Assembly (NCBI RefSeq): GCF_036250735.1
Contig: NZ_CP109430.1
Location: 9,176,001 to 9,240,000, forward strand
Reading direction: 5' to 3'
DNA length: 64,000 nt
From: Streptosporangium sp. NBC_01495
GTDB lineage: Bacteria > Actinomycetota > Actinomycetes > Streptosporangiales > Streptosporangiaceae
The notes beneath the pieces are model-generated. The model was given only the letters and a program-made list of their open reading frames with translations, did not search any database and had not been told where the DNA came from. Made by a program: the position numbers and the translations under genes. This document shows positions 1-64,000 of the stretch, piece after piece (within the stretch, counting starts at the first letter, position 1; every line of letters starts with the position of its first letter).

Positions 1-264
1 GCCGGCTGGCAGGACACCGCCGGCTTCTGGACGATGGTCAAGCGGATCGCCAAGCCGATGAACCTGATCTGGCTGGGAGTGATCTCCCTGATCGTGCTCT
101 CGGCGCTCCGGGCACTGCGCGGCGACGGCCCGCGGGTCGGCCAGCGGTTCGTTCGTCCATACGAGAAGCAGACACTGCTGGAAGAGCGACCGGCTCGGCT
201 GCTGAGAACCGCCACCGCCCGGACTTCAGCGGAGAGGAGTTTGGGCGATGCGCCTGGACATTGA
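1..264 (+). CDS. C-terminal fragment of a membrane protein, possibly a glycosyltransferase (partial)
   Basis: The reading frame is open from base 1 and ends at TGA 262-264, so only the last 87 codons are present. It has one clear hydrophobic segment (around NLIWLGVISLIVLSAL) followed by a basic, charged tail, as at the end of a membrane protein. The stop overlaps the start of the beta-helix gene by 17 bases, so the two are probably co-translated. Because the next genes encode a beta-helix protein and a sugar-nucleotide dehydrogenase, it may be the end of a membrane glycosyltransferase of a polyuronate or exopolysaccharide system; that is context inference only. Confidence 0.55.
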   Translation, partial: AGWQDTAGFWTMVKRIAKPMNLIWLGVISLIVLSALRALRGDGPRVGQRFVRPYEKQTLLEERPARLLRTATARTSAERSLGDAPGH

Positions 265-1420
265 CAGAAAGACCCTGGTGGGAATGCTGGCCGGGGCGGC
301 CATCACGATCATCGTCGTGGTGCTGCTGCGCGGGCTGTTCGGCGGCGCGGAGGGTTCGGGCACCCCGATCGAGGACATCCGGCCGAGGAGCGCGGACACG
401 CCGGCCTCGCAGTCGGAGAACGACACCGCGCCGGCGGAGGAAGAGGAAGAGAAGGAAGAAGAGGAAGACGTGGAGGAGTTCGTCGCTTCGCAGGAGCCGC
501 CCGACATCGCCGTCCCCACCGGGAAAGGCATGGTCGACTGCCCCGAGGCCACGGTGACCGTCAGCGACGCCGCCGGGCTCACCGAAGCCCTGGAGGCGGT
601 CGAGCCGGGCGCGGTGATCGCACTGGAGCCCGGCGTCTACAGCGGCCGGTTCGTGGCGACGATCCCGGGGACGGAGAGCGAACCGATCTTCGTCTGCGGC
701 CCGCCCGAGGCGATCATCGACGGCGGCGGGGTCAAGAAGGGCTACGCCTTCCACCTCAACGGGGTCAGCCACTGGCGGCTGGTCGGCTTCACCGTCCGCA
801 ACAGCCAGAAGGGAGTGATGGCCGACCAGACCAGTAACACGATCATCCAGCGGTTGACCGTCCACCACATCGGGGACGAGGCCATTCACCTGCGCAACTT
901 CAGCAGCGACAACACCGTCCAGTACTGCATGATCTACGCGACCGGCCTGCGCCGGGAGAAGTTCGGCGAGGGCGTCTACCTCGGCACCGCGCAAAGCAAC
1001 TGGGCGGCCTACTCCGGCGGGAAGATGGACCGCAGCGATCGCAACGTCGTGCGCGGCAACGTCATCCGGGCCACCGCCGAGGCGATCGACATCAAGGAGG
1101 GCACCTCCGACGGTCACATCGTCGACAACATCTTCGACGGTTCCACCCTCGGCGGTTCCAAGCACAACGATTCCTGGGTCGACGTCAAGGGCAACGGCTA
1201 TCTCATCCAAGGTAATACCGGTAGCAACACCAACGCGGACGGCTTCCAGACCCACAAGATCGTGAATGGCTGGGGCACCGGCAACGTGTTCCGGGCCAAC
1301 ATCATCAATCTTGGCAATTCAGGCGGCATCGGCATCAACGACACAGCCGGCGGAAACACGATCGCCTGCGACAACAAGGTCACCGGCGGCATGATTTCCA
1401 AAACCGGTGACTGTTCCTAA
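248..1420 (+). CDS. Membrane-anchored right-handed parallel beta-helix protein
   Basis: 390 residues. Residues 11-33 form one transmembrane segment (GMLAGAAITIIVVVLL), followed by a strongly acidic Glu-rich stretch near residues 58-75 that looks like a spacer outside the membrane. The rest has the Asn/Gly-rich pattern of the pectate-lyase-like parallel beta-helix fold (repeated I/V-x-N-x-I/V rungs such as NTIIQRLTVHHIGDEAIH and RNVVRGNVIRATAEAIDI). Proteins of this fold act as polysaccharide lyases, epimerases or surface adhesins; the substrate cannot be read here. A GGAGAGGAG ribosome site precedes ATG 248. It overlaps the upstream membrane protein and lies 37 bases before the UDP-glucose dehydrogenase gene, which fits an exopolysaccharide operon. 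Confidence 0.8.
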   Translation: MRLDIDRKTLVGMLAGAAITIIVVVLLRGLFGGAEGSGTPIEDIRPRSADTPASQSENDTAPAEEEEEKEEEEDVEEFVASQEPPDIAVPTGKGMVDCPEATVTVSDAAGLTEALEAVEPGAVIALEPGVYSGRFVATIPGTESEPIFVCGPPEAIIDGGGVKKGYAFHLNGVSHWRLVGFTVRNSQKGVMADQTSNTIIQRLTVHHIGDEAIHLRNFSSDNTVQYCMIYATGLRREKFGEGVYLGTAQSNWAAYSGGKMDRSDRNVVRGNVIRATAEAIDIKEGTSDGHIVDNIFDGSTLGGSKHNDSWVDVKGNGYLIQGNTGSNTNADGFQTHKIVNGWGTGNVFRANIINLGNSGGIGINDTAGGNTIACDNKVTGGMISKTGDCS

Positions 1421-1457
1421 ACACGGCCCCAAGGACAAGTAGATAGGAAAGACGGAC

Positions 1458-2789
1458 ATGGGCGAAGCCGAGCTCCCACGACTGACGGTGATCGGAACCG
1501 GCTACCTCGGGGCGACGCACGCGGTTTGTATGGCGTCGCTGGGGTACGACGTCGTCGGCCTCGACGTGGACAGCAAGAAGATCGAAAGACTGCAGGCCGG
1601 GGAGGTACCGTTCTTCGAGCCCGGCCTGCCCGAGTTGCTGGGCAAGGCCCTGGCATCGGGCCGGCTCCGGTTCACCACCTCCTACGCGGAGGCCGCCGAG
1701 CACGGCGACATCCACTTCGTCTGCGTCGGCACCCCTCAGCAGCCGGGCTCGGACGCCTGCGACCTGAGCTACGTCGACGCCGCCGTACGCGACCTGGCCG
1801 CCCACCTGACCCGGCGCTGCCTGGTGGTCGGCAAGTCGACCGTCCCGGTGAACACCGCCGCCCGCCTGGCCGGCCTGCTGCGCGAGCTGGCCCCGGCGGG
1901 AGAGGAGGTGGAGCTGGCCTGGAACCCGGAGTTCCTGCGGGAGGGCTTCGCGGTCGACGACACGCTCAAGCCCGACCGGCTCGTGTTCGGCGTCACCTCG
2001 GAGTGGGCACGCGAGCGGCTCGCCGCGGCGTTCCAGCCGATCCTCGACCTCGGCACCCCGGTGGTGGTCACCGACCTGGCCACCGCGGAGCTGGTCAAGG
2101 TGGCCGCCAACTCGTTCCTGGCCACCAAGATCTCCTACATCAACGCGATGGCCGAGGTCTGCGAGGCCACCGGGGCCGACGTCCGCGATCTGGCCAAAGC
2201 CCTCGCCTACGACGACCGGATCGGCGGCCGGTTCCTCCAGCCCGGTCTGGGCTTCGGCGGCGGCTGCCTGCCCAAGGACATCCGGGCCTTCGCGCACCGG
2301 GCGGAGGAGATCGGTGTCGGCCAGGCCGTCTCCTTCCTCCGCGAGGTCGACGCGATCAACCGGCGCCGGCGTTCCCGGACCATCGACCTGGTCAGGGAAC
2401 TGCTCGGCGGCCAGCTCGACGGCAAGAGGATCGCCTGCCTGGGGGCGGCCTTCAAGCCCAACTCCGACGACATCAGGGACGCCCCGGCACTGGACGTGGC
2501 CCGGACCATGCATGGGCTGGGCGCCAACGTCCGGGTGTACGACCCGGCCGCGCTGGACAACGCGCGCCGCACCTATCCGGAGCTCAGGTACGGCACGAGC
2601 GCACTGGACGTGGCCCGCGACGCGGACGTGGTGGTCCTGCTCACCGAGTGGGCCGAGTTCCGCGAGATCGAGCCCTCGGCACTGGCGAAGGTGGTCAAAT
2701 ACCCCCGGATCGTGGACGGCCGGCACGCGCTCGACGCGAACACCTGGCGCGCGGAGGGCTGGGAATACCGGGCTCTGGGCTGCCCCTGA
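1458..2789 (+). CDS. ugd: UDP-glucose 6-dehydrogenase
   Basis: 443 residues, usual length for the family. The enzyme makes UDP-glucuronate from UDP-glucose with two NAD+, supplying uronic acid for polysaccharides. The N-terminal Rossmann motif GTGYLGATHAVCMASLGYDV is near residues 12-31. The central domain holds the catalytic cysteine (about Cys270) in GFGGGCLPKDIRAF, and the C-terminal UDP-binding domain contains CLGAAFKPNSDDIRDAPALD. GDP-mannose 6-dehydrogenases share the fold, but the GFGGGCLPKD form is typical of actinobacterial UDP-glucose enzymes. It is the last gene of the rightward cluster and is followed by a strong hairpin at 2937-2982. Confidence 0.93.
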   Translation: MGEAELPRLTVIGTGYLGATHAVCMASLGYDVVGLDVDSKKIERLQAGEVPFFEPGLPELLGKALASGRLRFTTSYAEAAEHGDIHFVCVGTPQQPGSDACDLSYVDAAVRDLAAHLTRRCLVVGKSTVPVNTAARLAGLLRELAPAGEEVELAWNPEFLREGFAVDDTLKPDRLVFGVTSEWARERLAAAFQPILDLGTPVVVTDLATAELVKVAANSFLATKISYINAMAEVCEATGADVRDLAKALAYDDRIGGRFLQPGLGFGGGCLPKDIRAFAHRAEEIGVGQAVSFLREVDAINRRRRSRTIDLVRELLGGQLDGKRIACLGAAFKPNSDDIRDAPALDVARTMHGLGANVRVYDPAALDNARRTYPELRYGTSALDVARDADVVVLLTEWAEFREIEPSALAKVVKYPRIVDGRHALDANTWRAEGWEYRALGCP

Positions 2790-2936
2790 CCGAGCCGCCC
2801 GTGAACGACGTCGAACGCGGCCGTACAGCCAGTACGTGGCCACGTAACCGAGACGTAGCCGTGTAACCGAGTGGTCCCGAGGAGCCGAGTAGTCCCGAGC
2901 GGCCGAGTAGCCGATCCTCGCAGAACCATCCGCACA

Positions 2937-2982
2937 CCATGAAAGACCCCGCCAAAGCGATGCCAGGCGGGGTCTTTCATGG
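2937..2982. terminator. Strong hairpin terminator downstream of ugd
   Basis: A perfect 17-bp inverted repeat (arms 2937-2953 and 2966-2982) encloses a 12-base loop. A-rich and T-rich bases lie within the stem (GAAAGACC/GGTCTTTC), typical of Rho-independent terminators. It closes the polysaccharide cluster. From here to about 3340 I see no gene. Confidence 0.85.
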
Positions 2983-3339
2983 TCATGTCCCCTTCCTTCT
3001 TCCCCTTCGCCACCGCGCTCGGCTCCGGAATGATCGCGACCGAGTCGCCGGAGAACGTAGGTGGCTGACGTAGAGCCTGATCGTCCCGCCTGCCACGTCC
3101 CAGGCAGAGCCCGGCAAACCAACTCTTCCGACTCAAACCCGTCTGTGACCGTCGGCATCCGATGACCGAGGAGATCGGCCGGCGATGGACACACGAAGAC
3201 GGGCCTGCTTCTCCGTCTCCGGCCCGCTGTCCTCCGGGTGGGACGAGGCGGAGGGGAAGATCAGACTGGGTGAGGTACGCGCGTCGCGCGGGAACCCAAA
3301 CAAGGAAAATCATCCCGCGTATTTCCCGTCAGGTGGAGC

Positions 3340-3737
3340 GGGCCACCACCGGCAGTTCATCTCCGATCGGCGAGGTCACCGCCCGAGCGAGGAGTATCGC
3401 GAATCGACCGACTCCGAATGGCTGGAATTCCGTGACCACTTCAGCCTTCGCAAGGTCGCCCTCGGCAACTTCCACCGCCCCTACGGCCCCCTGCCAGCAC
3501 GAACACGCCTGCGTTCGCTGCCCGATACTGCGGCTCGGCCTCGCCCAAGTACCACGCCTGCTGCAAATCGCAGATAACACCCGCGAGCGATTGAAAGAGG
3601 CCCATCAGATGCAATGGCTTGGCGAAGTCGCAGCACTCGAAGAGAGCCTCTACCATATCGCGGATAAGAAACAACAGGCCGACCGTCTACGGCAACAGGC
3701 CGGCAACGGCGATACCTGGGACAGCCCACCCGGTTAA
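3340..3737 (+). pseudogene. C-terminal remnant of a tyrosine recombinase, frameshifted
   Basis: Two adjacent frames together spell the C-terminal end of a common actinomycete site-specific integrase. One frame (to about 3483) reads FISDRRGHRPSEEY...EWLEFRDHFSLRKVALG; the next frame (to TAA 3737) reads PCQHEHACVRCPILRLG...WLGEVAALEESLYHIADKKQQ, the Cys/His zinc-binding tail of that family. The expected junction Y-G-T-P-C is shortened by two bases in a run of C near 3485, which explains the frame change. The catalytic domain is absent. It is a dead fragment of a mobile element. Confidence 0.75.
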
Positions 3738-3779
3738 TCAAGAGGCCGGAGCGTCGGCAGAGGTGACACAATCGCGTCC

Positions 3780-4196
3780 ATGGCTGATGGAGCGCCGTCG
3801 AGACAGACGCTCAGTGCGCTTACGCGCTACACCGCCGTCAGCCGCCAGGTGTTCGACGGCCAGGACCTAACCTCGCTACAGGCGATGCACCTGTGGTTCA
3901 AGCGGTGTTCCTTCGTCGGAGCCGACCTTCGTCATGCCACCCTGGATGGCTGCTCCTTCATACTGTGCGACCTGCGGGGCGCCGATCTGCGAGGCGCATC
4001 GCTGAGGGACGTGAGCTGGGCCGGATGTGATCTCCGGGACGCTGATCTGCGCGACACCAACCTGACTGCAGGGCAGTTAGGGCTGGTCAACACCGGTGCG
4101 CCACCGCACGGCCTGACCGACGTCACCGGCGCCAGGTTCGACGACGCCATCACCAATGATCTTCAGATCGACCAGGTCATCGGCTGGGCCCGGTAA
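3780..4196 (+). CDS. Pentapeptide-repeat protein
   Basis: 138 residues. From about residue 38 to 100 the sequence follows the A(D/N)LxX repeat of the right-handed quadrilateral beta-helix: CSFVGADLRHATLDGCSFILCDLRGADLRGASLRDVSWAGCDLRDADLRDTNL. Members of this fold include Qnr/MfpA-type DNA mimics that bind gyrase, but most are of unknown role, and this one is short. The N-terminal 35 residues are not repetitive. It stands alone between the recombinase remnant and an unrecognised gene. No ribosome site of note was seen. Confidence 0.8.
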   Translation: MADGAPSRQTLSALTRYTAVSRQVFDGQDLTSLQAMHLWFKRCSFVGADLRHATLDGCSFILCDLRGADLRGASLRDVSWAGCDLRDADLRDTNLTAGQLGLVNTGAPPHGLTDVTGARFDDAITNDLQIDQVIGWAR

Positions 4197-4273
4197 CCAC
4201 CCAAGCGCTTCGACGAGCATCACGCCAGACCTGCCAGGAACTACACGCCGGTCCAGCTGAGATCCTGGTCGGC

Positions 4274-4795
4274 GTGCTCTCGCTGAAGATGAACGATGTG
4301 GCGGTCAAGACCCTTGGTGTCCTGACGGGACTCGGTGGGGTGGAGCCGCCCGGAGGCCTGGCGCCGGGCCTGCAAGAATGGGTGGCCCGCGGTATCACCC
4401 ATCATGGGGAAGTGCTGACCTGGGCCGACTCCACCGGGGCTGAAAATGCACGGTTGTTCCTCGACGATCTCAACCGGTGGGAATGCGACGACAGTTCCTT
4501 CCACCTGGAGGACTTCGTCCCGGTGGATGCCACGACCGTCGACGACGCTCCAGTGATCACCGAGGATGACCAGCGGATCCTGCTCCTGCATGCGGTCGCG
4601 TTCGCGCTGGAGTTCTCCAAGCTCGTCTACGCCCTCGAACCGCTCACTCCGGTGCGCTGCATCATCTCGGCGGGCGATACCAACGCAACGTTCAGGTTCC
4701 ACCAGATCCGCCCAGACCAAGGCTGGTACACGCACCTGGATCGCTTCCGCCAGGAGAAAATGATCGTTCTGGACGTCGAGCCCTTCCAAGGATGA
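4274..4795 (+). CDS. Hypothetical protein, acidic, 173 aa
   Basis: I do not recognise the family. The frame has good GC third-position bias and balanced composition, so it is probably a real gene. GTG 4274 is the outermost start; ATG 4289 in the same frame is an alternative. The product is acidic and soluble with no membrane segment or signal peptide. It starts 77 bases after the pentapeptide-repeat gene on the same strand and may share its transcript. It is followed directly by an IS21 fragment, so its 3' flank has been rearranged, but its own stop looks natural. Confidence 0.5.
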   Translation: MLSLKMNDVAVKTLGVLTGLGGVEPPGGLAPGLQEWVARGITHHGEVLTWADSTGAENARLFLDDLNRWECDDSSFHLEDFVPVDATTVDDAPVITEDDQRILLLHAVAFALEFSKLVYALEPLTPVRCIISAGDTNATFRFHQIRPDQGWYTHLDRFRQEKMIVLDVEPFQG

Positions 4796-4827
4796 GGCCC
4801 GCGAGATTCCTCGCTCTGGGTTAGTGC

Positions 4828-5075
4828 AGAAGGGTCTTCCTCTCCTGCGGTCAGGAGGCGTTCTTCGAGGGCCATGTCCACGTGCTGGGCGTGCTGGGCG
4901 TGCTGGGCGTGCTGGGCAGGGTGCCCTTCGGCAAGATCCGCTACGACAACCTCAAAGCCGCGGTCGCCCAGATCCTGGGATTCTCGCGCCAGCGGGTGGA
5001 GAACGAACGCTGGACCGCGTTTCGCTCCCACTACGGCATCGAGAGCTTCTACTGCCGCCCGGACATCGAGGGCGC
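4828..5075 (+). pseudogene. IS21-family transposase (IstA) fragment
   Basis: In one frame the DNA encodes RVFLSCGQEAFFEGHVHVL, then VLG repeats, then GRVPFGKIRYDNLKAAVAQ and a stretch ending FRSHYGIESFYCRPDIEGA. This matches the integrase-core part of IS21 IstA transposases, where the DNLK aspartate belongs to the DDE triad. Both ends are missing, similarity fades after about 5075, and no istB follows. A 9-base unit has expanded four-fold inside the fragment (4882-4917), lengthening the protein by VLG units. This is an inactive insertion-sequence relic. Confidence 0.75.
4882..4917. repeat. Four tandem copies of a 9-bp unit inside the istA relic
   Basis: The unit gtgctgggc is repeated four times without interruption. 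Its length is a multiple of three, so the reading frame (Val-Leu-Gly) is kept. Related IstA proteins have a single non-repeated linker here, so this is local slippage in a gene no longer under selection. Confidence 0.9.
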
Positions 5076-5150
5076 GCGAGGACGCCGCCCCCAGGGCCCG
5101 CCGTTGTGGGGGACGTTGGGGGCGACGTGTGTTCATCGATCCTGCATTGG

Positions 5151-6008
5151 TCAGAAGCCGGGCGGCCGGGTCGCGTCCAGGCCTGGCACGACGCGTAGAA
5201 CGATCACGCCATCGTTGTAGGTTTCAGCCGACGAGACCGACCATCTGGGATCGATGCTGGAAGCAGGCACGTTCTGCTCCGTGTGGCCGCCCCGGCCCCC
5301 ATTCCGCGCCGGCCAGTCGAGCTCATAGGCCACCTTCAAGTCATGCTTGCGTACGACGCTCACCGCCTGTTCGACGGAACGTCCCTGGATCTTGACACCC
5401 GCCAGCGCCTCACCTGGCCAGCTCGCGTCGGCGCGGAAGGCGTACTTTTCGCCGGGCTTCGCGGGACGGCCCAGGAAGAACTGCGCGGGCCCATTGATGT
5501 CCGCGGCGACGCGGAAGGCCTTCAGGCATCCTTCGACACGCTCGGCGCAGTCGAACACGGTCGCCGACGCGCCCCCCTCGAGGTCGGGCCTGTCGAACCC
5601 GAAGACAGGTCCTCGCTCCTGCGGCGACACGGGGATCAGCTTCACTGTGACCTTGTCCAGACCGACCGAGTGGAAGGCCTTCTCCAGCTCGGCGGGGGTG
5701 GGATCACCGTCGGTGATGTAGAAGACGTACCCGTCGCCGTCACGGTCGATCGTCACGGCCTGACTGGCATACACCCGCTCGGACGCCCCGATCAGGGACG
5801 GCCCGACGACCAGGGCTCCCGCCAGGACGGCGCTCGCGGCCACGCCGAGCAGGACGCGGCGAGGAGAGGGCATGCGTCGTCGCTGGGCCGGAGCCTGCTC
5901 CAGCAGGACGATCTCCGCCAGCAGCGCGTCCGCCTCAGCGGAGAACGCCCGGCCGGCCAGGTCCTCGTCCAGCACCTTTGCCCGGTTCTTGAGGATCTGA
6001 TCGTTCAT
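5151..6008 (-). CDS. Membrane-anchored partner of the ECF sigma factor (putative anti-sigma factor)
   Basis: 285 residues. Residues 1-45 are a short cytoplasmic region, then one transmembrane helix (VLLGVAASAVLAGALVVGPSL, about 52-72), then an extracytoplasmic domain of about 200 residues. The start overlaps the stop of the upstream ECF sigma gene by 4 bases (ATGA), so the two are translationally coupled. A single-pass protein paired with an ECF sigma factor is the usual anti-sigma arrangement, but I see no clear zinc-binding ZAS motif in the short cytoplasmic part, so the anti-sigma role is inferred from context. Confidence 0.65.
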   Translation of the reverse strand: MNDQILKNRAKVLDEDLAGRAFSAEADALLAEIVLLEQAPAQRRRMPSPRRVLLGVAASAVLAGALVVGPSLIGASERVYASQAVTIDRDGDGYVFYITDGDPTPAELEKAFHSVGLDKVTVKLIPVSPQERGPVFGFDRPDLEGGASATVFDCAERVEGCLKAFRVAADINGPAQFFLGRPAKPGEKYAFRADASWPGEALAGVKIQGRSVEQAVSVVRKHDLKVAYELDWPARNGGRGGHTEQNVPASSIDPRWSVSSAETYNDGVIVLRVVPGLDATRPPGF

Positions 6009-6553
6009 CGTGACTCCTTCTCGACGAGAGGCCGCGTTTCGAGACAGGCCGATGGGCGGATCTGCTGCAGGGCCTTGGTGAAGCGCTTGCGGGCCCGGTA
6101 CAGGCGGGTGCGGGCGGCGGTTCGTGAGCAGCCCAGCACCTCGGCGATCTGTCCGGGGTCGAGATCCTCCCAGACGGCCAGGGTCAGCAGCTCGCGATCA
6201 TCGTCCGAAAGCGTGTCCAGGGCCTGGCCCACCTCGTCAGGCCCGCTCAGGGGGAAGGCCGGAGGGTAGAGAAGCTCGGCCTGGGCCGTGAGCTCGGCAT
6301 GCCGGGTGGCTCTGCGTCGCTCGCCACGACGGTGGTTGGCCAGGACCCGTCGAGCCACGCCGTACAACCAGAGCCTGCCGGCCTCGCCGTGCGGGAGCTC
6401 ATCCATCCGCCGCCAGGCGATCACATAGGTCTCAGCCACGACATCGGCCGCGTCCTCGGCGCAGGAACAGCGCCGCATGGCGTAACCGAGGATCTGCTCG
6501 TACGTTCGCCGGTACACGGCCTCGAACCGAGACCGGTTGTCTGTTTCATCCAC
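6005..6553 (-). CDS. RNA polymerase ECF-type sigma-70 factor
   Basis: 182 residues. Region 2 is seen in YEQILGYAMRRCSCAEDAADVVAETYVIAWRR, where the DAADVVAETY segment is the conserved -10-recognition helix. Region 4 is LDTLSDDDRELLTLAVWEDL...IAEVLGCSRTAARTRLYRARK, a helix-turn-helix for -35 recognition. The short linker and absence of regions 1 and 3 place it in the ECF group. It directs RNA polymerase to a small regulon, probably including its own operon with the membrane protein immediately downstream. The leftward operon starts near 6553. Confidence 0.92.
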   Translation of the reverse strand: MDETDNRSRFEAVYRRTYEQILGYAMRRCSCAEDAADVVAETYVIAWRRMDELPHGEAGRLWLYGVARRVLANHRRGERRRATRHAELTAQAELLYPPAFPLSGPDEVGQALDTLSDDDRELLTLAVWEDLDPGQIAEVLGCSRTAARTRLYRARKRFTKALQQIRPSACLETRPLVEKESR

Positions 6554-6603
6554 GCGTCATCCTCGTCAGACCTTCCGAACGCTCAGGGGGTTTCAATCCC
6601 TAC

Positions 6604-7449
6604 GTGTCCGCGAGCGATCGCAGAATTACCGGCCAATACGACTCACGCTCTGCCACTACTTCATCACGAGCGGATCAGAGCCAGAAAGGTCGGTTCTTCG
6701 GTGACATCCTCGGGGCGTACGGGCTGGTCGGGCTCGTGCTCGCCGGGTTCATCCGGCGCGAGGACAAGGTCGTGCTACGGGCCGCCGCCGCAGGGCTGGT
6801 ACTGCACGTCGTGATCCTGTTCGGCTTCGGACTGCTCACCATCTCCGCGCCCAAGGGCGACACGCCCGCCGCCATGGCGGACCCGATCGAGGCGACCGTG
6901 ATGCGGCTCATCGGCTGGTCCGGGATGACGCCCACCTACTTCGCCGCCAGCGTCGTGCCGGCCTTCCTGTTCGGGATCTGGGCGGCAAGGCGCCGCGTGC
7001 TGGAGGACCCCATCTCCCACCGGGACCTGCTCTCCCGGGTCGCCGTCCTGGGCACCGGGCCGGCCGTCGCCGGCGCGGTGCCGCTGATGCTGATCGACAC
7101 CCGCATCTGGACGCCATCGGACATGGTCGCCGTGTCGGCGTACGCACTGCACAGCGTGACCGGCATCGCCGGCGGGCTCGCGTACGCGGCCATCATCGGA
7201 CTCGCCGTCGGCCGGATGCGGCGCGGCCATCCCGGCCCGGTCGTCAGGGCCCTGGCCGCGTGCGGCCAATGGTCACTGACCTGCTACCTCCTCCAGTCAG
7301 TGATCTTCGTAACGGAAGTCGAATCGTTCACCATCGGAATCGACACGACCTCGGTCAAACCCAGGTTTGCGCCGAGTCCGAGCGGCGCACCCGACATCAC
7401 CCCGAATTCCGAGGCTGAGGATCAAGGTAGCTCGCGGCCTGGAGGGTGA
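6604..7449 (+). pseudogene. DUF418-family membrane protein, truncated at both ends
   Basis: The readable homology begins near residue 30 (RFFGDILGAYGLVGLVLAGF) and ends near residue 236 (ACGQWSLTCYLLQSVIF). Full DUF418 proteins are about 380-420 residues and start about 110 residues earlier, so both the N-terminal membrane helices and the last helix are missing. What replaces them (hydrophilic starts and a Ser/Pro-rich tail) looks like out-of-frame filler. At least four membrane segments remain. The 3' end overlaps the convergent ABC transporter gene by 53 bases. It may still be translated, but I regard it as a decayed gene. Confidence 0.65.
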
Positions 7450-9322
7450 AAAGCTCGGCGTAGCGCCCTTCCGCGGACATCAGCTGGTCGTGCGTGCCGT
7501 GCTCGGCCACCTGGCCGCCATCGAGTACGTAGATGTAGTCGGCCATCCGTACGGTGGCGAAGCGGTGAGAGATGAGCAGCACCGTGCGCCCGGCCAACAG
7601 GGTGCGCAGTTGCTCGAAGAGCAGGTGTTCGGCTCGAGCGTCGAGGGCGGCGGTGGGCTCGTCCAGAATGATGAACGGGGCCTCCCGGAAGAAGGCGCGT
7701 GCCAGGGCGACACGCTGCCACTGCCCGCCGGAAAGGTCGATGCCGCCGACGAACTCGGGTCCCAGCAGCGACTCATATCCCTGGGACAGCGCGGCGAGGA
7801 GGTCGTGGGCACCGGCCGCCCTGGCCGCCCGCATCACGGCGGCACGATCGTCGGCCTTCTCCCAGCGGCCCATCCCGACGTTGTCGGCGGCCGAGAGCAG
7901 GTAGCGCTGGAAGTCCTGGAACAGTACCGTGATCGAATGGCGCAGCCGATCTGGATCGGCTGCGGTCACATCGACATCGTCGTACAGGATCCGCCCGGCC
8001 TGCGGCCGATAGAGATGCGACAGCAGTTTTGCCAAGGTGGTCTTCCCCGAGCCGTTCTCACCGACCAGGGCGACGACCTGGCCTGCGCCGATCTCCATGC
8101 TGACATCCCGCAGCACCGGGTGCTGGCTCGATGGGTAGCGGAAAGTCAGGTTCTCGACCCGGAGCCGCCGGAAGCCGACCGGCTCCGGACGTGCCTGCGG
8201 GGACGGCGGTGACGTCGAGGCCCGCGGGGCCTTCCCGGGTCGCGGAAGCTCCGGCGGCTGCGGGGGCGGTGCTGATCCGGGAGTCAACGCGACGAATCCC
8301 TGCAGATCCTGTAGGAACGGAGCCGCCTCGAAGAGCTGGTCGGTGCCCGCGGCAGCGGCGCGCAGCCGTACGCCGAGCAACAGGACCGCCGTGGCGGCGG
8401 CACCGGCGTCGGCGACGGCCATCCCACCTGTCACGGCCATCGCCAGCACCAGGCCCAGAACCGATCCCAGCGCGACGCCGCTGGTGAGGCGGGCCAGTAC
8501 GGTGATCCGCAGCCGCCGCCGCGCGGTCACCCTGATCTCGGCCAGGCGCTCGTCGGTGCGCCGCTCCCACCGTGCTCGCAGGTAACCGGCGAGGCCGAAG
8601 GCACGGATCTCCTTCGCGGCACGGCGGGTGGTAAGGACGTCGAGCAGGTAGCTGCGTTCGCGTTCGGCGGGCGTGAGCCGAAACAGCGCGTCGAAGAGCA
8701 CCCGACCGCTACTGAGGCCCGCGAACCACAGCGGCACCCCTGCCAGGAGGGTGGCCGGGACCAGCAGGGGCTCGATGGCGGCCAGGGCGAGCGCGATCCC
8801 CACGGTGCTCATGACCGCGCTGGTCAGCGCGCCGAGTCCCTGGGTGAGCTGGTGCGGACGGATCCGGGCGCTCATCGAGGCGCGTTCCAGCCGGTTGTGA
8901 AACTCGGGGCGCTCGAACTGCTCCAGCTCGATGGTGCAGGCGACGTCCAGGACGCGTCCCAGGGCGTAGCGGTTCAGCTGCTCGCTGAGAACGTCGTCGC
9001 GGGAGGCCGCCACGGCGGTGGCGAGGCCGATGACGCCGAGCAGGCCGAGGATCAGCGCGCCCTGTAGCAGCATCTCGGCCAGTGACGATCCGGCTCCCGC
9101 CACCAGGATCCCGTCCAGCAGGTCACGGCCACCGAGGATGGGCAACACCAGACCGAGTCCGCCAACCGCCTGCAGCGCTGTGATCAGGAGGAACTCACGA
9201 CGGGCCGCGGCCAAGGTGAGCCTGAGCGCGCCGCCCAGGAGCCCGGGGAGCCGCCGCATTTCGACCTGCGGCGGCTCCGTGAACTCGGCCACGGTGACCG
9301 GTGAGAGCGAGGGATCGCTCAT
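7397..9322 (-). CDS. ABC transporter, fused permease and ATPase, graspetide export
   Basis: 641 residues. An N-terminal permease domain with about six membrane segments (residues 25-340) precedes a Pro-rich linker and a C-terminal ATPase. Walker A is GENGSGKTT, the Q-loop is LFQDFQRY, the signature is LSGGQWQRVALARA, Walker B is FIILDEP and the switch histidine is in LLISHR. No peptidase C39 domain is present, so any leader removal must happen elsewhere. Its start abuts the stop of the ATP-grasp maturase gene with no gap, so it is the last gene of the RiPP operon and the likely exporter of the modified peptide. Confidence 0.9.
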   Translation of the reverse strand: MSDPSLSPVTVAEFTEPPQVEMRRLPGLLGGALRLTLAAARREFLLITALQAVGGLGLVLPILGGRDLLDGILVAGAGSSLAEMLLQGALILGLLGVIGLATAVAASRDDVLSEQLNRYALGRVLDVACTIELEQFERPEFHNRLERASMSARIRPHQLTQGLGALTSAVMSTVGIALALAAIEPLLVPATLLAGVPLWFAGLSSGRVLFDALFRLTPAERERSYLLDVLTTRRAAKEIRAFGLAGYLRARWERRTDERLAEIRVTARRRLRITVLARLTSGVALGSVLGLVLAMAVTGGMAVADAGAAATAVLLLGVRLRAAAAGTDQLFEAAPFLQDLQGFVALTPGSAPPPQPPELPRPGKAPRASTSPPSPQARPEPVGFRRLRVENLTFRYPSSQHPVLRDVSMEIGAGQVVALVGENGSGKTTLAKLLSHLYRPQAGRILYDDVDVTAADPDRLRHSITVLFQDFQRYLLSAADNVGMGRWEKADDRAAVMRAARAAGAHDLLAALSQGYESLLGPEFVGGIDLSGGQWQRVALARAFFREAPFIILDEPTAALDARAEHLLFEQLRTLLAGRTVLLISHRFATVRMADYIYVLDGGQVAEHGTHDQLMSAEGRYAELFTLQAASYLDPQPRNSG

Positions 9323-10336
9323 TCAGTAGCCGACCTGCTTCACCTCGCCGCGCTGGAAAGGCCCTCCCTCCATCAGGAGGTCGGATATGCAGTCGCTCAT
9401 CGGTAGTCCCAGGTCATTCTGCATCCACATGAACTGGCCGGTGGGATTGGCCTCCAGGAAGACGTATTCACCATCCGGTGTGACGATGAAATCCAGTGCG
9501 CCGTAGACGATCCCGAGTTCTTCCAACAATGCCTGTGTCTGCTTGACGATCTGCTCGGGAAGCGGCTGATAGTCGCCGTAGTGCATTTGATCCTGCTCGG
9601 CCCGCCAGTCGACCTGGGTCGCCTCACGGCGCTGCGAGTCGATCGTCACGGGGAAATAGGTGTTCCCGATGACGGTGAGCCGCACCTCGTACGCCTTTTC
9701 GATGTACTCCTGGAACTGGCACATCGTGTGGCGCACCCGGCCCAGATGCTCCTGGATCTCATCCCCGACCACGGTGGTGAGCAATCCGGACGGAAAGGCG
9801 CCGGGATAGTGGATCACACCTCCGCTCAAGGATTTGTAGACCAGTTTCCCTTCACCGCCTTCCAGCACCCTGGCGACCTCGTCAGGGTCGTTGGTCAGCA
9901 GTGTCCGGGGAACCCGCATTCCGAACTTCTTCGCCGTCGCGAGTTGGTACGGCTTGAGATCGGCGACCGCGTCGATATCGGGACGGTTGATCCACAGGCA
10001 GTCGGTCGCGCGGAGGATCCCGCCGACGCCGTGCAGCGCCTCGTAGCGGGCGAACTGCCGCTCAGCCTCCCCCATCTCGTCACCGAACTCGAACGCGGTG
10101 GGCCGGCGGTACCAGACGCCGGATATCGCGCTGAGGTCGAGTTCGCTGTCGCGGTGTCTGAGTACCTGCCGCCCGCCCCCGAAGTCGGAGGTGGTGAGAC
10201 TGAGCGTCTGTGGAAAGTAGCTGGTGTCGACTCGGACGACCCTTGCGCCTTTTGACTTCAGGCTCCGGACGACCGGGTCGACGGTGGGATCGAAGTCCTG
10301 CGTGAGTATCAGGACCTCAGGTGATCGTGCGACCAT
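9323..10336 (-). CDS. tgmB: ATP-grasp RiPP maturase (graspetide synthetase)
   Basis: 337 residues, the usual size. It resembles the MvdD/SAV_5884 group of ATP-grasp ligases that join Asp/Glu side chains to Ser/Thr/Lys side chains of a precursor peptide. Visible hallmarks are GVWYRRP in the N-terminal part, WINRPDIDAVADLKPYQLATAKKFGMRVPRTL, KSLSGGVI in the nucleotide-binding part, QEYIEKAYEVRLTVIG, and the catalytic metal-binding end GALDFIVTPDGEYVFLEANPTGQFMWM (Glu and Asn before the Pro). It lies 3 bases after the precursor gene and abuts the exporter gene. Confidence 0.93.
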   Translation of the reverse strand: MVARSPEVLILTQDFDPTVDPVVRSLKSKGARVVRVDTSYFPQTLSLTTSDFGGGRQVLRHRDSELDLSAISGVWYRRPTAFEFGDEMGEAERQFARYEALHGVGGILRATDCLWINRPDIDAVADLKPYQLATAKKFGMRVPRTLLTNDPDEVARVLEGGEGKLVYKSLSGGVIHYPGAFPSGLLTTVVGDEIQEHLGRVRHTMCQFQEYIEKAYEVRLTVIGNTYFPVTIDSQRREATQVDWRAEQDQMHYGDYQPLPEQIVKQTQALLEELGIVYGALDFIVTPDGEYVFLEANPTGQFMWMQNDLGLPMSDCISDLLMEGGPFQRGEVKQVGY

Positions 10337-10339
10337 GTC

Positions 10340-10645
10340 TCAGGCGCAAATGTCGTCGAGGGTCTTGTCGAACGGCGGGCTGTAATATGATCTGGTGTAC
10401 GAGCTGTATCCGGCCGTGATGTCCCCCTCCGGGGCAACCCAGGTCTGGGATTCGGGATCGTAGTAACCGGCCTGGGGGTCAGGGCCGTCGACGAAGGCCG
10501 GATTCCACGGCTCGGCGTAGGCGTAGGCGAACGGCCGCTCGTCGCCCTCGGATCCCGGTATCAATGACAGGTCGATGTTGGCGTGGTCCGGTGACAGGAA
10601 GGGACGGCTGGTACGGAGCGGGGGCGGCGTGATGACGTTAGACAT
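10340..10645 (-). CDS. tgmA: Graspetide precursor peptide (ATP-grasp-modified RiPP)
   Basis: 101 residues, immediately before the ATP-grasp maturase gene (3-base gap). The N-terminal part (to about residue 70) would be the leader, with the acidic and aromatic pattern YDPESQTWVAPEGD seen in this precursor family. The C-terminal part is rich in Ser/Thr/Tyr and ends in acidic residues (TAGYSSYTRSYYSPP then DKTLDDICA), supplying both hydroxyl donors and Asp acceptors for side-chain esters. The single Cys in the last three residues is unusual for these peptides. The exact cross-links cannot be predicted from sequence. Confidence 0.88.
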   Translation of the reverse strand: MSNVITPPPLRTSRPFLSPDHANIDLSLIPGSEGDERPFAYAYAEPWNPAFVDGPDPQAGYYDPESQTWVAPEGDITAGYSSYTRSYYSPPFDKTLDDICA

Positions 10646-10659
10646 GGATTACCTTTTTC

Positions 10660-10968
10660 TTACTGCGGGGATTTTATTTCTAATGTGGTTGGTTCGGTGA
10701 TCCCACTGAGCCCTGAAACCTCGCCGGAGAAGGACCAGACCAGATGGGTCGCGTCGTAATGGCCGGCGGCCAGCCTCAGTTCGTTTTCCGGCTCGAACTC
10801 GGAGCCGATTTCGTATAGATAAGCGAGCGGCGCCGCACTGCTCACCCTGCAGCGCGCACGCGACCCCGTAGGCTTGGCAGGGACGACGAGATAGCCGCCG
10901 TGTAACTCTGGGTGGTCGAGCCGTAGAAACGTCGGCCAGCGATACGGTTCGTCTCCCCGTTGGATCAC
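10660..10968 (-). CDS. Small protein of unknown function heading the graspetide operon
   Basis: 102 residues, ending 14 bases before the precursor start, so it is probably the first gene of the operon. The GTG 10968 start has a GGGAGG sequence only one or two bases upstream, which is unusually close. The product is soluble and mixed in composition, with motifs such as YRWPTFLRLDHPELHGGYLVVP and GHYDATHLVWSFSGEV; I do not recognise a family. It could be an accessory protein, an immunity or binding factor, or a second unmodified peptide. No methyltransferase of the type often found with tgmAB is present. Confidence 0.55.
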   Translation of the reverse strand: MIQRGDEPYRWPTFLRLDHPELHGGYLVVPAKPTGSRARCRVSSAAPLAYLYEIGSEFEPENELRLAAGHYDATHLVWSFSGEVSGLSGITEPTTLEIKSPQ

Positions 10969-11129
10969 GCCTCCCGAAGATCACTGATCTTTCCTGAAAA
11001 AAGATGACACGGACCATGTGTGCCTGTCAACGGCTATCAGGTCTTCCAGATGGGTGATTGTGTGATGTCCGGATTGGTGGCCATGTGATGTCCCGGTGGG
11101 TGGTCAGCTCAAGGGGATCACCCCCTTGC

Positions 11130-11350
11130 CTGCGAGGGCTTCGGTCCCGCCCGGGATCAGTGACCTGGCTCGTGCCGCTCGCTCCGCACTCGCCCGCGGG
11201 GTCGAGCTGATGGACACGCAACTCGAAACCACTCTCGACGAGCTCGTCGACGCCGTAGGTGACAAGAAGCCCGACGTCCTCGGCATATCTGCCGCATCCG
11301 GTCAGCACGATCTAACGACTGCCCTGCTCAACGCCGTCGCTGACCAGGTG
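11130..11350 (+). pseudogene. Possible remnant of a cobalamin-binding radical-SAM protein
   Basis: One frame (open 11096-11482) contains DLARAARSALARGVEL, then ETTLDELVDAVGDKKPDVLGISAASGQHDLTTALLNAV, then VPIVLFQ. This resembles the N-terminal B12-binding (Rossmann-like) domain that precedes radical-SAM domains, where a PDVLGISxxxGQxD strand-loop is common. Nothing resembling the CxxxCxxC radical-SAM core follows; after VLFQ the frame becomes Pro/Arg/His filler. I consider it a gene fragment. The family assignment rests on a short stretch and is tentative. Confidence 0.35.
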
Positions 11351-11566
11351 CCCATCGTCCTGTTCCAGTCCCCGCCCGTCGAACCGTGCACGCTTCGGCC
11401 GCACCGTCATTGGGAACGAAGTCCCGGACCGTCGATCGCCCCCGACCATGCACGGGGATCAACCGTCATCAGGCGATCGTAGGGCGGTACCGGCTTCCAG
11501 GCTCAGAGTTGGACTGGTGTCGCGTCAGCCAACGTTTGCCCCATCGGCTTTGCAGCCGTCGTCCTG

Positions 11567-12109
11567 GTGGCGATGACCGCTCAAGTCGGGCATGCTGATC
11601 AGGTGGTAGACGCTGCCATAACCTGCACTGTTCGAACTGCTTTCCCGGAGGACTTACCAGCGGTCCTGCGGGTTCACGCCCAACGTGACTCTGGCGATGA
11701 CGGTCCCGGCCCTATTTCGGATCTCGAACGGCAAACCTGGATGCGGATGATGAGGTCCGTCGACCTCACCGTCTATCTTGCTGAGGTTGACGGGCAGGTG
11801 GTCGGGACTGCGACGATGATGACGATGCCGAACCTGACCTACGGCTGTGCCCCGACCGCGTTTGTCGAGGCAGTCGTGATTGCCGCCGGCCATCGCCGCA
11901 AAGGCATAGCCACCGCGATCATGCACCGGCTCCTCAGCGACGCTCGATCCGCCAACTGCAACAAGGTCCAACTCCTGTCTCACAAGCGCCACGCCACCGA
12001 TGGCGCCCATCGCCTCTATACCTCGCTGGGCTTCGAGCCGGAAGCAGAAGGATTCCGGCTCTATCTCCAGCAGGTTCCCGCCGCTGTTCGAGCCGCCAAG
12101 GTGAAATAG
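11567..12109 (+). CDS. GNAT-family N-acetyltransferase
   Basis: 180 residues. The acetyl-CoA-binding motif A is clear in VEAVVIAAGHRRKGIATAIMHRLL (R-x-x-G-x-G/A form, here RRKGIA), preceded by the strand VYLAEVDGQVVGTATMM and followed by the C-terminal motif ATDGAHRLYTSLGFEP. GNAT enzymes move an acetyl group to amines of small molecules or proteins; the substrate is not evident. GTG 11567 and ATG 11573 are alternative starts, and homology begins near residue 19, so a shorter form is possible. It stands alone; about 200 AT-richer bases with nothing recognisable follow. Confidence 0.85.
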   Translation: MAMTAQVGHADQVVDAAITCTVRTAFPEDLPAVLRVHAQRDSGDDGPGPISDLERQTWMRMMRSVDLTVYLAEVDGQVVGTATMMTMPNLTYGCAPTAFVEAVVIAAGHRRKGIATAIMHRLLSDARSANCNKVQLLSHKRHATDGAHRLYTSLGFEPEAEGFRLYLQQVPAAVRAAKVK

Positions 12110-12308
12110 CACCGAGATCGGCATTCAAGGATGCGGCACTCGATGTCCCCGATGGTGACGACAAAGCAAACCTGTGCGCCAATGAGGCAGACCTTGATCC
12201 ATAAAAAATTAATTCGGCAATGATCTGTGGCGGCGTCCTGTGGCGGCCTGGCGGGATCTCCTTGGTGCCGTCTTCAGTTCCTGATCGTTGGGCATCCGGC
12301 GGGTTTGA

Positions 12309-13220
12309 TCAATCGGTGAGAAGTGCTACGGCATCCGGGGTGAGACGGCCAAGGGTTCCGTCGAGGCGCATCAGGTTACGGCAGCCGTCAAGCTCGACGT
12401 ACGCCCGTGTGTGATGGCCGGGGTCCAGTACTGCGAATCGGGTGTGGTCGCTCGGGCAGTCGGTCGCCGGCGCGGTATCCAGGGCGGTGAGCAGAGAGCG
12501 CAGGCGGTCACCCTTGAGGATGTGCGAGGACTCGAACCTCCCTGTGAGCGTGTTCGAGGTCTTGGCCCTGCCGGAGATCTTCTCCGCGATACGAAAGACG
12601 CACACCCGCAGACCCGTCGGCGGGGGATTCCAGATCCGCGCGGCTGCCCCTGGCCGTCCCAGACGGTAGATCAAGTCGCTGTACTCGTCACCGCAGCCGG
12701 CCCGGAAGGCTTTTTCGCTCTCAACTCTGCGAATGGGCGTCTGCTTGTCGACCCGGTACGACAGACGACGGATGGCGTCCAGGACGGACTTGAACGGCCC
12801 ACCGCACACGCTGGTTGGCGCATCGGGCAGCACCGCCCTGCCGGAGGAGTCCACCACGACGAAGTAGTCGACCACGATGCCCACCATCAGGCAGTTCTGG
12901 CTGAATATCGACTTTTCGGAGGGGCGGCGCAACTCACTCATCAGCTCGCTCGCCGGACCGTCGGCGTGCTCCTCGACCACGATTTCCCAACGTCCTTTGC
13001 CGGGCAGATAGCGGGATTCCCATCGGCAGCGGATGACCTGGACCGGGACGAAGCCGTCGGGAAGCACCTGGCGCGGCATGGAGAGCAGATCCGGGCTTGA
13101 CATCTTCGGGCAGGAAGCGGCGACGACATGATCCAACTGCTCGGTCCTGCCTTCCGAACGGTCACACCCGGTGAGGGCGACGATGAAGAGCAGAACGAGA
13201 ACTACCCGAAAAGATCGCAT
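12309..13220 (-). CDS. Lipoprotein of unknown function
   Basis: 303 residues from ATG 13220. The N-terminus is a typical lipoprotein signal: MRSFRVVLVLLFIVALTGC, with the lipobox Leu-Thr-Gly-Cys and the modified Cys at residue 19. The remaining 284 residues contain several conserved-looking Cys (for example CPKM, RCRWES, NCLMVG, CGGPF, AGCGDEY, CPSDH, DGCRN), consistent with disulfide bonds outside the membrane. I do not recognise the domain. A longer start at 13307 exists but would place 29 unlikely residues before the signal peptide. No partner genes are adjacent. Confidence 0.75.
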   Translation of the reverse strand: MRSFRVVLVLLFIVALTGCDRSEGRTEQLDHVVAASCPKMSSPDLLSMPRQVLPDGFVPVQVIRCRWESRYLPGKGRWEIVVEEHADGPASELMSELRRPSEKSIFSQNCLMVGIVVDYFVVVDSSGRAVLPDAPTSVCGGPFKSVLDAIRRLSYRVDKQTPIRRVESEKAFRAGCGDEYSDLIYRLGRPGAAARIWNPPPTGLRVCVFRIAEKISGRAKTSNTLTGRFESSHILKGDRLRSLLTALDTAPATDCPSDHTRFAVLDPGHHTRAYVELDGCRNLMRLDGTLGRLTPDAVALLTD

Positions 13221-13441
13221 CCCACTAGGACGTGTCGCCCGTACTCTCCGGTTCATCGAGGAAGGCGATCGGGGACAAGATTTCGTGGGCAAACCTGATA
13301 AGACCACCTTCGGTATTCAGGGGTGGGGCCCGATCCTTCCAAGTTGAGAAGAACATGGGTTTGATTCTCTTCGGCGAATGTCTGCAGTGACTCTGTCCCG
13401 ATGCCCGTGTACGTCGGGGATGTGGAGCGGTAACTTCGCTG

Positions 13442-13712
13442 GTGACTACCAACGAAGAGCGGTCGCGGTGGATCGTGCACGGGGAACGGCTGATCTATGA
13501 CAACCGGTGGATCCGGTTGGGGCTCGTCGATGTGGCGATCCCGGATGGGAAGCGGTTCGAGCATCACGCGGTGCATCCGGATCGGGCGGCGATCGCCGTA
13601 GTGGTCGACGAGCAGAACCGGGTGCTGATGATGTGAAGGCACCGGTTCCTGTTCGACCGGTGGGGCTGGGAGCTTCCCGGCGGCCTGGTCGATGCCGGTG
13701 AGGACGCCATTT
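13442..13712 (+). pseudogene. Nudix hydrolase gene (Pif-like) broken by a nonsense codon and deletion
   Basis: The frame from GTG 13442 reads as a Nudix protein (ERLIYDNRWIRLGLVDVAIPDG ... AIAVVVDEQNRVLMM), then hits TGA at 13634-13636 where relatives have Trp (TGG), then resumes in the same frame with RHRFLFDRWGWELPGGLVDAGED. Immediately after this the Nudix box should continue with the REVxEE helix, but the sequence diverges, so the catalytic Glu residues are lost. In pSAM2-type elements the immunity factor Pif carries a Nudix motif, and this gene lies at the matching end of the element, so it is probably an inactivated pif homologue. Confidence 0.75.
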
Positions 13713-13762
13713 CACGCCACCGTGGACCTGGCCGGGTCGGTGCGGTTCGAGCGGCGGGAATC

Positions 13763-14065
13763 GTGAGTGAGCATTTCTCCCGACGGGGCGTGTCATGTCT
13801 GTCCGAGCATCTCGTTCCGGCCGCTCCGGGATGCATGCCGTTGGCCTGGCATAGGTCGCGGCGTTTCGGGCGGGTTCGGGTGGTGGCCTGGACCTGTCAT
13901 GAGCATCGGGTGACGTTTTACGAATTGTGCGATGCGGGCGGGTTGTCGTTCATTCGCAAGACGGTTCAGGACAAAGGAAAGGTGACCGTTTTTCACAGTG
14001 ACGCGTGGTCGCCTGCTCAGGCGCGGGTGGTGTGGATCAGAGTTCTGGCGGGGCTGGCCCGATAG
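13763..14065 (+). CDS. Small hypothetical protein of the integrative element
   Basis: 100 residues from GTG 13763; a start at ATG 13796 would give 89 residues. The C-terminal half reads VVAWTCHEHRVTFYELCDAGGLSFIRKTVQ ... AQARVVWIRVLAGLAR, a pattern I associate with small proteins found beside regulators of actinomycete conjugative elements, but no function is known to me. It contains a Cys/His-bearing strand (WTCHEHRVTFYELC) that could bind a metal. It lies 90 bases upstream of the GntR repressor start, on the same strand, within the element. Confidence 0.5.
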   Translation: MSEHFSRRGVSCLSEHLVPAAPGCMPLAWHRSRRFGRVRVVAWTCHEHRVTFYELCDAGGLSFIRKTVQDKGKVTVFHSDAWSPAQARVVWIRVLAGLAR

Positions 14066-14087
14066 TTGTTTCCTGCTGTCGTAGGTC

Positions 14088-14132
14088 CTGACAGGGCGGC
14101 TCTTAGCCGGTACTGTACTTGTGCGGACAAGT
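14088..14132 (+). promoter_or_regulatory. Promoter and palindromic operator of the GntR repressor gene
   Basis: CTGACA (14088-14093) and TACTGT (14111-14116) are separated by exactly 17 bases and match -35 and -10 elements. Directly after the -10 lies the palindrome ACTTGTGCGGACAAGT (14117-14132), covering the expected transcription start and 23 bases before ATG 14156. The same 16 bases recur exactly at 15481-15496 before the pra gene. This is the layout expected for an autorepressing GntR/KorSA-type regulator. Confidence 0.75.
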
Positions 14133-14155
14133 GGAAGAGTGATCGGGCGGTTAAG

Positions 14156-14872
14156 ATGAGCAAGGATTTCGCCCCTCCGAAGTATGCCCAGGTGATGGGC
14201 ACGATTCAGGAGCGCATCGAGGCCGGGCAGTACGCGGCCGGTGACATGCTGCCCTCGGAGACGCAGCTCGTCAGAGAGTTCGGCGTAGGTCGCACAACGG
14301 TGGTGCGGGCGCTTCAGACGCTGGCCATGCAGGGCTGGATCGAGCGTGAGCACGGCCGTGGTTCGTTCGTGAAGGGCCGTCCCGAGAGCGCCGCCGATCG
14401 CATCCGGCCAGGGCTGGCCGTGGCCGAGCAGGCCGAGAACGGTGACATGGTCACCGACGTCGCCCGTGTTCCGGCTCCTCGCCACATCGCCCGCCTTCTC
14501 GGCGTTGAGGACAAGACCCCGGTGATCTCGCGTCGGCGGGTGGCCAGGCAGGGGGGCCGGCTGTCTGCGGTGGAGACCCTGTGGTTCCCGTTGGAGATCG
14601 CGTTGGGGACCGACGTCGACAAGCCCGAACCGCTCGCGCGCGGGGTGCGCCATCACCTCCAGGCGGTGAAGCATCTGCGCTTCGACCACGTCACTGAGCG
14701 GCTGACCGCGCGCAACCCCACCAAGGAAGAGGCCGAGCTGCTCGGCTCTTCGAAGCCCGTCATGGGTGTGCTGGCCAGCGTGCATGATGCTGCCGGGGCC
14801 GTGCTCCTGGTGATGAGCGTGGCGCTCCCCGGTGACCTTCACGAACTCCAGGACGTCTACCCGGTGAGCTAG
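14156..14872 (+). CDS. korSA: GntR-family transcriptional repressor (KorSA-like)
   Basis: 238 residues from ATG 14156. The N-terminal winged helix is YAQVMGTIQERIEAGQYAAGDMLPSETQLVREFGVGRTTVVRALQTLAMQGWIEREHGRGSFV, classic GntR. The C-terminal domain (HIARLLGVEDKTPVISRRRV ... KPVMGVLASVHDAAGAVLLVMSVALPG) is the UTRA ligand-binding type of the HutC subfamily. In pSAM2, KorSA of this family represses pra and itself and keeps the element integrated. Two exact copies of a 16-bp palindrome, before this gene and before pra, support that role here. The gene converges on the DUF4265 gene with no gap. Confidence 0.88.
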   Translation: MSKDFAPPKYAQVMGTIQERIEAGQYAAGDMLPSETQLVREFGVGRTTVVRALQTLAMQGWIEREHGRGSFVKGRPESAADRIRPGLAVAEQAENGDMVTDVARVPAPRHIARLLGVEDKTPVISRRRVARQGGRLSAVETLWFPLEIALGTDVDKPEPLARGVRHHLQAVKHLRFDHVTERLTARNPTKEEAELLGSSKPVMGVLASVHDAAGAVLLVMSVALPGDLHELQDVYPVS

Positions 14873-15385
14873 TTAGGCGTCGTGCCAGGTATCTGTGACG
14901 CAGGAAGCCTCGAAGTGCCACCAACCGTCTTCCTCGCCACGAGTCAGTAGCGCCTTTATCCGGCCGAGTTCCGCATGGGCCGGCACATTGAAGGCGACCA
15001 GCGGCAGTTCCTTACCGAAGACCTCTCCCCCCAGGCCGAACGGTGCCAACCGCTCGTGCACGGCCTCGGCGCTTACCCCGAGTGGACCGCTGGGAACAGG
15101 CAGGACCCGAACGGTGCAGTTTCCCGACGCCTCCACGCGCTCGGTGGACCAGTGAAGACCATCGGCATCGGTAACGAACCGCACGACATCTCCCTCGGCC
15201 ACCCCCTCCTGCAGGAAGGGGACGTTCTCCAGACGCGCGGTGTCCTCGCCGAGCCGCGTGGCCCAGATCCCCTCGGTGCTGTAGGGAAGCCAGCCCTCAC
15301 GCGGCACGAACTGGAACCAGACTTTGATCCGGTTGTTCTCGGCGCTGTTGTGCTCCGGCGAAGTCATGGAGGCCATGACCGACAT
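14873..15385 (-). CDS. DUF4265 domain protein
   Basis: 170 residues from ATG 15385, chosen because AAGGAGG lies 10 bases upstream; a longer frame to 15478 has no ribosome site. The sequence IKVWFQFVPREGWLPYSTEGIWATRLGEDTARLENVPFLQEGVAEGDVVRF is characteristic of DUF4265, and the family ends in the pattern GWWHFEASCVTDTWHD seen here. The biochemical role is unknown. It is the only leftward gene in the core of the element and converges with the repressor, its stop directly abutting that of korSA. Its start region lies about 100 bases from the second operator. Confidence 0.75.
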   Translation of the reverse strand: MSVMASMTSPEHNSAENNRIKVWFQFVPREGWLPYSTEGIWATRLGEDTARLENVPFLQEGVAEGDVVRFVTDADGLHWSTERVEASGNCTVRVLPVPSGPLGVSAEAVHERLAPFGLGGEVFGKELPLVAFNVPAHAELGRIKALLTRGEEDGWWHFEASCVTDTWHDA

Positions 15386-15480
15386 GATCGCGCATCCTCC
15401 TTGAGCACCGAGCACCGTTAAGACGACCGAGGGGCAGGCTGGCACACCTGGCCATCCCCTCTCCACCGATCCACTCATTC

Positions 15481-15530
15481 ACTTGTGCGGACAAGTTATC
15501 GTAGGCTACTCTCAACTCAATCGGACAAGT
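15481..15530 (+). promoter_or_regulatory. Second copy of the KorSA-like operator, before pra
   Basis: The palindrome ACTTGTGCGGACAAGT (15481-15496) is identical to that before korSA. A further half-site CGGACAAGT lies at 15522-15530. A plausible promoter overlaps: TTGTGC (15483-15488) and TACTCT (15507-15512) with an 18-base spacer, so repressor bound here would cover the -35 element. The pra start follows at 15574. Repression of pra keeps the element silent in pSAM2, and the same logic probably applies. Confidence 0.7.
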
Positions 15531-15573
15531 GGACGACCGAACATCGATCGTCCAAGTGAAAGGAACAAACGAC

Positions 15574-16023
15574 ATGGCCATCCAAGGCCCCATCCCCGTC
15601 CACTTCGGACAGGTCTTCCCGCACGGCTGCTTCATCGTCGGCGAGGTCGAGCAGGTCAAGGACTTCGACGCCTCGTCCAAGGGCCGCACCGTCTACGCCA
15701 AGGACAAGAACACCGGAGAGCTGGTGTGGCAGGTCGCGGTCATGGACGCCGACCCGACCGTGAAGGCCGGCCAGAAGACGGTCTCGGTCAAGATCCTGTC
15801 CCCCATCCAGCCGACCGTTCCGGCCGCGCTGCCGGGCCTGCCGTTCGTGCCGGTGGAGTTCGACGGCATGACCGCCACCGCCTACGTCAACCAGAACACC
15901 GGACGCCTGGCCTGGTCCATCCGAGCAACCACGATGCGCCCTCCCCGCACCGCCGCGGCTCCCGCTCGACAGAGCGCTCCGGCGCCGGTCAAGGAGACGA
16001 CCGGTAAGGACGTGGCGGCGTGA
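15574..16023 (+). CDS. pra: Pra-like activator of replication, integration and excision
   Basis: 149 residues from ATG 15574 (AAAGGA ribosome site 9 bases upstream). The sequence IPVHFGQVFPHGCFIVGEVEQVKDFD ... WQVAVMDADPTVKAGQKTVSVKI ... ALPGLPFVPVEFDGMTATAYVNQ matches the family annotated as plasmid replication, integration and excision activator after pSAM2 Pra. In pSAM2 this protein switches on the rep-xis-int operon. A low-complexity Ala/Pro tail follows residue 125. It is preceded by the KorSA-like operator and overlaps the next small gene by 4 bases (GTGA). Confidence 0.8.
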   Translation: MAIQGPIPVHFGQVFPHGCFIVGEVEQVKDFDASSKGRTVYAKDKNTGELVWQVAVMDADPTVKAGQKTVSVKILSPIQPTVPAALPGLPFVPVEFDGMTATAYVNQNTGRLAWSIRATTMRPPRTAAAPARQSAPAPVKETTGKDVAA

Positions 16024-16346
16024 GCGAACACAAGCCCTACACCTACGTCACCGCGTCGATTCACGAGGGCGTCACCCGATTCGATGTCTCCTTCTGCACC
16101 TCGGAGATGTCGGCCAAGGCGTTCGGGGGCGACGGTGAGCGACCGTTCCTGACCTTGTCCAGCACTGAGGCACACATGACGGTCACCACCACAGGCGGCG
16201 GGCCGGTCACCGAACAGGACGTGACCCTCGCGCGGGAGATCTTCACCGCCTCCGCGCGCTACCTGGCCAACTGCGAGCGCCTCCACGCGGAACAGCCGGT
16301 CAACCCCACCGACCAGACCACACCGTCCGGTGAGGTCGCGGCCTGA
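16020..16346 (+). CDS. Small hypothetical protein coupled to pra
   Basis: 108 residues. GTG 16020 overlaps the pra stop (GTGA), so it is translated with pra. The product is soluble, Thr-rich and has no recognised motif; the part TYVTASIHEGVTRFDVSFCTSEMSAKAFGGDGERPFLTLSS looks like a compact beta-rich domain. Similar small genes sit between pra and tra in pSAM2-type elements, without known function. A GC-rich hairpin (16356-16389) follows its stop and separates it from traSA. Confidence 0.6.
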   Translation: MSEHKPYTYVTASIHEGVTRFDVSFCTSEMSAKAFGGDGERPFLTLSSTEAHMTVTTTGGGPVTEQDVTLAREIFTASARYLANCERLHAEQPVNPTDQTTPSGEVAA

Positions 16347-16355
16347 CACGTAAGC

Positions 16356-16389
16356 GGGGCCGCCAGAAGCGCCAACTTCCGGCGGCCCC
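16356..16389 (+). terminator. Hairpin between the pra operon and traSA
   Basis: Arms GGGGCCGCC (16356-16364) and GGCGGCCCC (16381-16389) are perfect complements, and the 16-base interior can form a further GAAG/CTTC stem. No T-run follows, so it may act as a weak terminator, an attenuator or an mRNA end stabiliser. Confidence 0.55.
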
Positions 16390-16433
16390 TCGGTTCTCCC
16401 TCTCACGCGAATTCAAGGAAGGCCCCCAGTCTA

Positions 16434-17846
16434 ATGTTCAAGAAACTGCCCGGCGACGAGGCGCAGAACCTCGTCTCCACCACCCCCGATACCGCCGTCG
16501 TCTTCCGCCCGGCCGTCCTTCGCACCCCGGCGATCGTCACCATTGTGATCTTCGCGTGGCGACTGCTGGCCGGTGCCCTGCGGCTGCTGTGGCGCCACCC
16601 CATCGCCTCGGCCGTCGCTCTCACCCCCGGCGTGGTCACCTACGTCTGCGGTTGGCGTTGGGGCCTTGGCCTCGTCACGGTGACCCCTCTTGGCCTCACC
16701 GCCTGGTTCTTCCTCGCTCGCCCCTCGTTCCTTCGCCTGCTGGGCTGGCGCCTGTTGGCCTGGTGGCGGCTGGTGTGGATCTACCGGCGGCACTGGCAAC
16801 CGGTGATGATCATCTCCGGGCTCGGACGACACTTACGCGGCCGGGACTACCTGCCTCGCGTCGTCCGCGTCACCTGCACCTCGTGGGCCGACGTGGTCAC
16901 GGTGCGGATGCTCACCGGGCAGGCGGTCAAGGACTGGGCCGACCGCACCGAGCACCTCGCCCACGGGTTCGGTGCTCGCTCCTGCCGGGTCTCCATCGCG
17001 CGCTCCGGCCGACTACTGCTCGTCTTCCCTCGCCACGATCCCCTCGCCACACCGCTTCCCGCCGTACCGGTCCCGGATGAGGCATCGGTAGGACCGGTGG
17101 AGGTCGGCAAGTGCGAAGACGGCAAGCCCTGGCTCTTGAAGGTCCACGGCACTCACGTCCTGGTCGCCGGAGCCACCGGGGCGGGCAAGGGCTCGGTCAT
17201 CTGGTCGGCGATCCGCGGCCTACTGCCCGCCACACGTGCGGGCCTGGCACAGGTGTGGGCGCTGGATCCCAAACGGATGGAACTGTCCTACGGGCGTGAC
17301 CTGTTCGGCGACCGCTACGCCGCGAGCCCGGCCGACTGCGCCGATCTCCTGGAAGCAGCGGTGAAGATCATGCAGGAGCGGGCCGACCGCTACGCCGGAC
17401 TCCAGCGCTCCCACACTCCCTCTGTCGATGACCCGTTCGTCCTGGTGGTGGTCGACGAGGTGGCGTTCCTGACCGCCTACCAGTCCGACAAGGGGCTCAA
17501 GCTGCGCATCTCCGCCGCGCTGGCGACGCTCACCACGCAGGGCCGCGCGGTCGGCTTCGGTGTCCTGGCAGCTCTCCAGGACCCGCGCAAGGAGGTCATG
17601 AACATCCGCAACCTGTTTCCCGACAAGATCGCGCTCCGCCTGGATGAGTCCGAACAGGTGGACATGGTGCTCGGTGACGGCGCACGCGACCGCGGGGCAC
17701 TGGCCGATCACATCTCCCCGATCCCCGAGCAAGGCGCCGGTATCGGTTACGTCCGGCTGGAGACCTCACCCGACCCGATCCGGGTCCGTGCCGCCTACGT
17801 CTCCGACAGCGACATCCGCGCGATGGCCATGGAGGTGACCGCGTGA
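16434..17846 (+). CDS. traSA: FtsK/SpoIIIE-type DNA translocase for conjugation (TraSA/TraB-like)
   Basis: 470 residues. Two or three membrane helices lie near residues 30-115 (for example IASAVALTPGVVTYVCGW and LGLTAWFFLA). The motor domain has Walker A VAGATGAGKGS (about 244-254) and Walker B FVLVVVDEVAFL (about 333-344), followed by the RecA-like sensor QGRAVGFGVLAALQDPRKEVM. A single protein of this kind moves double-stranded DNA between mycelia in actinomycete elements, unlike relaxase-based conjugation. It overlaps the next gene by 4 bases (GTGA), starting a chain of overlaps that runs through int. Confidence 0.92.
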   Translation: MFKKLPGDEAQNLVSTTPDTAVVFRPAVLRTPAIVTIVIFAWRLLAGALRLLWRHPIASAVALTPGVVTYVCGWRWGLGLVTVTPLGLTAWFFLARPSFLRLLGWRLLAWWRLVWIYRRHWQPVMIISGLGRHLRGRDYLPRVVRVTCTSWADVVTVRMLTGQAVKDWADRTEHLAHGFGARSCRVSIARSGRLLLVFPRHDPLATPLPAVPVPDEASVGPVEVGKCEDGKPWLLKVHGTHVLVAGATGAGKGSVIWSAIRGLLPATRAGLAQVWALDPKRMELSYGRDLFGDRYAASPADCADLLEAAVKIMQERADRYAGLQRSHTPSVDDPFVLVVVDEVAFLTAYQSDKGLKLRISAALATLTTQGRAVGFGVLAALQDPRKEVMNIRNLFPDKIALRLDESEQVDMVLGDGARDRGALADHISPIPEQGAGIGYVRLETSPDPIRVRAAYVSDSDIRAMAMEVTA

Positions 17847-18040
17847 GGGTCAGCTTCTACGGCACCGACGAGGAGATCACCCGCATCTGCGAACGGCCCA
17901 TCCTCGCTGCCCTGGGACCGCGCCACGCTCAGCCCATCCTGGCCTTCGAGCTGTCCAACGTCCGCGTCACCACCGACCCGTACCAGACCATGTTCCGGCT
18001 GGTGGCCGACCTGTCCGAAGCGCGAGAGGGGCGAGCGTGA
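17843..18040 (+). CDS. Small hypothetical protein after traSA
   Basis: 65 residues, with a GTG start overlapping the traSA stop (GTGA). The sequence ends YQTMFRLVADLSEAREG and has no membrane segment, so it is not an obvious spread protein (Spd proteins are usually membrane proteins). I do not recognise a family. Tight coupling on both sides implies it is produced with the transfer and replication proteins, perhaps as a regulator or adaptor. Confidence 0.65.
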   Translation: MRVSFYGTDEEITRICERPILAALGPRHAQPILAFELSNVRVTTDPYQTMFRLVADLSEAREGRA

Positions 18041-18189
18041 CTGAACTGGCCTACATCCTCGACGGCCTGCGCTGCGCTGCCTGCCACGCGGTCAACACGC
18101 TGTGGCTGGACCTGATCCGCGGCCTGGTCGAGTGCCGCGAGTGCGGACAGGGCGCACTCCTCGACCACGACCAGGAGGCGGACGCGTGA
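18037..18189 (+). CDS. 50-residue zinc-ribbon-like protein
   Basis: GTG 18037 overlaps the previous stop and the TGA at 18187-18189 overlaps the repSA start. The short product contains CAAC near residue 13 and CREC near residue 34, two CxxC knuckles about 20 residues apart that suggest a zinc ribbon. Small CxxC proteins commonly lie before rep in these elements. The two exact GTGA overlaps and the paired Cys motifs make this a real gene despite its size. A role in DNA or Rep binding is inference. Confidence 0.7.
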   Translation: MTELAYILDGLRCAACHAVNTLWLDLIRGLVECRECGQGALLDHDQEADA

Positions 18190-19847
18190 GCAACCCCAAC
18201 GACCGCAGCCTGTCACGCGCCGAGCGTCAGAGGATGCCGCTCGCGCTGGATGTGGCAGTGGAGATCGCCAAACACAACGGGGTGTGCATCCGGCCAGTGG
18301 TCCTGCGTCGGCTGGACACCCGCACCGGGCTCACCGAGGACGTCAACGTGCCCTGCGGGGCCACCATGGACGCCAAGTGCTCGTCGTGCGCCCGGCGCAA
18401 CCGCTACCTGCGGATGGCCCAGTGCCGCGAAGGCTGGCACCTAGAAGCCGAACCCTCGATCACCCCGGATGAGCCCAACGAGGAACAGCTCTGGCTGGTG
18501 GAGTTCCGCGCCGACACGCAGGCCCAGCGCGATGCCGCGGAAAAGGCCGGCGACGACACGACCGACCTGGACGCGATCCTCGCCGGACTGGATGCCGAGA
18601 TCACCGCGGCCGGGATGCGCAGCACCCTGCTCGGCCGTACCACCGCCAAGCGCAACCGCTCGACCAAGCGACGCCAGGACGCCCCCGACCTGCCCAGGAA
18701 GGCCCGGCAGAACACCACCCTGGGACGGACCTTCACCAGCTCCGACGGGATGGTCTACCGGCCGTCGCTGTTCGTCACGCTCACGCTTCCCTCCTACGGC
18801 AAGGTACGCAACGGCGTGCCCGTCAACCCGGACGGCTACGACTACCGGCGGGCGGTCCGGGACGCGCTGCACTTCTCCAAGCTCGTCGACCGCTTCGTGC
18901 AGAACCTGCGTCGGGTCGCGGGCTATGACCTGCAGTACTTCTCTTCGGTCGAACCACAGAAGCGGCTCGCGCCGCACCTGCACATGGCCATCCGGGGCAC
19001 CATGCCGCGTGCTGAGGTCAAGGCGATCGCGGCGGCCACCTACCACCAGGTGTGGTGGCCCTCGGTCGACGAGGTGCGTTTCGAGGGCGATCATCTGCCG
19101 GTGTGGGTCGAGCGTCCCGCGCGGGAAGACAGCACGCCCTACCCGGACGGACAGGAGGGCGACTACCTCGATCCGGTCACTGGGGAAGTGCTGCCCACCT
19201 GGCGCGAAGCACTCGACCAGCTCGACACCGACGAGGAGGCCGAACCGCTGCACGTGGTCCGCTTCGGTGACCAGGTCGACGTTCAGGGCGTCCTCGGTGG
19301 CACCCCGGATGCCGACCAGTGCATCCGCTACCTCAGCAAGTACCTGACCAAGAGCCTCGGCGATACCCTCGACGCCGACAACCCGGCCCAACGCGACCAC
19401 GCGGCTCGCATGGTCGAGACGCTCCGCTACGAACCCTGCTCCCCGGCCTGCCCGAACTGGCTGCGCTACGGAGTCCAGCCCAAGAATCCCAAGGCGGGCA
19501 TGGCGCCGGGCCGGTGCCGGAGCAAGGCGCACAAGCCCGAACACCTCGGCCATGCGGGCCGTCGCGTCCTGGTCTCGCGTAAGTGGTCGAACAAGACCCT
19601 GTCCGAGCACAAGCGCGACCGGCGCACCTGGGTCATGGAAGCGCTCGGCCTGGCTGACGAGCCCGTTGACCCGCACCGTTACGTCTGGAAGCCCGTCCCG
19701 GCCGGCGACGGCAACATCCCCTCTCTGGCCCTGCGGCTGCTGCGCATGGTCGCCGAACGCCAGCGCTGGCGAGCGACCCTGCTCACCCTGCAACAGAAAG
19801 CGACCGGACACGATCCTTCGGCAATCGAGACTCGGGAGGCAGCGTGA
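18186..19847 (+). CDS. repSA: Rolling-circle replication initiator (RepSA-like)
   Basis: 553 residues from GTG 18186, chosen for the GTGA overlap with the preceding stop. An N-terminal Cys-rich module (CGATMDAKCSSCARRNRYL ... QCREGWH) resembles a zinc finger. The HUH nuclease signature is APHLHMAIRG (metal-binding His-x-His), and the catalytic region is CIRYLSKYLTKSLG with the Tyr-x-x-Lys-Tyr pattern. A second Cys cluster lies near residue 420 (CSPACPNWLRYG). pSAM2 RepSA of this type nicks the double-strand origin and replicates the excised element before transfer. Confidence 0.88.
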   Translation: MSNPNDRSLSRAERQRMPLALDVAVEIAKHNGVCIRPVVLRRLDTRTGLTEDVNVPCGATMDAKCSSCARRNRYLRMAQCREGWHLEAEPSITPDEPNEEQLWLVEFRADTQAQRDAAEKAGDDTTDLDAILAGLDAEITAAGMRSTLLGRTTAKRNRSTKRRQDAPDLPRKARQNTTLGRTFTSSDGMVYRPSLFVTLTLPSYGKVRNGVPVNPDGYDYRRAVRDALHFSKLVDRFVQNLRRVAGYDLQYFSSVEPQKRLAPHLHMAIRGTMPRAEVKAIAAATYHQVWWPSVDEVRFEGDHLPVWVERPAREDSTPYPDGQEGDYLDPVTGEVLPTWREALDQLDTDEEAEPLHVVRFGDQVDVQGVLGGTPDADQCIRYLSKYLTKSLGDTLDADNPAQRDHAARMVETLRYEPCSPACPNWLRYGVQPKNPKAGMAPGRCRSKAHKPEHLGHAGRRVLVSRKWSNKTLSEHKRDRRTWVMEALGLADEPVDPHRYVWKPVPAGDGNIPSLALRLLRMVAERQRWRATLLTLQQKATGHDPSAIETREAA

Positions 19848-20038
19848 GCAAGCACCGCGACCAGCTCATGACCGTTCCGGAAGTCCTCGACGAACTCGGC
19901 AGAGTCTCTCGGCGCACCTTCTACCGCTGGCGAGAAATCGGCCACGCTCCGCAGGGCCTCAAGCTCCCGAACGGCGAAATCCGCATCTATCGCAGCGAGT
20001 TCACCGCCTGGCTTGAGACCCTCCGGGAGGCAGCGTGA
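19844..20038 (+). CDS. xis: Excisionase (MerR-like helix-turn-helix)
   Basis: 64 residues; GTG 19844 overlaps the repSA stop by 4 bases and its own TGA overlaps int in the same way. The helix-turn-helix is LMTVPEVLDELGRVSRRTFYRWREIGHAP, followed by the wing LPNGEIRIYRSEFTAWL, the standard Xis/AlpA-type layout. It bends att-site DNA so that the integrase excises instead of integrating. Coupling to rep and int means excision and replication are produced together when Pra activates the operon. Confidence 0.9.
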   Translation: MSKHRDQLMTVPEVLDELGRVSRRTFYRWREIGHAPQGLKLPNGEIRIYRSEFTAWLETLREAA

Positions 20039-21399
20039 ACACCTCCTACGACGTGAAGTTCTGGGAGATCCGCCGGAACGAGACGAGCAAGACGCCGTCC
20101 TACGTGGTCCGCTGGAAGGTCGGCGGTCGCCAGAAGTCCAAAACCCTGCGGACCAAGGCTCTCGCCGAGAACCTCCTGTCGGACCTGCGGCAGGCGGCGA
20201 AGCGAGGGGAAGCCTTCGACATGGAGACCGGGCTCCCCCTCTCCATGCTCCAAGCCAAAAGCGCCCGGACGGTCTTCGAGTTCGTGCGGGCCTACATTGA
20301 CATGAAGTGGCCGCACGCTGCGGCCAAGAGTCGCGACAGCATGTCCGACGCGCTCTCGACGGTGCTCCCCGCACTGACCAAGGATCGCCCCGGCCGTCCC
20401 GACGCCGAGACCCTGCGAACCGCCCTCCGCAAGTACGCGCTCCTCCCGAACGGCAAGAGCCTCGACGTTCCCGCCGAGATGGCGCAGGTGATCCGCTGGC
20501 TTGAGGCGGCCTCCCTCGACCTGGTGGACCTGGGAGAGACCAAGGTCGTGCGGCTGGCGCTGGATGCGCTCGCCCTTCGCCTGGACGGCAAGGCCGCCGC
20601 GCCGAACACGATCGCCCGCAAGCGAGCCGTCTTCCATGCCGTTCTTGAGTACGCGGTGGAGCTGGAAGAGCTGGCGGCCAACCCGCTGCACAAGGTCAGA
20701 TGGAAGCCTCCAAAGACCACCGAGACCGTTGATCCTCGCGTCGCGGTCAACCCCCGGCAGGCTCAGGAACTCCTGACCATGGTCACCTACGTCGGCAAGC
20801 GCGGTCGGGGCCGGCGACTCATGGCGCTGTTCGCCTGCATGTACTACGCGGCGCTGCGTCCAGGTGAGGCGGTCGGCCTGCGTCTTCAGGACTGCCACCT
20901 GCCCGCGAAAGGCTGGGGACGGCTGACGATCGACGTCTCCCGGCCCGAGGTCAACAGGCAGTGGACCGACAGCGGGGACGCTCACGAGGAGCGGGGTCTC
21001 AAGCACCGGGGCAGTGCCGACGTCCGGCCGGTGCCGATCCCTCCCGAGTTGGTGAAGATCCTGCGACAGCACATCGACGAGTACGGGACCGGCGCGGACG
21101 GGCGCATCTTCCGCAGCGAGCGCGGCGGGGTGATCGCCTCGACGGCCTACACCGAGGTCTGGCAGGACGCGCGGGCACTCGCCCTGACTCCAGCTCAGGT
21201 CGCCTCTCCCCTCGGTCGACGACCGTACGACCTGAGGCACGCGGCGGTCTCGTTGTGGCTCAACGCGGGTGTCTCCGCTCCCGATGTGGCCGAGCGGGCG
21301 GGTCATGGTGTGGACGTCCTACTGCGGGTCTACGCCAAGTGCCTCGACGGGCAGAAAGAGATCGCCAACAAGCGGATCAGTGACGCGCTGACCGTATGA
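20035..21399 (+). CDS. int: Site-specific tyrosine recombinase (integrase)
   Basis: 454 residues. The N-terminal SAM-like arm-binding domain is followed by a catalytic domain with the first Arg in YYAALRPGEAVGLRL, then PYDLRHAAVS (Arg401; the usual preceding His is Tyr398, as in other pSAM2-type integrases), His424 in ERAGHGVDV and the nucleophile Tyr433 in LLRVYAKCLDG. All catalytic residues needed are present and the gene looks intact. It is the last gene of the GTGA-coupled operon. The 3' end (21001 onward) and 140 bases downstream are duplicated in decayed form at 23176-23690 beside tRNA-Tyr. Confidence 0.93.
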   Translation: MNTSYDVKFWEIRRNETSKTPSYVVRWKVGGRQKSKTLRTKALAENLLSDLRQAAKRGEAFDMETGLPLSMLQAKSARTVFEFVRAYIDMKWPHAAAKSRDSMSDALSTVLPALTKDRPGRPDAETLRTALRKYALLPNGKSLDVPAEMAQVIRWLEAASLDLVDLGETKVVRLALDALALRLDGKAAAPNTIARKRAVFHAVLEYAVELEELAANPLHKVRWKPPKTTETVDPRVAVNPRQAQELLTMVTYVGKRGRGRRLMALFACMYYAALRPGEAVGLRLQDCHLPAKGWGRLTIDVSRPEVNRQWTDSGDAHEERGLKHRGSADVRPVPIPPELVKILRQHIDEYGTGADGRIFRSERGGVIASTAYTEVWQDARALALTPAQVASPLGRRPYDLRHAAVSLWLNAGVSAPDVAERAGHGVDVLLRVYAKCLDGQKEIANKRISDALTV

Positions 21400-21540
21400 G
21401 ACGCACACCGCACGACCAGGGTCCCGGACACCACCGGGACCCTTCGGCGTTCCAGAGCCCGTTCTGGCCCGTGCGACGCTCGGAAAGCTCAGTACCACCT
21501 GGGAAAACGACCTCAAGATCATTTAACGTATATTGCGCGG
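21001..21540. repeat. Direct repeat copy A: int 3' end plus downstream flank
   Basis: This segment matches 23176-23690 over the last 133 codons of int and about 140 bases beyond its stop, including the tract from CGGACACCACCGGG to TGGGAAAAC and ending at an AT-rich GTATATT site. Copy A is intact in the coding part. The spacing between copies changes from 2175 to 2141 bases because copy B has lost 34 bases. Confidence 0.85.
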
Positions 21541-21711
21541 CGCGGTTCAGTATGCCAAGCCGAAGATCCCTCACACCGAAGCTCCCGTTAAAAAATCTAT
21601 GCTCTAACTTTCAATTCGAATGAAACCTGCAGAGCTGTTGTGGCATCCTGATCAGCTCGCTTCCTGCGAGCCCCGTTTTATTGGGCGTGTTGAGCGAACA
21701 GGGGCATCGTC

Positions 21712-23091
21712 ATGACGATCCGATATGACGACATGCGGGAAGCGACCGCTGTACTGATGCAAGAGGCGCTGGTGGCACTTAGCGCGGCCGAGCCGGAGCC
21801 GGTCTTCGCTGAGTATGTGGGCAGAGACGGTTGGTGGCGCAGCAGCCAGGAAACACTGGTGGTACGTCGGCGTCGGCGATGGCAGCATCCGCCGTTTTTG
21901 TCCAGCTATGACTGGTGGAACCGGCTACCGCAGATGTCGACCTTCCGCGCGGTGCTGGCCAGCCACCCGGAGCTGAGCGGCAAGGTCGATACCTTGATTG
22001 GGTTTGACTTCTCGGCCACGAGGCGAGAGTTGAGTGTCGTGCTGATCGCTGACTTGCTGACACCGCTGGTGGAAGCTTTCGGCAGCTACATCTTCGATCA
22101 GGCGTTTTTCGACGACACATACGAGCGGGTGGAAGCTGGCCTGCTCGCGCCGACGGTCCGACTGGTGCAGGCCGTACCGTTATTGGGTTTCGACATGGCC
22201 CTGCATCCCCAGGTGCACTTAGGGGATGGCATAACTATCCGGCTGATGACCGATGCCGAACTGTCCGCCGCTATCCAGACCGGTCTGCCGGATCAGGCGA
22301 CATCGAGCACTTTGAGCCGGTCAGTGTCGAGGTTCTATCAGTGTGCGGTTGTTAAAGTGACCACTTATCCAATTCGGGTCGGGGAAGTGGCCGGCCACGT
22401 GAACCCGCCGCCCTCAATTGACGAGGATGTGTCGCGACTCCAGATCGCTCTGAGACTAGTTTGCGGGGGGTCTGTTACCATCGGACGGTCGTTTCAGATG
22501 CAGCACCCCGACGATTTCGATGCTAGTTTTGGTTATTCGGCTTCGCTCAGTTGGAGTCAGACGCCTGACCTGACCCGCCCTACCCTCCTTCTCAGCACGG
22601 CCGAGGTCGCTTCAATTCAGCAGCTGATGACGATGCTGGCCGCCCCGGCCGTCACAGGGGATCGGCCGCTTCAAATGGCAATCCGCCGTCTCGTGTCGGG
22701 TGGATCCCATGGCCTACCCGAGGACCGCCTAGTTGATCTCATGGTGGCTGCGGAAGCTCTGTTCATTCACGGCGCAGGGCACGGCAGAACCCGAGAGAAG
22801 AAAGTTCTAATCGCGGCAGGCGCGGCAATCTTGCTTGATAGAGATCAAGAACTCGGCACGTCCTCAGCCGGTATCTCAGGCTTCATGTCAAAGGCATACG
22901 ATCTCCGAAACCATCAAGTTCATGCAGACCCCGGCGTACTTCCCTCGATGAGCCTTCTGAATGGCTCCCGAGCATCTACGCTTCAGCCGGTTGTGACGGA
23001 CCTGGAGCGCGTGATTCGCCGTGCCGTTACCTTAGCGATTCACCAGAACGTCGTGGCTACTCCTCCGCTCCATGGCGGACTTGGGGCGTAA
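21712..23091 (+). CDS. HEPN-domain protein, candidate antiphage defence cargo
   Basis: 459 residues. The C-terminal third has the HEPN signature: LVDLMVAAEALFI, then GFMSKAYDLRNHQVHAD, where Arg399-x4-His404 is the R-x4-6-H ribonuclease motif, and a final helix with VVTDLERVIRRAVTLAI. The layout (about 300-residue N-terminal domain plus ApeA-like HEPN) resembles the Apea-HEPN family, whose founding member aborts phage infection by RNA cleavage; that link is inference. Base composition is lower in GC than its neighbours. It lies alone between two copies of the integrase end, the typical site for cargo. Confidence 0.65.
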   Translation: MTIRYDDMREATAVLMQEALVALSAAEPEPVFAEYVGRDGWWRSSQETLVVRRRRRWQHPPFLSSYDWWNRLPQMSTFRAVLASHPELSGKVDTLIGFDFSATRRELSVVLIADLLTPLVEAFGSYIFDQAFFDDTYERVEAGLLAPTVRLVQAVPLLGFDMALHPQVHLGDGITIRLMTDAELSAAIQTGLPDQATSSTLSRSVSRFYQCAVVKVTTYPIRVGEVAGHVNPPPSIDEDVSRLQIALRLVCGGSVTIGRSFQMQHPDDFDASFGYSASLSWSQTPDLTRPTLLLSTAEVASIQQLMTMLAAPAVTGDRPLQMAIRRLVSGGSHGLPEDRLVDLMVAAEALFIHGAGHGRTREKKVLIAAGAAILLDRDQELGTSSAGISGFMSKAYDLRNHQVHADPGVLPSMSLLNGSRASTLQPVVTDLERVIRRAVTLAIHQNVVATPPLHGGLGA

Positions 23092-23169
23092 GAAGTTTCG
23101 GAGATCAGGCGCGCCCTTAGCTCGGGTGACCGCAACCACGCTGTTCGGTGGGCCGTGCTAAAAAGCTGG

Positions 23170-23550
23170 GGCGCAAGCACCGGGGCAACACCGACGTCCG
23201 CCCGGTGCCGGTCCCTCCCTAACTCGTGGAGATCCTGCGGCAGCACATCGAGGAGTACGGAACCAGCACGGACGAGCGCATCTTCTGTAGCGAGCCCGGC
23301 GGGGTGATCACCTCAACGGCCCATATCGAGATCCGGCAGGACGCGCGAGCACGCTCTCACTCTGCCTCAGGTCGCTCCCTTGCCCGGCGACTGTACGACT
23401 TGAGGCCCTGTCAATGCGGACGTCTCGGCTCCCGACGTGGCCGAGCGGGCGGGTCACGGTGTGGACGTCCTGCTGAGGATCTACGCCAAGTGCCTCGACG
23501 GGCAGAAAGAGATCGCCAACAAGCGGATCAGTGACGCGCTGACCGTATGA
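23170..23550 (+). pseudogene. Truncated, frameshifted integrase 3' remnant
   Basis: The DNA encodes the last part of the same integrase as 20035-21399 (RKHRGNTDVRPVPVPP, then EILRQHIEEYGTSTDERIFCSEPGGVITSTA, then in a shifted frame the AERAGHGVDVLLRIYAKCLDGQKEIANKRISDALTV end). An in-frame TAA follows VPP, and a 34-base deletion removes the helix after the catalytic Arg. Everything upstream is missing. It is the fossil of an earlier element of the same family at this tRNA gene. Confidence 0.85.
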
Positions 23551-23690
23551 GACACGCGCCGTACGACCAAGGTCCCGGACACCACCGGGGCCCTTCGGCG
23601 TTCCAGGGCCGCTTCTCGTCCGTAGAACACTCGGAAAGCCCTACGCCACCTGGGAAAACAGCCCCAAGATCATTGCGCGTATATTACGCG
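23176..23690. repeat. Direct repeat copy B: decayed int 3' end plus flank, next to tRNA-Tyr
   Basis: Counterpart of 21001-21540. It ends at a perfect inverted repeat CGCGTA-TAT-TACGCG (23676-23690), where copy A has only an imperfect version. Beyond this point the copies differ completely, so the edge is sharp. The tRNA 3' end is about 95 bases further on. Confidence 0.85.
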
Positions 23691-23747
23691 ACCACCGACA
23701 TGGGGCCGCTCAGAGCGGCATCCGGCTGCATACCCCGGAAACGCAAA

Positions 23748-23767
23748 AGAGGCCCCGGAGGGCCTCT
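23748..23767 (-). terminator. Terminator of tRNA-Tyr
   Basis: Arms 23748-23755 and 23760-23767 form an 8-bp stem with a 4-base loop. Read leftward it is followed by four U (AAAA at 23745-23748 on the given strand). It lies 17 bases after the tRNA 3' end on the minus strand. Confidence 0.85.
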
Positions 23768-23783
23768 GAGCTGCCAGTTTGGC

Positions 23784-23868
23784 TGGTGGCAGGTGCAGGA
23801 CTTGAACCTGCGTAGGCTGAGCCGACGGTTTTACAGACCGCTCCCTTTGACCACTCGGGCAACCTGCC
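23784..23868 (-). tRNA. tRNA-Tyr (anticodon GUA)
   Basis: On the minus strand the acceptor arms GGCAGGT and ACCTGCC pair over 7 bp, followed by discriminator A and an encoded CCA (23784-23786). The anticodon loop is CTGTAAA with GTA at 23834-23832. A long variable arm and the T-arm GCAGG-TTCAAGT-CCTGC complete a class II tRNA of 85 bases. Its 3' end faces the integrative element, as expected for an att site used by tyrosine integrases. Confidence 0.97.
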
Positions 23869-24368
23869 ATGTCTTCCGCTTGTGGCGGCGACAGGAAGAA
23901 GAATAGCGGACTTCCGGGTGTGACGTGACATCGACGGAGGGCACCTCCGGATACCCGCTCCTATCAGGACTTTCGTTGCGTATGTCACCGCTTGCACCGG
24001 TGTCGTCTGGGGAACCTGGGGAGGGAGTGACGCCGGAGGCACCGCGGTGCCGGGGTGGGACGGGGCTCGGTGGGAGCGTCTGAGGAATGGCCGGGAGGTG
24101 GCGTGAGGGGGAGCGGAGGAAGAGGGACACGCCAGGGTGAGCGGGAGGGCGGGAGTGGAAATGAGACACGCCGGGGCGGGACAGCGCCCGCTGAAGGTGG
24201 GACGGGGACATGCTGCCGCCTCGGCATCGGCGGGAGATGCTGGCTAGGCTGATCCGTTACGTACGCGTCTACCGAACCGGCTCGCGGGCGCCGCCGCGAT
24301 TCGAGGTCCGTGGCCTCCGGGAGCCGGGTAGCGATTCATAGTTCTAGCAGGTCAGAGGGGATTGTGCT
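23869..24368. other. 500-base intergenic region between tRNA-Tyr and yajQ
   Basis: The stretch is purine-rich on the given strand (many GGGAGG/GGAAG runs) and contains only short Pro/Ser-rich reading frames on the other strand, which I judge non-coding. Promoters for the leftward tRNA and the rightward yajQ must lie here. A TATTCT hexamer on the minus strand just outside the tRNA 5' end may be the tRNA -10 element. Confidence 0.5.
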
Positions 24369-24863
24369 TTGGCGGATTCATCGTTCGACATCGTTAGCAA
24401 GATCGACCATCAGGAGGCCGACAACGCGCTGAACCAGACGGTCAAGGAGGTCGGGCACCGATTCGACTTCAAGGGCACCGGCGCGACCATCGCCTGGTCG
24501 GGCGGTCAGAAGGCCGTTGAGATCAAGGCTAACAGCGAGGAGCGCGCCAACGCGGTCCTCGACGTCTTCAAGGACAAGCTGATCAAGCGGGGACTCTCCC
24601 TCAAGATCCTGGACGCGGATGAGCCCAGGCTGTCCGGCAAGGAGTATCGGCTTCTGGTGACCCTCAAGGAGGGCATCGACCAGGAGAACGCCAAGAAGAT
24701 CTCGAAGATCATTCGCGATGAGGGGCCCAAGGGCGTCAAGGCCCAGATCCAGGGCGAGGAACTGCGAGTGAGCTCGAAGAAGAGGGACGAACTGCAGGAG
24801 GTCATCGCCCTTCTCAAGGGCAAGGACCTGGAGATCGCCCTTCAGTTCTCGAACTACCGCTAG
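24369..24863 (+). CDS. yajQ: YajQ-family nucleotide-binding protein
   Basis: 164 residues, the standard length. The start appears to be TTG 24369 with AGAGGGG about 10 bases upstream, since conservation begins at once with [23 protein letters not shown]. The family hallmark RFDFKGT and the second ferredoxin-like repeat ([56 protein letters not shown]) are intact. Relatives bind cyclic di-GMP in Xanthomonas and nucleic acid or nucleotides elsewhere. It is monocistronic, ending in a strong hairpin at 24936-24970. Confidence 0.93.
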
Positions 24864-24935
24864 CAGAAGCGAACCCGAGGCTCTGACCTGTGGTTTCAGG
24901 ACTTTACCGCTCCGGGAGGGCACATCCAGGGCACA

Positions 24936-24970
24936 CGGCCGGGGCAAGAGGCTCTCTTGGGCCCCGGCCG
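24936..24970. terminator. Hairpin between yajQ and a convergent gene
   Basis: A 9-bp GC stem (24936-24944 with 24962-24970) continues as a 6-bp CAAGAG/CTCTTG stem with a 3-base loop, interrupted only by a two-base bulge. It lies between convergent genes and probably ends transcription from both sides. Confidence 0.75.
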
Positions 24971-24980
24971 CTCACCCGTT

Positions 24981-25382
24981 TCAAGCATCACCGAAGATGA
25001 GCGACGCGGTCTCTCTCCCGCCTGGGTGCTTGCGCAAGGTGACCCGGCGAAGACTCGCGCTCTTGAGGGGACCGTTCACCATGCGGTCCGGCGGCACCAC
25101 GCCGATCGGCCTCAGCTCTTCCAACTCGGGCAGAGCCACGATGGGTGCCGGTGAAGCGACCTTGGTCACCTTGCCCGAGGAATTCCAGCTCGGCAGAGTC
25201 TCCAGCATCTGTCGTAGACCGTGGGACCACGGCCCGTACTCCTCAAGGCAGATCCCGCCACGGACTGCCGGTAGAAACCGCCGCATCACCGCGTTGAACC
25301 GCCGCCGCAGGTCCGGGATCGGACCGCGCTCGTCCAAGGGCAGATGGGGATCGATCCCATCGGTGAGGTCTCCACGCGCCAC
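24981..25382 (-). CDS. Hypothetical protein, 133 aa
   Basis: The leftward frame from GTG 25382 has strong GC third-position bias and sensible composition (PDLRRRFNAVMRRFLPAVRGGICLEEYGPWSHGLRQMLETLPSW ... LPELEELRPIGVVPPDRMVNGPLKSASLRRVTLRKHPGG), so it is probably coding. I do not recognise the family. The start is not preceded by a clear ribosome site, so the gene could be the 3' part of a once longer one. It ends 10 bases from the yajQ terminator. Confidence 0.4.
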   Translation of the reverse strand: MARGDLTDGIDPHLPLDERGPIPDLRRRFNAVMRRFLPAVRGGICLEEYGPWSHGLRQMLETLPSWNSSGKVTKVASPAPIVALPELEELRPIGVVPPDRMVNGPLKSASLRRVTLRKHPGGRETASLIFGDA

Positions 25383-25452
25383 GGCGATGGCCTACCTGAA
25401 CGGCAGACCACCGCGCGGGCGAACCCCTCTGAATCTCACCCCCGTGCAGGTC

Positions 25453-26577
25453 CTAGAGGGCGAGGGTTTCCGGGTCTACGGCGTTGGCCATGGCCTGGGC
25501 GCCCTTGTCGTTGAGGTGTATGCCGTCGCCGCTGTCCAGGGCGGGGTGGATGTAGTCGGGCGCCTCGGGGTTCTCGACGGCTCGGGCCACGTCGAAGACG
25601 GCGTCGAAAGTGTCGGTGGTACGGATCCAGTCGTTCACCTCGCGTCGGGCGGTGAGGCTCTCGGGGGTGCTGATTCCGGGATAGACGGCGCCCGCGAAGG
25701 GGCCGATGGTGGCGGCGAGGATCTTCAGGTCGGCCGTGTGGGCGCGGTGGGCCAGGGCCGTGAAGCCCTCGATGAGGGCATCGGAGGTGACGGGAGGCTC
25801 GCCGGACATGCCGGGGAGGCCGAGGTCGTTGATACCGAAGTGCACCAGGACGTGGGTCAGGCCGGGAATCGAGAGGACGTCGCGGTCGAAGCGCGCCAGC
25901 GCGTGCTCGCCGATCTCGTCCCGCAGTAGGCGGTTTCCAGCGATGCCCTGGTTGACGACCCATCCCCGGTTGAGGCGCCGGTTGAGGACGTCCACGGAGC
26001 GATTGTTCGCGCCGATCGTGGAGCCGACCCCTTCGAACCAGGAGTCGCCGAACGCCACGGCGATCGAGGTGTCGTCCGGGGTGAGCACGTCGACACCCGA
26101 GACGTAGAACCTGGCTTCCACCCGCTCGGCCTCGGGCAGTACGGGAGAGGTGACGTGGTTCCCGCCGACGATGTGAGCGGTCTCCATGGGCCGGTGGGAA
26201 TAGGTGGCCAGGCCTGTCTCCTCGGGGAGGTAGAGGCTGAGGAACAGGTCGGCACCGGAGGCGACGGGGAGATCCACCGGGTCGCTGGCGACCTCTTCTC
26301 CCGGCGGGATGGTGAGCTTATCGGCGCCGTCGAAGGTGAGCGCGGCCTGCCTGTGCCCGGTGGCGGCCGTCGCGGCGGCGATGGTCAGGGGGGTACGGCC
26401 GTAGAGGTTCGTCAGGCGTACGCGGAGGCGTTCTCCGCCGCCGGCCATGTGAAGCACCTGACGCACCGTCTGGTCGGCGAAGCCGCGCGGTTCGGTGAGC
26501 TGGATCTGCTCGTAGGGACTGATCACGGCGGTGCGGAAGCCGGCTGTCCAGATCATGCTCGCTCCATTGGTCGTCAT
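25453..26577 (-). CDS. SGNH/GDSL hydrolase
   Basis: 374 residues. An N-terminal beta-sandwich domain (TEPRGFADQTVRQVLHMAGGGERLRVRLTNLYG) precedes an SGNH esterase domain: block I VAFGDSWFEGVG with the nucleophile Ser179, block II Gly in NRLL, block III LVHFGINDLG (Gly and Asn), and block V YIHPALDSGDGIHLNDKG with the Asp-x-x-His pair. No signal peptide is seen, so it is probably cytoplasmic. Such enzymes hydrolyse esters of carbohydrates or lipids. It lies directly downstream of the broken oxidoreductase and the divergent MarR gene, and may share the MarR-controlled promoter. Confidence 0.88.
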   Translation of the reverse strand: MTTNGASMIWTAGFRTAVISPYEQIQLTEPRGFADQTVRQVLHMAGGGERLRVRLTNLYGRTPLTIAAATAATGHRQAALTFDGADKLTIPPGEEVASDPVDLPVASGADLFLSLYLPEETGLATYSHRPMETAHIVGGNHVTSPVLPEAERVEARFYVSGVDVLTPDDTSIAVAFGDSWFEGVGSTIGANNRSVDVLNRRLNRGWVVNQGIAGNRLLRDEIGEHALARFDRDVLSIPGLTHVLVHFGINDLGLPGMSGEPPVTSDALIEGFTALAHRAHTADLKILAATIGPFAGAVYPGISTPESLTARREVNDWIRTTDTFDAVFDVARAVENPEAPDYIHPALDSGDGIHLNDKGAQAMANAVDPETLAL

Positions 26578-26592
26578 GGGGAATGTCGCCGT

Positions 26593-26826
26593 TCAGGCGG
26601 GGGTCAGGACGGTCTTCCCGGCCAGCCGTCCGGCGGTGGCCTCGTCGTGGACGGCGGCCAGGTCGGCCAGGGGGCGCCGCTCGGCCACCTCGATCTTCAA
26701 CTCGCCGGCGACCTGTACCACCACCTGCCCCGCTCCCGCCACCGGACGGTCGGCGTCCTCGTGGACCAGGACGTCGCTGTCGCCGTAGGAGCTGTCGCCG
26801 TAGGAGTGGTAACGCACTGCCTTCAT
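26593..26826 (-). pseudogene. Zinc-less alcohol dehydrogenase/quinone oxidoreductase with a large internal deletion
   Basis: The 77-residue product joins the first 38 or so residues of an MDR-family NADPH oxidoreductase (MKAVRYHSYGDSDVLxxEDxxRPVAGxGQVVVQVA pattern) directly to the last 33 residues (ERRPLADLAAVHDEATAGRLAGKTVLTP, the usual C-terminus). The whole nucleotide-binding core, about 230 residues, is missing without a frameshift. A 12-base duplication gives YGDSSYGDS near the start. The upstream operator and the downstream SGNH gene are intact, so it may now serve only as a transcribed leader. Confidence 0.8.
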
Positions 26827-26844
26827 GATCTCTCCTCACCCGAT

Positions 26845-26894
26845 GCTTTGAAGTTGAAGCAGATGATGACAGTAACCTGCTTCAACTTCAAAGC
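26845..26894. promoter_or_regulatory. MarR operator: perfect 18-bp inverted repeat in the divergent promoter
   Basis: Arms GCTTTGAAGTTGAAGCAG (26845-26862) and its exact complement (26877-26894) flank a 14-base centre between the divergent oxidoreductase remnant and the MarR gene. Each arm contains TTGAAGTTGAAG, itself a direct TTGAAG repeat. A related site GCTTTGAATTCGAAC lies at about 26928-26942, just before the MarR start. The MarR protein probably represses both directions and responds to a ligand. Confidence 0.85.
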
Positions 26895-26957
26895 AATATC
26901 CCTCGAGCGAGTGACCTTCCTCACAGTGCTTTGAATTCGAACATATACGGTGGAGGG

Positions 26958-27485
26958 ATGACGGACACCCGCCCCGCCCCCGCCGATGGTCAGGCGCTCG
27001 ATCCACAGCAGCTGGGGGCCTACTTCGTGCTCATGGAAGCCGTCAGCCTGCTCCAGCACCAGGTCGAACAGCAGTTACGTACCGAGGGCGACATCAGCTA
27101 CGTGCAGTTCCAGCTTCTGGCCCGCCTCGCCCACGCGCCCGGCCACCTGACCATGACGCAGCTGGCCGACGGCGTCGTCTACAGCCGTAGCGGCCTGACC
27201 TACCAGGCCGGCCTGCTGGAGAAGGCCGGCCTCATCACCCGTGGCCCCTGCCCCAACGACGAGCGCGCCACCCTGGTCGCCATCACCGAAAACGGCCGGG
27301 CTCTACTGGACCGCGTCCTGCCCGGCCACATCCAGGTCTGCCGCAGCCTGCTGTTCGACCCCCTGGCCGACGAGGACCTGCACCACCTCGGCGACATCAT
27401 GACCCGCGTCCGCGACCACATGCGCACTCAGCCGCCCCGCTCCGCCGCCCCCCGCAATCGCCGCTCCAGCTCGACGCAGGCCTGA
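26958..27485 (+). CDS. MarR-family transcriptional regulator
   Basis: 175 residues from ATG 26958. The winged-helix core is YVQFQLLARLAHAPGHLTMTQLADGVVYSRSGLTYQAGLLEKAGLITRGPCPNDERATLVAITENG, matching MarR with its DxR wing (NDERATLVAIT). The G-rich sequence just before ATG is too close for normal spacing. The gene is divergent from the oxidoreductase remnant and SGNH hydrolase, across the 18-bp-arm operator, so it most likely controls them and itself. Ligand unknown. Confidence 0.9.
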   Translation: MTDTRPAPADGQALDPQQLGAYFVLMEAVSLLQHQVEQQLRTEGDISYVQFQLLARLAHAPGHLTMTQLADGVVYSRSGLTYQAGLLEKAGLITRGPCPNDERATLVAITENGRALLDRVLPGHIQVCRSLLFDPLADEDLHHLGDIMTRVRDHMRTQPPRSAAPRNRRSSSTQA

Positions 27486-27675
27486 ACCGGAATTCCACAC
27501 CCGGCTGATACCGAGGCTCGCCGAAGGCCCCGGTGATCACTGAACGGCTCGGCCCGCGCCGCCCGACGCCCCCGGGAGCCCGCTGACGCCGGCCCGCATC
27601 GGAACCGCCACGGGAGCCGGCGTCTTCGCGTGCTTCCATCGCTCGCCACCCGCCGCCCCGCACCGCCCCCCAGGG

Positions 27676-27806
27676 CAGTCGGCCCTGCGTCCCGCTCACG
27701 TCGCGGCTCCGTCTTCCAGAACAGTCGGCCCCGCGTCCCGCTCACATCACGGCTCCATCCTCCAGAACAGCCAGTCCCGCGTCCCGCTCGCATCGCGGCT
27801 CGCGCC
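27676..27806. repeat. Imperfect 46-bp tandem repeat, almost three copies
   Basis: Units start at 27676, 27722 and 27768, each beginning CAG(T/C)C and containing CGCGTCCCGCTC; the third is cut short. The repeat lies in the 540-base non-coding region between the MarR gene and the leader peptide. I see no gene in 27486-28024. Confidence 0.8.
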
Positions 27807-28024
27807 CGGCCACGGGTGTTCCGCGAACCGTCTCCGGGACGAGTCCGACCTCGGTGCGGTGCGGCCCTGCTCGCCCTGACCATGTCGTGTCTCCACGGCA
27901 CGACGCCTGTCGGCGCCGGTTCGCAACTCAATCCCTTTACTTCCGGTCGGAAAAGTCTTGATTTGAGAGGCAGATCACTCTTACAGTCGGAATGCTGTCC
28001 CGTTCACTACGGCTTACTCATCCT

Positions 28025-28108
28025 GTGAGGTTTTACGTCCTGTTTGTGTGGCTCGTTGGGCGGCTGCACGTCGACCTCTGTCGTCTGACCGGCTCCCTCT
28101 GTCGCTGA
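28025..28108 (+). CDS. 27-residue Cys-containing leader peptide
   Basis: GTG 28025 to TGA 28106-28108. The C-terminal 15 residues RLHVDLCRLTGSLCR agree with RLHVDLCRLAAGLCR of another 27-residue frame at 48132-48215, at 12 of 15 positions and with both Cys codons conserved. Actinobacteria carry short leader peptides with this RLHVDLxR pattern upstream of sulfur-related genes, where Cys codons allow attenuation. A 7-bp hairpin (28184-28203) and an 18-base direct repeat (28107-28124, 28133-28150) lie between it and the symporter. The exact start is less certain than the end; GTG 28046 is an alternative. Confidence 0.7.
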   Translation: MRFYVLFVWLVGRLHVDLCRLTGSLCR

Positions 28109-28226
28109 TCACGCTCTGACGAACCTGTCACCGATCGCGCTCTGACGAGCGCTCGATCCCCTGCCTCTCACCACCTCTCTTTCGCATGCCCTCTTCGGCA
28201 TGCCATCTTTCGGAGCCTTCCTCATC

Positions 28227-29516
28227 GTGAAGAGATTCTCTTTCTCCCTGCAGTTGCTGCTGGGCCTGGTCGTGGGCGTGGCCCTCGGCTTCGCCGCCCG
28301 CGTCTGGGACCTCGCCTGGCTGGCAACCACCCTCACCGAAGTCGGAAAAATCTTCGTCCAGCTGCTCAAGCTGGCAGTGCCGCCGCTGGTGTTCACCGCC
28401 GTGGTGGTCAGCGTCGCCAATCTCCGCAACGTCAACGGCGCGGCCAGGTTGGCGGGCAAGACGCTGTTCTGGTTCCTGGCCACCGCGCTGATCGCCGTCA
28501 TCGTCGGCATCGGCCTCGGCCTGATCATCAACCCCGGCCAGGGCGTCACCCTGAACACGGCGGGCGCGAAGGCCCCCGAGAACGTCGGCACGTGGGTCGA
28601 CTTCCTCACCGGCATCATCCCGACGAACATCGTCACGGCGTTCACCGAGCTCAACGTCCTCCAGATCGTCTTCCTGGGGATCGTCCTCGGCGCGGCGGCC
28701 CTCGCGATCGGCGAGAAGGCCGAGCCGTTCCTCGACTTCAGCCGCTCGATCCTCGAACTGGTCCAGAAGGCACTGTGGTGGGTCATCCGCCTGGCCCCCA
28801 TCGGGACCGCCGGCCTGATCGGCAAGTCGGTCGCCACGTACGGATGGGACCTGCTCGCGCCGCTGGCCAAGCTCACCCTCGGCGTCTACGTCGGCTGCTT
28901 CATCGTCCTGCTCGTCGTCTACCCGACGCTGCTCGCGCTGGTCGGCAAGGTCAACCCGATCACGTTCTTCCGCAACGCGTGGCCCGCGATCGAGCTCGCC
29001 TTCGTCTCCCGCTCCTCGGTCGGCACGCTGCCGCTGACGCAGAAGGTCACGATCGAGCGCCTGGGCGTCGACCGCGACTACGCCTCCTTCGCCGTGCCGT
29101 TCGGCGCGACCACCAAGATGGACGGTTGCGCCTCGATCTACCCGGCGCTGGCGGCGATCTTCGTGGCGCAGGTGTTCAACATCCCGCTGGGGGTCGGCGA
29201 GTACCTGCTCATCGCGTTCGTCTCCGTGGTCGGCTCGGCCGCGACGGCCGGTCTGACCGGCGCGATCGTGATGCTCACGCTGACGCTGAGCACGCTGGGC
29301 CTGCCGCTCGAAGGCGTCGGCCTGCTACTGGCCATCGACCCGATCCTCGACATGATCCGCACCGCGACCAACGTCGCGGGACAGATCGTGGTGCCGGTCC
29401 TTGTCGCCCGCAGCGAGGGCCGTCTCGACGAGGCGGTGCTCAACGCTCCCCCGCAGCCGCTCGACGAGGCTCCGGTGAGCACGCCGCGCCTCTCGGGCGA
29501 ACCGGCGATCGCATAG
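28227..29516 (+). CDS. Dicarboxylate/amino acid:cation symporter (SDF/DAACS family)
   Basis: 429 residues from GTG 28227, preceded by CGGAG; ATG 28200 is also in frame but sits inside the attenuator-like hairpin. The protein has about eight membrane helices and the family's re-entrant loops: SRSSVGTLPLTQ (hairpin 1) and FAVPFGATTKMDGCA, where relatives have NMDGTA, then DPILDMIRTATNVAGQ (hairpin 2 end and ion-binding Asp/Asn). It imports acidic amino acids, dicarboxylates or cystine with Na+ or H+. The Cys-bearing leader upstream makes cystine an attractive guess. A strong terminator follows at 29546-29577. Confidence 0.9.
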   Translation: MKRFSFSLQLLLGLVVGVALGFAARVWDLAWLATTLTEVGKIFVQLLKLAVPPLVFTAVVVSVANLRNVNGAARLAGKTLFWFLATALIAVIVGIGLGLIINPGQGVTLNTAGAKAPENVGTWVDFLTGIIPTNIVTAFTELNVLQIVFLGIVLGAAALAIGEKAEPFLDFSRSILELVQKALWWVIRLAPIGTAGLIGKSVATYGWDLLAPLAKLTLGVYVGCFIVLLVVYPTLLALVGKVNPITFFRNAWPAIELAFVSRSSVGTLPLTQKVTIERLGVDRDYASFAVPFGATTKMDGCASIYPALAAIFVAQVFNIPLGVGEYLLIAFVSVVGSAATAGLTGAIVMLTLTLSTLGLPLEGVGLLLAIDPILDMIRTATNVAGQIVVPVLVARSEGRLDEAVLNAPPQPLDEAPVSTPRLSGEPAIA

Positions 29517-29545
29517 ATCGCCTAACGTTCTCACCCGAGGGGGAA

Positions 29546-29577
29546 GACGGGGCGGCCCGCGCGGGGGCCGCCCCGTC
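29546..29577. terminator. Terminator after the symporter gene
   Basis: Arms 29546-29558 and 29565-29577 are perfectly complementary over 13 bp with a 6-base loop. The stem is almost all G/C, and the following bases are CTCTCACG without a clear U-run. Confidence 0.8.
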
Positions 29578-29751
29578 CTCTCACGTTCGACAAGGCGGTC
29601 CGCCCAGGCCGGGCTGCCTGAATTCCGGTACGTTCACGCACCCCTCGACGGGAGGAGGGGGAGAGAGCCCGAGCAGGGTCGTCCTCCCGGTCGGAGGCAA
29701 CTACCGGACGCGCTGCCGACCGGCGAACGACAAAGAACTATCGTCCTGTTC

Positions 29752-30327
29752 ATGGGGAAAATTCACGACAGGATCGACGACCGGCTGCGTGAGTTCATCG
29801 GAGCGCAGCCGGTCTATTTCGTGGCCACGGCCCCCGAGCAGGGCGGCCACGTCAACATGTCCCCCAAGGGATACGCCGACACCTTCGCCGTTCTCGACGA
29901 CACCACCGTCGCCTACCTGGACCTGGACGGCAGCGGGGTGGAGACCATCGCGCACCTCCGCCAGAACGGCCGCATCACGGTCATGTTCTGCGCCTTCTCC
30001 GGCCCTCCCAACATCCTCCGCCTGTACGGCACCGGCCGGGTCGTCGTACCGGAGAACCCCGACTTCGCGACACTGATCAAGAATTTCGGCCCGCATCCGG
30101 GCGTGCGGTCGATCATCGTCGTCGACTGTGACCGGATCTCCGATTCCTGCGGCTTCTCGGTACCGTTCATGTCCTTCGACAAGGACCGGACGCTGCTGGA
30201 CGAGTGGGCGGGACGCAAGGACGTCCAGCAGCGGCGCACCTACCGGGCACAGAAGAACCGCGAGAGCATCGACGGCATCCCCGGTCTCTCCTCGGAGGAG
30301 ACCGACCCGGTCACGCAGCACTCCTGA
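29752..30327 (+). CDS. Pyridoxamine 5'-phosphate oxidase-like (split beta-barrel) protein
   Basis: 191 residues. The PNPOx-like FMN/F420-binding barrel is seen in FIGAQPVYFVATAPEQGGHVNMSPKGYADTFAVLDDTTVAYLDLDGSGVETIAHLRQNGRITVMFCAFSGPPNILRLYGTGRVV, a pattern typical of the family annotated as pyridoxamine 5'-phosphate oxidase family protein. True PdxH active-site residues are not evident, so it is probably a flavin or deazaflavin binding protein of unknown substrate. Start ATG 29752 lacks a strong ribosome site. It stands alone between two terminators/promoters. Confidence 0.85.
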   Translation: MGKIHDRIDDRLREFIGAQPVYFVATAPEQGGHVNMSPKGYADTFAVLDDTTVAYLDLDGSGVETIAHLRQNGRITVMFCAFSGPPNILRLYGTGRVVVPENPDFATLIKNFGPHPGVRSIIVVDCDRISDSCGFSVPFMSFDKDRTLLDEWAGRKDVQQRRTYRAQKNRESIDGIPGLSSEETDPVTQHS

Positions 30328-30406
30328 GGCGGCCGGTCCCGGCCGGGACCGGCCCTCACGGCGGCACCGCCGACCGGCCCTCCCCGAGGCGTACAGTAAC
30401 CCGTAC

Positions 30407-31348
30407 GTGACGGACGCCCCCCGGATGTCCGGGAGACTCAGGGGGGCCTCGGTGGGGTTGTTCTGCCGCTTGAGCGTTTGCGTCGGCGCGATCGCCGTGG
30501 TCATCGGGGCGGGCGTCCCCGCGGAGGCCGGGGGCGCGAGACCTCCGGTCCGGTACGCGGGACTCGACGGGTGCGTCTGCGCTCCGTGGAAACTCTGGGT
30601 ACGCGGCGGCAGGGTGGTCGCTCTCCCCGACGCCCGGGTGTTCTCCGTGCGCAGGCAACGAGCACCGCTGGCCCTGTCGCCGAACGGCAGGTATGTCGCG
30701 TACTTCCAGCTGGAGGGCGGGGCGCTGGTGGTGCGGGAGATGTCCACCGGCGAGGTGCGCGCGGTGCCGGGTGTGATGTGGTCGAACGCCATGCGCACGG
30801 CACGGGTCGAACTCTCTCCCGGCGGGCGGTACGCGGTGCTGGGCCTCGGCGGGGAGCACTGGATCCTGGACACGTACAGCGGAGAGAGTGTCCCGGTGCC
30901 ACCCGGACTGCGGCCTTGGAGTTTCAGCCCTGACGCGAAGTTCGTACTCGTGGTGGATGACACGTTCCAGGCGGGGATCTACTCGGTGTCGCCCTTCGCC
31001 GAGCGGGGGCGTGTCCCGGTGGGGGGCGCGCTCGGCCCGGATGGCGAGGTCGTCGCCCATTTCACGGCACGTGACGTGGGGATCCGCCTGTGGGACGTGC
31101 CCACCGGCGGCATCCCCAGGCGCGACCCCATCGCCGTCCCCGTGGACAGGACTCCGACCCGGATGCGCTGGAACGGCAAGGGCCACCTCGACCTGCAGAC
31201 GGTCACCCCGCGCAGGATCAGGAAGGGGGGAGGCACCCGCTACACCTGGTATCGGGTCGATCAGGAGTCGGGCGGGATGGAGCGGGTGGGTGGCTTCGTC
31301 GTGCCCGGATCCGTCTACAACCCGATCGTCACCGGGCTGACTCCCTGA
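30407..31348 (+). CDS. Secreted beta-propeller-like (WD40/TolB-type) protein
   Basis: 313 residues from GTG 30407. A TACAGT -10 hexamer at 30392-30397 puts the transcription start within a few bases of this GTG, suggesting a leaderless message. A hydrophobic segment VGLFCRLSVCVGAIAVVIGAGVPAEAGG is a signal peptide or anchor. The remainder has repeated blade-like units: LALSPNGRYVAYFQLEGGALVVREMSTGEVR, VELSPGGRYAVLGLGGEHWILDTYSGESV, FSPDAKFVLVVDDTFQAGIYSV, GPDGEVVAHFTARDVGIRLWDV. The SPxGRYxA pattern is typical of WD40/TolB propellers. No partner is evident. Confidence 0.75.
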   Translation: MTDAPRMSGRLRGASVGLFCRLSVCVGAIAVVIGAGVPAEAGGARPPVRYAGLDGCVCAPWKLWVRGGRVVALPDARVFSVRRQRAPLALSPNGRYVAYFQLEGGALVVREMSTGEVRAVPGVMWSNAMRTARVELSPGGRYAVLGLGGEHWILDTYSGESVPVPPGLRPWSFSPDAKFVLVVDDTFQAGIYSVSPFAERGRVPVGGALGPDGEVVAHFTARDVGIRLWDVPTGGIPRRDPIAVPVDRTPTRMRWNGKGHLDLQTVTPRRIRKGGGTRYTWYRVDQESGGMERVGGFVVPGSVYNPIVTGLTP

Positions 31349-31391
31349 CCCGTCGCGGGCCGTGAGGGCTCGCGAGGGCAGGGAGCACGGG

Positions 31392-32243
31392 TCAGCGGCG
31401 GTAGCCGGCCATGCGCTCCAGGCGGGCTACGCGCTCGGCGGTGGGCGGGTGGGTGGAGAACATCCTGCCGATCCCGGCGCCGCGGAAGGGGTTGGCGATC
31501 ATCAGGTGGGAGGCGGAGGCGATTCGGCCGTTCTCCGGGAGGGGCAGCTGACGGGTGCCCATCTCGATCTTCCTCAGTGCCGAGGCGAGGGCCAGCGGAT
31601 CACCCGTCAGCCGGGCACCGGACTCGTCCGCCTGGTATTCGCGGGAGCGGGAGATGGCCATCTGGATCATTCCGGCCGCGACCGGGCCAAGCACGATCAT
31701 GAGGAGTGCGCCGATGAACCCGGGGCCCTCGTCGTCGTCCCCGCCGCCGAAGAACAGCCCGGCGTAGCCGAGATAGGTGATCATGGTGGCGAGCGCGCCG
31801 GCCACCGAGGAGATCAGGATGTCGCGGTTGTAGACGTGGGAGAGCTCGTGCCCGATGACCCCGCGCAGCTCGCGCTCGTCGAGGAGCTGGGTGATCCCGT
31901 AGGTCACGCAGACCGCGGCGTTGCGGGGGTTGCGCCCCGTCGCGAAGGCGTTGGGCTGCATGGTCGGCGAGACGTAGAGCCGGGGCATGGGCTGGCGCGC
32001 CTCGGTGGAGAGCTCGCGCACGATCCGGTAGAGGAGCGGTTGCTCGACCTCGCCCACCGGCCGGGCGCGCATGGCGGACAGCGCGATGCGGTCGGAGAAG
32101 AAGTAGGCGACGCCGCTGGTCGCCAGCGCGACCAGGACCGCGATCTGCACGCCGACGCCGCCTCCGAACCACGCCCCCACCGCGATGATCACCGCGGACA
32201 GTGCGCCGAGGAGGACCGCGGTACGCAGACCGTTGTGATGCAC
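31392..32243 (-). CDS. htpX: Membrane zinc metalloprotease HtpX
   Basis: 283 residues from GTG 32243, with an AGGGGGG ribosome site. Two N-terminal membrane helices ([19 protein letters not shown] and [20 protein letters not shown]) precede the M48 peptidase domain with the zinc motif [14 protein letters not shown] (about residues 126-139) and the third ligand in [13 protein letters not shown]. Two further helices lie between. HtpX degrades misfolded membrane proteins during stress. It is the last leftward gene after nuoN, 74 bases downstream; the pairing with respiratory membrane subunits may be incidental. Confidence 0.95.
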
Positions 32244-32316
32244 TACACCCCCCTCTCGGTTGATGCTGACTCACCTGTGACAACGTCTCCGGCCAGGTCG
32301 AACGTTCCCAGGTGGT

Positions 32317-34098
32317 TCAGCGCGCGGCGATGAGTGCCGCGGGGACGAGGTCGAAGACCAGTTGGGGGGCGACCGAGAAGGCGATCGCGACGATCGCCGC
32401 CACCGTGACCGCCACACTCGCGGGTATCCATCCGGCACCGCGGCCGCCCGTTCCCACGCTCCCGGTTTCAACGCCTACCGTCACGACACTCCCGGTCACG
32501 GCACCCCCGGTCGCAGCGCTTCCCGTCACGAGACCCCCGGTCACGGCACTTCCGGTCACGGCGCCACCCGCCGTGGCGCTCCCGATCGCGGCGCCCTCCG
32601 TCACCAGAACCGGCGTGAAGATTCGTACGACCCAGGCGACGTAGTAGTAGAGGCCCACGACCGTGTTGACCGCCATGACGGCGGCCAGCCAGCCGCCGCC
32701 TCCGCCGAGGAGCTCCCGGAACACCACGATCTTGGCGAAGAGCCCTGCCAGCCCCGGGGGCAGACCCGCCAGGCAGATCAGGGAGAAGGCCAGCACCAGC
32801 CCGGCAGCCGGGCTCCGGAACGCGAGGCCCCGGTAGTCGTCCAGCTCTCCCCCGCCCGACCGTCTCGACACCAGCGTGACCACGGCGAACGCCCCGAGGT
32901 TCATCGCCGCGTAGAAGACCAGGTAGGCGACCGAGGCGTTCATCGCCTCGCCGTTCCTGACGCCGAGGGGAGCGAGGATGTAGCCCGACTGGGCGACGGA
33001 CGACCAGGCGAGCAGCCGCACGGCGTGGCGCTGGCGCATGGCCAGGAGGTTGCCCACGGTCATGGTCAGCGCGGCGAGGATCGCGATCAGCGGGACCCAG
33101 GTGGCCCCCTGCCCGCCCAGGGCGACGACCAGGATGAGGATCAGCCCGGCGAATCCCGCCGCCTTGGAGATGACGGACAGCAGGGCCGCGACGGGGACGG
33201 GGGCACCCTGGTAGACGTCGCCCGCCCACGCGTGGAACGGCACCGCTGCGATCTTGAAGGCGAACCCGGCGAGGACCAGGACCACGGCCACGGTGACCAC
33301 GGCGGGCAGGTCGTAGCCGACCCGCAGCGCGGACTCGTAGGCACTGCCGTCGCCGAGGCCGCCCTGTCCGGGCCCGAGACCGGTGGCGGCGGGAACATCC
33401 TGCCGCAGGACGTGGGCGATGCGGTCGAGATAGACGGTGCCGGTCGTCCCGTACAGCAGGGAGACCCCGAAGAGCATCACCGCCGTGGAGACCACGGAGA
33501 CCAGGAAGAGCTTGACCGCCGCCTCGGAGCTCCGACCGTCGTAACGTCTGAGCGCGGTGAGCGCGAACACCGGCAGCGAGACGAGCTCCAGCGCGACCAC
33601 CAGCATGATCAGGTCACGGGAGGCGGGCAGGGCGACGGCACCCGCCAGCGTGCAGAGCAGCAGGAAGTACCACTCTCCGACGGGGATGTCCCCGGAGGAG
33701 AGTTCGGCCGCCGACAGCAGCACCACGACGATCCCGGCGAACAGCGCGAGCCCCGCGAAGACCAGCGTGAAGTCGTCGACCACGAACGAGCACGGCGCCA
33801 CGGCGGCCGTGGACGCCGTCGGCTCTGCGACCGGGGGGACGATGGCACCGATCACCGCGCGGGGGGAGCCGAGCAGCCCCTCCGGCACGCAGAAGGTTCT
33901 CAGCGGCTCTCCGGCGCGTACGGCCTGGGAGATCACCACCGCCAGGGCGCCGATCACCCCGGCCAGCGTGACCGCGCCGAGTGCCGTCCGGACGTACGGC
34001 CTGCGGGGCAGGAAGGCGTCCAGGAGCAGGACGAGCCCGGCGGTGAGGGCGAGGATCAGGGGCGGCGCGACCGCGTAATAGTCGATCGACTGGATCAC
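32317..34098 (-). CDS. nuoN: NADH-quinone oxidoreductase subunit N with low-complexity insert
   Basis: 593 residues from GTG 34098, which overlaps the nuoM stop (GTGA). It is an antiporter-like proton-pumping membrane subunit with about 14 helices; the key lysine-bearing helix FAFKIAAVPFHAWAGDVYQGAPVPVAALLSVISKAAG is intact. Near the C-terminus (about residues 501-556) lies a Gly/Thr/Ala/Val-rich repeat (units like VTGSxxTGG) between the helix VVGLYYYVAWVVRIF and the last helix IPASVAVTVAAIVAIAFSV. Normal NuoN is about 480-530 residues, so this insert accounts for the extra length. The frame is kept throughout. Confidence 0.93.
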   Translation of the reverse strand: MIQSIDYYAVAPPLILALTAGLVLLLDAFLPRRPYVRTALGAVTLAGVIGALAVVISQAVRAGEPLRTFCVPEGLLGSPRAVIGAIVPPVAEPTASTAAVAPCSFVVDDFTLVFAGLALFAGIVVVLLSAAELSSGDIPVGEWYFLLLCTLAGAVALPASRDLIMLVVALELVSLPVFALTALRRYDGRSSEAAVKLFLVSVVSTAVMLFGVSLLYGTTGTVYLDRIAHVLRQDVPAATGLGPGQGGLGDGSAYESALRVGYDLPAVVTVAVVLVLAGFAFKIAAVPFHAWAGDVYQGAPVPVAALLSVISKAAGFAGLILILVVALGGQGATWVPLIAILAALTMTVGNLLAMRQRHAVRLLAWSSVAQSGYILAPLGVRNGEAMNASVAYLVFYAAMNLGAFAVVTLVSRRSGGGELDDYRGLAFRSPAAGLVLAFSLICLAGLPPGLAGLFAKIVVFRELLGGGGGWLAAVMAVNTVVGLYYYVAWVVRIFTPVLVTEGAAIGSATAGGAVTGSAVTGGLVTGSAATGGAVTGSVVTVGVETGSVGTGGRGAGWIPASVAVTVAAIVAIAFSVAPQLVFDLVPAALIAAR

Positions 34099-35927
34099 GG
34101 CGCGCCCACCAGGGTCCGGACCACCGGGTCGGTGAGGAGGAGGAGTGCCTTGGGCCAGAGCCCGAACAGCAGGATCAGCGCGATCAACGGCACCCAGGCG
34201 GCCAGTTCGTAGCCCATGACGTCGGGCATGCGCGGCCTGCCCGCGCTCGTCGCCCCCGAGGTCACTCGCGAAGCCGTGCCCGTCGTCGTCGGCGACGTCT
34301 CCGAGGTCGCCGACGAAGGCGTTCCCGACTTCACCGTTGGCGTCGTCTCCGAAGGCGTTCCCGACGTCGCCGCCGGAGGGGAGGCGTCTCCTCCGCCGAC
34401 GGGCGCCTCGGAGAGGCTCTTCCTCTCGCCCGCCTCGGGAGCTCTCCCCTCGTAGTCGCCCTCCTCCCCGGTCGGGCCCGTGGAGGGGAGACCGCCCGCG
34501 GTGACCGCGGCCAGGACCGGGACGTGGACGGTCTCGGTGCTCCGGCCGTGGGTGACGCGGGAGAGCATGAGCAGGAAGTAGGCGGCGGTCAGCACGGTAC
34601 CGAGACCTCCGAGGGCCATGAAGACCAGGTAGAGGGGGCGGGACAGACCCGCGGCCGGTTCGAAGGCACCGAGGAGGGCCAGCATCTCGCCCCAGAAGCC
34701 CGCCAGTCCCGGCAGTCCGAGCGAGGCGACGCAGGCGAAGGTGAGCAGGGAGGCGAGGTGGGGAAGCCGGGTCAGCATGCCACCGCCGAGGGCAGGTATG
34801 TCGGAGGTGCCGTAGCGCTCCTTGATCGCTCCGGCGACGAAGAACAGCAGGGCGGTGATGAGGCCGTGGGCGATGTTGCCGAACAGGGCGCCGTTGACTC
34901 CGGCCGGGGTGAGCGTGGCGAAGCCCAGGAGCACGAAACCCATGTGGCCGACCGACGAGTAAGCGATCATCCTTTTGAGATCGCGCTGGGCGAGACAGGC
35001 CAGCGAGCCGTAGACGATGCCGATCACCGCGAAGGCCCCGAGCCAGGGGGCCATCGCGGCGGCGCCGTCGGGCAGGATCGGGATCGCGACGCGGACGAAG
35101 CCGTACGTGCCCATCTTGAGCAGCACGCCCGCCAGGAGCACCGAGCCGACGGTCGGCGCCTCGGTGTGGGCGTCGGGCAACCAGGTGTGCAGCGGCCACA
35201 TCGGGGTCTTGACCGCGAAACCGATGCCGACGGCCAGGAAGGCGAGGATCTGCACCGAGGGGGACATGCCCGTCCCCCGTGCCCGCGCGAGGGCGGTCAT
35301 GTCCAGGGTGCCGGTCTGCGACCAGATGAGCAGCAGGCCCAGCAGGAGGACCACCGAGCCGAGCAGGGTGTAGAGGATGAACTTGATCGCCGCCGCCCGG
35401 CGGGCACGCCCGCCCCAGATGGCGATCACGAAGTACATCGGGATGAGGACGACCTCGAAGAACACGAAGAACAGCAGCAGGTCGAGCGCGAGGAACGTGC
35501 CGATCATGCCCACTTCGAGGATGAGCAGGGTGAACACCAGCGCCCGTGGCCGGTTGCCGCCGGGCCGGGGCCCCCGCAACTGTCCGGGGCCGTCGGCACG
35601 GCCCCGGCACAGGTAGACGAAGCAGAGGAAGGTCAGCAGCGTGGTCAGCACGACCAGCGGCAGCGAGATCCCGTCCACGCCGAGGTGGAACCTGAGGTCG
35701 AGGCCGGGGATCCAGGCCAGATCGGTCACGAACTGCGGCCGGGCGGCGTTTCCGTAGTCGAACGCGGCGGCCAGCAGCACCGACAGCGCGAACGTGAGCC
35801 CGGAGACGACCAGGCCGTGCACCCTGAGCAGCCGCTTCCCGGCCGTGCCGTCCGCCCCGGACGGGGCGAGCAGCGCGGCGGCTCCGGCGAGCGGCACGCC
35901 GAGGAGCGCGATCAGCACCCAGCTCAT
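34095..35927 (-). CDS. nuoM: NADH-quinone oxidoreductase subunit M with a 92-residue insert
   Basis: 610 residues against the usual 500-530. The antiporter-like core is complete: FHLGVDGISLPLVVLTTLLTF, the pumping glutamate in FFEVVLIPMYFVI, and the lysine helix VKTPMWPLHTWLPDAHTEAP. From about residue 479 to 570 lies a Ser/Thr/Gly/Glu-rich stretch with imperfect repeats (SGTPSETTP, SGTPSSATSE, SGATSAG) just before the last membrane helix LAAWVPLIALILLFGLWP. The insert would hang as a disordered loop outside the bilayer. The start overlaps the Pro-rich frame (ATGA) and the stop overlaps nuoN. Confidence 0.94.
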   Translation of the reverse strand: MSWVLIALLGVPLAGAAALLAPSGADGTAGKRLLRVHGLVVSGLTFALSVLLAAAFDYGNAARPQFVTDLAWIPGLDLRFHLGVDGISLPLVVLTTLLTFLCFVYLCRGRADGPGQLRGPRPGGNRPRALVFTLLILEVGMIGTFLALDLLLFFVFFEVVLIPMYFVIAIWGGRARRAAAIKFILYTLLGSVVLLLGLLLIWSQTGTLDMTALARARGTGMSPSVQILAFLAVGIGFAVKTPMWPLHTWLPDAHTEAPTVGSVLLAGVLLKMGTYGFVRVAIPILPDGAAAMAPWLGAFAVIGIVYGSLACLAQRDLKRMIAYSSVGHMGFVLLGFATLTPAGVNGALFGNIAHGLITALLFFVAGAIKERYGTSDIPALGGGMLTRLPHLASLLTFACVASLGLPGLAGFWGEMLALLGAFEPAAGLSRPLYLVFMALGGLGTVLTAAYFLLMLSRVTHGRSTETVHVPVLAAVTAGGLPSTGPTGEEGDYEGRAPEAGERKSLSEAPVGGGDASPPAATSGTPSETTPTVKSGTPSSATSETSPTTTGTASRVTSGATSAGRPRMPDVMGYELAAWVPLIALILLFGLWPKALLLLTDPVVRTLVGAP

Positions 35928-36367
35928 GGTGTGGCCACCTCACAGAAGTCGGGCCCCGGGTTCGCCCCTGTACCCGGCCTTGGTTTCAGCCTCGCGTCCG
36001 GCCTTGTGTCCGGCCTCGCCTTCAACCTTGTGTCCAGCCTTGGCTTCAGCCTCGCGTTCGGCCTTGTGTCCGGTGCCGGGCTCGGCCCCGTGATCGGTGC
36101 TGGGGCCGGCATTGTGGTCGGCGTTAAGTTCGGTGTCGGGTTCGGCCTCGTGGTCGGTGTCGGGACCGGCCCCGGATTCGGTCTCGTGGTCGGTGCTGGG
36201 GCCGGCATTGTGGTCGGCGTTAAGTTCGGTGTCGGGTTCGGCCTCGTGGTCGGTGTCGGGACCGGCCCCGGATTCGGTCTCGTGGTCGGTGTCGCGACCG
36301 GCCCCGGGTTCGGCCTCGTGGTCGGCCCCGGGTTCGGTTGCGGGTTCGGTCGTGGAGGGGAGGTCAA
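35924..36367 (-). CDS. Pro/Thr/Asn-rich repeat protein coupled between nuoL and nuoM
   Basis: 147 residues made almost entirely of TTRPNPGP, TPNLTPTT and APAPTTRPNP repeats, then a more basic part (DTRPNARLKPRL repeats). TTG 36367 overlaps the preceding 25-residue gene (TTGA), and its stop overlaps the nuoM start (ATGA). It contains a perfect 96-bp tandem duplication. No domain is recognised; such sequence should form an extended proline-rich chain. It could be a genuine fused-in spacer gene, or repeat DNA that keeps an open frame to maintain coupling from nuoL to nuoM. No NuoM homologue needs it. Confidence 0.5.
   Translation of the reverse strand: MTSPPRPNPQPNPGPTTRPNPGPVATPTTRPNPGPVPTPTTRPNPTPNLTPTTMPAPAPTTRPNPGPVPTPTTRPNPTPNLTPTTMPAPAPITGPSPAPDTRPNARLKPRLDTRLKARPDTRPDARLKPRPGTGANPGPDFCEVATP
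36094..36285. repeat. Perfect tandem duplication of a 96-bp unit
   Basis: 36094-36189 and 36190-36285 are identical, each starting TCGGTGCTGGGGCCGG and ending TCGGTCTCGTGG, and a partial third unit follows. The unit itself is built of shorter GGTCGGTG/TTCGG(T/C) elements. Its length is a multiple of three, so the Pro-rich frame stays open. Identity over 96 bases means the event is recent. Confidence 0.92.
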
Positions 36368-36441
36368 CGGCGCGTCACCGCCAGACGGATGAGGAGCAGC
36401 ACGACGAGGGCCACGACACCCCAGAACAGCAGAGAGATCAT
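36364..36441 (-). CDS. 25-residue single-helix membrane peptide after nuoL
   Basis: ATG 36441 overlaps the nuoL stop (ATGA), and its TGA overlaps the TTG of the Pro-rich frame. The sequence is [20 protein letters not shown] followed by AVTRR, a perfect single transmembrane helix with a positive C-terminal end. Coupling on both sides and the clean helix suggest it is translated. A small accessory subunit or assembly peptide of the membrane arm is a reasonable guess, but nothing comparable is known to me in complex I. Confidence 0.55.
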   Translation of the reverse strand: MISLLFWGVVALVVLLLIRLAVTRR

Positions 36442-38495
36442 CTCAGAATCACCGCCCCGGCCGCGATCAGGAGGACTCCGGCCAGCAGGCCGGTGATGTA
36501 GAGCTGGGCGTTGCCGTTCTGCACCAGGCGGACCAGGCCCGCCAGGCCAAGGGTCGCCTGACCCGAGCCGCGCACGGCACCGTCCACCACGCGGCTGTCG
36601 GTGCGGGCGACGAGACTCGCGAGGAGCAGCACGGGCCGGACGAAAAGCCCGGTGTAGAGGGAGTCGACGTAGAAGGCGCGCTCGCAGGGGGCCCTGAGGG
36701 GGCCGAGCAGGCGGGCCGGGTCGTCCAGGGGGCCGGAGCGCCACACGGCGTAGACCACCCCCGCGCCCAGCAGTGCCACCGCGAGACTGAGGGCGGCGGT
36801 GCCCCAGTGGACGTCGCCGACACGGGCGAAGCCGAGGAGCAGGGCGGGGACGGCCAGAACGAGAATAGGCCAGCGCATGGTGGCCGGAGCCTCGTGAACG
36901 ACGGTGTGGAGGGCGTGAGACGCACCGGACGCGGGCCCGGACTCGGACGCGGGCCGGGGGGCACGCTGCCCGAAGAAGGTGCGCAGCCACGCGCGGGTGG
37001 CGTAGGCGCCGGTCACCGCGACCGTGGCGAGCGCGCAGCCGTAGAGCAGCAGGGCCGCGGTGCCGGTCAGCGGCCCCGAGGACAGGGAACGCTCGATGGC
37101 CACCAGCACCTCGTCCTTGCTGAAGAAACCGCTGGCCGGGGGCAGGCCCATCAGTGCGGCGAAGCCGATCGTCATCGCGGCGAAGGTGACGGGAAGCTGC
37201 CTTCTGAGGCCTCCCATGGTGCTCATCAGGTTGGAGCCGACCGCGTGGATCACCGCTCCGGCGCAGAGGAAGAGAAGTGCCTTGAAAGCGCCGTGAGTGA
37301 TCAGGTGGAAGATCGCGGCGCTCTGGGACCCGGCGGCCAGGGCACCGGCCATGTAGGCGAGCTGGCTGATCGTGGAGTAGGCGAGGACGCGTTTGAGGTC
37401 GTCCTGGGCCAGGGCGGCGAGGGCCGCGCCGAGCATGCCGAGGGCGGCCAGGACCGCGAGGACGTCCAGGGTGGGAGGGGCACCGAGAAAGGCCGGGTAG
37501 AGCCGGGCGACGACGAAGATGCCCGCGGCGACCATGGTGGCCGCGTGGATGAGGGCGCTGATCGGTGTCGGTCCGGCCATCGCGTCGGGGAGCCAGACGT
37601 GCAGCGGCACCTGGGCGCTCTTTCCCGCCACCCCGGCCAGCAGCAGCATGGTGGCGGCGATGAGCGTGCCGGACGACATCTGGGGAACCCCGGCGATGAC
37701 GTCGGCGATTTTGAAGCTGCCCGCCGCCGTCCCGAGGACGAAGATGCCGAACAGGAAGCCGACATCGCCGATCCGGGTGACGAGGAACGCCTTGATCGCC
37801 GCTCGCGAGTTGGCCCTGTCTTCCCACCAGTGCCCGACCAGCAGGTAGGAGCACAGGCCCATGATCTCCCAGCCCACGTAGAGGACCATGAGGTCGGCCG
37901 CGTAGACGACCAGCAGCATGGCGCTGGTGAACAGGCTGATGAAGGAGCTGTAGGACGGGTAGCGCCGGTCGCCGCGCATGTAGCCGACGGAGTAGACCTG
38001 CACGGCCAGCGCGACCACGCCGACCAGCACGGCGATCGACGCGGCGAGGCCGTCGACCAGCAGCCCGACCGAGATCGGCACCGAGCCCGTCTCGATGACG
38101 GTGAACGTCGCGGTGACACCGTCGATCGCTCCCTGAGCCCCTGGCCCGACCGGCGCGGACGGCTCGGTTACGTCCCCGCCGGCCACCCAGGTGGCGTAGG
38201 CCAGCCAGATCGCCAGGGCCGTGGACATCGCGGTGGGCACCACGGCGATCCAGGCGGCCCTGCGGTTGGCACCGGTGCTGGCGTCAACCTCGGAGGTGCC
38301 GGCCTCGGAGGTGCCGGCCTCGGAGGTGCCGGCCTCGGAGGTGCCGGCCTCGGAGGTGCCGGCCTCGGAGGTGATGCCGTCGCCGGTCTCCGGGGGCGGC
38401 ACGCTGCGCGGACGCCGGGGAAAGCGGGAACCGAGAAGCCCGGTGGCCGCCGAGAGGAAGGGCAGCAGGATCACGAGCGAGGCGATAGTGATCAT
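36438..38495 (-). CDS. nuoL: NADH-quinone oxidoreductase subunit L with N-terminal TSEAG repeat
   Basis: 685 residues. The antiporter-like core is intact: [54 protein letters not shown] with the pumping Glu, the lysine helix [38 protein letters not shown], and the [17 protein letters not shown] histidine/lysine helix. Residues 41-71 are an inserted repeat of the unit TSEAG (six copies, 15-bp DNA unit) between the first two helices, where other NuoL proteins have a short loop. A second disordered stretch [11 protein letters not shown] lies near residue 525. The start overlaps nuoK by 4 bases. Confidence 0.95.
38288..38377. repeat. Six tandem copies of a 15-bp unit in nuoL
   Basis: Units starting CCTCGGAGGTG begin at 38288, 38303, 38318, 38333, 38348 and 38363; the first five are identical and the last diverges in its final bases. 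On the coding strand each adds Thr-Ser-Glu-Ala-Gly in frame. The near identity indicates recent slippage. Confidence 0.95.
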
Positions 38496-38977
38496 GTCGC
38501 GTCACCCGGTCTGGCGGCTGCCCGGTCGGTGTGAGTGGGGTTGGTGTGGGCCGGATCGGGGTCACGGGAACCGGCGGAGGCCGGATCGGTGTAGGCCGGG
38601 TCGGTGGTGGCCGGGTCGGCGTCGCGGAAACCTGTGTGGGCCGGGTCGATGTCACGGGAGCCGGTGGTGGCGGGGTCGGACAGGGAACGGAGGCGGTCGA
38701 GGTCGACGGTCCGGCGGTTGCGGTAGAGCGCGAGGATGATCGCGAGACCGAGGCCGACCTCGGCGGCGGCGATCACGATGACGAACAGCGTGAGGACCTG
38801 CCCGCCGTGCAGCCGGTCGCGCAACCACACGTCGAAGGCGACCAGGTTGAGGTTGACGGCGTTGAGCATGAGCTCGACGGACATCAGCACGAGGATCGTG
38901 TTGCGGCGGGCGAGCACCCCGTACACGCCGATGGAGAACAGCAGCGCCGAGACGACCGCGGGGTAGACGATGTGCAC
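38492..38977 (-). CDS. nuoK: NADH-quinone oxidoreductase subunit K with repeated C-terminal tail
   Basis: 161 residues against a normal 100. The first 100 residues are a standard NuoK: three helices, with the conserved glutamates Glu35 ([12 protein letters not shown]) and Glu73 ([13 protein letters not shown]). From about residue 101 a tail of [23 protein letters not shown] units follows, rich in Asp, Pro, Thr and Ala and strongly acidic. The tail follows the last helix, so it would lie on one side of the membrane as disordered chain. The start is one base after the nuoJ stop and its stop overlaps nuoL. Confidence 0.93.
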
Positions 38978-38978
38978 G

Positions 38979-39515
38979 TCAGTCCCTCCCGCGGATGTCC
39001 GTGCGGGACAGGACGATGGCGCCGATCAGAGCCGCGAGCAACAGGACCGAGAGCGCCTCGAACGGGAGCACCCAGTTGCGGAAGATGCTCGCACCGAGCT
39101 CACTGGCCGAGCCGGCACCGGGCTCAAGCGGGACGTAGGCCATGCGGAAGCCGTCGACGACGACGGTGACCAGCACGGCCGCGGTGGCGATCGCCACGAT
39201 CGCCGCGGTCGGACGGTTCGGGCTGTCGAGGTCGGCGCTCCTGCCGATCGGCGCGCGGGTGAGCATGATGCCGAACAGGAGCAGGACCACGATCGCGCCG
39301 ACGTAGATCAGCACCTGGACCCAGGCGACGAACTCGGCGGTGAGCACCAGATAGCACCCGGCCAGCGCGCCGAAGCAGACGACCAGCCACAGGGCTGCGT
39401 GGACGAGCTGCCTGGTGGTCACGACGAGCAGCGCCGACCCGACGGCCACCACGCCCAGCAGAAGGAAGACGATCTCCTGCCCGGTCGGCGACAGGTAGGA
39501 CGGCGCCTCGGTCAC
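38979..39515 (-). CDS. nuoJ: NADH-quinone oxidoreductase subunit J
   Basis: 178 residues with five membrane helices (for example [65 protein letters not shown]). The helix with the conserved Tyr and Gly ([15 protein letters not shown]) that forms the pi-bulge near the E-channel is present. This is one of the few subunits in the cluster without a clear low-complexity expansion; only a short Gly/Ser/Ala/Glu loop ([11 protein letters not shown]) lies before the last helix. The start overlaps the nuoI stop by 4 bases (ATGA). Confidence 0.95.
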
Positions 39516-40717
39516 GTCTCCTCCTCGGGCTCTCCACTCGGATCCGTGGGAGGAGTCTGCCCCGGTGCGGCCGCCGTCGGAGGCGCGTCGCCCCTGCCTG
39601 TGGATAACTTCTCGACGGACGATCCACCTGTGGACGGAGCGTCCTTCTTCGGAAGGGCGCCCGGCGGCCGGATGGCCCGGACGCTCGCGTGCCCCGCCGA
39701 GGTGCCCGGTCTGGACGATCTACCCGGCGGTGGACCGCGCCGCGCGGGTGGCGCGTCGGGGGTGCCGGGAGCGGGTGCGGCAGGCGGGGAAGACTGCGGA
39801 GAGGAGGGGCCGGACGGCGAAGACGGGGTGCCGGACGCGGAGGCCGCGTGGTCCGGAGCGTCCGGAGCGGCGATGGGGCCGGACGGGAGACCGGATCCGG
39901 AGGGGGAATCGGCCGTGGAGGCCGGGGCATCGGACGGGGAAGCCGACGCGCCGGGTGAGGAGGCTCCGGGGCCCGGTCCGGCGATGGGACTGGAGGCGGA
40001 GGCGGCCCCGGAAACGGCACCGACCCCGGGAGCGGCTCCAAGAGCGGGAGCGGCCCCAGGAACGGACCCGGAAGTGACCCCGGACCCGGACCCGGACCCG
40101 GATGCGGATTCGGACCCGGAAGCGGATTCGGACCCGGAAGCGGAAGCGGACCCGGAAGTGACCCCGGACCCGGATGCGGACCCGGAAGCGGGTCCGGATG
40201 GGGCGGGACGGGGGCGAACCGGGCGGGAGACGGCCGCGAGTTCCTTCGGCGGATCGGCGTTGGGCTCGTGGGCCGGAGGTGGCGGGACGGTCTGCGCCCA
40301 GGCCGCCAGCTTGTCCTTCTCATGGAGAAGGTTACGGATGTCGCCTTCGGCGTACTCGAACTCCGGAGACCAGAACAGCGCGTCGAAGGGGCAGACCTCA
40401 ATGCAGATCCCGCAGTACATGCACAGGGAGAAGTCGATCGCGAAGCGGTCGAGCATGTTGCGGGCACGGGGTCGGCCGCCCTCCGGGGCCGGGAGGGTCT
40501 CCTTGTGGGAGTCGATGTAGATGCACCAGTCGGGGCACTCGCGGGCACAGAGCATGCACACCGTGCAGTTCTCCTCGACCAGCGCGATCACCCCCCTGCT
40601 CCTCGGGGGCAACTCCGGCCGGACTTCGGGGTACTGCTGAGTCACCGACCTGCTCAGCATGTGGCGAAGGGTGACGGAAAGTCCCTTCGCCAGCCCCACT
40701 CCTGGTATCCGTGCCAC
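39512..40717 (-). CDS. nuoI: NADH-quinone oxidoreductase subunit I with a 235-residue low-complexity tail
   Basis: 401 residues; standard NuoI is 160-210. The ferredoxin core (residues 1-150) binds two 4Fe-4S clusters through [12 protein letters not shown] (Cys51, 54, 57, 61) and [12 protein letters not shown] (Cys99, 102, 105, 109). After about residue 165 the protein becomes almost wholly Ser, Gly, Ala and Pro (repeats such as [22 protein letters not shown]), then Pro-rich. The tail contains repeated GGACCCGG/GGATTCGG DNA and stays in frame to the stop. GTG 40717 is the start. It is the first gene of the nuoI-N half-operon, divergent from the kinase. Confidence 0.95.
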
Positions 40718-40805
40718 AACTCAACATCATGGCGCACAGCGGGGCGCTCGGGAATGCGTAGGCCCAGGAGACCGTCACGGCAGGGGAATCAACCAGGGGA
40801 TCGAG

Positions 40806-40827
40806 TTATCCACAGAAGTTATCCACA
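40806..40827. promoter_or_regulatory. Two DnaA-box sequences in the nuoI-kinase divergent region
   Basis: TTATCCACA occurs at 40806-40814 and again at 40819-40827, 13 bp apart and in the same direction. A third copy in the opposite direction lies at 39599-39607 inside nuoI. Close pairs of perfect boxes are rare by chance in DNA this GC-rich. They could bind DnaA to regulate the divergent genes; the number is too small for a chromosomal origin. Confidence 0.55.
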
Positions 40828-40914
40828 GACTGTGTGTTCGATAACCGCCCACCAACCACCGGCTCACCATCGAAGCGACTGCGGAGATCCTGAAAAAATC
40901 GTATTGTTCGCCAC

Positions 40915-42348
40915 ATGTCCCACCAGTACGGGCCGGCCTGGCAGTCGCAACCACCGGCGCGATCCAACACGGCGTGGAGCGTCGTGTGGGCGCTGGTACC
41001 CCTGCTGACCTGCGGTATCGGGACGCCGTTCGTCATCGGCCACGCCGCGCGCCGGCTGCGGAGCCCGTTGCTGGCCATCGCCGCCGTCCTCTACGGCCTC
41101 GGCATCGGCATCTTCATGGTCGCCGCGACGATCTACGGGAGTTCCGACAACATCCCTGTCGTGCTGGACACCATCGGGACGATCGGCCTGTTCGGCAGCT
41201 GGATCGGCGGGCTGGGCCACGCGCTGATCCTCAGGGGGTCGGTCTTCCGGCAGGGGCCGTCCCGGGAATTCCACCCCGGGCCGCCGCCCGGGTACGGCCA
41301 CGTCCAGGGCCCGCCCCAGATGTCGTCGTACCAGACGGGCCCCACGGGGGCCTCGATGACGCACCCGCCCGCGCAACGGCCGCAGCCGCGTCTCCCGGAG
41401 CCCCCGCACCACGGCGGGTACCAGCCCCAGCTCCGCCCTGAGCAGTACGCGCCGCCCCAGTACACCCAGGGCCACTTTCCGCAGGGCCGGCCCGCCCACG
41501 CTTCGCAGGGCCCGCACACCCCCTTCACGCAGGGCCGGCCCGCCCACCCCTCGCGAAGCCAGAGCACCCACACCCCCCAGGGCTGGCTGGGGCCGTACCG
41601 GCTGATCGGCAGCCTGGGGAAGGGCGGCCAGGGAACGGTTCACCTCGCGCTGAACCCGCAGGGGCAAAAGGTCGCGATCAAGGTGCTGCACGAGCACTTC
41701 AACGGCAACCAGGTGGTCAGGGAGCGGTTCCTGCGGGAGGTGGAGGCGACGCGCAGGGTGGCGACGTTCTCCACGGCACGGGTGCTCGACGTGAACATCA
41801 ACGAGGACCAGGCGTACGTCGTCAGCGAGTACGTGGAGGGCGACTCCCTGGAGCAGCTGGTCCGCGACAGGGGCCCGCGCGACGAGGACGGCCTGACCCG
41901 GCTGGCCCTGGCCACGGCGGGTGCGCTGGCCGCGATCCACCGGGCCGGTGTGGTGCACCGGGACTTCAAACCGGCCAACGTGCTGATCGGCGCCGACGGC
42001 CCCCGCGTCATCGACTTCGGCATCGCCCGAGCCCTCGACCAGGTCACCTCGACGTCGGGCAACATCATGGGCACCCCCGCCTACATGTCGCCCGAGCAGC
42101 TCGCGGGCAGGACGATCGGCCCGGAGACCGACGTGTTCAGCTGGGCCGCGACCATGATCTTCGCCGCCTCGGGAAAGGTGGCCTTCGGGGAGGACACCAT
42201 CCCCGCCATCCTGAACCGGGTGATCAACCACCATCCGGACCTGACGATCCTGCCCCAGTCGCTGCGCCCGCTGGCCGCCGCCTGCCTGGACAAGGAGCCG
42301 GGCAACCGGCCCACGGCCGCCGACATCATGCTGCGGATCGTGCAGTGA
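40915..42348 (+). CDS. Membrane-anchored Ser/Thr protein kinase, inverted topology
   Basis: 477 residues. Unlike PknB-type kinases, the membrane part is N-terminal: helices VVWALVPLLTCGIGTPFVIG, LLAIAAVLYGLGIGIFMVAATIYG and TIGTIGLFGSWIGGLGHALIL (residues 20-105). A Gln/Pro/His-rich linker (110-220) leads to the kinase: Gly-loop LGKGGQGTVHLA, VAIKVL lysine, catalytic VVHRDFKPANV, DFG in VIDFGIARAL, and APE-equivalent YMSPEQLAG. It phosphorylates Ser/Thr of unknown targets. It is transcribed against the nuo genes on both sides, splitting nuoABCH from nuoIJKLMN, and shares its upstream region with nuoI. Confidence 0.93.
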   Translation: MSHQYGPAWQSQPPARSNTAWSVVWALVPLLTCGIGTPFVIGHAARRLRSPLLAIAAVLYGLGIGIFMVAATIYGSSDNIPVVLDTIGTIGLFGSWIGGLGHALILRGSVFRQGPSREFHPGPPPGYGHVQGPPQMSSYQTGPTGASMTHPPAQRPQPRLPEPPHHGGYQPQLRPEQYAPPQYTQGHFPQGRPAHASQGPHTPFTQGRPAHPSRSQSTHTPQGWLGPYRLIGSLGKGGQGTVHLALNPQGQKVAIKVLHEHFNGNQVVRERFLREVEATRRVATFSTARVLDVNINEDQAYVVSEYVEGDSLEQLVRDRGPRDEDGLTRLALATAGALAAIHRAGVVHRDFKPANVLIGADGPRVIDFGIARALDQVTSTSGNIMGTPAYMSPEQLAGRTIGPETDVFSWAATMIFAASGKVAFGEDTIPAILNRVINHHPDLTILPQSLRPLAAACLDKEPGNRPTAADIMLRIVQ

Positions 42349-42454
42349 AAAACCGACCATCGGCGCGGGGAAGGCCGTACCAAGAAGTCCGCACCGAGCA
42401 GGCCGGGCAAGCCCTGGGGAGGCCCCGCCGGGCGAATCCGGCAGAGCTCCGGCT

Positions 42455-43393
42455 CTAGGGAACCGCGTCCTTCGCCCGCGCCGTCAGGTCCAGGTACTCG
42501 TCGCGGGTCAGCGCGCGAACCGTGAGCCCCAGGCCGTTCCCGGTGGCGAAGCGCTCGACCTCCACGGCGTCCCAGCGTCCCGGCAGATGGAACAGCTCCC
42601 CGCCCACCAGCAGGCCGGTCACCCCGGACTCCGCCGAGTACAGCATCAGCTCGGACGCGTCCAGCTCGCGGGTCCTGCGCGCGGTCTCCAGCAGCAGGCG
42701 GCCGTGGACGACCACCAGGCGGCAGTGCGGCTGGCCCTCACGCCTGAGCACGCGTCCCTGAGCGGTCTGGTTGCGGGACCTGCGACGGCCGACCCCGACC
42801 ACGACGACGGCCCCGGCGACCGTCAGCGCGGCCAGCACCAGGGCGGCGATCCCGAGCGGGCCCATCCCCCGGGTGACGTCGGCGCGGGTCTCGGTCAGGT
42901 TGAGGAGCACGAGCGCCACGAAGACCGCCCCGTAGGCGAGCACCGCCCACATGAGCACGTACAGCAGCTGCTCGCGCCACCACACCTTCGGTGAGCTCAG
43001 CGGTGGCCTGAGGCTTCGCGCGCCGGGCACGCGCAGGCGCGGCAGGGGCGCGGGCGCCCGGCGCCAGGTCACCGCGCGCCACCTCGGCGACCTGCGGGCG
43101 AGGGCGACCCTGGCCAGCTGCGGCGTCTCGAACGCCCGGAACTCGAACTCCAGCCCGTTGTCCGCGGCGAACGTCTTCACCGCCCTCTTCGAGCGGGACC
43201 CCGGAGCCTCCAGCATGACCAGGCCGGACTCGTCGAGCACCGCCAGGCCGTATCTCGTCCTCCCCCTGCCGGGATAGCCGAAGATCAGCAACGTGCTCGC
43301 CCGGCCCTCCCCGGCGAGCGGCAGCCGCACCGGCGGATGTTCCGGCACATCGACGACCAGTTCATCCTTTTCCACGGCAAGCGCGAGGGTCAT
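42455..43393 (-). CDS. Hypothetical two-helix membrane protein
   Basis: 312 residues. Residues 1-130 form a soluble N-terminal domain, followed by two helices (LLYVLMWAVLAYGAVFVALVLL and GIAALVLAALTVAGAVVVVGVG, about 142-200) and a C-terminal cytoplasmic domain that repeats features of the first (LFHLPGRWDAVEVERFATGNGLGLTVRALT resembles AVKTFAADNGLEFEFRAFETP). I do not recognise the family. A GGACGG ribosome site precedes ATG 43393. It follows nuoH by 114 bases in the same direction and converges on the kinase gene, so the kinase and this gene form the block that separates the two nuo halves. Confidence 0.7.
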   Translation of the reverse strand: MTLALAVEKDELVVDVPEHPPVRLPLAGEGRASTLLIFGYPGRGRTRYGLAVLDESGLVMLEAPGSRSKRAVKTFAADNGLEFEFRAFETPQLARVALARRSPRWRAVTWRRAPAPLPRLRVPGARSLRPPLSSPKVWWREQLLYVLMWAVLAYGAVFVALVLLNLTETRADVTRGMGPLGIAALVLAALTVAGAVVVVGVGRRRSRNQTAQGRVLRREGQPHCRLVVVHGRLLLETARRTRELDASELMLYSAESGVTGLLVGGELFHLPGRWDAVEVERFATGNGLGLTVRALTRDEYLDLTARAKDAVP

Positions 43394-43507
43394 GCGTTCC
43401 GTCCTTGGCAGGTGGTGTCACAGAGTGTATTTACTCCCTGCCCTGCGTGGGCACTTCGAACGTCAGATCGCCCCGTACGACGGCCGGGACGGCGCAAAAC
43501 AGCCGGG

Positions 43508-44470
43508 TCACCCCACGGCGATACCGACGATTCCCGTCAGCGCGAGCTGGACCAGTGCCAGCGGCACCAGGACGACCCAGGCGAGCTTCTGCAGCTGGTC
43601 CTCGCGGAGGCGGGGATAGCTCACCCGGAGCCAGATGATCACGAAGACCAGCAGGAAGACCTTGAGGAGCATCCACACCGGCCCCGGCAGGAAGGGTCCG
43701 TGCCAGCCGCCGAGGAACAGCACGCTGGTGAGCGCGGACACCACGATGATCCCGGCGTACTCGGCCAGCATGAACAGGGCGAACCTCATGCCGGTGTACT
43801 CGGTCATCGGGCCCATGATGAGCTCGGAGTCGGCGATCGGCATGTCGAACGGCGGGCGGCGGAGCTCGGCGAGCCCGGCGACGAAGAAGACCACCCCGCC
43901 GATCGCCTGCCAGGGCAGCCACCACCACTGCCAGGCCTCCACGATGCCCGGCAGGGAGAGCGTGCCCGCCGCCATCGCGACGCTGGAGGCCGCGAGGACC
44001 AGCGGCAGCTCGTACGCCATGAGCTGGGCCGCCGAGCGCATCCCGCCCAGGACGGAGTACTTGTTGCCCGAGGACCACCCGGCCATGATCGAGCCGAGCA
44101 CGCCGACCCCCATCACGGCGAGGACGAAGAACAGCCCGGCGTCCAGGTCGACCCCGACCAGCCCGGGTCCGACCGGGATGACGACCATCACCAGGAGGTA
44201 GGGGATCAGTGCCACGCCGGGGGCCAGGGTGAAGACCCGGCGGTCCGCGGCGGCCGGGATCACCTGCTCCTTCTGCATGAACTTGACCCCGTCGGCGATC
44301 AGCTGGGCCCAGCCGTGGAAGCCCCCGGCGTACATGGGACCGAGGCGCGCCTGCATGTGCGCCATGACCTTGTGCTCCATCTGCCCGGCGACCAGCGGCA
44401 GCACCAGGAAGGCCGCGACGATCACGACGAGCCGTACCGCGACGTCGAGCACCTCGGCGATCACGGGCAC
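43508..44470 (-). CDS. nuoH: NADH-quinone oxidoreductase subunit H
   Basis: 320 residues from GTG 44470, normal length. This membrane subunit forms the quinone-access channel with NuoB and NuoD. Hallmarks seen are the first helix VRLVVIVAAFLVLPLVAGQMEHKVMAHMQARLGP, where the motif is usually ERK-x-x-x-x-QxRxGP, then QLIADGVKFMQKE, and ELRRPPFDMPIADSELIMGPMTEYTGMRFALFMLAEY with the conserved acidic loop. The first-helix Glu-Arg-Lys is here Glu-His-Lys (MEHKVMAHMQ). It follows nuoC directly at the place where nuoD would be expected; nuoD is absent. Confidence 0.95.
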   Translation of the reverse strand: MPVIAEVLDVAVRLVVIVAAFLVLPLVAGQMEHKVMAHMQARLGPMYAGGFHGWAQLIADGVKFMQKEQVIPAAADRRVFTLAPGVALIPYLLVMVVIPVGPGLVGVDLDAGLFFVLAVMGVGVLGSIMAGWSSGNKYSVLGGMRSAAQLMAYELPLVLAASSVAMAAGTLSLPGIVEAWQWWWLPWQAIGGVVFFVAGLAELRRPPFDMPIADSELIMGPMTEYTGMRFALFMLAEYAGIIVVSALTSVLFLGGWHGPFLPGPVWMLLKVFLLVFVIIWLRVSYPRLREDQLQKLAWVVLVPLALVQLALTGIVGIAVG

Positions 44471-44548
44471 CTCCGGTTCCTCGGGGGAACTCCCCGGCCA
44501 CCACGGATCCCACGGGCCTCATGGGCGCGAGACGGCCTTCGGGGTGTC

Positions 44549-45298
44549 TCAGGTGTCACGCTCGCGCCCCCAGTCGGCGGGCACCCCCGGCGGGAGCGTC
44601 TTACGGCGGCTCGGCGAGCCGTGGCCGGACTCCCCGGGCTCCTTCGCCCCCGGCCAGGCCTTGGCGACCCGGGCGGCCAGCACGAAGTCCTTGCGCAGCG
44701 GGAAGCCCTCGAAGCCGTCGGGGAGCAGCAGCGGCACCAGGTTCGGATGGCCCTCGAAGACGACGCCGAACATCTCGAAGGTCTCGCGCTCGTGCCAGTC
44801 GGCTCCGCGGAAGACGCCGACCGCGCTGGGCAGCCGGGGGTCGGCGCGCGAGACCCGGGTGCGCAGCAGCAGGTGGGCGTGCGAGACGGGGGCGAAGAGG
44901 TGGGCGACGACCGCGAACGCCTCCGGCGGCTCGTCCACCGCGGTCAGCCAGTCGAAGAACTCGTAGCCTCCGGCCCTGGCGGACTCCAGCAGGCCGAGCC
45001 AGTCGCCGGCATCCACGTCGACCGTGGTCTGGCCGAAGGACTCCGACACCCGGGCGCCCTCGCCGTACGCGAAGCCGTGCGCGAAGCCGTGCGTGGAACC
45101 GGACGCGGAGCCGGGCACGGAGCCGGACGCGGAGCCGGACGCGGGTTCGGGCACGGAGCCGGACGTGAGGTCGGGCGTGGATCCAGAGGTGGAACCAGCG
45201 GAGCCAGAGGCGGAATCAGCGGAGCCAGAGGTGGAACCCGACGCGGAACCGGGCGTGGAGTGGTGCGGGGGTTCGGGCAGGTCAGGCATAGCGGTCAC
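44549..45298 (-). CDS. nuoC: NADH-quinone oxidoreductase subunit C with low-complexity N-terminus
   Basis: 249 residues. The conserved 30-kDa domain occupies residues 90-230 and carries the signature [23 protein letters not shown]...[14 protein letters not shown]. Residues 12-80 are a Ser/Gly/Ala/Pro/Thr stretch with units like GSASGS, GSTSGS and [18 protein letters not shown], absent from other NuoC proteins. GTG 45298 overlaps nuoB by 17 bases; ATG 45289 is an alternative within the same overlap, so the expanded segment is translated in either case. Only 78 bases separate it from nuoH, so no nuoD is present. Confidence 0.93.
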
Positions 45299-45788
45299 CC
45301 AGGTTCTCCGCGGCGATCTTCTCCTGGAGCATCATGATGCCGTGGAGCAGCGCCTCGGGGCGGGGAGGGCAGCCGGGGACGTAGACGTCGACCGGGATGA
45401 TCTGGTCGACTCCCTTGGTCACGCAGTAGGAGTCCCAGTACGGGCCGCCGGAGTTGGAGCAGGCGCCGAAGGAGATCACGTACTTCGGGTCGGGCATCTG
45501 CTCGTAGAGCCGCTTGACCGCGGGTGCCATCTTGTCGGTCACCGTGCCTGAGACGATCATCAGATCCGCCTGCCGGGGACCGTTGGCGAACGGGATGACC
45601 CCGAACCTGATGAAGTCGTGCCTGCTCATCGAGGTCGCGATGAACTCGATCGCGCAGCAGGCCAGGCCGAAGTTGAACACCCACAGCGAGTAGCGGCGCC
45701 CCCAGTTGAGGATGAGGCGCATGGGTTTCGGGGCCAGACGCGAGACTGGCCCCACGGTGGGCATCGGGAGATCCGCCATGGCACGCAT
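45282..45788 (-). CDS. nuoB: NADH-quinone oxidoreductase subunit B
   Basis: 168 residues. This subunit carries the terminal N2 4Fe-4S cluster that reduces quinone. The cluster ligands are visible: adjacent Cys-Cys in [15 protein letters not shown], Cys in [15 protein letters not shown], and Cys in [20 protein letters not shown] 45779 ([10 protein letters not shown]) may be the true start three codons after 45788. It is not expanded by repeats. It lies 45 bases after nuoA and overlaps nuoC. Confidence 0.95.
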
Positions 45789-45833
45789 TCTCCTTCAGGG
45801 TCGATGCTCGCGCTCGTCCGGCCTCGCGGGCCC

Positions 45834-46205
45834 TCAGGTCCAGGTGAGCACGCGCTTGCGCCAGGCGTAAAGGATGCCGAGCGCGATGAAGCCGAGGAAG
45901 ACGAACATCTCGGCCAGGGTGGTCGTCCCGAAGCCGGGCGCGGCGAAGATCGTCGCCCAGGGGAACAGGAAGACCGCGTCCACCGCGAAGACCACATACA
46001 GGTAGGTGAACACGTAGTAGCGGATCTGGGACTGCGCCCAGCCGTCGCCGACCGGGTCGACGCCGCACTCGTAGGTGAGCAGTTTCTCCGGGGTGGGGCG
46101 GTTGGGCCGGAGTCCCCGGTTGACCAGCATTGCCCCGGCGACGATCAGCAGGCCGATCGCGAACAGCGCGAGGACCACCACATAAGAGCCGAAATATCCG
46201 CTCAT
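45834..46205 (-). CDS. nuoA: NADH-quinone oxidoreductase subunit A
   Basis: 123 residues from ATG 46205, which has a GAGGGAGAGAGG ribosome site; the frame is open further upstream but that part encodes only the translated upstream repeats. Three membrane helices are seen, with the conserved loop YECGVDPVGDGWAQSQIRYYVFTYLYVVFAVDAVFLFPWA between helices 1 and 2, including the redox-sensitive Cys. It is the first gene of the nuoABCH half of the cluster. Repeated DNA at 46255-46346 lies immediately upstream, in or near its promoter. Confidence 0.95.
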   Translation of the reverse strand: MSGYFGSYVVVLALFAIGLLIVAGAMLVNRGLRPNRPTPEKLLTYECGVDPVGDGWAQSQIRYYVFTYLYVVFAVDAVFLFPWATIFAAPGFGTTTLAEMFVFLGFIALGILYAWRKRVLTWT

Positions 46206-46254
46206 GGCCTCTCTCCCTCGGGACCGCCACACGAGTCTTCCCCGGGACCGCCGC

Positions 46255-46346
46255 ACGGACACTCCAGGACCCACCGCACGGACGCTCCGAAGAACGCCGA
46301 ACGGACACTCCAGGACCCACCGCACGGACGCTCCGAAGAACGCCGA
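46255..46346. repeat. Tandem 46-bp repeat upstream of nuoA
   Basis: Two near-identical 46-base units start at 46255 and 46301 (ACGGACACTCCAGGACCCAC...), flanked by degenerate further units from about 46225 to 46440 built on CCGCACGGAC and GGACGG. It occupies the region where the nuoA promoter or 5' leader should be. Spacing of 46 bp is not a multiple of three, unlike the repeats inside genes. Confidence 0.88.
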
Positions 46347-46583
46347 ACGGACGGCTCCGGGACCCGCCGGACGGACAGCTCCGGAAAACGCCGGACGCGC
46401 TCGGAGAACCTGCGCCGGACGGACGGTTCCGGACCTGCCGTACGGGGGCTCTCCGCCCTACCTATAGCAGTATCCGCCCTTCCCGTCACGCGGGGAAACC
46501 ACCGGCCGCGGAACGGCTAAAGCCTCCGTCCACTTCACATCAAGTCAGGGCAAACACGCCATAAGCCCATATAACGTTATTTT

Positions 46584-48062
46584 ATGCCTAAACTGCGATT
46601 CGCCGGAGGAATCGCTTGGATGGCCGCAATGCTGGCAGGTTGCGGCATAGCCACCGCCTCCCCTCACGTGAAGCTCCCCGTCCCCTCGGAGCCAACGCTG
46701 ATCAACTACGTGGATCCCTCCATGGTTCAGGGCCTGAGCACGAGAACTCTGACCGCGAAGGAAACCACGGGCCGGCGCGTGCACGCCACCTACCCCGCCG
46801 TCGCCGAGGCCCCCCTCCTCACCGAGAAGCTCCGCAGGACGATGACCGGGAGTCTCGACCGTTTCACCCGGCACAAGGCCCCCTCCGATGCCCTGTCCAA
46901 CCCCGAGTTCAACGTGGACTGGCAGCTCGCCGCCGCCTCCCCCGAGGTCCTGGGGGTGCGGCTGCGCATCGGCCAGTCCATGGGCTCCGGCTGGAGCGAG
47001 TCCCGGACCACCGTCTGGTACGACCGGGTGAGCCGGCGCGCCCTGGACTCCCCCGACCTGCTCAGGGACGGCGCGGCGCTGGCCACGCTGACCGAGCTCG
47101 CCAGGGGGGAACTGGCCCTGCGGGGGCCGCTGGTGAATCCCAACGCGCTCAGGCCGGACCCGGCGATGTTCGACTCCATCGGTTTCAACCCGCGCGGCGA
47201 CCTCGTCGTGGAGTTCGACGACGAGCAGGTGGGCCTGGGCGTCGCCGGCCGGGTGGCGGTCGCCGTACCGTCCGCGACCGCGGCACCGCTGCTGTCGGCG
47301 ACCGGGCTGCGGGCGCGGCAGGCGGCCATGGGGACCGCGACCCTCACCTCCGAGGAGGACATGCTCGCGGCGAGCAGGGACAGGCCCGCGGCGCGCAGTT
47401 CCGGGGCGGGCAGCGTGGACTGCGCGAAGGTCAAGTGCGTGGCGCTGACCTACGAGGACGGGCCGGGCCCCGAGACCGGGCGACTGCTCGACATCCTCGG
47501 CGCGTACAAGGCGAGGGCGACCTTCTTCGTTCTCGGTTCCAACGCCTCCGCGCGTCCCGAACTGCTCAGGCGGATGCGCGACGAGGGCCACCTGGTGGCC
47601 AACCACAGCTGGTCCCACCGCGACCTCACCGTGCTTCCCCCCACCATGCTCGCCGACCAGCTCACCCGCGCGCAGTACGCGATCACCCATGCGATCGGCC
47701 AGGTCCCCACGCTGATGCGCCCGCCGTACGGCGTGACCGACGTGCAGGTGGCCTCCATCGCGCGCCGGCTGGGCATGTCCGTGGTGCGCTGGAACGTGGA
47801 CGCCAAGGACGAGCACGACTCCGACCCCCGGGCGATCGCCCGTCGGACCGTCGCCCAGGTCAGGCCCGGATCGATCGTCCTCATGCGCGACTTCCGCGGC
47901 GCGACCGTGGACGCGGCCCCCGAGATCCTGCGTGGGCTCGTCGCCAAGGGTTATACCTTTGTCACCGTCCCGGAACTGTACGGCCCGCGCGCGATGGAAC
48001 CGGGCCGGACTTACGACTCCGGAACCGTGTCGGCCGCACTGGAAAAGCAGTCCGTGTCATAA
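46584..48062 (+). CDS. Lipoprotein-type polysaccharide deacetylase-like protein with altered active site
   Basis: 492 residues from ATG 46584; TATAAC at 46570-46575 suggests a leaderless message. The N-terminus MPKLRFAGGIAWMAAMLAGC is a lipoprotein signal with lipobox LAGC. Residues 30-255 form an unassigned domain, and 280-470 a NodB domain: motif 1 TYEDGPGP (Glu291 replaces the catalytic Asp of TFDDGP; metal Asp292 remains), motif 2 NHSWSHRDL, motif 3 RPPYG, motif 4 NVDAKDEHD, motif 5 VLMRDF (Arg where the catalytic His of LLHD lies). Two general acid/base residues are thus changed. Its divergent neighbour is nuoA. Confidence 0.88.
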   Translation: MPKLRFAGGIAWMAAMLAGCGIATASPHVKLPVPSEPTLINYVDPSMVQGLSTRTLTAKETTGRRVHATYPAVAEAPLLTEKLRRTMTGSLDRFTRHKAPSDALSNPEFNVDWQLAAASPEVLGVRLRIGQSMGSGWSESRTTVWYDRVSRRALDSPDLLRDGAALATLTELARGELALRGPLVNPNALRPDPAMFDSIGFNPRGDLVVEFDDEQVGLGVAGRVAVAVPSATAAPLLSATGLRARQAAMGTATLTSEEDMLAASRDRPAARSSGAGSVDCAKVKCVALTYEDGPGPETGRLLDILGAYKARATFFVLGSNASARPELLRRMRDEGHLVANHSWSHRDLTVLPPTMLADQLTRAQYAITHAIGQVPTLMRPPYGVTDVQVASIARRLGMSVVRWNVDAKDEHDSDPRAIARRTVAQVRPGSIVLMRDFRGATVDAAPEILRGLVAKGYTFVTVPELYGPRAMEPGRTYDSGTVSAALEKQSVS

Positions 48063-48131
48063 CCTGGGGCTATGGGGCCATAGCCGGAGGCGATGAGAGC
48101 GTCTTCGCGGCGGGACATATAGTTGGGCATC

Positions 48132-48215
48132 GTGATCCCAACTGTCCTCTTCGGCCGCCTGCACGTTGACCTGTGTCGGCTCGCGGCCGGGCTGTGTCGG
48201 GCCTACCGTCCGTGA
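48132..48215 (+). CDS. Second 27-residue Cys-containing leader peptide, upstream of korAB
   Basis: GTG 48132 to TGA 48213-48215. It contains RLHVDLCRLAAGLCR, nearly the same as the leader at 28025-28108, and also shares VLF a few residues before. A TATAGT hexamer at 48118-48123 lies 8 bases before GTG, so the message is probably leaderless. A GGCCGT-GCG-ACGGCC hairpin (48232-48246) follows the stop. The two Cys codons fit a cysteine-sensing attenuator; the regulated gene would be korA, 220 bases downstream, whose product needs iron-sulfur clusters. Confidence 0.75.
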   Translation: MIPTVLFGRLHVDLCRLAAGLCRAYRP

Positions 48216-48435
48216 TCGTGACTTCTCCGTAGGCCGTGCGACGGCCGCGACGCGCGACTCCGCGCCCAGGCTTCGACTCAGATTCGACTCAGCGGCCACC
48301 AAGGATATGGGACAAAGGTCACTTTCCTACGCCGAGTGGAACGCGAAAAGACTACGCGTGACCCCGAGGATCTAGCATGGAAAAAAGAATGTGCCACGAG
48401 CAACGGCGCCCTGTCGCGTCGAGGAGGACTGAGCT

Positions 48436-50289
48436 GTGACCAAGCAGGTTCAGCAACTCGACCGCGTGATCATCCGGTTCGCCGGAGACTCCGGCGACGG
48501 CATGCAGCTGACCGGTGACCGCTTCACCGCCGGAACCGCGGAGTTCGGCAACGACCTGTCGACACTTCCCAACTTCCCGGCCGAGATCCGCGCCCCCGCG
48601 GGCACCCTGCCGGGTGTGTCGAGCTTCCAGCTCCACTTCGCCGACCACGACATCCTCACACCGGGCGACGCTCCCAACGTCCTGGTCGCGATGAACCCGG
48701 CCGCCCTGAAGGCCAACCTCTCCGACCTGCCGCGCGGCGCCGACCTTATCGTCAACACCGACGAGTTCACCAAGCGCAACCTGCAGAAGGTGGGCTACGC
48801 CGCCAACCCCATCGAGGACGACTCGCTCGCCGAGTGGCGGGTCCACCCGGTGCCGCTGACCTCGCTGACGGTCAAGGCCCTCGAAGGCTTCGCGCTGTCC
48901 AAGAAGGACGCCGAGCGGTCGAAGAACATGTTCGCCCTCGGGCTGCTGAGCTGGCTCTACCACCGGCCCACCGAGGCGACGATCCGGTTCCTCGAGACCA
49001 AGTTCGCCAAGAAGCCCGACATCGCCAAGGCCAACATCGCCGCCTTCCAGGCGGGCTGGAACTACGGCGAGACCACCGAGTCCTTCTCGGTCTCGTACGA
49101 GGTCAAGCCGGCCAAGCTGGCCCCCGGGGTGTACCGCAACATCTCCGGCAACCAGGCGCTCGCCTACGGCCTGATCGCCGCCTCGGTGCAGTCGAGGTTG
49201 CCGCTGTTCCTCGGGTCGTACCCGATCACCCCGGCCAGCGACATCCTGCACGAGCTGTCCAAGCACAAGCGGTTCGGCATCCGCACCTTCCAGGCCGAGG
49301 ACGAGATCGCGGGCGTCGGGGCGGCGCTCGGCGCGGCCTTCGGCGGGGCGCTGGGCGTCACGACGACCTCGGGGCCGGGTGTCGCGCTGAAGGCCGAGAC
49401 CGTCGGCCTCGCGGTGACCACCGAGCTGCCGCTCATCGTGGTCGACGTGCAGCGCGCGGGTCCCAGCACCGGCATGCCCACCAAGACCGAGCAGACCGAC
49501 CTGCTGATGGCGATGTTCGGCCGCAACGGCGAGTCGCCGCTGCCGATCGTGGCGCCCTCGACCCCCTCCGACTGCTTCGACGCGGCGGTGGAGGCGGTCA
49601 GGATCGCGGTGAAATACCGCACCCCGGTCATGCTGCTCTCCGACGGCTACCTCGCCAACGGCTCCGAGCCGTGGAAGCTGCCCGACGCCGCCGACCTTCC
49701 CGACATCTCCACCGAGTTCGCCTCGGGGCCGAACGACGAGGACGGCGTCACCTTCCTGCCGTTCAAGCGCGACGCCGAGACCCTCGCCCGCCCCTGGGCG
49801 ATCCCCGGCACCGCGGGCCTGGAGCACCGGATCGGCGGCATCGAGAAGGCCGAGAACACCGGCAACATCTCCTACGACCCCAACAACCACGACCGGATGG
49901 TCCGGGTCCGCCAGGCCAAGATCGACGGGATCGCGAACGACATCCCGCCGCTGACCGTGGACGACCCGGACGGCGACGCGCGCGTGCTGGTGCTCGGCTG
50001 GGGCTCCACGTACGGGCCGATCGCGGCGGCCGCGCGGCGCATCAGGAGGGCCGGCGGCAAGGTCGCCCAGGCCCACCTGAGGCACCTCAACCCGCTGCCC
50101 GCCAACACCGGCGAGGTGCTGCGCGCGTACGACAGGGTGCTCCTGCCGGAGATCAACCTCGGCCAGCTCGCGCTGCTGCTCCGCGCCCGCTTCCTGGTCG
50201 ACATCATCAGCTACAACCGAGTGCGCGGGCTTCCGTTCAAGGCCGAGGAACTTGCCGGCGTGATCCAGGACGTGATCGACAGTGAGTAG
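48436..50289 (+). CDS. korA: 2-oxoacid:ferredoxin oxidoreductase, alpha subunit (fused gamma-alpha)
   Basis: 617 residues from GTG 48436, with AGGAGGA 10 bases upstream. The N-terminal gamma-like domain (FAGDSGDGMQLTGDRF ... PNFPAEIRAPAGTLPGVSSFQLHFA, residues 10-190) binds CoA, and the alpha domain (GNQALAYGLIAASVQSRLPLFLGSYPITPASDILHELS ... EDEIAGVGAALGAAFGGALGVTTTSGPGVALKAE) contributes to TPP binding. With KorB it converts 2-oxoglutarate (or another 2-oxoacid) and CoA to the acyl-CoA, reducing ferredoxin. It overlaps korB by 8 bases. The leader peptide at 48132 lies upstream. Confidence 0.93.
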   Translation: MTKQVQQLDRVIIRFAGDSGDGMQLTGDRFTAGTAEFGNDLSTLPNFPAEIRAPAGTLPGVSSFQLHFADHDILTPGDAPNVLVAMNPAALKANLSDLPRGADLIVNTDEFTKRNLQKVGYAANPIEDDSLAEWRVHPVPLTSLTVKALEGFALSKKDAERSKNMFALGLLSWLYHRPTEATIRFLETKFAKKPDIAKANIAAFQAGWNYGETTESFSVSYEVKPAKLAPGVYRNISGNQALAYGLIAASVQSRLPLFLGSYPITPASDILHELSKHKRFGIRTFQAEDEIAGVGAALGAAFGGALGVTTTSGPGVALKAETVGLAVTTELPLIVVDVQRAGPSTGMPTKTEQTDLLMAMFGRNGESPLPIVAPSTPSDCFDAAVEAVRIAVKYRTPVMLLSDGYLANGSEPWKLPDAADLPDISTEFASGPNDEDGVTFLPFKRDAETLARPWAIPGTAGLEHRIGGIEKAENTGNISYDPNNHDRMVRVRQAKIDGIANDIPPLTVDDPDGDARVLVLGWGSTYGPIAAAARRIRRAGGKVAQAHLRHLNPLPANTGEVLRAYDRVLLPEINLGQLALLLRARFLVDIISYNRVRGLPFKAEELAGVIQDVIDSE

Positions 50290-51352
50290 TGCTGAGTTGC
50301 CCGCGGTGTCCGTCCCCGGAAGGGGTGGGGCGCTTTCGCTGGTCCCGAAGTCCGAGGTGAAACTCGGCATGAAGGACTTCAAGACCGACCAGGAGGTGCG
50401 CTGGTGCCCCGGGTGCGGTGACTACGCCATCCTGGCCGCGGTCCAGTCGTTCGTGCCGGAGCTCGGGCTCAAGCGCGAGAACATGGTGTTCGTCTCGGGC
50501 ATCGGCTGCTCCTCCCGGTTCCCGTACTACATGGACACCTACGGGTTCCACTCGATCCACGGCCGCGCCCCGGCGATCGCGACCGGCCTGGCCGCCTCGC
50601 GTCCCGACCTGTCGGTGTGGGTGATCACCGGTGACGGCGACGCGCTGTCCATCGGCGGCAACCACCTCATCCACGCGCTGCGCCGCAACGTCAACCTGAA
50701 CATCCTGCTGTTCAACAACAGGATCTACGGCCTGACCAAGGGCCAGTACTCCCCGACCTCCGAGGTCGGCAAGATCACGAAGTCGACCCCGATGGGCTCG
50801 CTGGACAAGCCGTTCAACCCGATCTCGCTGGCCATCGGCGCCGAGGCCTCCTTCGTGGCCAGGACCATCGACTCCGACCGCAAGCACCTCCAGTCGGTGC
50901 TGCGCGAGGCCGTCGAGCACCGGGGCACCTCCCTGGTCGAGATCTACCAGAACTGCAACATCTTCAACGACAACGCCTTCGAGCAGCTGAAGGACCCGGA
51001 GCAGCGCGACGACATCACGCTGCGCCTGGAGCACGGGCAGCCCATCGCCTCGGCGTCCAAGGCCGTGCGCAGGGCGGCCGACGGCGGCATCGAGGTCGTC
51101 CCGAGGTCGGCGGTGAGCGAGGACGAGATCCTCGTGCACGATGCCCACCGCGCCGACCCGTCGCTGGCCTTCGCGCTCTCCCGGCTGGACGAGCCCGCCT
51201 TCGAGCACGTCCCGATCGGCGTCTTCCGCAACGTCGACCGCCCCTCCTACGACGAGCTCATGGCCGAGCAGCTCCAGGAGGCCGTCGGCGAGCGAGGGCC
51301 CGGCGACCTGAACGACCTGCTGCTCGGCGGGGACACCTGGCGCATCGGCTGA
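50282..51352 (+). CDS. korB: 2-oxoacid:ferredoxin oxidoreductase, beta subunit
   Basis: 356 residues. The beta subunit binds TPP and a 4Fe-4S cluster: WCPGCGDYAIL supplies cluster Cys residues, SGIGCSSRFPYYM another, and GDGDALSIGGNHLIHALRRNVNLNILLFNNRIYG is the TPP-Mg motif (GDGD...NN). The C-terminal extension holds a further Cys (QNCNIFNDNAFE). The gene starts inside korA and ends in a strong terminator at 51378-51411. Proximity to the nuo cluster without NuoEFG suggests the reduced ferredoxin feeds that complex. Confidence 0.94.
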   Translation: MSSAELPAVSVPGRGGALSLVPKSEVKLGMKDFKTDQEVRWCPGCGDYAILAAVQSFVPELGLKRENMVFVSGIGCSSRFPYYMDTYGFHSIHGRAPAIATGLAASRPDLSVWVITGDGDALSIGGNHLIHALRRNVNLNILLFNNRIYGLTKGQYSPTSEVGKITKSTPMGSLDKPFNPISLAIGAEASFVARTIDSDRKHLQSVLREAVEHRGTSLVEIYQNCNIFNDNAFEQLKDPEQRDDITLRLEHGQPIASASKAVRRAADGGIEVVPRSAVSEDEILVHDAHRADPSLAFALSRLDEPAFEHVPIGVFRNVDRPSYDELMAEQLQEAVGERGPGDLNDLLLGGDTWRIG

Positions 51353-51377
51353 TCGGAAACAAACGCACGGCACCAAA

Positions 51378-51411
51378 CGCTAAGGCCCGCTCTTCGGAGC
51401 GGGCCTTAGCG
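51378..51411. terminator. Terminator after korAB
   Basis: A perfect 15-bp stem (51378-51392 with 51397-51411) is capped by a TTCG tetraloop, the most stable class of hairpin. T-rich sequence (CTTATCT) follows. It separates korB from the epimerase gene 40 bases further on. Confidence 0.92.
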
Positions 51412-51451
51412 CTTATCTGCCACAAATCCCCCTAAATCAGGAGAAAAGCGT

Positions 51452-52378
51452 ATGGCCAGCCCGGTAGCGGAAGAGTACTGGCGGGCGAGGCCCGTGCTGG
51501 TGACGGGGGCCGGTGGCTTCATCGGGACCCACCTGGTACGGCGCCTGAGCGCGCTCGGCGCGCGGGTGCACGCGGTCAGCCGCCGACCCGGGGAGAGTTC
51601 GAACGGCGAGACGTGGCACGTCGCGGACGTCGCCGACGCGGGCGCGGTCGAGTGGCTCGTCGGCTCGACCCGCCCCGCCGTCGTGTTCCACCTGGCCAGC
51701 GAGGTCGCCGGGGCGAGGGATCCGCGGCTCGTGCTGCCGATGCTGCACAGCAACCTCACCAGCGTGGTCAACCTGCTGACGGCGGTCACCGAGGTTCCTG
51801 AGACCAGGGTGGTGCTGGCGGGCTCACTGGAGGAGCTCCGCCCCGAGGAGGGCGACAAGGCGCCGTCCTCGCCGTACGCGGTGTCCAAGTGGGCCGCCGA
51901 CGGCTACGCGCGGATGTTCCACCACCTGTGGGGTGTCCAGGTCAGCAACCTGCGGATCGGCATGGTCTACGGCCCTGGCCGCCAGGACACCCGGAAGCTG
52001 GTCCCCTACGTGGCGCTGTCGCTGCTGCGCGGGCGCGAACCCGAGCTCGGCAGTGGAACGCGCCATCTCGACTGGGTGTACGTCGACGACGTGGTCGACG
52101 CCTTCCTCGCCACAGGCGAGACCCCGGACGCGGCGGGCCGCGCCTTCGACATCGGCACGGGGACGGGCACCTCCATCCGCGACACCGTGGAACTGCTCTC
52201 CCGGATCGTCGGCGGCCAGGCCCGCCCCCGCTACGGCGCGCTCACCGACAGAGCGCTGGACAGCGCCAGGATCGCCGACACGACCGCAGCCGCCGAGATC
52301 CTCCACTGGCGGCCCGCCGTGGGACTTGAGGAGGGTCTGCGCCGGACCGTCGACTGGTTCGCCCGCGAAAACGGCTGA
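51452..52378 (+). CDS. NAD-dependent epimerase/dehydratase (extended SDR)
   Basis: 308 residues. The NAD-binding motif VLVTGAGGFIGTHLVRRL (residues 15-32) and the catalytic Ser/Tyr-x-x-x-Lys set (AGSLEEL, SPYAVSKWAADGY) are present, with the RIGMVYGPGR substrate loop and a C-terminal part ending AEILHWRPAVGLEEGLRRTVDWF. These enzymes act on NDP-sugars as 4-epimerases, dehydratases or reductases; the substrate cannot be told. It follows the korAB terminator and ends in its own hairpin at 52380-52398. Confidence 0.9.
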   Translation: MASPVAEEYWRARPVLVTGAGGFIGTHLVRRLSALGARVHAVSRRPGESSNGETWHVADVADAGAVEWLVGSTRPAVVFHLASEVAGARDPRLVLPMLHSNLTSVVNLLTAVTEVPETRVVLAGSLEELRPEEGDKAPSSPYAVSKWAADGYARMFHHLWGVQVSNLRIGMVYGPGRQDTRKLVPYVALSLLRGREPELGSGTRHLDWVYVDDVVDAFLATGETPDAAGRAFDIGTGTGTSIRDTVELLSRIVGGQARPRYGALTDRALDSARIADTTAAAEILHWRPAVGLEEGLRRTVDWFARENG

Positions 52379-52379
52379 G

Positions 52380-52398
52380 CGCCCGGCCCTGCCGGGCG
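52380..52398 (+). terminator. Short hairpin after the epimerase gene
   Basis: CGCCCGGC (52380-52387) and GCCGGGCG (52391-52398) form an 8-bp GC stem with a 3-base loop directly after the stop codon. Confidence 0.65.
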
Positions 52399-52401
52399 TC
52401 C

Positions 52402-52497
52402 TCACGCTCCTATGTCAAGGCTCTCGGCGGGCGACTGCGCGTGGCGGCCGACTTCGGCGACGTCGAGTACCTCAGCGACGACGCCTTCACCGCTTGA
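52402..52497 (+). pseudogene. C-terminal remnant of an XRE-type antitoxin
   Basis: The frame reads SRSYVKALGGRLRVAADFGDVEY then LSDDAFTA and stop TGA 52495-52497. It closely matches the end of the intact antitoxin at 53006-53344 (LRSYVEALGGRLRVVADFGDVEYTVA). Only this tail is left; the helix-turn-helix and any toxin gene are missing. It starts just after the epimerase hairpin, so an insertion or deletion removed the rest. It records a second toxin-antitoxin locus here. Confidence 0.85.
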
Positions 52498-52625
52498 CAC
52501 CACCAGGGACGGTCCGCACCTGCAAACAGTCACAAAAGGACAAGCCGGTAGAAGCGGAGCAGGCGGCCTGCTCCGCTGATCAGAAAAGCGCCTCCTTGCT
52601 GCTGCCTTAATGCCAGGGTTAAGCT

Positions 52626-53009
52626 ATGGATGGAGCTGGATGGCAGGTCGTGCTGGTTACTGAGGTCGCCGACTGGTACGACCAGTTATGCCAGGACGAC
52701 TGGGACAGCGCCGAGCAGGTTGAAAACGCCATAGACATGCTGGCGCAGGTCGGGCCGACACTTGGCCGACCGCTGGTGGATCGCATCAAGGGAGCCGACA
52801 ACCACCATTTGAAAGAATTGCGACCTGGTTCGTCAAAAGGAAGTGAGATCCGCATTCTGTTCGCATTCGACCCGGTTCGCCGGGCAGTGCTGCTGGTCGC
52901 GGGTGACAAGGCCGGCAACTGGGGTCATTGGTATGACACGAACGTACCGATGGCGGAGAAGCGGTACGCCGAGCACATAGCGGAACTGGCTAGCAGGGAG
53001 TACGAATGA
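52626..53009 (+). CDS. Toxin of a RelE/HigB-like (Gp49-type) toxin-antitoxin pair
   Basis: 127 residues. The core VVLVTEVADWYDQL ... LGRPLVDRIKGADNHHLKELRPGSSKGSEIRILFAFDPVRRAVLLVAGDKAGNW is typical of phage-derived Gp49-like/HigB toxins of the RelE superfamily, ribosome-dependent mRNA endonucleases. Basic residues of the active site (KELR, RILFAFD) are present. The order toxin first, antitoxin second, and the ATGA overlap with the antitoxin are standard for HigBA modules. It is probably toxic only when the antitoxin is lost. Confidence 0.88.
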   Translation: MDGAGWQVVLVTEVADWYDQLCQDDWDSAEQVENAIDMLAQVGPTLGRPLVDRIKGADNHHLKELRPGSSKGSEIRILFAFDPVRRAVLLVAGDKAGNWGHWYDTNVPMAEKRYAEHIAELASREYE

Positions 53010-53344
53010 GCGCGGTCAACTGGGACGAGGTGAAGCAGCGGGCGCGGGAGCGGCGCCAGGCTGCGGGACTGCCTGTGCAATCGGATGCCGAGAAGTCCGC
53101 TGCGATGGAACAGCTCGCCGCGGAGGTCAGGGCGCACAAGCTCGCGGAGATCAGGCGTGAGCAGGATCTGACCCAGCGCGACGTGGCCACCACCATGGGG
53201 GTCTCCGGCCCGAGAGTCTCGGCCATCGAACACGGCGAGGTCGACCGTGTCGAGGTGGCGACCCTGCGCTCCTATGTCGAGGCCCTTGGCGGGCGACTGC
53301 GTGTGGTGGCCGACTTCGGTGACGTCGAATACACCGTGGCATAG
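53006..53344 (+). CDS. XRE-family antitoxin (HigA-like)
   Basis: 112 residues. The helix-turn-helix is LAEIRREQDLTQRDVATTMGVSGPRVSAIEHGEVDRVEVATLRSYVEALGG (about 53-103), followed by a short C-terminal strand GRLRVVADFGDVEYTVA. It overlaps the toxin by 4 bases, should bind and neutralise the toxin, and repress the shared promoter before 52626. The C-terminal tail is duplicated as a remnant at 52402-52497. A hairpin at 53358-53389 ends the operon. Confidence 0.9.
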   Translation: MSAVNWDEVKQRARERRQAAGLPVQSDAEKSAAMEQLAAEVRAHKLAEIRREQDLTQRDVATTMGVSGPRVSAIEHGEVDRVEVATLRSYVEALGGRLRVVADFGDVEYTVA

Positions 53345-53357
53345 CTCGCACGACGAC

Positions 53358-53389
53358 AGAAGCCCTCGGCCGCCTGGCTGGGGGCTTCT
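53358..53389. terminator. Terminator between the toxin-antitoxin operon and DUF397 gene
   Basis: AGAAGCCC (53358-53365) pairs with GGGCTTCT (53382-53389), and the 16-base interior forms an additional 5-bp stem. It lies between convergent genes and can serve both. Confidence 0.8.
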
Positions 53390-53408
53390 CACGTTTCCGG
53401 GGTTGGGG

Positions 53409-53621
53409 CTAGAAGTCGAATTCGCCCTTCTTGGCGCCGTCGACGAAGGCGTCCCAGACGCTCGTGCTCACCACGAAGGGCGCCCGCTCGGGAGCCTCGG
53501 TGTCACGCAGGCCAACCCGACCGCCCGACAGCGGAGCCACTTCAAGGCAGTCCCCACCATTGGGTCCGCTCTTGGTGGCTTTACGCCAGGTCGCGGTCTT
53601 CAGGTTGTCGCTCGGATCCAC
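53409..53621 (-). CDS. DUF397 domain protein (copy 1)
   Basis: 70 residues from GTG 53621, chosen by comparison with the copy at 58314-58526; an ATG at 53732 would add 37 residues not present in the other copy. The sequence TATWRKATKSGPNGGDCLEVAPLSGGRVGLRDTEAPERAPFVVSTSVWDAFVDGAKKGEFDF is a complete DUF397 domain. In streptomycetes DUF397 proteins pair with DUF5753 regulators (WhiJ/AbaA-like systems) that affect differentiation. Here no regulator lies directly upstream on the same strand; the nearest one is rightward at 54641. Confidence 0.85.
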   Translation of the reverse strand: MDPSDNLKTATWRKATKSGPNGGDCLEVAPLSGGRVGLRDTEAPERAPFVVSTSVWDAFVDGAKKGEFDF

Positions 53622-53864
53622 AGCTTCCCACTTCTCCGCTGTTGGCGATACGGACGAAAAAGCCCCTGGCGGTCGCAATGCAAACTGTTGCCACCATCCC
53701 TCGGCAACCGAGGCTTGATCGCTCGGGCTCATCGCCGCTCTTGCCAGTACGGCTGCTGACTCGTGATGACCTCAACTTTCCCAAGTCCCTTGACTGTGCC
53801 GCAACCTGCGTTCAGGCTCCCCGGTTGAGGACAACATCGGGCAACCACGAGCGAGGAGCACCAC

Positions 53865-54614
53865 ATGGCATTCCACTTCGTAGGTATGGACCCCAACTCG
53901 CCGGACGACAAGTGTTGCGCCGTGTTCGTCGATGACGAGGCAGACAGGATCCTCTTTCAAGGGAAGCTGGTCACCGATCCGGTACTACTGGCCAAGATCG
54001 CTGCGCACAGTCCCATAGGGGCAGATGAGGTGGTGGTGTGGCAACCCGGCAGAATGAAGCCGATCATCGCTGAAGCCATCGCGGGCACTTTCGAGGAAGG
54101 CCGGGCAGGGCACGGACCGACGTCGATCAGAGACATGATTCGCGGGGTTCGGCATTCAGCCGTCCACCTGGAGACACGTGACACCTACGATCCCAACCAT
54201 CCGGCATTCCAGGACTTCCTGGCCGGTGGCTCGGGCCGCTACGACAGAAGCGGATGGACGGACACGGTTCGAGAGGCTGTAGGGCGCGGAGTGCGGATAC
54301 GACGGGCACGCGTAGTATCTGAGCCCATCAGCGACTACATCCGCTGGGAGCACATGATCACCGACGAGAACGTGAAGGCCGGTGAGGAGGTGCGATGGCT
54401 GCCGCGCCGCCGAGCGTTCGACCTGGTACTGCCTGGTACGGACTTCTGGATGTTCGACGGCCGGGTGGTCTGCTTCAATTTCAACTCTGGTGCGGGAGTA
54501 GACACAGAAGCGGACCAGTTCACCAACGACCCGGACATGGTCACTCGGTGTATCGCCATGTTCGAGCAGATCTGGGAACGGGCGACTCCGCACGAGGAGT
54601 ACCAGCCGCAATAG
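53865..54614 (+). CDS. DUF6879-family protein
   Basis: 249 residues; GAGGAG lies before ATG 53865. The C-terminal 170 residues have the DUF6879 pattern: AVHLETRDTYDPNHPAFQDFLAG ... WTDTVREAVGRGVRIRRARVVSEPISDYIRWEHMITDENVKAGEEVRWLPRR ... DFWMFDGRVVCFNFNSG. The N-terminal 80 residues are a separate short domain (HFVGMDPNSPDDKCCAVFVDDEADRILFQGKLV). DUF6879 proteins are usually encoded next to Scr1-type regulators, as here (27 bases before 54641). The biochemical function is unknown, but the paired layout points to one regulatory unit. Confidence 0.82.
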   Translation: MAFHFVGMDPNSPDDKCCAVFVDDEADRILFQGKLVTDPVLLAKIAAHSPIGADEVVVWQPGRMKPIIAEAIAGTFEEGRAGHGPTSIRDMIRGVRHSAVHLETRDTYDPNHPAFQDFLAGGSGRYDRSGWTDTVREAVGRGVRIRRARVVSEPISDYIRWEHMITDENVKAGEEVRWLPRRRAFDLVLPGTDFWMFDGRVVCFNFNSGAGVDTEADQFTNDPDMVTRCIAMFEQIWERATPHEEYQPQ

Positions 54615-54640
54615 CTCAGATCGGTACGTAGAACTTCATC

Positions 54641-55522
54641 ATGTCGCCATCGCCTTCGTCCTCTTCCAGCGCTCAAGCCGCACGGCAACGTCTCGCCGAT
54701 CAACTTCGCGAGATTCGCGAGGACGCGGACCTTACCGGCCGCAAGCTGGCTGAGCTAGCGGGCTGGCATGGGGTTTCCAAGATCTCCAAGATTGAGCATG
54801 CCGCACGCCCCATCTCACCCGAAGACCTGCGCACATGGTGCCGGATCTGCGGTGTGCCACCTGGGCGTACGGAGGAACTGCTGGCCGAGCTCCGTGCGGC
54901 GGCCGGCATGTGGGTCAGCTACCAGCAGCTCAACCGGCGTGGGCTCAAGGGGGCACAGGAGTCGGTCAGGGAGCGATACGAGCGTGTGCGCTTGATGCGC
55001 GTGTACTCGAACAGGGTCATCCCTGGCCTTCTCCAGACGGAGGGATACACGACGGCCGCGCTGGAGGCGGTGCGGCACGAGCAGGCCGTCGCAGTGAACG
55101 ACGTCACGGAGGCGGTGGCAGAGCGGATGGAACGCCGCCGTGTGCTACATCGGGCTGACGCCCGCTTCGTGTTCCTCCTCGAAGAGAGCGTGCTGTGGTA
55201 CCGAACCACGAGACCCAGCGTCCACGCCGAGCAACTACGACATCTGTTGTCGGTGATGCTGATGCCGTCGGTACTGATCGCGATCATTCCTCGCACTGCC
55301 GACCGCACCACCACCGGGTGGGGCGTGTGGCCCGAGGAATCGTTCACAATGACCGACTTTGCCCAGACGAACGTGGAGTTGGTGTCGGGCTATCTGACGA
55401 TCACGCAGCCCGAGGAAGTCGCCATGTACGTGTCAGCCTGGGAACGCCTGTTCTTCATAGGCGCTATCGGTGAGTCTGCGAAGGCACTGATTCTTCAAGC
55501 GATCGAGGCTTTGCCCTCTTAG
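54641..55522 (+). CDS. XRE-family regulator with DUF5753 domain
   Basis: 293 residues. The helix-turn-helix RLADQLREIREDADLTGRKLAELAGWHGVSKISKIEHAARPISPEDLRTWCRICGV (17-72) is followed by the DUF5753 domain, recognisable by VYSNRVIPGLLQTEGYTTAAL, RMERRRVLHRADARFVFLLEESVLWYR and LLSVMLMPSVLIAIIP. These proteins (Scr1/WhiJ type) regulate morphological development with small DUF397 or DUF6879 partners. It forms an operon with the DUF6879 gene just upstream. Start ATG 54641 precedes a Ser-rich N-terminus. Confidence 0.92.
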   Translation: MSPSPSSSSSAQAARQRLADQLREIREDADLTGRKLAELAGWHGVSKISKIEHAARPISPEDLRTWCRICGVPPGRTEELLAELRAAAGMWVSYQQLNRRGLKGAQESVRERYERVRLMRVYSNRVIPGLLQTEGYTTAALEAVRHEQAVAVNDVTEAVAERMERRRVLHRADARFVFLLEESVLWYRTTRPSVHAEQLRHLLSVMLMPSVLIAIIPRTADRTTTGWGVWPEESFTMTDFAQTNVELVSGYLTITQPEEVAMYVSAWERLFFIGAIGESAKALILQAIEALPS

Positions 55523-55583
55523 TAGACGGCAAACTTGGACAACTTTTCCGGCCGCGAAAGCGTTCGCTTCTAACGTCTGGGTT

Positions 55584-55973
55584 ATGGCATCCGGACAGAC
55601 AGTGACAGAGGCCCGTGTCGGGGGGCGCGAGGGCGACGAGACAGCGAGCCCTGTCGGGCAAGAACTTCCCGAGGGGTTGGTTGGCCTCGCACGGCTGGTC
55701 AGTGCGCAAGGTGTTCGTACGTCGATCATTCACTACGTGGGGCTCCGCCTCCGTAGCCACCGGCCGCTTCCGTTTCCGCGAGAGGACCGCTTCGAGCTGA
55801 TCGCGCACAGCCTCGACGGCTGGGAGGTGGCGAGCGTGACCGTGGGAGACCGCTCCGGCTACTTCGTGGTCTCGCTGCCTTCGGTGGGGGTCACGACCCA
55901 GCTGGTGAACGCCGACCAGCCTTACGCGGTCGTGGATCTGATCCTTGCCGCGTTCCCGAAGGAGACGGCGTGA
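55584..55973 (+). CDS. Hypothetical protein, first of three coupled small genes
   Basis: 129 residues. I do not recognise the family. A variable first 30 residues precede a more structured part: LPEGLVGLARLVSAQGVRTSIIHYVGLRLRSHRPLPFPREDRFELIAHSLDGWEVASVTVGDRSGYFVVSLPS. GTG 55970 of the next gene overlaps its stop (GTGA). It is 62 bases after the DUF5753 regulator and may belong to the same operon. Confidence 0.55.
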   Translation: MASGQTVTEARVGGREGDETASPVGQELPEGLVGLARLVSAQGVRTSIIHYVGLRLRSHRPLPFPREDRFELIAHSLDGWEVASVTVGDRSGYFVVSLPSVGVTTQLVNADQPYAVVDLILAAFPKETA

Positions 55974-56155
55974 CGCTGGAGATACCGGAGTTCGACATGA
56001 CGAAGAACCCGGACGGTTCTCTTGAGGCACGCCGCAAGGGCGGCCCCGCGAGTGACCCCGCTGACGTGACCGGAACGACGATCCGAGATCTTGAGCTGAG
56101 ATGCCCGGCTGCGCGGGTGGTGTGGTCCCTCACACCGGACGGGAGGACAAAGTGA
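55970..56155 (+). CDS. 61-residue hypothetical protein
   Basis: GTG 55970 overlaps the previous stop, and its TGA overlaps GTG 56152 of the next gene. The product (TLEIPEFDMTKNPDGSLEARRKGGPASDPADVT...) is charged and soluble, without Cys and without a membrane segment. It has no recognised family. Double coupling supports expression, and the short length plus position would fit a peptide or small binding protein. Confidence 0.5.
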   Translation: MTLEIPEFDMTKNPDGSLEARRKGGPASDPADVTGTTIRDLELRCPAARVVWSLTPDGRTK

Positions 56156-56424
56156 CCGGCGTCGCGCCGACACAGCTTCGTGTCCCTTACGTCATCGCCC
56201 ACGAACACGAGGTCGCACCGCAGCCCCTGCGGTTCGCCCGGCGCCCGCTCGGCGGGCTACGGCTCGCCTTCGACGGCGAACGTCGCAGCGACCGGGCCAA
56301 CGGGGTGCTGCGTGCCCGCGTCCTGAACAACCGGCAGGGGCCGCCGCAGTGGGACCTCCTTCGCCGTGCGCTCGCCACCCAGTTGATCGTCCAAGTCCAC
56401 GACCTTCAGCCAGTACGCACCTGA
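56152..56424 (+). CDS. 90-residue hypothetical protein, third of the trio
   Basis: GTG 56152 overlaps the previous stop (GTGA). The protein is basic, with repeated Arg and the segment RFARRPLGGLRLAFDGERRSDRANGVLRARVLNNRQGPPQWDLLRRALATQLIVQVHDL. I do not recognise the family. It ends about 190 bases before hemC. The three small genes are consistently coupled and have no known homologues that I can name. Confidence 0.5.
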   Translation: MTGVAPTQLRVPYVIAHEHEVAPQPLRFARRPLGGLRLAFDGERRSDRANGVLRARVLNNRQGPPQWDLLRRALATQLIVQVHDLQPVRT

Positions 56425-56617
56425 CGCAGCAGATCGAGTGCCCCCTGATCAGAGGGGCGCGGTCACCGCTCGCAAGGATGGTGCCGCGACGGTTCTCCCG
56501 CGAAGCGTGGTCGTCACTTCGAGAAATATGACTACGCTTCGCAATCGAATAATCACCGTTGCCATAGCTCGTCGCGCGGCCGTGCTACCCGCGACCATCC
56601 TCTAACAGGAAGAATCC

Positions 56618-57616
56618 GTGAACCCGCTGACCGAGATTCTGATGTCCCGCTTCGCCTCGCACCCGCTGCGGATCGGCACCCGTACCTCCACCATGGCCAA
56701 GATCCAAACCGGCCACGTCGCCGAACTGATCACCCAGCTCGCACCCGGCGTACCCATCGAGATCGTGCCCACGCAGGTCAGCGCCGACCTGTGGCCCGGC
56801 GACCTCGCCGAAATCGGCGGCAAGGGCGCCTTCAGCAAGGAAATCGACCGCGCGCTGACCAGCGGCCGGATCGACATAGCCGTCCACTGCATAAAGGACG
56901 TCCCTGGCGACGTGCCGTTGGCCGAGGGGACGGCGTTTGGCGCCTACCTGCCACGCGATGACGTTCGCGACGTCGTGGTCACCCGCGACGGCGTAGCCCT
57001 GGCCGACCTCCCGGCCGGGTCACTGATCGGCACCAGCTCCGTACGACGCCGCGCCCAGCTCAGCATCCACCGGCCCGACCTGCGCACCGAACGCATCCGT
57101 GGCAACGTCGACACCCGCCTGGCCAAGCTGGACGAGAACGAAAGCAAGTACGCCGCGCTGGTCCTCGCCCGCACCAGCCTGCTCCGCCTCGGCCTGCTGG
57201 AGCGCCACCACGAGATCCTGCCCCTGGAGTTCCACAGCGCCAACGAAGGCGTCGTGTCCATAGTCCCGCCCGTGGGCGCCGGCGTCGTCGGCATCCAGGC
57301 CCGCGGCTCCGATGCCCCTGTGATGCGGCTCCTGGACGAACTCAACCACCCCGCGACCGCCCAGCACATCCTCGCCGAGCGAACCATGCTGCACATGCTC
57401 TTCGGCCACTGCAACAGCCCCATCGCCGGACACGCCTCCACCACCGCCGACGGAAAGATGTCCATGTTCGGCATGGTGTTCAACCGCGACGGCAGCGCGT
57501 TCGTCCGCTCCCACGCCTGGGGCACCCACGATGACCCCGCCACCCTCGGCGCCCGTGTCGCCGCCGACCTGCTCCACCAGGGCGCCCGTAACCTGATCAC
57601 CGCCACCCGGAAATGA
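56618..57616 (+). CDS. hemC: Hydroxymethylbilane synthase (porphobilinogen deaminase), probable second copy
   Basis: 332 residues from GTG 56618 (AGGAAG 6 bases upstream); ATG 56642 is an alternative. HemC joins four porphobilinogens into hydroxymethylbilane. The N-terminal fold LRIGTRTSTMAKIQTGHVAEL, the catalytic Asp in RIDIAVHCIKDVPGD, and the dipyrromethane-carrying Cys in LFGHCNSPIAGHAS are present, though the loop differs from the common EGGCxVPxG form. It is not with other heme genes; its neighbour is a Nudix hydrolase. It may serve a specialised or secondary pathway. Confidence 0.85.
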   Translation: MNPLTEILMSRFASHPLRIGTRTSTMAKIQTGHVAELITQLAPGVPIEIVPTQVSADLWPGDLAEIGGKGAFSKEIDRALTSGRIDIAVHCIKDVPGDVPLAEGTAFGAYLPRDDVRDVVVTRDGVALADLPAGSLIGTSSVRRRAQLSIHRPDLRTERIRGNVDTRLAKLDENESKYAALVLARTSLLRLGLLERHHEILPLEFHSANEGVVSIVPPVGAGVVGIQARGSDAPVMRLLDELNHPATAQHILAERTMLHMLFGHCNSPIAGHASTTADGKMSMFGMVFNRDGSAFVRSHAWGTHDDPATLGARVAADLLHQGARNLITATRK

Positions 57617-58119
57617 CCGGGCCGGATGTACGGCCCGCTTCCACCGGCGGGCCGTACGGCTGGGCGGTCACCGCCCATCTTCTCGTCCTCGACGAGGCGG
57701 CCCGCTGGCTCGTCCTGCGGACCACCCGTGATCACACCCGGTGGCAACTTCCCGGGGGGCGTGCCCGCCGTGGCGAGAGCCCGGCCGCAGCCGCCAGCCG
57801 AGAAGCCCGTGAGGAAACCGGCCTGACCCTGCCCGCCGAACGTCTCATCACCGTCGCATGGGTTCCAGCCGGCTCCCCCGACCGGCAGGACCGGATCGCC
57901 TTCGTCTTCTCCACCCGGACCCTCCGGTTCCAGGACCTGACAAAGATCACCTTGCAGACCGACGAGGTGGATGACTGGCAGATCATCCCCGCGAGGCACG
58001 CGACGTGCGGCCTCCACCCGCTCATCGTTGAGCGCCTCACCGAGGCCGGCCTGCACGGGCCAGGCCACTACATCGAACAAGATCCCGCATCGATAAGAGA
58101 AAGGACCGCCATGCCGTGA
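57613..58119 (+). CDS. Nudix hydrolase
   Basis: 168 residues. The Nudix box GGRARRGESPAAAASREAREETGL (about 48-71) fits Gx5Ex7REUxEExGU, binding the divalent metal. These enzymes hydrolyse nucleoside diphosphates linked to another group; the substrate is not evident. ATG/GTG coupling with hemC (ATGA, start 57613) makes a two-gene unit. The stop codon lies inside a 12-bp-stem hairpin (58106-58133). Confidence 0.9.
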   Translation: MTGPDVRPASTGGPYGWAVTAHLLVLDEAARWLVLRTTRDHTRWQLPGGRARRGESPAAAASREAREETGLTLPAERLITVAWVPAGSPDRQDRIAFVFSTRTLRFQDLTKITLQTDEVDDWQIIPARHATCGLHPLIVERLTEAGLHGPGHYIEQDPASIRERTAMP

Positions 58120-58133
58120 CAACGGCATGGCGG
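58106..58133 (+). terminator. Hairpin overlapping the Nudix stop codon
   Basis: CCGCCATGCCGT (58106-58117) and ACGGCATGGCGG (58122-58133) pair perfectly over 12 bp around the 4-base loop GACA. The Nudix gene's ATG-CCG-TGA end is within the left arm and loop. A second hairpin (58197-58205 with 58220-58228) follows about 65 bases later; the two together should end the transcript. Confidence 0.8.
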
Positions 58134-58313
58134 AACCGTCGTACGTCTGTGAATTCACGTACGCCGGTCGGAAGATGACGTACCTGCGCACCACGGACAA
58201 CCCCCGGCCTCCCGGTCCTGGGGGTTGTGTCGTAGGGAAGGTCAGGCGGCCGCATCCTCAGACGGGAAAGCCCCTGGTGGTAGCCGAGAGCCTTCCCATG
58301 CTCCGAGATTGGA

Positions 58314-58526
58314 CTAAAAGTCGAACTCGCCCTTCTTGGCGCCATCCACGAAGGCGTCCCAGACGCTCGCGCTCACCACGAACGGCGCCCGCTCGGGAGC
58401 CTCGGTGTCACGCAGACCCACCCGGCCGCCGGACAACGGAGCCACCTCCAGGCAATTGCCCTGGTCGGACCCGCTCTTGGTGGCCTTACGCCAGACCGCG
58501 CTCTTCAGCTCATCACTCAGGTCCAC
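58314..58526 (-). CDS. DUF397 domain protein (copy 2)
   Basis: 70 residues, starting with MDLSDELKSAVWRKATKSG and identical to copy 1 over most of the C-terminal 40 residues (EVAPLSGGRVGLRDTEAPER and VWDAFVDGAKKGEFDF). The start overlaps the upstream DUF5753 regulator gene by 10 bases, the canonical pairing for this regulatory family, so this copy is in its natural context. The product may antagonise or modify the regulator. Confidence 0.9.
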   Translation of the reverse strand: MDLSDELKSAVWRKATKSGSDQGNCLEVAPLSGGRVGLRDTEAPERAPFVVSASVWDAFVDGAKKGEFDF

Positions 58527-59338
58527 AGCTTCTCCGCCTCTCTGATCAACTCGATGGACATGTGCTGAGGTTGCGCCTCGGCTCGCAAAGCGTCATATCT
58601 GCTATGGATAGCTTCAACATCTTCTGGACGATCTGTCACGTGCCCGTGAATTGCGGACTGGATATACGCCGTATCCGGACTTCCTGAAAGCTGTGCGATC
58701 ACGAAGCCGCCGAGGATCCCTGTCATCACCCCCAGCGTCGCGGGGATGACCTGGATGCCGATTCGCGGGGACTCTACCGCCTCCACGAGGCGTTCGAGTT
58801 GCCGACGCATGACTTCCTTGCTGCCAACCAGACGATGCAGCACGCCTTCGTCCAGTACCGCACGGAACAGCGGCGGGGTGGCACGCCTGAAGATCTCCTG
58901 CCGCTCCATTCGGGCCGCGACAGCCTTCTCTGTCTGCTTTTCGGTTATGCCGGGCTCGCCACGAATAACCGCCCGCGCGTATTCCTCGGTCTGCAGTAGG
59001 CCTGGAACGACGAGCGGTTCCCAGGTGTGCAGGGAACGCGCCTCCTGCTCGATGTCCAGCCAGCTTCGGAACCACCGAGGGCTTGCTGACCGGGTGAGCT
59101 GTTCCCAGAGCCGGACGAGTTCCCCGCCCGCACCCATGGCCTCGTCGTAACGCTCCATGAAGTTCCGGCTGGCCCTGCGCTGCCCTCGCTCGATGAAGCC
59201 GATCAAGCTCGCGCTGAACTGGACGACTTCCGCCAGGCGCTCTATGGAGATACCAGTTCTTTTTCGGTGCTTGCGGAGCTCGGCCCCCAAAAGAACTAGA
59301 GGCTTCACAGAAGGATCGGATTCATAAGAAACGGACAT
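58517..59338 (-). CDS. XRE-family regulator with DUF5753 domain
   Basis: 273 residues from ATG 59338, with GGAG seven bases upstream; an upstream frame to 59386 lacks a ribosome site. The helix-turn-helix LGAELRKHRKRTGISIERLAEVVQFSASLIGFIERGQRRAS is followed by DUF5753 features WEPLVVPGLLQTEEYARAVIRG, ARMERQEIFRRATPPLFRAVLDEGVLHRLVG and QVIPATLGVMTGILGGFVIAQL. It overlaps the DUF397 gene downstream, forming a complete Scr1/DUF397 pair. Upstream (59339-59817) about 480 bases hold no gene I can support. Confidence 0.93.
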   Translation of the reverse strand: MSVSYESDPSVKPLVLLGAELRKHRKRTGISIERLAEVVQFSASLIGFIERGQRRASRNFMERYDEAMGAGGELVRLWEQLTRSASPRWFRSWLDIEQEARSLHTWEPLVVPGLLQTEEYARAVIRGEPGITEKQTEKAVAARMERQEIFRRATPPLFRAVLDEGVLHRLVGSKEVMRRQLERLVEAVESPRIGIQVIPATLGVMTGILGGFVIAQLSGSPDTAYIQSAIHGHVTDRPEDVEAIHSRYDALRAEAQPQHMSIELIREAEKLWT

Positions 59339-59817
59339 TTCAACTCCGTCCTGTTGGGGCGCCACTCCGACAACACAGAAAAACACAGTCCACTACAAAG
59401 TGTCCTGGCGGTGTGTGGGGAGTTTCGGTACCCAACGTAGCCGGTCAGGGGCACCCTGTGAAGAGGCGGAAGGCGTGAGAAAGCCGCCGGAAAAGTCGCC
59501 CTCACATATGGCGATAGGCCCCAATAAACCCGCCGTCAAAATAAGTAGCTATGTCCGAAAAAGAGAGTGGGAAATGACGCCGAGGTGTTAGAGCACGTGA
59601 AATCGACGGGCAGTTCACACAACCACCGGATACAGGCCTGTCACCTCCCGGCAAGCCTTGACCTGACGGGCGGAAGGCTTTGACGCCGCCGTAAACACAG
59701 GAACAGCACCGCTCCCGACCCGGAAACACAGTCCTCATCTCAGAAACGAAAGCGGGACCCGTCACGGCATCGCAGGCCGGGACGAGCCCCTCAACCGGAC
59801 TCTGGAGGTCCGACCTG
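59339..59817. other. 480-base region without a recognised gene
   Basis: Only short overlapping frames of poor composition are present. The left part must contain the promoter of the leftward DUF5753 regulator, and the right part that of the rightward small gene at 59818. No repeats or hairpins stand out. Confidence 0.5.
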
Positions 59818-60222
59818 ATGCACAACCTTAGAGGAAACCCCAGGCCGATCAGGGTGCGTTGGCACGCGAACCGGCCGCCGATGCCGCTCGGTTGCCGCTG
59901 GTGCGGCCATCCCCCGTACGCGCACGAGGCCGCCAGCCTCCCGCACCGCGCCCACCACCACTGGGAGCAGCCCACCCCCGCCCAGGTCCACGCCCGAATG
60001 AGCGTCCGCCGCCGCCTCAACCTCTCCAGCCGCCCACCCGTCGCGACGCCCATCCGCCCGACCCCCGCCGATTTCCCCGCGCGGTCTCCGGAGGTTTCCC
60101 CCGGTCGGCACCGGCGGCCGGATCAGCCTGTGGCCACGACCTCGGTGCCGTACCGGCGTGGGCGGCCACCGGGCCCCCGTACCCCCAAGCACACCCCGTA
60201 CCGGCAGGGAGCGACAGCGTGA
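59818..60222 (+). CDS. Small Cys/His protein before the ATPase-domain gene
   Basis: 134 residues. Near the N-terminus LGCRWCGHPPYAHEAASLPHRAHHHWEQPTPAQVHARM combines CxxC with several His residues and may bind zinc. The second half is low-complexity Pro/Arg. Similar small Cys/His proteins precede serine/threonine-kinase-like (HATPase) anti-sigma genes in actinomycetes, in my recollection. Its stop overlaps GTG 60219 (GTGA), so it is coupled to the next gene. ATG 59818 is preceded by a weak GGTCC sequence. Confidence 0.6.
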   Translation: MHNLRGNPRPIRVRWHANRPPMPLGCRWCGHPPYAHEAASLPHRAHHHWEQPTPAQVHARMSVRRRLNLSSRPPVATPIRPTPADFPARSPEVSPGRHRRPDQPVATTSVPYRRGRPPGPRTPKHTPYRQGATA

Positions 60223-60968
60223 ACGGACGTGATCCTCACGCCCGGCAGGGCGGGCGGCACCGGCGAGGAGCGGCCATCGCGCAGGTCGACTCCCGGCCCT
60301 GGGACCCGGCCGAACGAGCCGCCGCCGAGCGGCTCGACCAGATCGAGCCCGCCTGGACCGTCTGGTATGGCCTGGGCACCCGACACTTCCACGCCGTCGC
60401 CACGTGGCCCGCTCCCGAACCCCTGATCGTGCGGGCCAACACCGCCGACGAGCTACGCGACCTGATGCGCGAGGCCGAACACGGCACACCGCCACCCCGA
60501 GGAGGATCCATGCCCGAGAACCCGGACGTCCCACCGGCTCTGGACGCGCCGCACCCCCCGGACGACCCTCGGGCCGTTTGCTGGGACCTGCCGCATGACC
60601 TGCCGATCGTCGGCGAGGCCCGCGCCATGGTGCGCGAGACCCTCGTCGCCTGGGCACTGCACCACCTCGTCGACGACGCCGTCCTGGTGGTCGGCGAGCT
60701 GCTCGCCAACGCGATCATCCACGGCGAGCCCGTGGTCAGGCTCTCCCTGTGGGCGAGCGTGGACGAACTCCAGGTCCAGGTCACCGACCGGGGCCCCGGA
60801 CAGCCCCGCCACCTCGCCCTCGACGCCGAGGCCATCCACGGCCGCGGCCTGGCCATCGTCAGAGCCCTCGTCCACGACCACGGCGTCACGCCTCTCCCCG
60901 ACCGCCCCGGCAAGACCGTCTGGGCCCGCTGGCGCCTTCCTTTTCAGGACAAGGGCGTGATCCGGTAG
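60219..60968 (+). CDS. Fusion of a small N-terminal module to a GHKL ATPase (anti-sigma regulatory) domain
   Basis: 249 residues from GTG 60219. Residues 1-95 form a separate module (IEPAWTVWYGLGTRHFHAVATWPAPEPLIVRANTADELRDLMREAE). The C-terminal part is a histidine-kinase-like ATPase of the SpoIIAB/RsbW type: VVGELLANAIIHGEP (N box), VTDRGPG (G1), and GRGLAIVRALV (G2). Such proteins phosphorylate anti-sigma antagonists or act as partner-switch regulators. An AGGAGG site lies just before ATG 60510 inside the gene, so the ATPase domain may also be made alone (153 residues). It converges on the next gene with 25 bases of overlap. Confidence 0.8.
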   Translation: MNGRDPHARQGGRHRRGAAIAQVDSRPWDPAERAAAERLDQIEPAWTVWYGLGTRHFHAVATWPAPEPLIVRANTADELRDLMREAEHGTPPPRGGSMPENPDVPPALDAPHPPDDPRAVCWDLPHDLPIVGEARAMVRETLVAWALHHLVDDAVLVVGELLANAIIHGEPVVRLSLWASVDELQVQVTDRGPGQPRHLALDAEAIHGRGLAIVRALVHDHGVTPLPDRPGKTVWARWRLPFQDKGVIR

Positions 60969-62371
60969 ATGTGGTGGGAGTATTCGGCGGCGAAGGAGTC
61001 GGTGAACCTGCCCTCGCCGTCGACGGGTACCGTCCGGTTCTCGAAGAGGACCTCGGCACGCGTGGCCCGCAGCCCGCGCGGCAGAGTGAACGTGTGCCTG
61101 CCGGGGGCCGCGTTCGCGCTGGGCATCGCGAAGACGTAGTACGAACCCTGATGGTGTTTCAGCATGGTGTCGAGGCCGGGGCCGAAGCGGTGCGCGTACG
61201 ACTGGGTGTTCAGCACGGGGGCCAGTTGCCCGATGCGCCGGTTGACCTCGGCCACCGCGGGCCTGACCTTCTGCCCGCACCTCTCCCGCAGGACGTGCTG
61301 GGAGTGGCACGGCCCGCCGAAGTTGTGGTTGAAGTAGATGATGCCCCGGGCCTCGTGGATCAGCGAGCTCATCACCGCGCCCGTCACCTGCTGCGGCTGG
61401 ATGGCCCGGGTGTCGTTCTCGGCGGGCCAGCCGACCTCGACGAAACCGTAGATCGGCTGGCGACGGCCGTCGAGCACGTCCAGCTCGCGCTGGCGGTCGA
61501 GGACGGCGCCGTAGTTGGCGGCCCTGCGGCATTTGGAGACCGGCAGGGACAGGAAGTTCTGCCCGTCCAGGCAGACGCTCGCGCTGGTGTACCAGTAGAC
61601 GTCGGACGAGACGACGTCGGTGAAGCGGTTGACGAACGCGGCGGCGTCCGCGTCCCGCTCCCACATCATCACGCCCTTGCCGTAGTTGGCGTAGTGCATC
61701 CTGCCGTCGCCCTTCGGGAGCCTTTCCTTCTGGGTACGCAGCACGGTGAAACCGCATCCCCTGTCCTCGGGGACGCACAGGGGGCCCTCGCCGGGGTGGT
61801 TGCCGGTCCACCCGGCGTCTCCGGCCTTCGCCCACATGTCGACCTCGTCGTTGAGCAGCCAGCCCACCGTCTCCTTGCCGTAGCCGGTCAGCGGAGCGCT
61901 CGTCAGCGCCGACATGCCGTTCTTCCGCACCAGCGCCATGTCGCTGGTCCCGGTCAGCTCCACGTAGGTGTTGATCCCGGCGGCCAGGTCCTTGTCCACG
62001 TCGGCCTGAGTGATCACGGACTCGAACCAGACGCCCACCGGGAAGAACGACGGGTTCGTCCAGCCCGCCGCCGCCGGTGCGGCGAACCGCCCGTAGTAGG
62101 CGGGGCCGCCCTCCCACGGCACCCGCGCGGCCGTCGCGGGAGGCCCCGCGGCCGACCACGCGTCGGCCGGTGCCCTCCCGGGGGCCGCCGTCTCCGGGAG
62201 GGCGCCAGCCGACGCGCCCGCGAGCGGGCCCTGGCCCTGGCTCCCGGGCGCGTCGATCAGGGTGAGCCCGAGCACCGCCGCCGACACCGAGATGGCTCCC
62301 ACCCCGGCCAGCACCGGCAGCGGTCGCCTGACCCAGCGTCCCTCCGTCCGTGCGTGGTTTCCAGATCTCAT
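60944..62371 (-). CDS. Secreted or anchored glycoside-hydrolase-like (TIM-barrel) protein
   Basis: 475 residues. An N-terminal basic region and helix PLPVLAGVGAISVSAAVLGLTLI form a signal anchor, then an Ala/Pro-rich linker (50-80). The rest resembles a beta-alpha barrel: FFPVGVWFESVITQADVDKDLAAGINTYVELTGTSD, TVGWLLNDEVDMWA with acidic residues, SSDVYWYTSASVCLDG, PIYGFVEVGW with Glu, and SLIHEARGIIYFNHNFGG, followed by a beta-sandwich tail. The two acidic positions after beta strands suggest glycoside hydrolase chemistry. The GT gene 13 bases upstream in the same direction suggests an envelope or exopolysaccharide role. Confidence 0.7.
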   Translation of the reverse strand: MRSGNHARTEGRWVRRPLPVLAGVGAISVSAAVLGLTLIDAPGSQGQGPLAGASAGALPETAAPGRAPADAWSAAGPPATAARVPWEGGPAYYGRFAAPAAAGWTNPSFFPVGVWFESVITQADVDKDLAAGINTYVELTGTSDMALVRKNGMSALTSAPLTGYGKETVGWLLNDEVDMWAKAGDAGWTGNHPGEGPLCVPEDRGCGFTVLRTQKERLPKGDGRMHYANYGKGVMMWERDADAAAFVNRFTDVVSSDVYWYTSASVCLDGQNFLSLPVSKCRRAANYGAVLDRQRELDVLDGRRQPIYGFVEVGWPAENDTRAIQPQQVTGAVMSSLIHEARGIIYFNHNFGGPCHSQHVLRERCGQKVRPAVAEVNRRIGQLAPVLNTQSYAHRFGPGLDTMLKHHQGSYYVFAMPSANAAPGRHTFTLPRGLRATRAEVLFENRTVPVDGEGRFTDSFAAEYSHHIYRITPLS

Positions 62372-62384
62372 GATCCTGTCCTCC

Positions 62385-64000
62385 TCATCGCGGACCCGGC
62401 GACAGCTCGGCGAGCGCCATCAGCTGCGCGGCACGCGACGACCAGGAGGCACCGAGCACGGATCCCCGCATGGTGTCCGCCGGCTGCAGACCCCCGTCGC
62501 GCAACGTCGCGCGAACGGCGTCGATGAAAAGGTCGCCGTCGGCCGCGATTCTCACGCGGTCGGCATAGTTCACGAGTTCCTGGAAATCGGTGCTGACCAC
62601 CGGCAGGCCCAGCGCGAGATACTCCTTGAGCTTGATCGGATTCGAATTCCTGATCCACGGATTGTCCAGCCACGGCATGATCGCGACATCGAACCCCGAT
62701 CCGTACGCGGGAATTCGCTCGTACGGCCTGAATCCGAGCCAGTGGACGTTCGGATGGCGGGTGAGGCGTTCCATCGGGACGGTCGCGTCGCCGATCAGGA
62801 CCAGCGAGACGTCGGGCAGCTCGACGGCGATCCGTTCGAGAAGGTCGAAGTCGACGAGATAGTCGTCCAGCGCGCCGAAGAAACCCACCCTCGGCCCGGG
62901 GATGGCGCGGAGGTCGGCGGGCTGTTCGCTCTCCGGGCGCCGCCGGAAGTGGTCGGTGTCCACGCCGTGGTCGAGGAAGTGCGCGCGGTCTCCGGTCATG
63001 CCGCTCTCCTCGCCCATCAGCGCGGTGCTGACGTAGACCACGTGGTCGGAGCTTTCGAGCAGGCCGCGTTCCAGCGCCTCGATGGTCGGCCGGTCGGACT
63101 CGGGGAACGACGAGTGCCGGTCGGAACGGTTGAACACCAGCGCGCGCCTGCGCATCGGCCGCACCACGTCCCACGCCGTGGGGATGGTCACCATGATCAC
63201 GGGCCGGTGCAGCCCGAGTGCTCGCGAGACGGCCAGCACCTGGGCCCGGACCAGCAGCGCGTTCACCCGTCTGGCCAGCGGCGACCCGTAGAAGGGCAGC
63301 GGCAGCGGGGACATCACGTAGAAGCCGGGCAGCTCCCGCAGCGGCCTCCTGACGAGCATCGCGACGCTGCGCAGCTTGCGCCCGACGCGCCGCAGCACCT
63401 GCGTGGACCTGCCCGGCATCGGCATGCGCATCCCGATGCTGTTGACCACGAGGACCTTCCTGTGGGCGGCGACCGAGCGCATGAGCTGGAAGTCCGAGTG
63501 CGCCCGGTTGTGGTACCACCAGTCCTGCGCCGAGAAGCAGACGTAGCCGGGAGAGGCCCTCTCCTCGGCCGGGGAGGACCCCTCCCTGGCCAGAGAGGCC
63601 GTCGCATGGGCGGGATCGGCCATCCGGCGAACCGGGGAAACCGTCTCACGGGCCGGGGAACCAGCCTCACGGGCCAGGGAGGCCGCCTCTCCGATCGGGG
63701 AGGCCGCCTCACGGGCCGGGGAACCCGCCTCCGGGGCCGGGATCCCGTGGACGGGGGAGGCGGTCGTGGGCCGGGTCGTCGGAGAGGCCCCCTCCTCGTC
63801 GGGCAGGAGCGGCCACTCGCGCAGGGGGACCAGCTGGCGCAGGGCGGCCCGGTGCCGCCTCCCGCCCGCCCCACCCTTGGCGACCGCGCGGACCAGCTCG
63901 TTGAGTCCGACGGCCAGCCGCATCAGCTGCCCGCGCGGGCAGCCGTACCGCTCCCGGTGCATCCGGACCCGGTTCGCCGACGACAGCGCCCACAGCCGGC
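62385..64000 (-). CDS. Glycosyltransferase, apparent GT2-GT4 fusion with repeat linker (partial)
   Basis: The frame is open at the right edge. The first visible 75 residues (SANRVRMHRERYGCPRGQLM ... LNELVRAVAKGGAGGRRHRAALR) look like the C-terminal membrane-associated end of a GT2 rhamnosyltransferase-like enzyme. A repetitive linker follows (about 63790-63550; units like SPAREA, SPIGEA, SLAREAG), then a GT4-type transferase: VCFSAQDWWYHNRAHSDFQ, VFNRSDRHSSFPE, HFLDHGVDTDHFRR, GPRVGFFGALDDYLVDFDLL, PNVHWLGFRPYERIPAYGSGFDVAIMPW and KLKEYLALGLPVVSTD. It probably builds a surface polysaccharide. ATG 63962 is the first Met in the window but probably internal. Confidence 0.75.
   Translation of the reverse strand, partial: RLWALSSANRVRMHRERYGCPRGQLMRLAVGLNELVRAVAKGGAGGRRHRAALRQLVPLREWPLLPDEEGASPTTRPTTASPVHGIPAPEAGSPAREAASPIGEAASLAREAGSPARETVSPVRRMADPAHATASLAREGSSPAEERASPGYVCFSAQDWWYHNRAHSDFQLMRSVAAHRKVLVVNSIGMRMPMPGRSTQVLRRVGRKLRSVAMLVRRPLRELPGFYVMSPLPLPFYGSPLARRVNALLVRAQVLAVSRALGLHRPVIMVTIPTAWDVVRPMRRRALVFNRSDRHSSFPESDRPTIEALERGLLESSDHVVYVSTALMGEESGMTGDRAHFLDHGVDTDHFRRRPESEQPADLRAIPGPRVGFFGALDDYLVDFDLLERIAVELPDVSLVLIGDATVPMERLTRHPNVHWLGFRPYERIPAYGSGFDVAIMPWLDNPWIRNSNPIKLKEYLALGLPVVSTDFQELVNYADRVRIAADGDLFIDAVRATLRDGGLQPADTMRGSVLGASWSSRAAQLMALAELSPGPR

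Follow-up and report, generated by a model that had tools for sequence, protein, structure and literature searches.

Variable segments and a nearly unchanged NuoI peptide in the second complex I of Streptosporangium

Gene content of the second complex I cluster

The window, a stretch of 64,000 nucleotides from Streptosporangium sp. NBC_01495, belongs to a genome assembly of two contigs and contains ten nuo genes, all on the reverse strand and assigned by Pfam on all ten proteins. In the order of coordinates, these are nuoN2 (32317..34098), nuoM2 (34095..35927), nuoL2 (36438..38495), nuoK2 (38492..38977), nuoJ2 (38979..39515), nuoI2 (39512..40717), nuoH2 (43508..44470), nuoC2 (44549..45298), nuoB2 (45282..45788) and nuoA2 (45834..46205, counted from its likely ATG). 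The membrane arm (NuoA, H, J, K, L, M and N) and NuoB, NuoC and NuoI are all encoded at this locus; none of the ten proteins is a NuoE, NuoF or NuoG, which the primary nuo cluster could lend. The cluster encodes the second complex I found in filamentous actinomycetes and known from Streptomyces, which probably lacks an NADH module. Its NuoI core (residues 1–160) is 94–98% identical to that of 13 sister genomes, and the cysteines at positions 51, 54, 57 and 61 and at 99, 102, 105 and 109, which we take to be the ligands of two 4Fe-4S sets, are invariant in 14 genus sequences.

The NuoD2 subunit is encoded by an orphan gene about 1.1 Mb from the cluster (G000:C1:10354807-10355988). Among 200 genomes NuoD2 and NuoI2 are found together in 123 and are both absent from 74; the three genomes with NuoD2 only are all assemblies of at least 500 contigs. 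In the open frame that served as one NuoD query, some 200 residues of read-through precede NuoD itself. From the co-occurrence of the two genes we infer that NuoD2 belongs to the second complex.

Two genes separate nuoH2 from nuoI2, a Ser/Thr protein kinase gene divergent from nuoI2 (40915..42348, forward strand) and an open reading frame without a Pfam match. Beyond nuoA2, on the forward strand, lie a gene here called korA (48436..50289), for the alpha subunit of a 2-oxoacid:acceptor oxidoreductase and a candidate source of the electron donor, and korB (50282..51352), for its thiamine-diphosphate subunit. The korA gene is present in the fetched flank of 71 of 92 loci, the other 21 taking together any truncated loci and any that truly lack the gene. 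Judging by gene neighbourhood alone, the donor of the second complex is probably ferredoxin from this neighbouring 2-oxoacid:ferredoxin oxidoreductase.

Repeats and variable segments

The low-complexity segments that the initial annotation described in six Nuo proteins are indeed present, and the DNA repeat units of the cluster differ as it had claimed (15, 96, 18, 12/36, 15/45 and 46 bp). On the reverse strand, the loop before the last helix of NuoN (62 aa, 32428..32613) contains a 15/45-bp repeat (32478-32564), and the corresponding NuoM loop has 102 aa (34221..34526); both sets of coordinates were derived by hand from the protein. The nuoL–nuoM spacer (35928..36437) holds 24/36/96-bp repeats, with the 96-bp unit at 36082-36337. 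The loop after the first helix of NuoL (38244..38435) carries a 15-bp unit in 5.7 copies that are 100% identical (38288-38373). The NuoK tail comprises residues 101–161. The nuoI repeat is of 18 bp (40079-40186), and the N-terminal extension of NuoC (residues ~2–81, 45056-45295) has a 12/36-bp repeat (45062-45165). The 46-bp repeats upstream of nuoA2 (46249..46397) have no further match within the same genome. In the alignment of orthologues the segments are located between conserved core columns. We considered that every variable site might lie on the cytoplasmic side and do not claim it, since in the usual membrane topology some of the variable loops of NuoN would be periplasmic. Of NuoA, NuoB, NuoH and NuoJ, noted earlier as not clearly expanded, the last three are near-constant in length across the genus except for the choice of start, and NuoA varies at its start only.

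Tandem repeats cover 9.8% of the cluster versus a mean of 2.8% in 18 stretches of 20 kb from the same genome. The excess goes beyond chance, though within limits: two of the 18 contain a 14.1-kb stretch exceeding 9.83% and a third comes to 9.35%, so that other places in this genome are rich in repeats as well. The stretch around the second cluster (12.6-19.5 kb) is richer in repeats than the one around the primary nuo cluster (19 kb) in all 14 sister genomes compared.

The initial annotation knew of no other complex I with this pattern. Its being unique to this strain is ruled out by sister species, in whose orthologous clusters variable segments of mostly unconserved sequence occupy the sites seen here in NuoI, K, M and N (L082 and L083 were excluded as presumed duplicates of G006 and G002, and the L041 stretch, from G008, contains no nuoI). 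The NuoN loop ranges from 15 to 118 aa in 12 other members of the genus, the NuoM loop from 28 to 111 aa in 13, and the NuoK tail from 10 to 131 aa in 13 sisters. The NuoL loop has 26–35 aa in all 13 other genus loci versus 64 in the window, so that expansion of its array appears restricted to the window among 14 genus loci. A long N-terminal extension of NuoC is likewise rare, being found in the window, in L045 and perhaps in L040; it may not be translated at all, should the true start be a GTG close to the core (approximately residue 82).

We read the Pro/Thr-rich frame proposed in the nuoL–nuoM gap as, most probably, a spacer and not a gene. The gap is 510 bp in the window and 88–355 bp in 13 sisters, measured to the nearest starts, and in 18 named loci, including L119, named Streptosporangium, nuoL and nuoM overlap by four bases. 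A single-helix micro-protein after nuoL was also considered and rejected as a general feature: it is helix-like by eye in the window, L035, L036 and L084, and weaker or absent in other genus loci. Comparison of orthologues revealed no conserved peptide in the NuoC, K, L, M and N segments. The NuoC N-terminus, the NuoK tail, the loops of NuoL, NuoM and NuoN and the spacers are best read as tolerated filler.

The NuoI tail and its conserved motif

The NuoI tail (residues 161–401, 39515..40237, reverse strand) is 241 aa long in the window and 97–455 aa in the 13 other complete genus orthologues. It is rich in P, A, G, S, R and T with few hydrophobics, and shows little sequence conservation outside its two ends and one basic peptide embedded in P/A/S/G/T filler, with the consensus RxIRPPGxLP. 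In the window this peptide occupies NuoI residues 346–357 (39647..39682, reverse strand). The window 12-mer is matched at 12 of 12 positions in all 13 other complete genus tails, the median for 12-mers of the window tail being 5.5 matches; this comparison is independent of the pattern used in the searches below. The 20 identical 12-mers are written in 17 DNA spellings, which indicates that selection acts on the peptide. The NuoI tail thus contains a short peptide conserved above its fast-evolving flank at the protein rather than the DNA level.

A search with the pattern R-x-[IV]-[RK]-P-P-G, which fixes those positions and misses altered copies, found 72 copies in 48 loci. A profile built from 54 of these copies detected the motif in 16 of 16 genus genomes (E 3e-13 to 7e-10) and matched 86 of 200 family genomes, with the hit lying elsewhere than in NuoI in G201 at least. 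Outside NuoI, the profile gave no match better than E 0.005 in the 16 genus genomes, the best being NeuB-like enzymes, and the motif had no match among solved structures. It is present in one to four copies in 47 of 85 complete NuoI2 proteins, whose tails span 27–455 aa. Long, variable tails with the motif occur on NuoI2 of Streptosporangium and of related genera. Seven of the 92 NuoI2 were excluded, five cut by contig ends (L094, L099, L113, L115, L139) and two with unknown residues (L133, L151); the 38 motif-negative proteins include L114, which ends at residue 159 and groups with Nonomuraea (a possible frame error). By the pattern search the motif is absent from the Actinomadura group, Streptomyces and Micromonospora, all of which have the same complex, and is therefore dispensable for the basic reaction.

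The motif has a mean net charge of +3.7 per 25-mer and is positive in 71 of 72 copies, while the linker around it is mildly acidic (−1.1 per 25), as expected for an acidic partner. The AlphaFold model of NuoI had poor quality in core and tail alike (mean pLDDT 43) and so speaks neither for nor against disorder of the tail. Among the open-licence matches listed, no title dealt with NuoI tails or low-complexity segments.

The initial annotation had suggested that the disordered tails might have a use such as tethering, and had taken conserved inserts across the genus as evidence against its own reading. Inserts do recur at the same sites throughout the genus; their sequence is conserved only for the NuoI motif, an internal peptide that it had not reported, and a tethering role is supported for NuoI only.

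Possible roles of the NuoI tail and known relatives

We propose that electrons would enter the second complex directly at NuoI, probably from ferredoxin reduced by the neighbouring 2-oxoacid:ferredoxin oxidoreductase, and that their onward path through NuoB to menaquinone would power proton pumping. The NuoI tail could be a flexible tether whose motif docks a partner near the electron-entry point; this partner may be the donor itself or else the peripheral arm of the same complex. On this view the tail needs the peptide and an approximate reach and nothing more, which would leave the filler free to drift, duplicate and slip. We give this overall explanation, a flexible tether that carries a docking peptide at the point of electron entry and filler elsewhere, about an even chance. 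A more specific version, in which a long disordered arm fishes ferredoxin or the 2-oxoacid:ferredoxin oxidoreductase by means of one to four basic RxIRPPGxLP peptides, possibly under the neighbouring kinase, and in which Actinomadura built a comparable arm on NuoB, is speculative and we hold it to be rather doubtful. Most of the Actinomadura relatives, which have a variable NuoB linker, end it in IIPGLxDD.

The motif may instead dock within the complex, for example in the groove that the NuoC C-terminus uses or on NuoD2, and serve assembly or stability and not donor recruitment, a possibility that we consider tentative. Near its C-terminus NuoC2 has a similar-looking segment, which reads RRRVRPPGVP in most loci of the Actinomadura group and includes a PPGxP in 86 of 86 orthologues; the likeness is short, however, and depends on a PPG core in P/G-rich sequence, and related loci exist without the NuoI motif. 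Docking within the complex would agree with the Streptosporangium genome G015, which has lost membrane-arm genes at the locus and retains NuoB, NuoC, NuoI with the motif, and NuoD2. On the same grounds the motif may have a role other than in the pump.

It is unlikely that all the segments, including the NuoI tail, result from neutral or slightly harmful slippage in a little-used complex. Repeats do extend to the spacers and the region ahead of nuoA, segment lengths vary widely between species, the segments other than that of NuoI have no conserved peptide, the G015 cluster is much reduced, and subunits A, B, C, K, L and N (six of nine) are less conserved than their primary counterparts.

For the motif, slippage without selection is already contradicted by its constancy in 13 of 13 other genus tails despite the varying DNA spelling, and every complete genus tail has at least 97 aa. 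Nor does slippage alone account for the near absence of segments from the primary complex I of these genomes, which has homologous core subunits. In 15 genomes its NuoI has 176-193 aa, NuoK 98 aa and NuoB 183 aa, and in the nine shared subunits compared (all but NuoJ and NuoD–G) there are almost no such segments, the sole internal site varying by at least 10 residues being in NuoM. Core pN/pS is 0.20-0.33 in the second complex and 0.17-0.29 in the primary one; of 14 pairs, the second complex has the higher ratio in 9 and exceeds the primary one in both pN and pS in all 14. With core ratios this alike, general relaxation is unsupported, and so, for the cluster as a whole, is the earlier idea of relaxed selection with active slippage; that idea does suit the spacers and the NuoC, K, L, M and N segments, which have no conserved peptide.

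The Ser/Thr-rich tail might also be a phosphorylation platform for the neighbouring kinase and act as an on/off switch, which seems to us improbable. The gene between nuoH2 and nuoI2 has a Pkinase match (E 5.5e-42), and a relative occupies this place in 34 of 87 other loci with both genes, 30 of 43 scored with the motif versus 4 of 44 without it. This tally scores NuoI cut by contig ends as motif-less, including L113, which has the motif; the four motif-less kinase loci are two cut by contig ends (L094, L099), one truncated (L114) and one with unknown residues (L133). Yet 13 motif-bearing loci with both genes carry no kinase there, the motif core has no Ser/Thr conserved across genera, and the association runs along a single clade, perhaps as a matter of shared history. 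Assembly errors, against which the first annotation cautioned, are a most improbable source of the repeats, as separately assembled genomes of this and other genera carry segments at the same sites with open reading frames.

Our preferred reading remains the tether with a docking peptide. The second complex I of Streptosporangium and its relatives carries fast-changing segments, of which the NuoI tail holds a motif that is nearly unchanged among the relatives, suggesting a flexible docking arm rather than junk. The motif offers a short, genetically removable handle on the donor question: it may be used as bait for the partner, or deleted without touching the enzyme core. The NuoI case also illustrates how function can be told apart from filler in bacterial proteins that are rich in repeats.

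The second complex I of Streptomyces (nuoA2, B2, D2, H2-N2) is described as having no N-module genes and a separate nuoD2 (PMC3765725); in the cluster of the window, too, no N-module gene was assigned and nuoD2 lies apart. Named Streptomyces loci of the same family were part of the comparison. In Streptomyces loci the nuoH–nuoI gap is only 2-5 bp where both genes are present, leaving no kinase there, and the NuoI tails are generally shorter (13-159 aa beyond residue 172 in 16 sequences) and have no RxIRPPG motif. The NADH-module-less complex I of PMC11238625, for which that work treats the electron feed as an open question, has no NuoEFG, and its proposed donor is a cytoplasmic hydrogenase or reduced ferredoxin; its NuoD is encoded in one operon, in contrast to the distant NuoD2 of the window genome. 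A further known system is cyanobacterial NDH-1L, a complex I-like enzyme without an NADH module, which receives its electrons from ferredoxin at NdhI, the NuoI counterpart (PMC7021789). Docking there uses the folded subunits NdhV and NdhO, for which NdhS provides the foothold.

Identity and distribution of the second complex

The nuo cluster at 32.3-46.2 kb of the window codes for NuoA-C and NuoH-N of the second complex; nuoD is absent from it. The primary nuo cluster is located about 120 kb away in the same 11.1-Mb genome. Three PF00346 matches were found in this genome, one being the primary NuoD and two being halves of a single orphan NuoD2 (394 aa), encoded on the same contig about 1.1 Mb from the cluster (G000:C1:10354807-10355988, G000 being the window genome). 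Of 200 family genomes, 123 have NuoD2 together with NuoI2 and 74 have neither; NuoD2 occurs alone in three (G008, G043 and G102, assemblies of 550, 960 and 500 contigs) and NuoI2 alone in none. Presence thresholds were set by us in the gap between two score groups (NuoI2, E <=1.9e-40, the next group being in the 1e-17 range; NuoD2, E <=1.5e-115, the next being 5.7e-71). This co-occurrence suggests that NuoD2 belongs to the second complex. No NuoD was found in the NuoI flanks (up to 10 kb) of 80 named loci.

In Streptomyces coelicolor, we take SCO4599-SCO4608 to be the second complex. The protein abundance of the NADH dehydrogenase subunits SCO4599-SCO4608 is reported to differ between strains (PMC9739823). 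The organization of the second complex is already known, since it was described for Streptomyces, where nuoA2, B2, D2 and H2-N2 include a nuoD2 that is set apart (PMC3765725); the present analysis adds Streptosporangium and its relatives.

The cluster neighborhood includes korA, encoding the alpha subunit of a 2-oxoacid:acceptor oxidoreductase, which was found in the fetched flank of 71 of 92 loci, including all 14 from the genus. The gene between nuoA and korA (46584-48062, + strand) appears from its sequence to encode a polysaccharide deacetylase, and a relative is present in 14/14 genus loci.

Variable segments and selection on the cores

The six low-complexity segments described in the initial annotation (in NuoC, I, K, L, M and N), as well as both non-coding arrays, were all confirmed in the window. 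Tandem repeats cover 9.8% of the cluster versus a mean of 2.8% in 18 sampled 20-kb stretches, two of which include a 14.1-kb stretch exceeding the coverage of the cluster. In all 14 sister genomes, tandem repeat is greater around the second cluster than around the primary one. A distinct 46-bp tandem repeat with a different consensus (2.7 copies) is located elsewhere in the window, at 27676-27801.

In alignments of orthologs from the genus and the named loci (78-89 sequences per subunit), variable segments recur at the same sites, namely the NuoI and NuoK tails and the NuoM and NuoN loops preceding the last helix. Further sites variable in the genus are NuoL near 512-533, NuoM near 111, and two more NuoN loops. 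The NuoL array was found only in the window, and few orthologs have a long NuoC N-terminus. Streptomyces NuoJ tails extend 13-93 aa past residue 178 (17 sequences, nearest start codons taken). In the primary complex from 15 genomes, comparison of nine subunits (NuoA-C, H, I and K-N) gave a single internal site varying by at least 10 residues (NuoM, 0-22 aa); two more sites were flagged, one in NuoC and one in NuoI, both at the protein start. The repeat segments other than the motif-bearing NuoI tail are most simply seen as filler tolerated by the second complex. A 25-aa ORF with the look of a single helix (36364-36441, - strand) overlaps the nuoL stop (ATGA); it is helix-like by eye also in three fetched loci (L035, L036, L084), less clear or missing elsewhere in the genus, and is perhaps a remnant of the nuoL/nuoM overlap.

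Simple relaxed selection on the cluster as a whole was not supported. For the second complex, pN/pS calculated from the joined core sequences (those found of B, H, I and K-N) is 0.20-0.33 across 14 genome pairs, similar to 0.17-0.29 for the primary one; it exceeds the primary value in nine pairs, and pN and pS taken separately do so in all 14. Judged by sequence identity, six second-complex subunits (A-C, K, L and N) are less conserved than their primary counterparts, and H, I and M are about equally or more conserved. Therefore, the segments drift, and the second-complex cores, evolving somewhat faster than the primary ones, are similarly constrained.

A conserved basic peptide in the NuoI tail

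The NuoI tail, probably disordered given its composition, contains a basic RxIRPPGxLP-like motif that may dock a partner. The window 12-mer is present in all 14 complete genus sequences, matching 12/12 in each of the 13 other tails, while the median window-tail 12-mer reaches 5.5. The pattern R-x-[IV]-[RK]-P-P-G has 72 copies in 48 loci from Streptosporangium, Planomonospora, Nonomuraea, Microbispora, Herbidospora, Microtetraspora, Planotetraspora and others. Complete motif-bearing NuoI sequences have one copy in 27 cases, two in 17, three in 2 and four in 1. Conservation of R, P, P and G is built into the search; outside the pattern, L two places past PPG is kept in 71/72 copies and the next P in 59/72. 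Among the copies, 20 identical 12-mers are encoded by 17 different DNA sequences, and thus the peptide is conserved, not the DNA. Motif 25-mers carry a mean net charge of +3.7, the value for an equal length of the remaining tail being -1.1; when 25-mers are drawn at random from tails with the motif regions left in, 12% have a charge of at least +3.7.

A motif profile was positive in 86 of 200 family genomes, with at least one match off NuoI (G201), and in 16/16 genus genomes, the match in G008 being in a short open frame on another contig. The next-best genus matches are weak (E 0.005 and weaker) and include one enzyme set, presumably NeuB-like. In the loci fetched from the Actinomadura group, Micromonospora and Streptomyces, NuoI does not contain the pattern. 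Several Streptomyces tails (locus L145 and others) have another common peptide, HADEQARAAExPTRPxGxSKQQTDQP; over 16 Streptomyces NuoI sequences, the best matches to the 10-mer HADEQARAAE average just 6/10. NuoI matched 41 solved-structure sequences; those named as complex I/NDH subunits are 140-239 aa long, hence none has such a tail.

In the Actinomadura group (L122-L136), the NuoB C-terminus extends 95-249 aa past residue 168 (12 sequences, nearest start codons taken), with a ATVLRRPLQPPP-like start, a variable acidic linker and, in most, a SIIPGLxDD-like end; judged from sequence, this appears to be the linker-plus-motif design of NuoI on another subunit. NuoC2 (44549-45298, - strand) has a PPGxP segment near its C-terminus in 86/86 orthologs, with an apparent resemblance to the NuoI motif.

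A Ser/Thr kinase gene (40915-42348, + strand) lies between nuoH and nuoI in the window; a relative holds this position in 34 of 87 other loci having both genes, that is, in 30/43 loci scored with the motif versus 4/44 scored without it, where NuoI is cut, truncated or contains unknown residues in all four. In Streptomyces loci with both genes, the nuoH-nuoI gap is 2-5 bp.

Natural deletion and the likely electron donor

In Streptosporangium G015 (6.2 Mb), the second-complex locus (L195, G015:C22:18000-37900) has the order korA, deacetylase-like gene, nuoB, nuoC, kinase, nuoI (with tail and motif) and a nuoJ fragment, followed directly by htpX. The locus has no credible match to nuoA, nuoH or nuoK-N; genome-wide, the best NuoH match is of the primary type and the best NuoL-like match is 40% identical, the absence of A, K, M and N being scored at the locus only. 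NuoD2 is present away from this locus. B, D2 and the C and I cores have no internal stops, and their pN/pS relative to the window is 0.24 (B), 0.36 (C core), 0.12 (I core) and 0.21 (D2). These values are the highest of ten genomes for B and I and of seven for D2; korA (0.21) is also the highest of ten, and C and HtpX are within range. The soluble module of G015 either functions independently or is slowly decaying.

The electron donor of the second complex is probably ferredoxin. In cyanobacterial NDH-1L, electrons from ferredoxin enter at the NuoI counterpart via a positively charged pocket (PMC7021789). A basic peptide tethered to NuoI could achieve the same result in a different way. NDH-1L is described as having no NADH module (PMC7021789); in the second-complex cluster, no NuoE, F or G was assigned.
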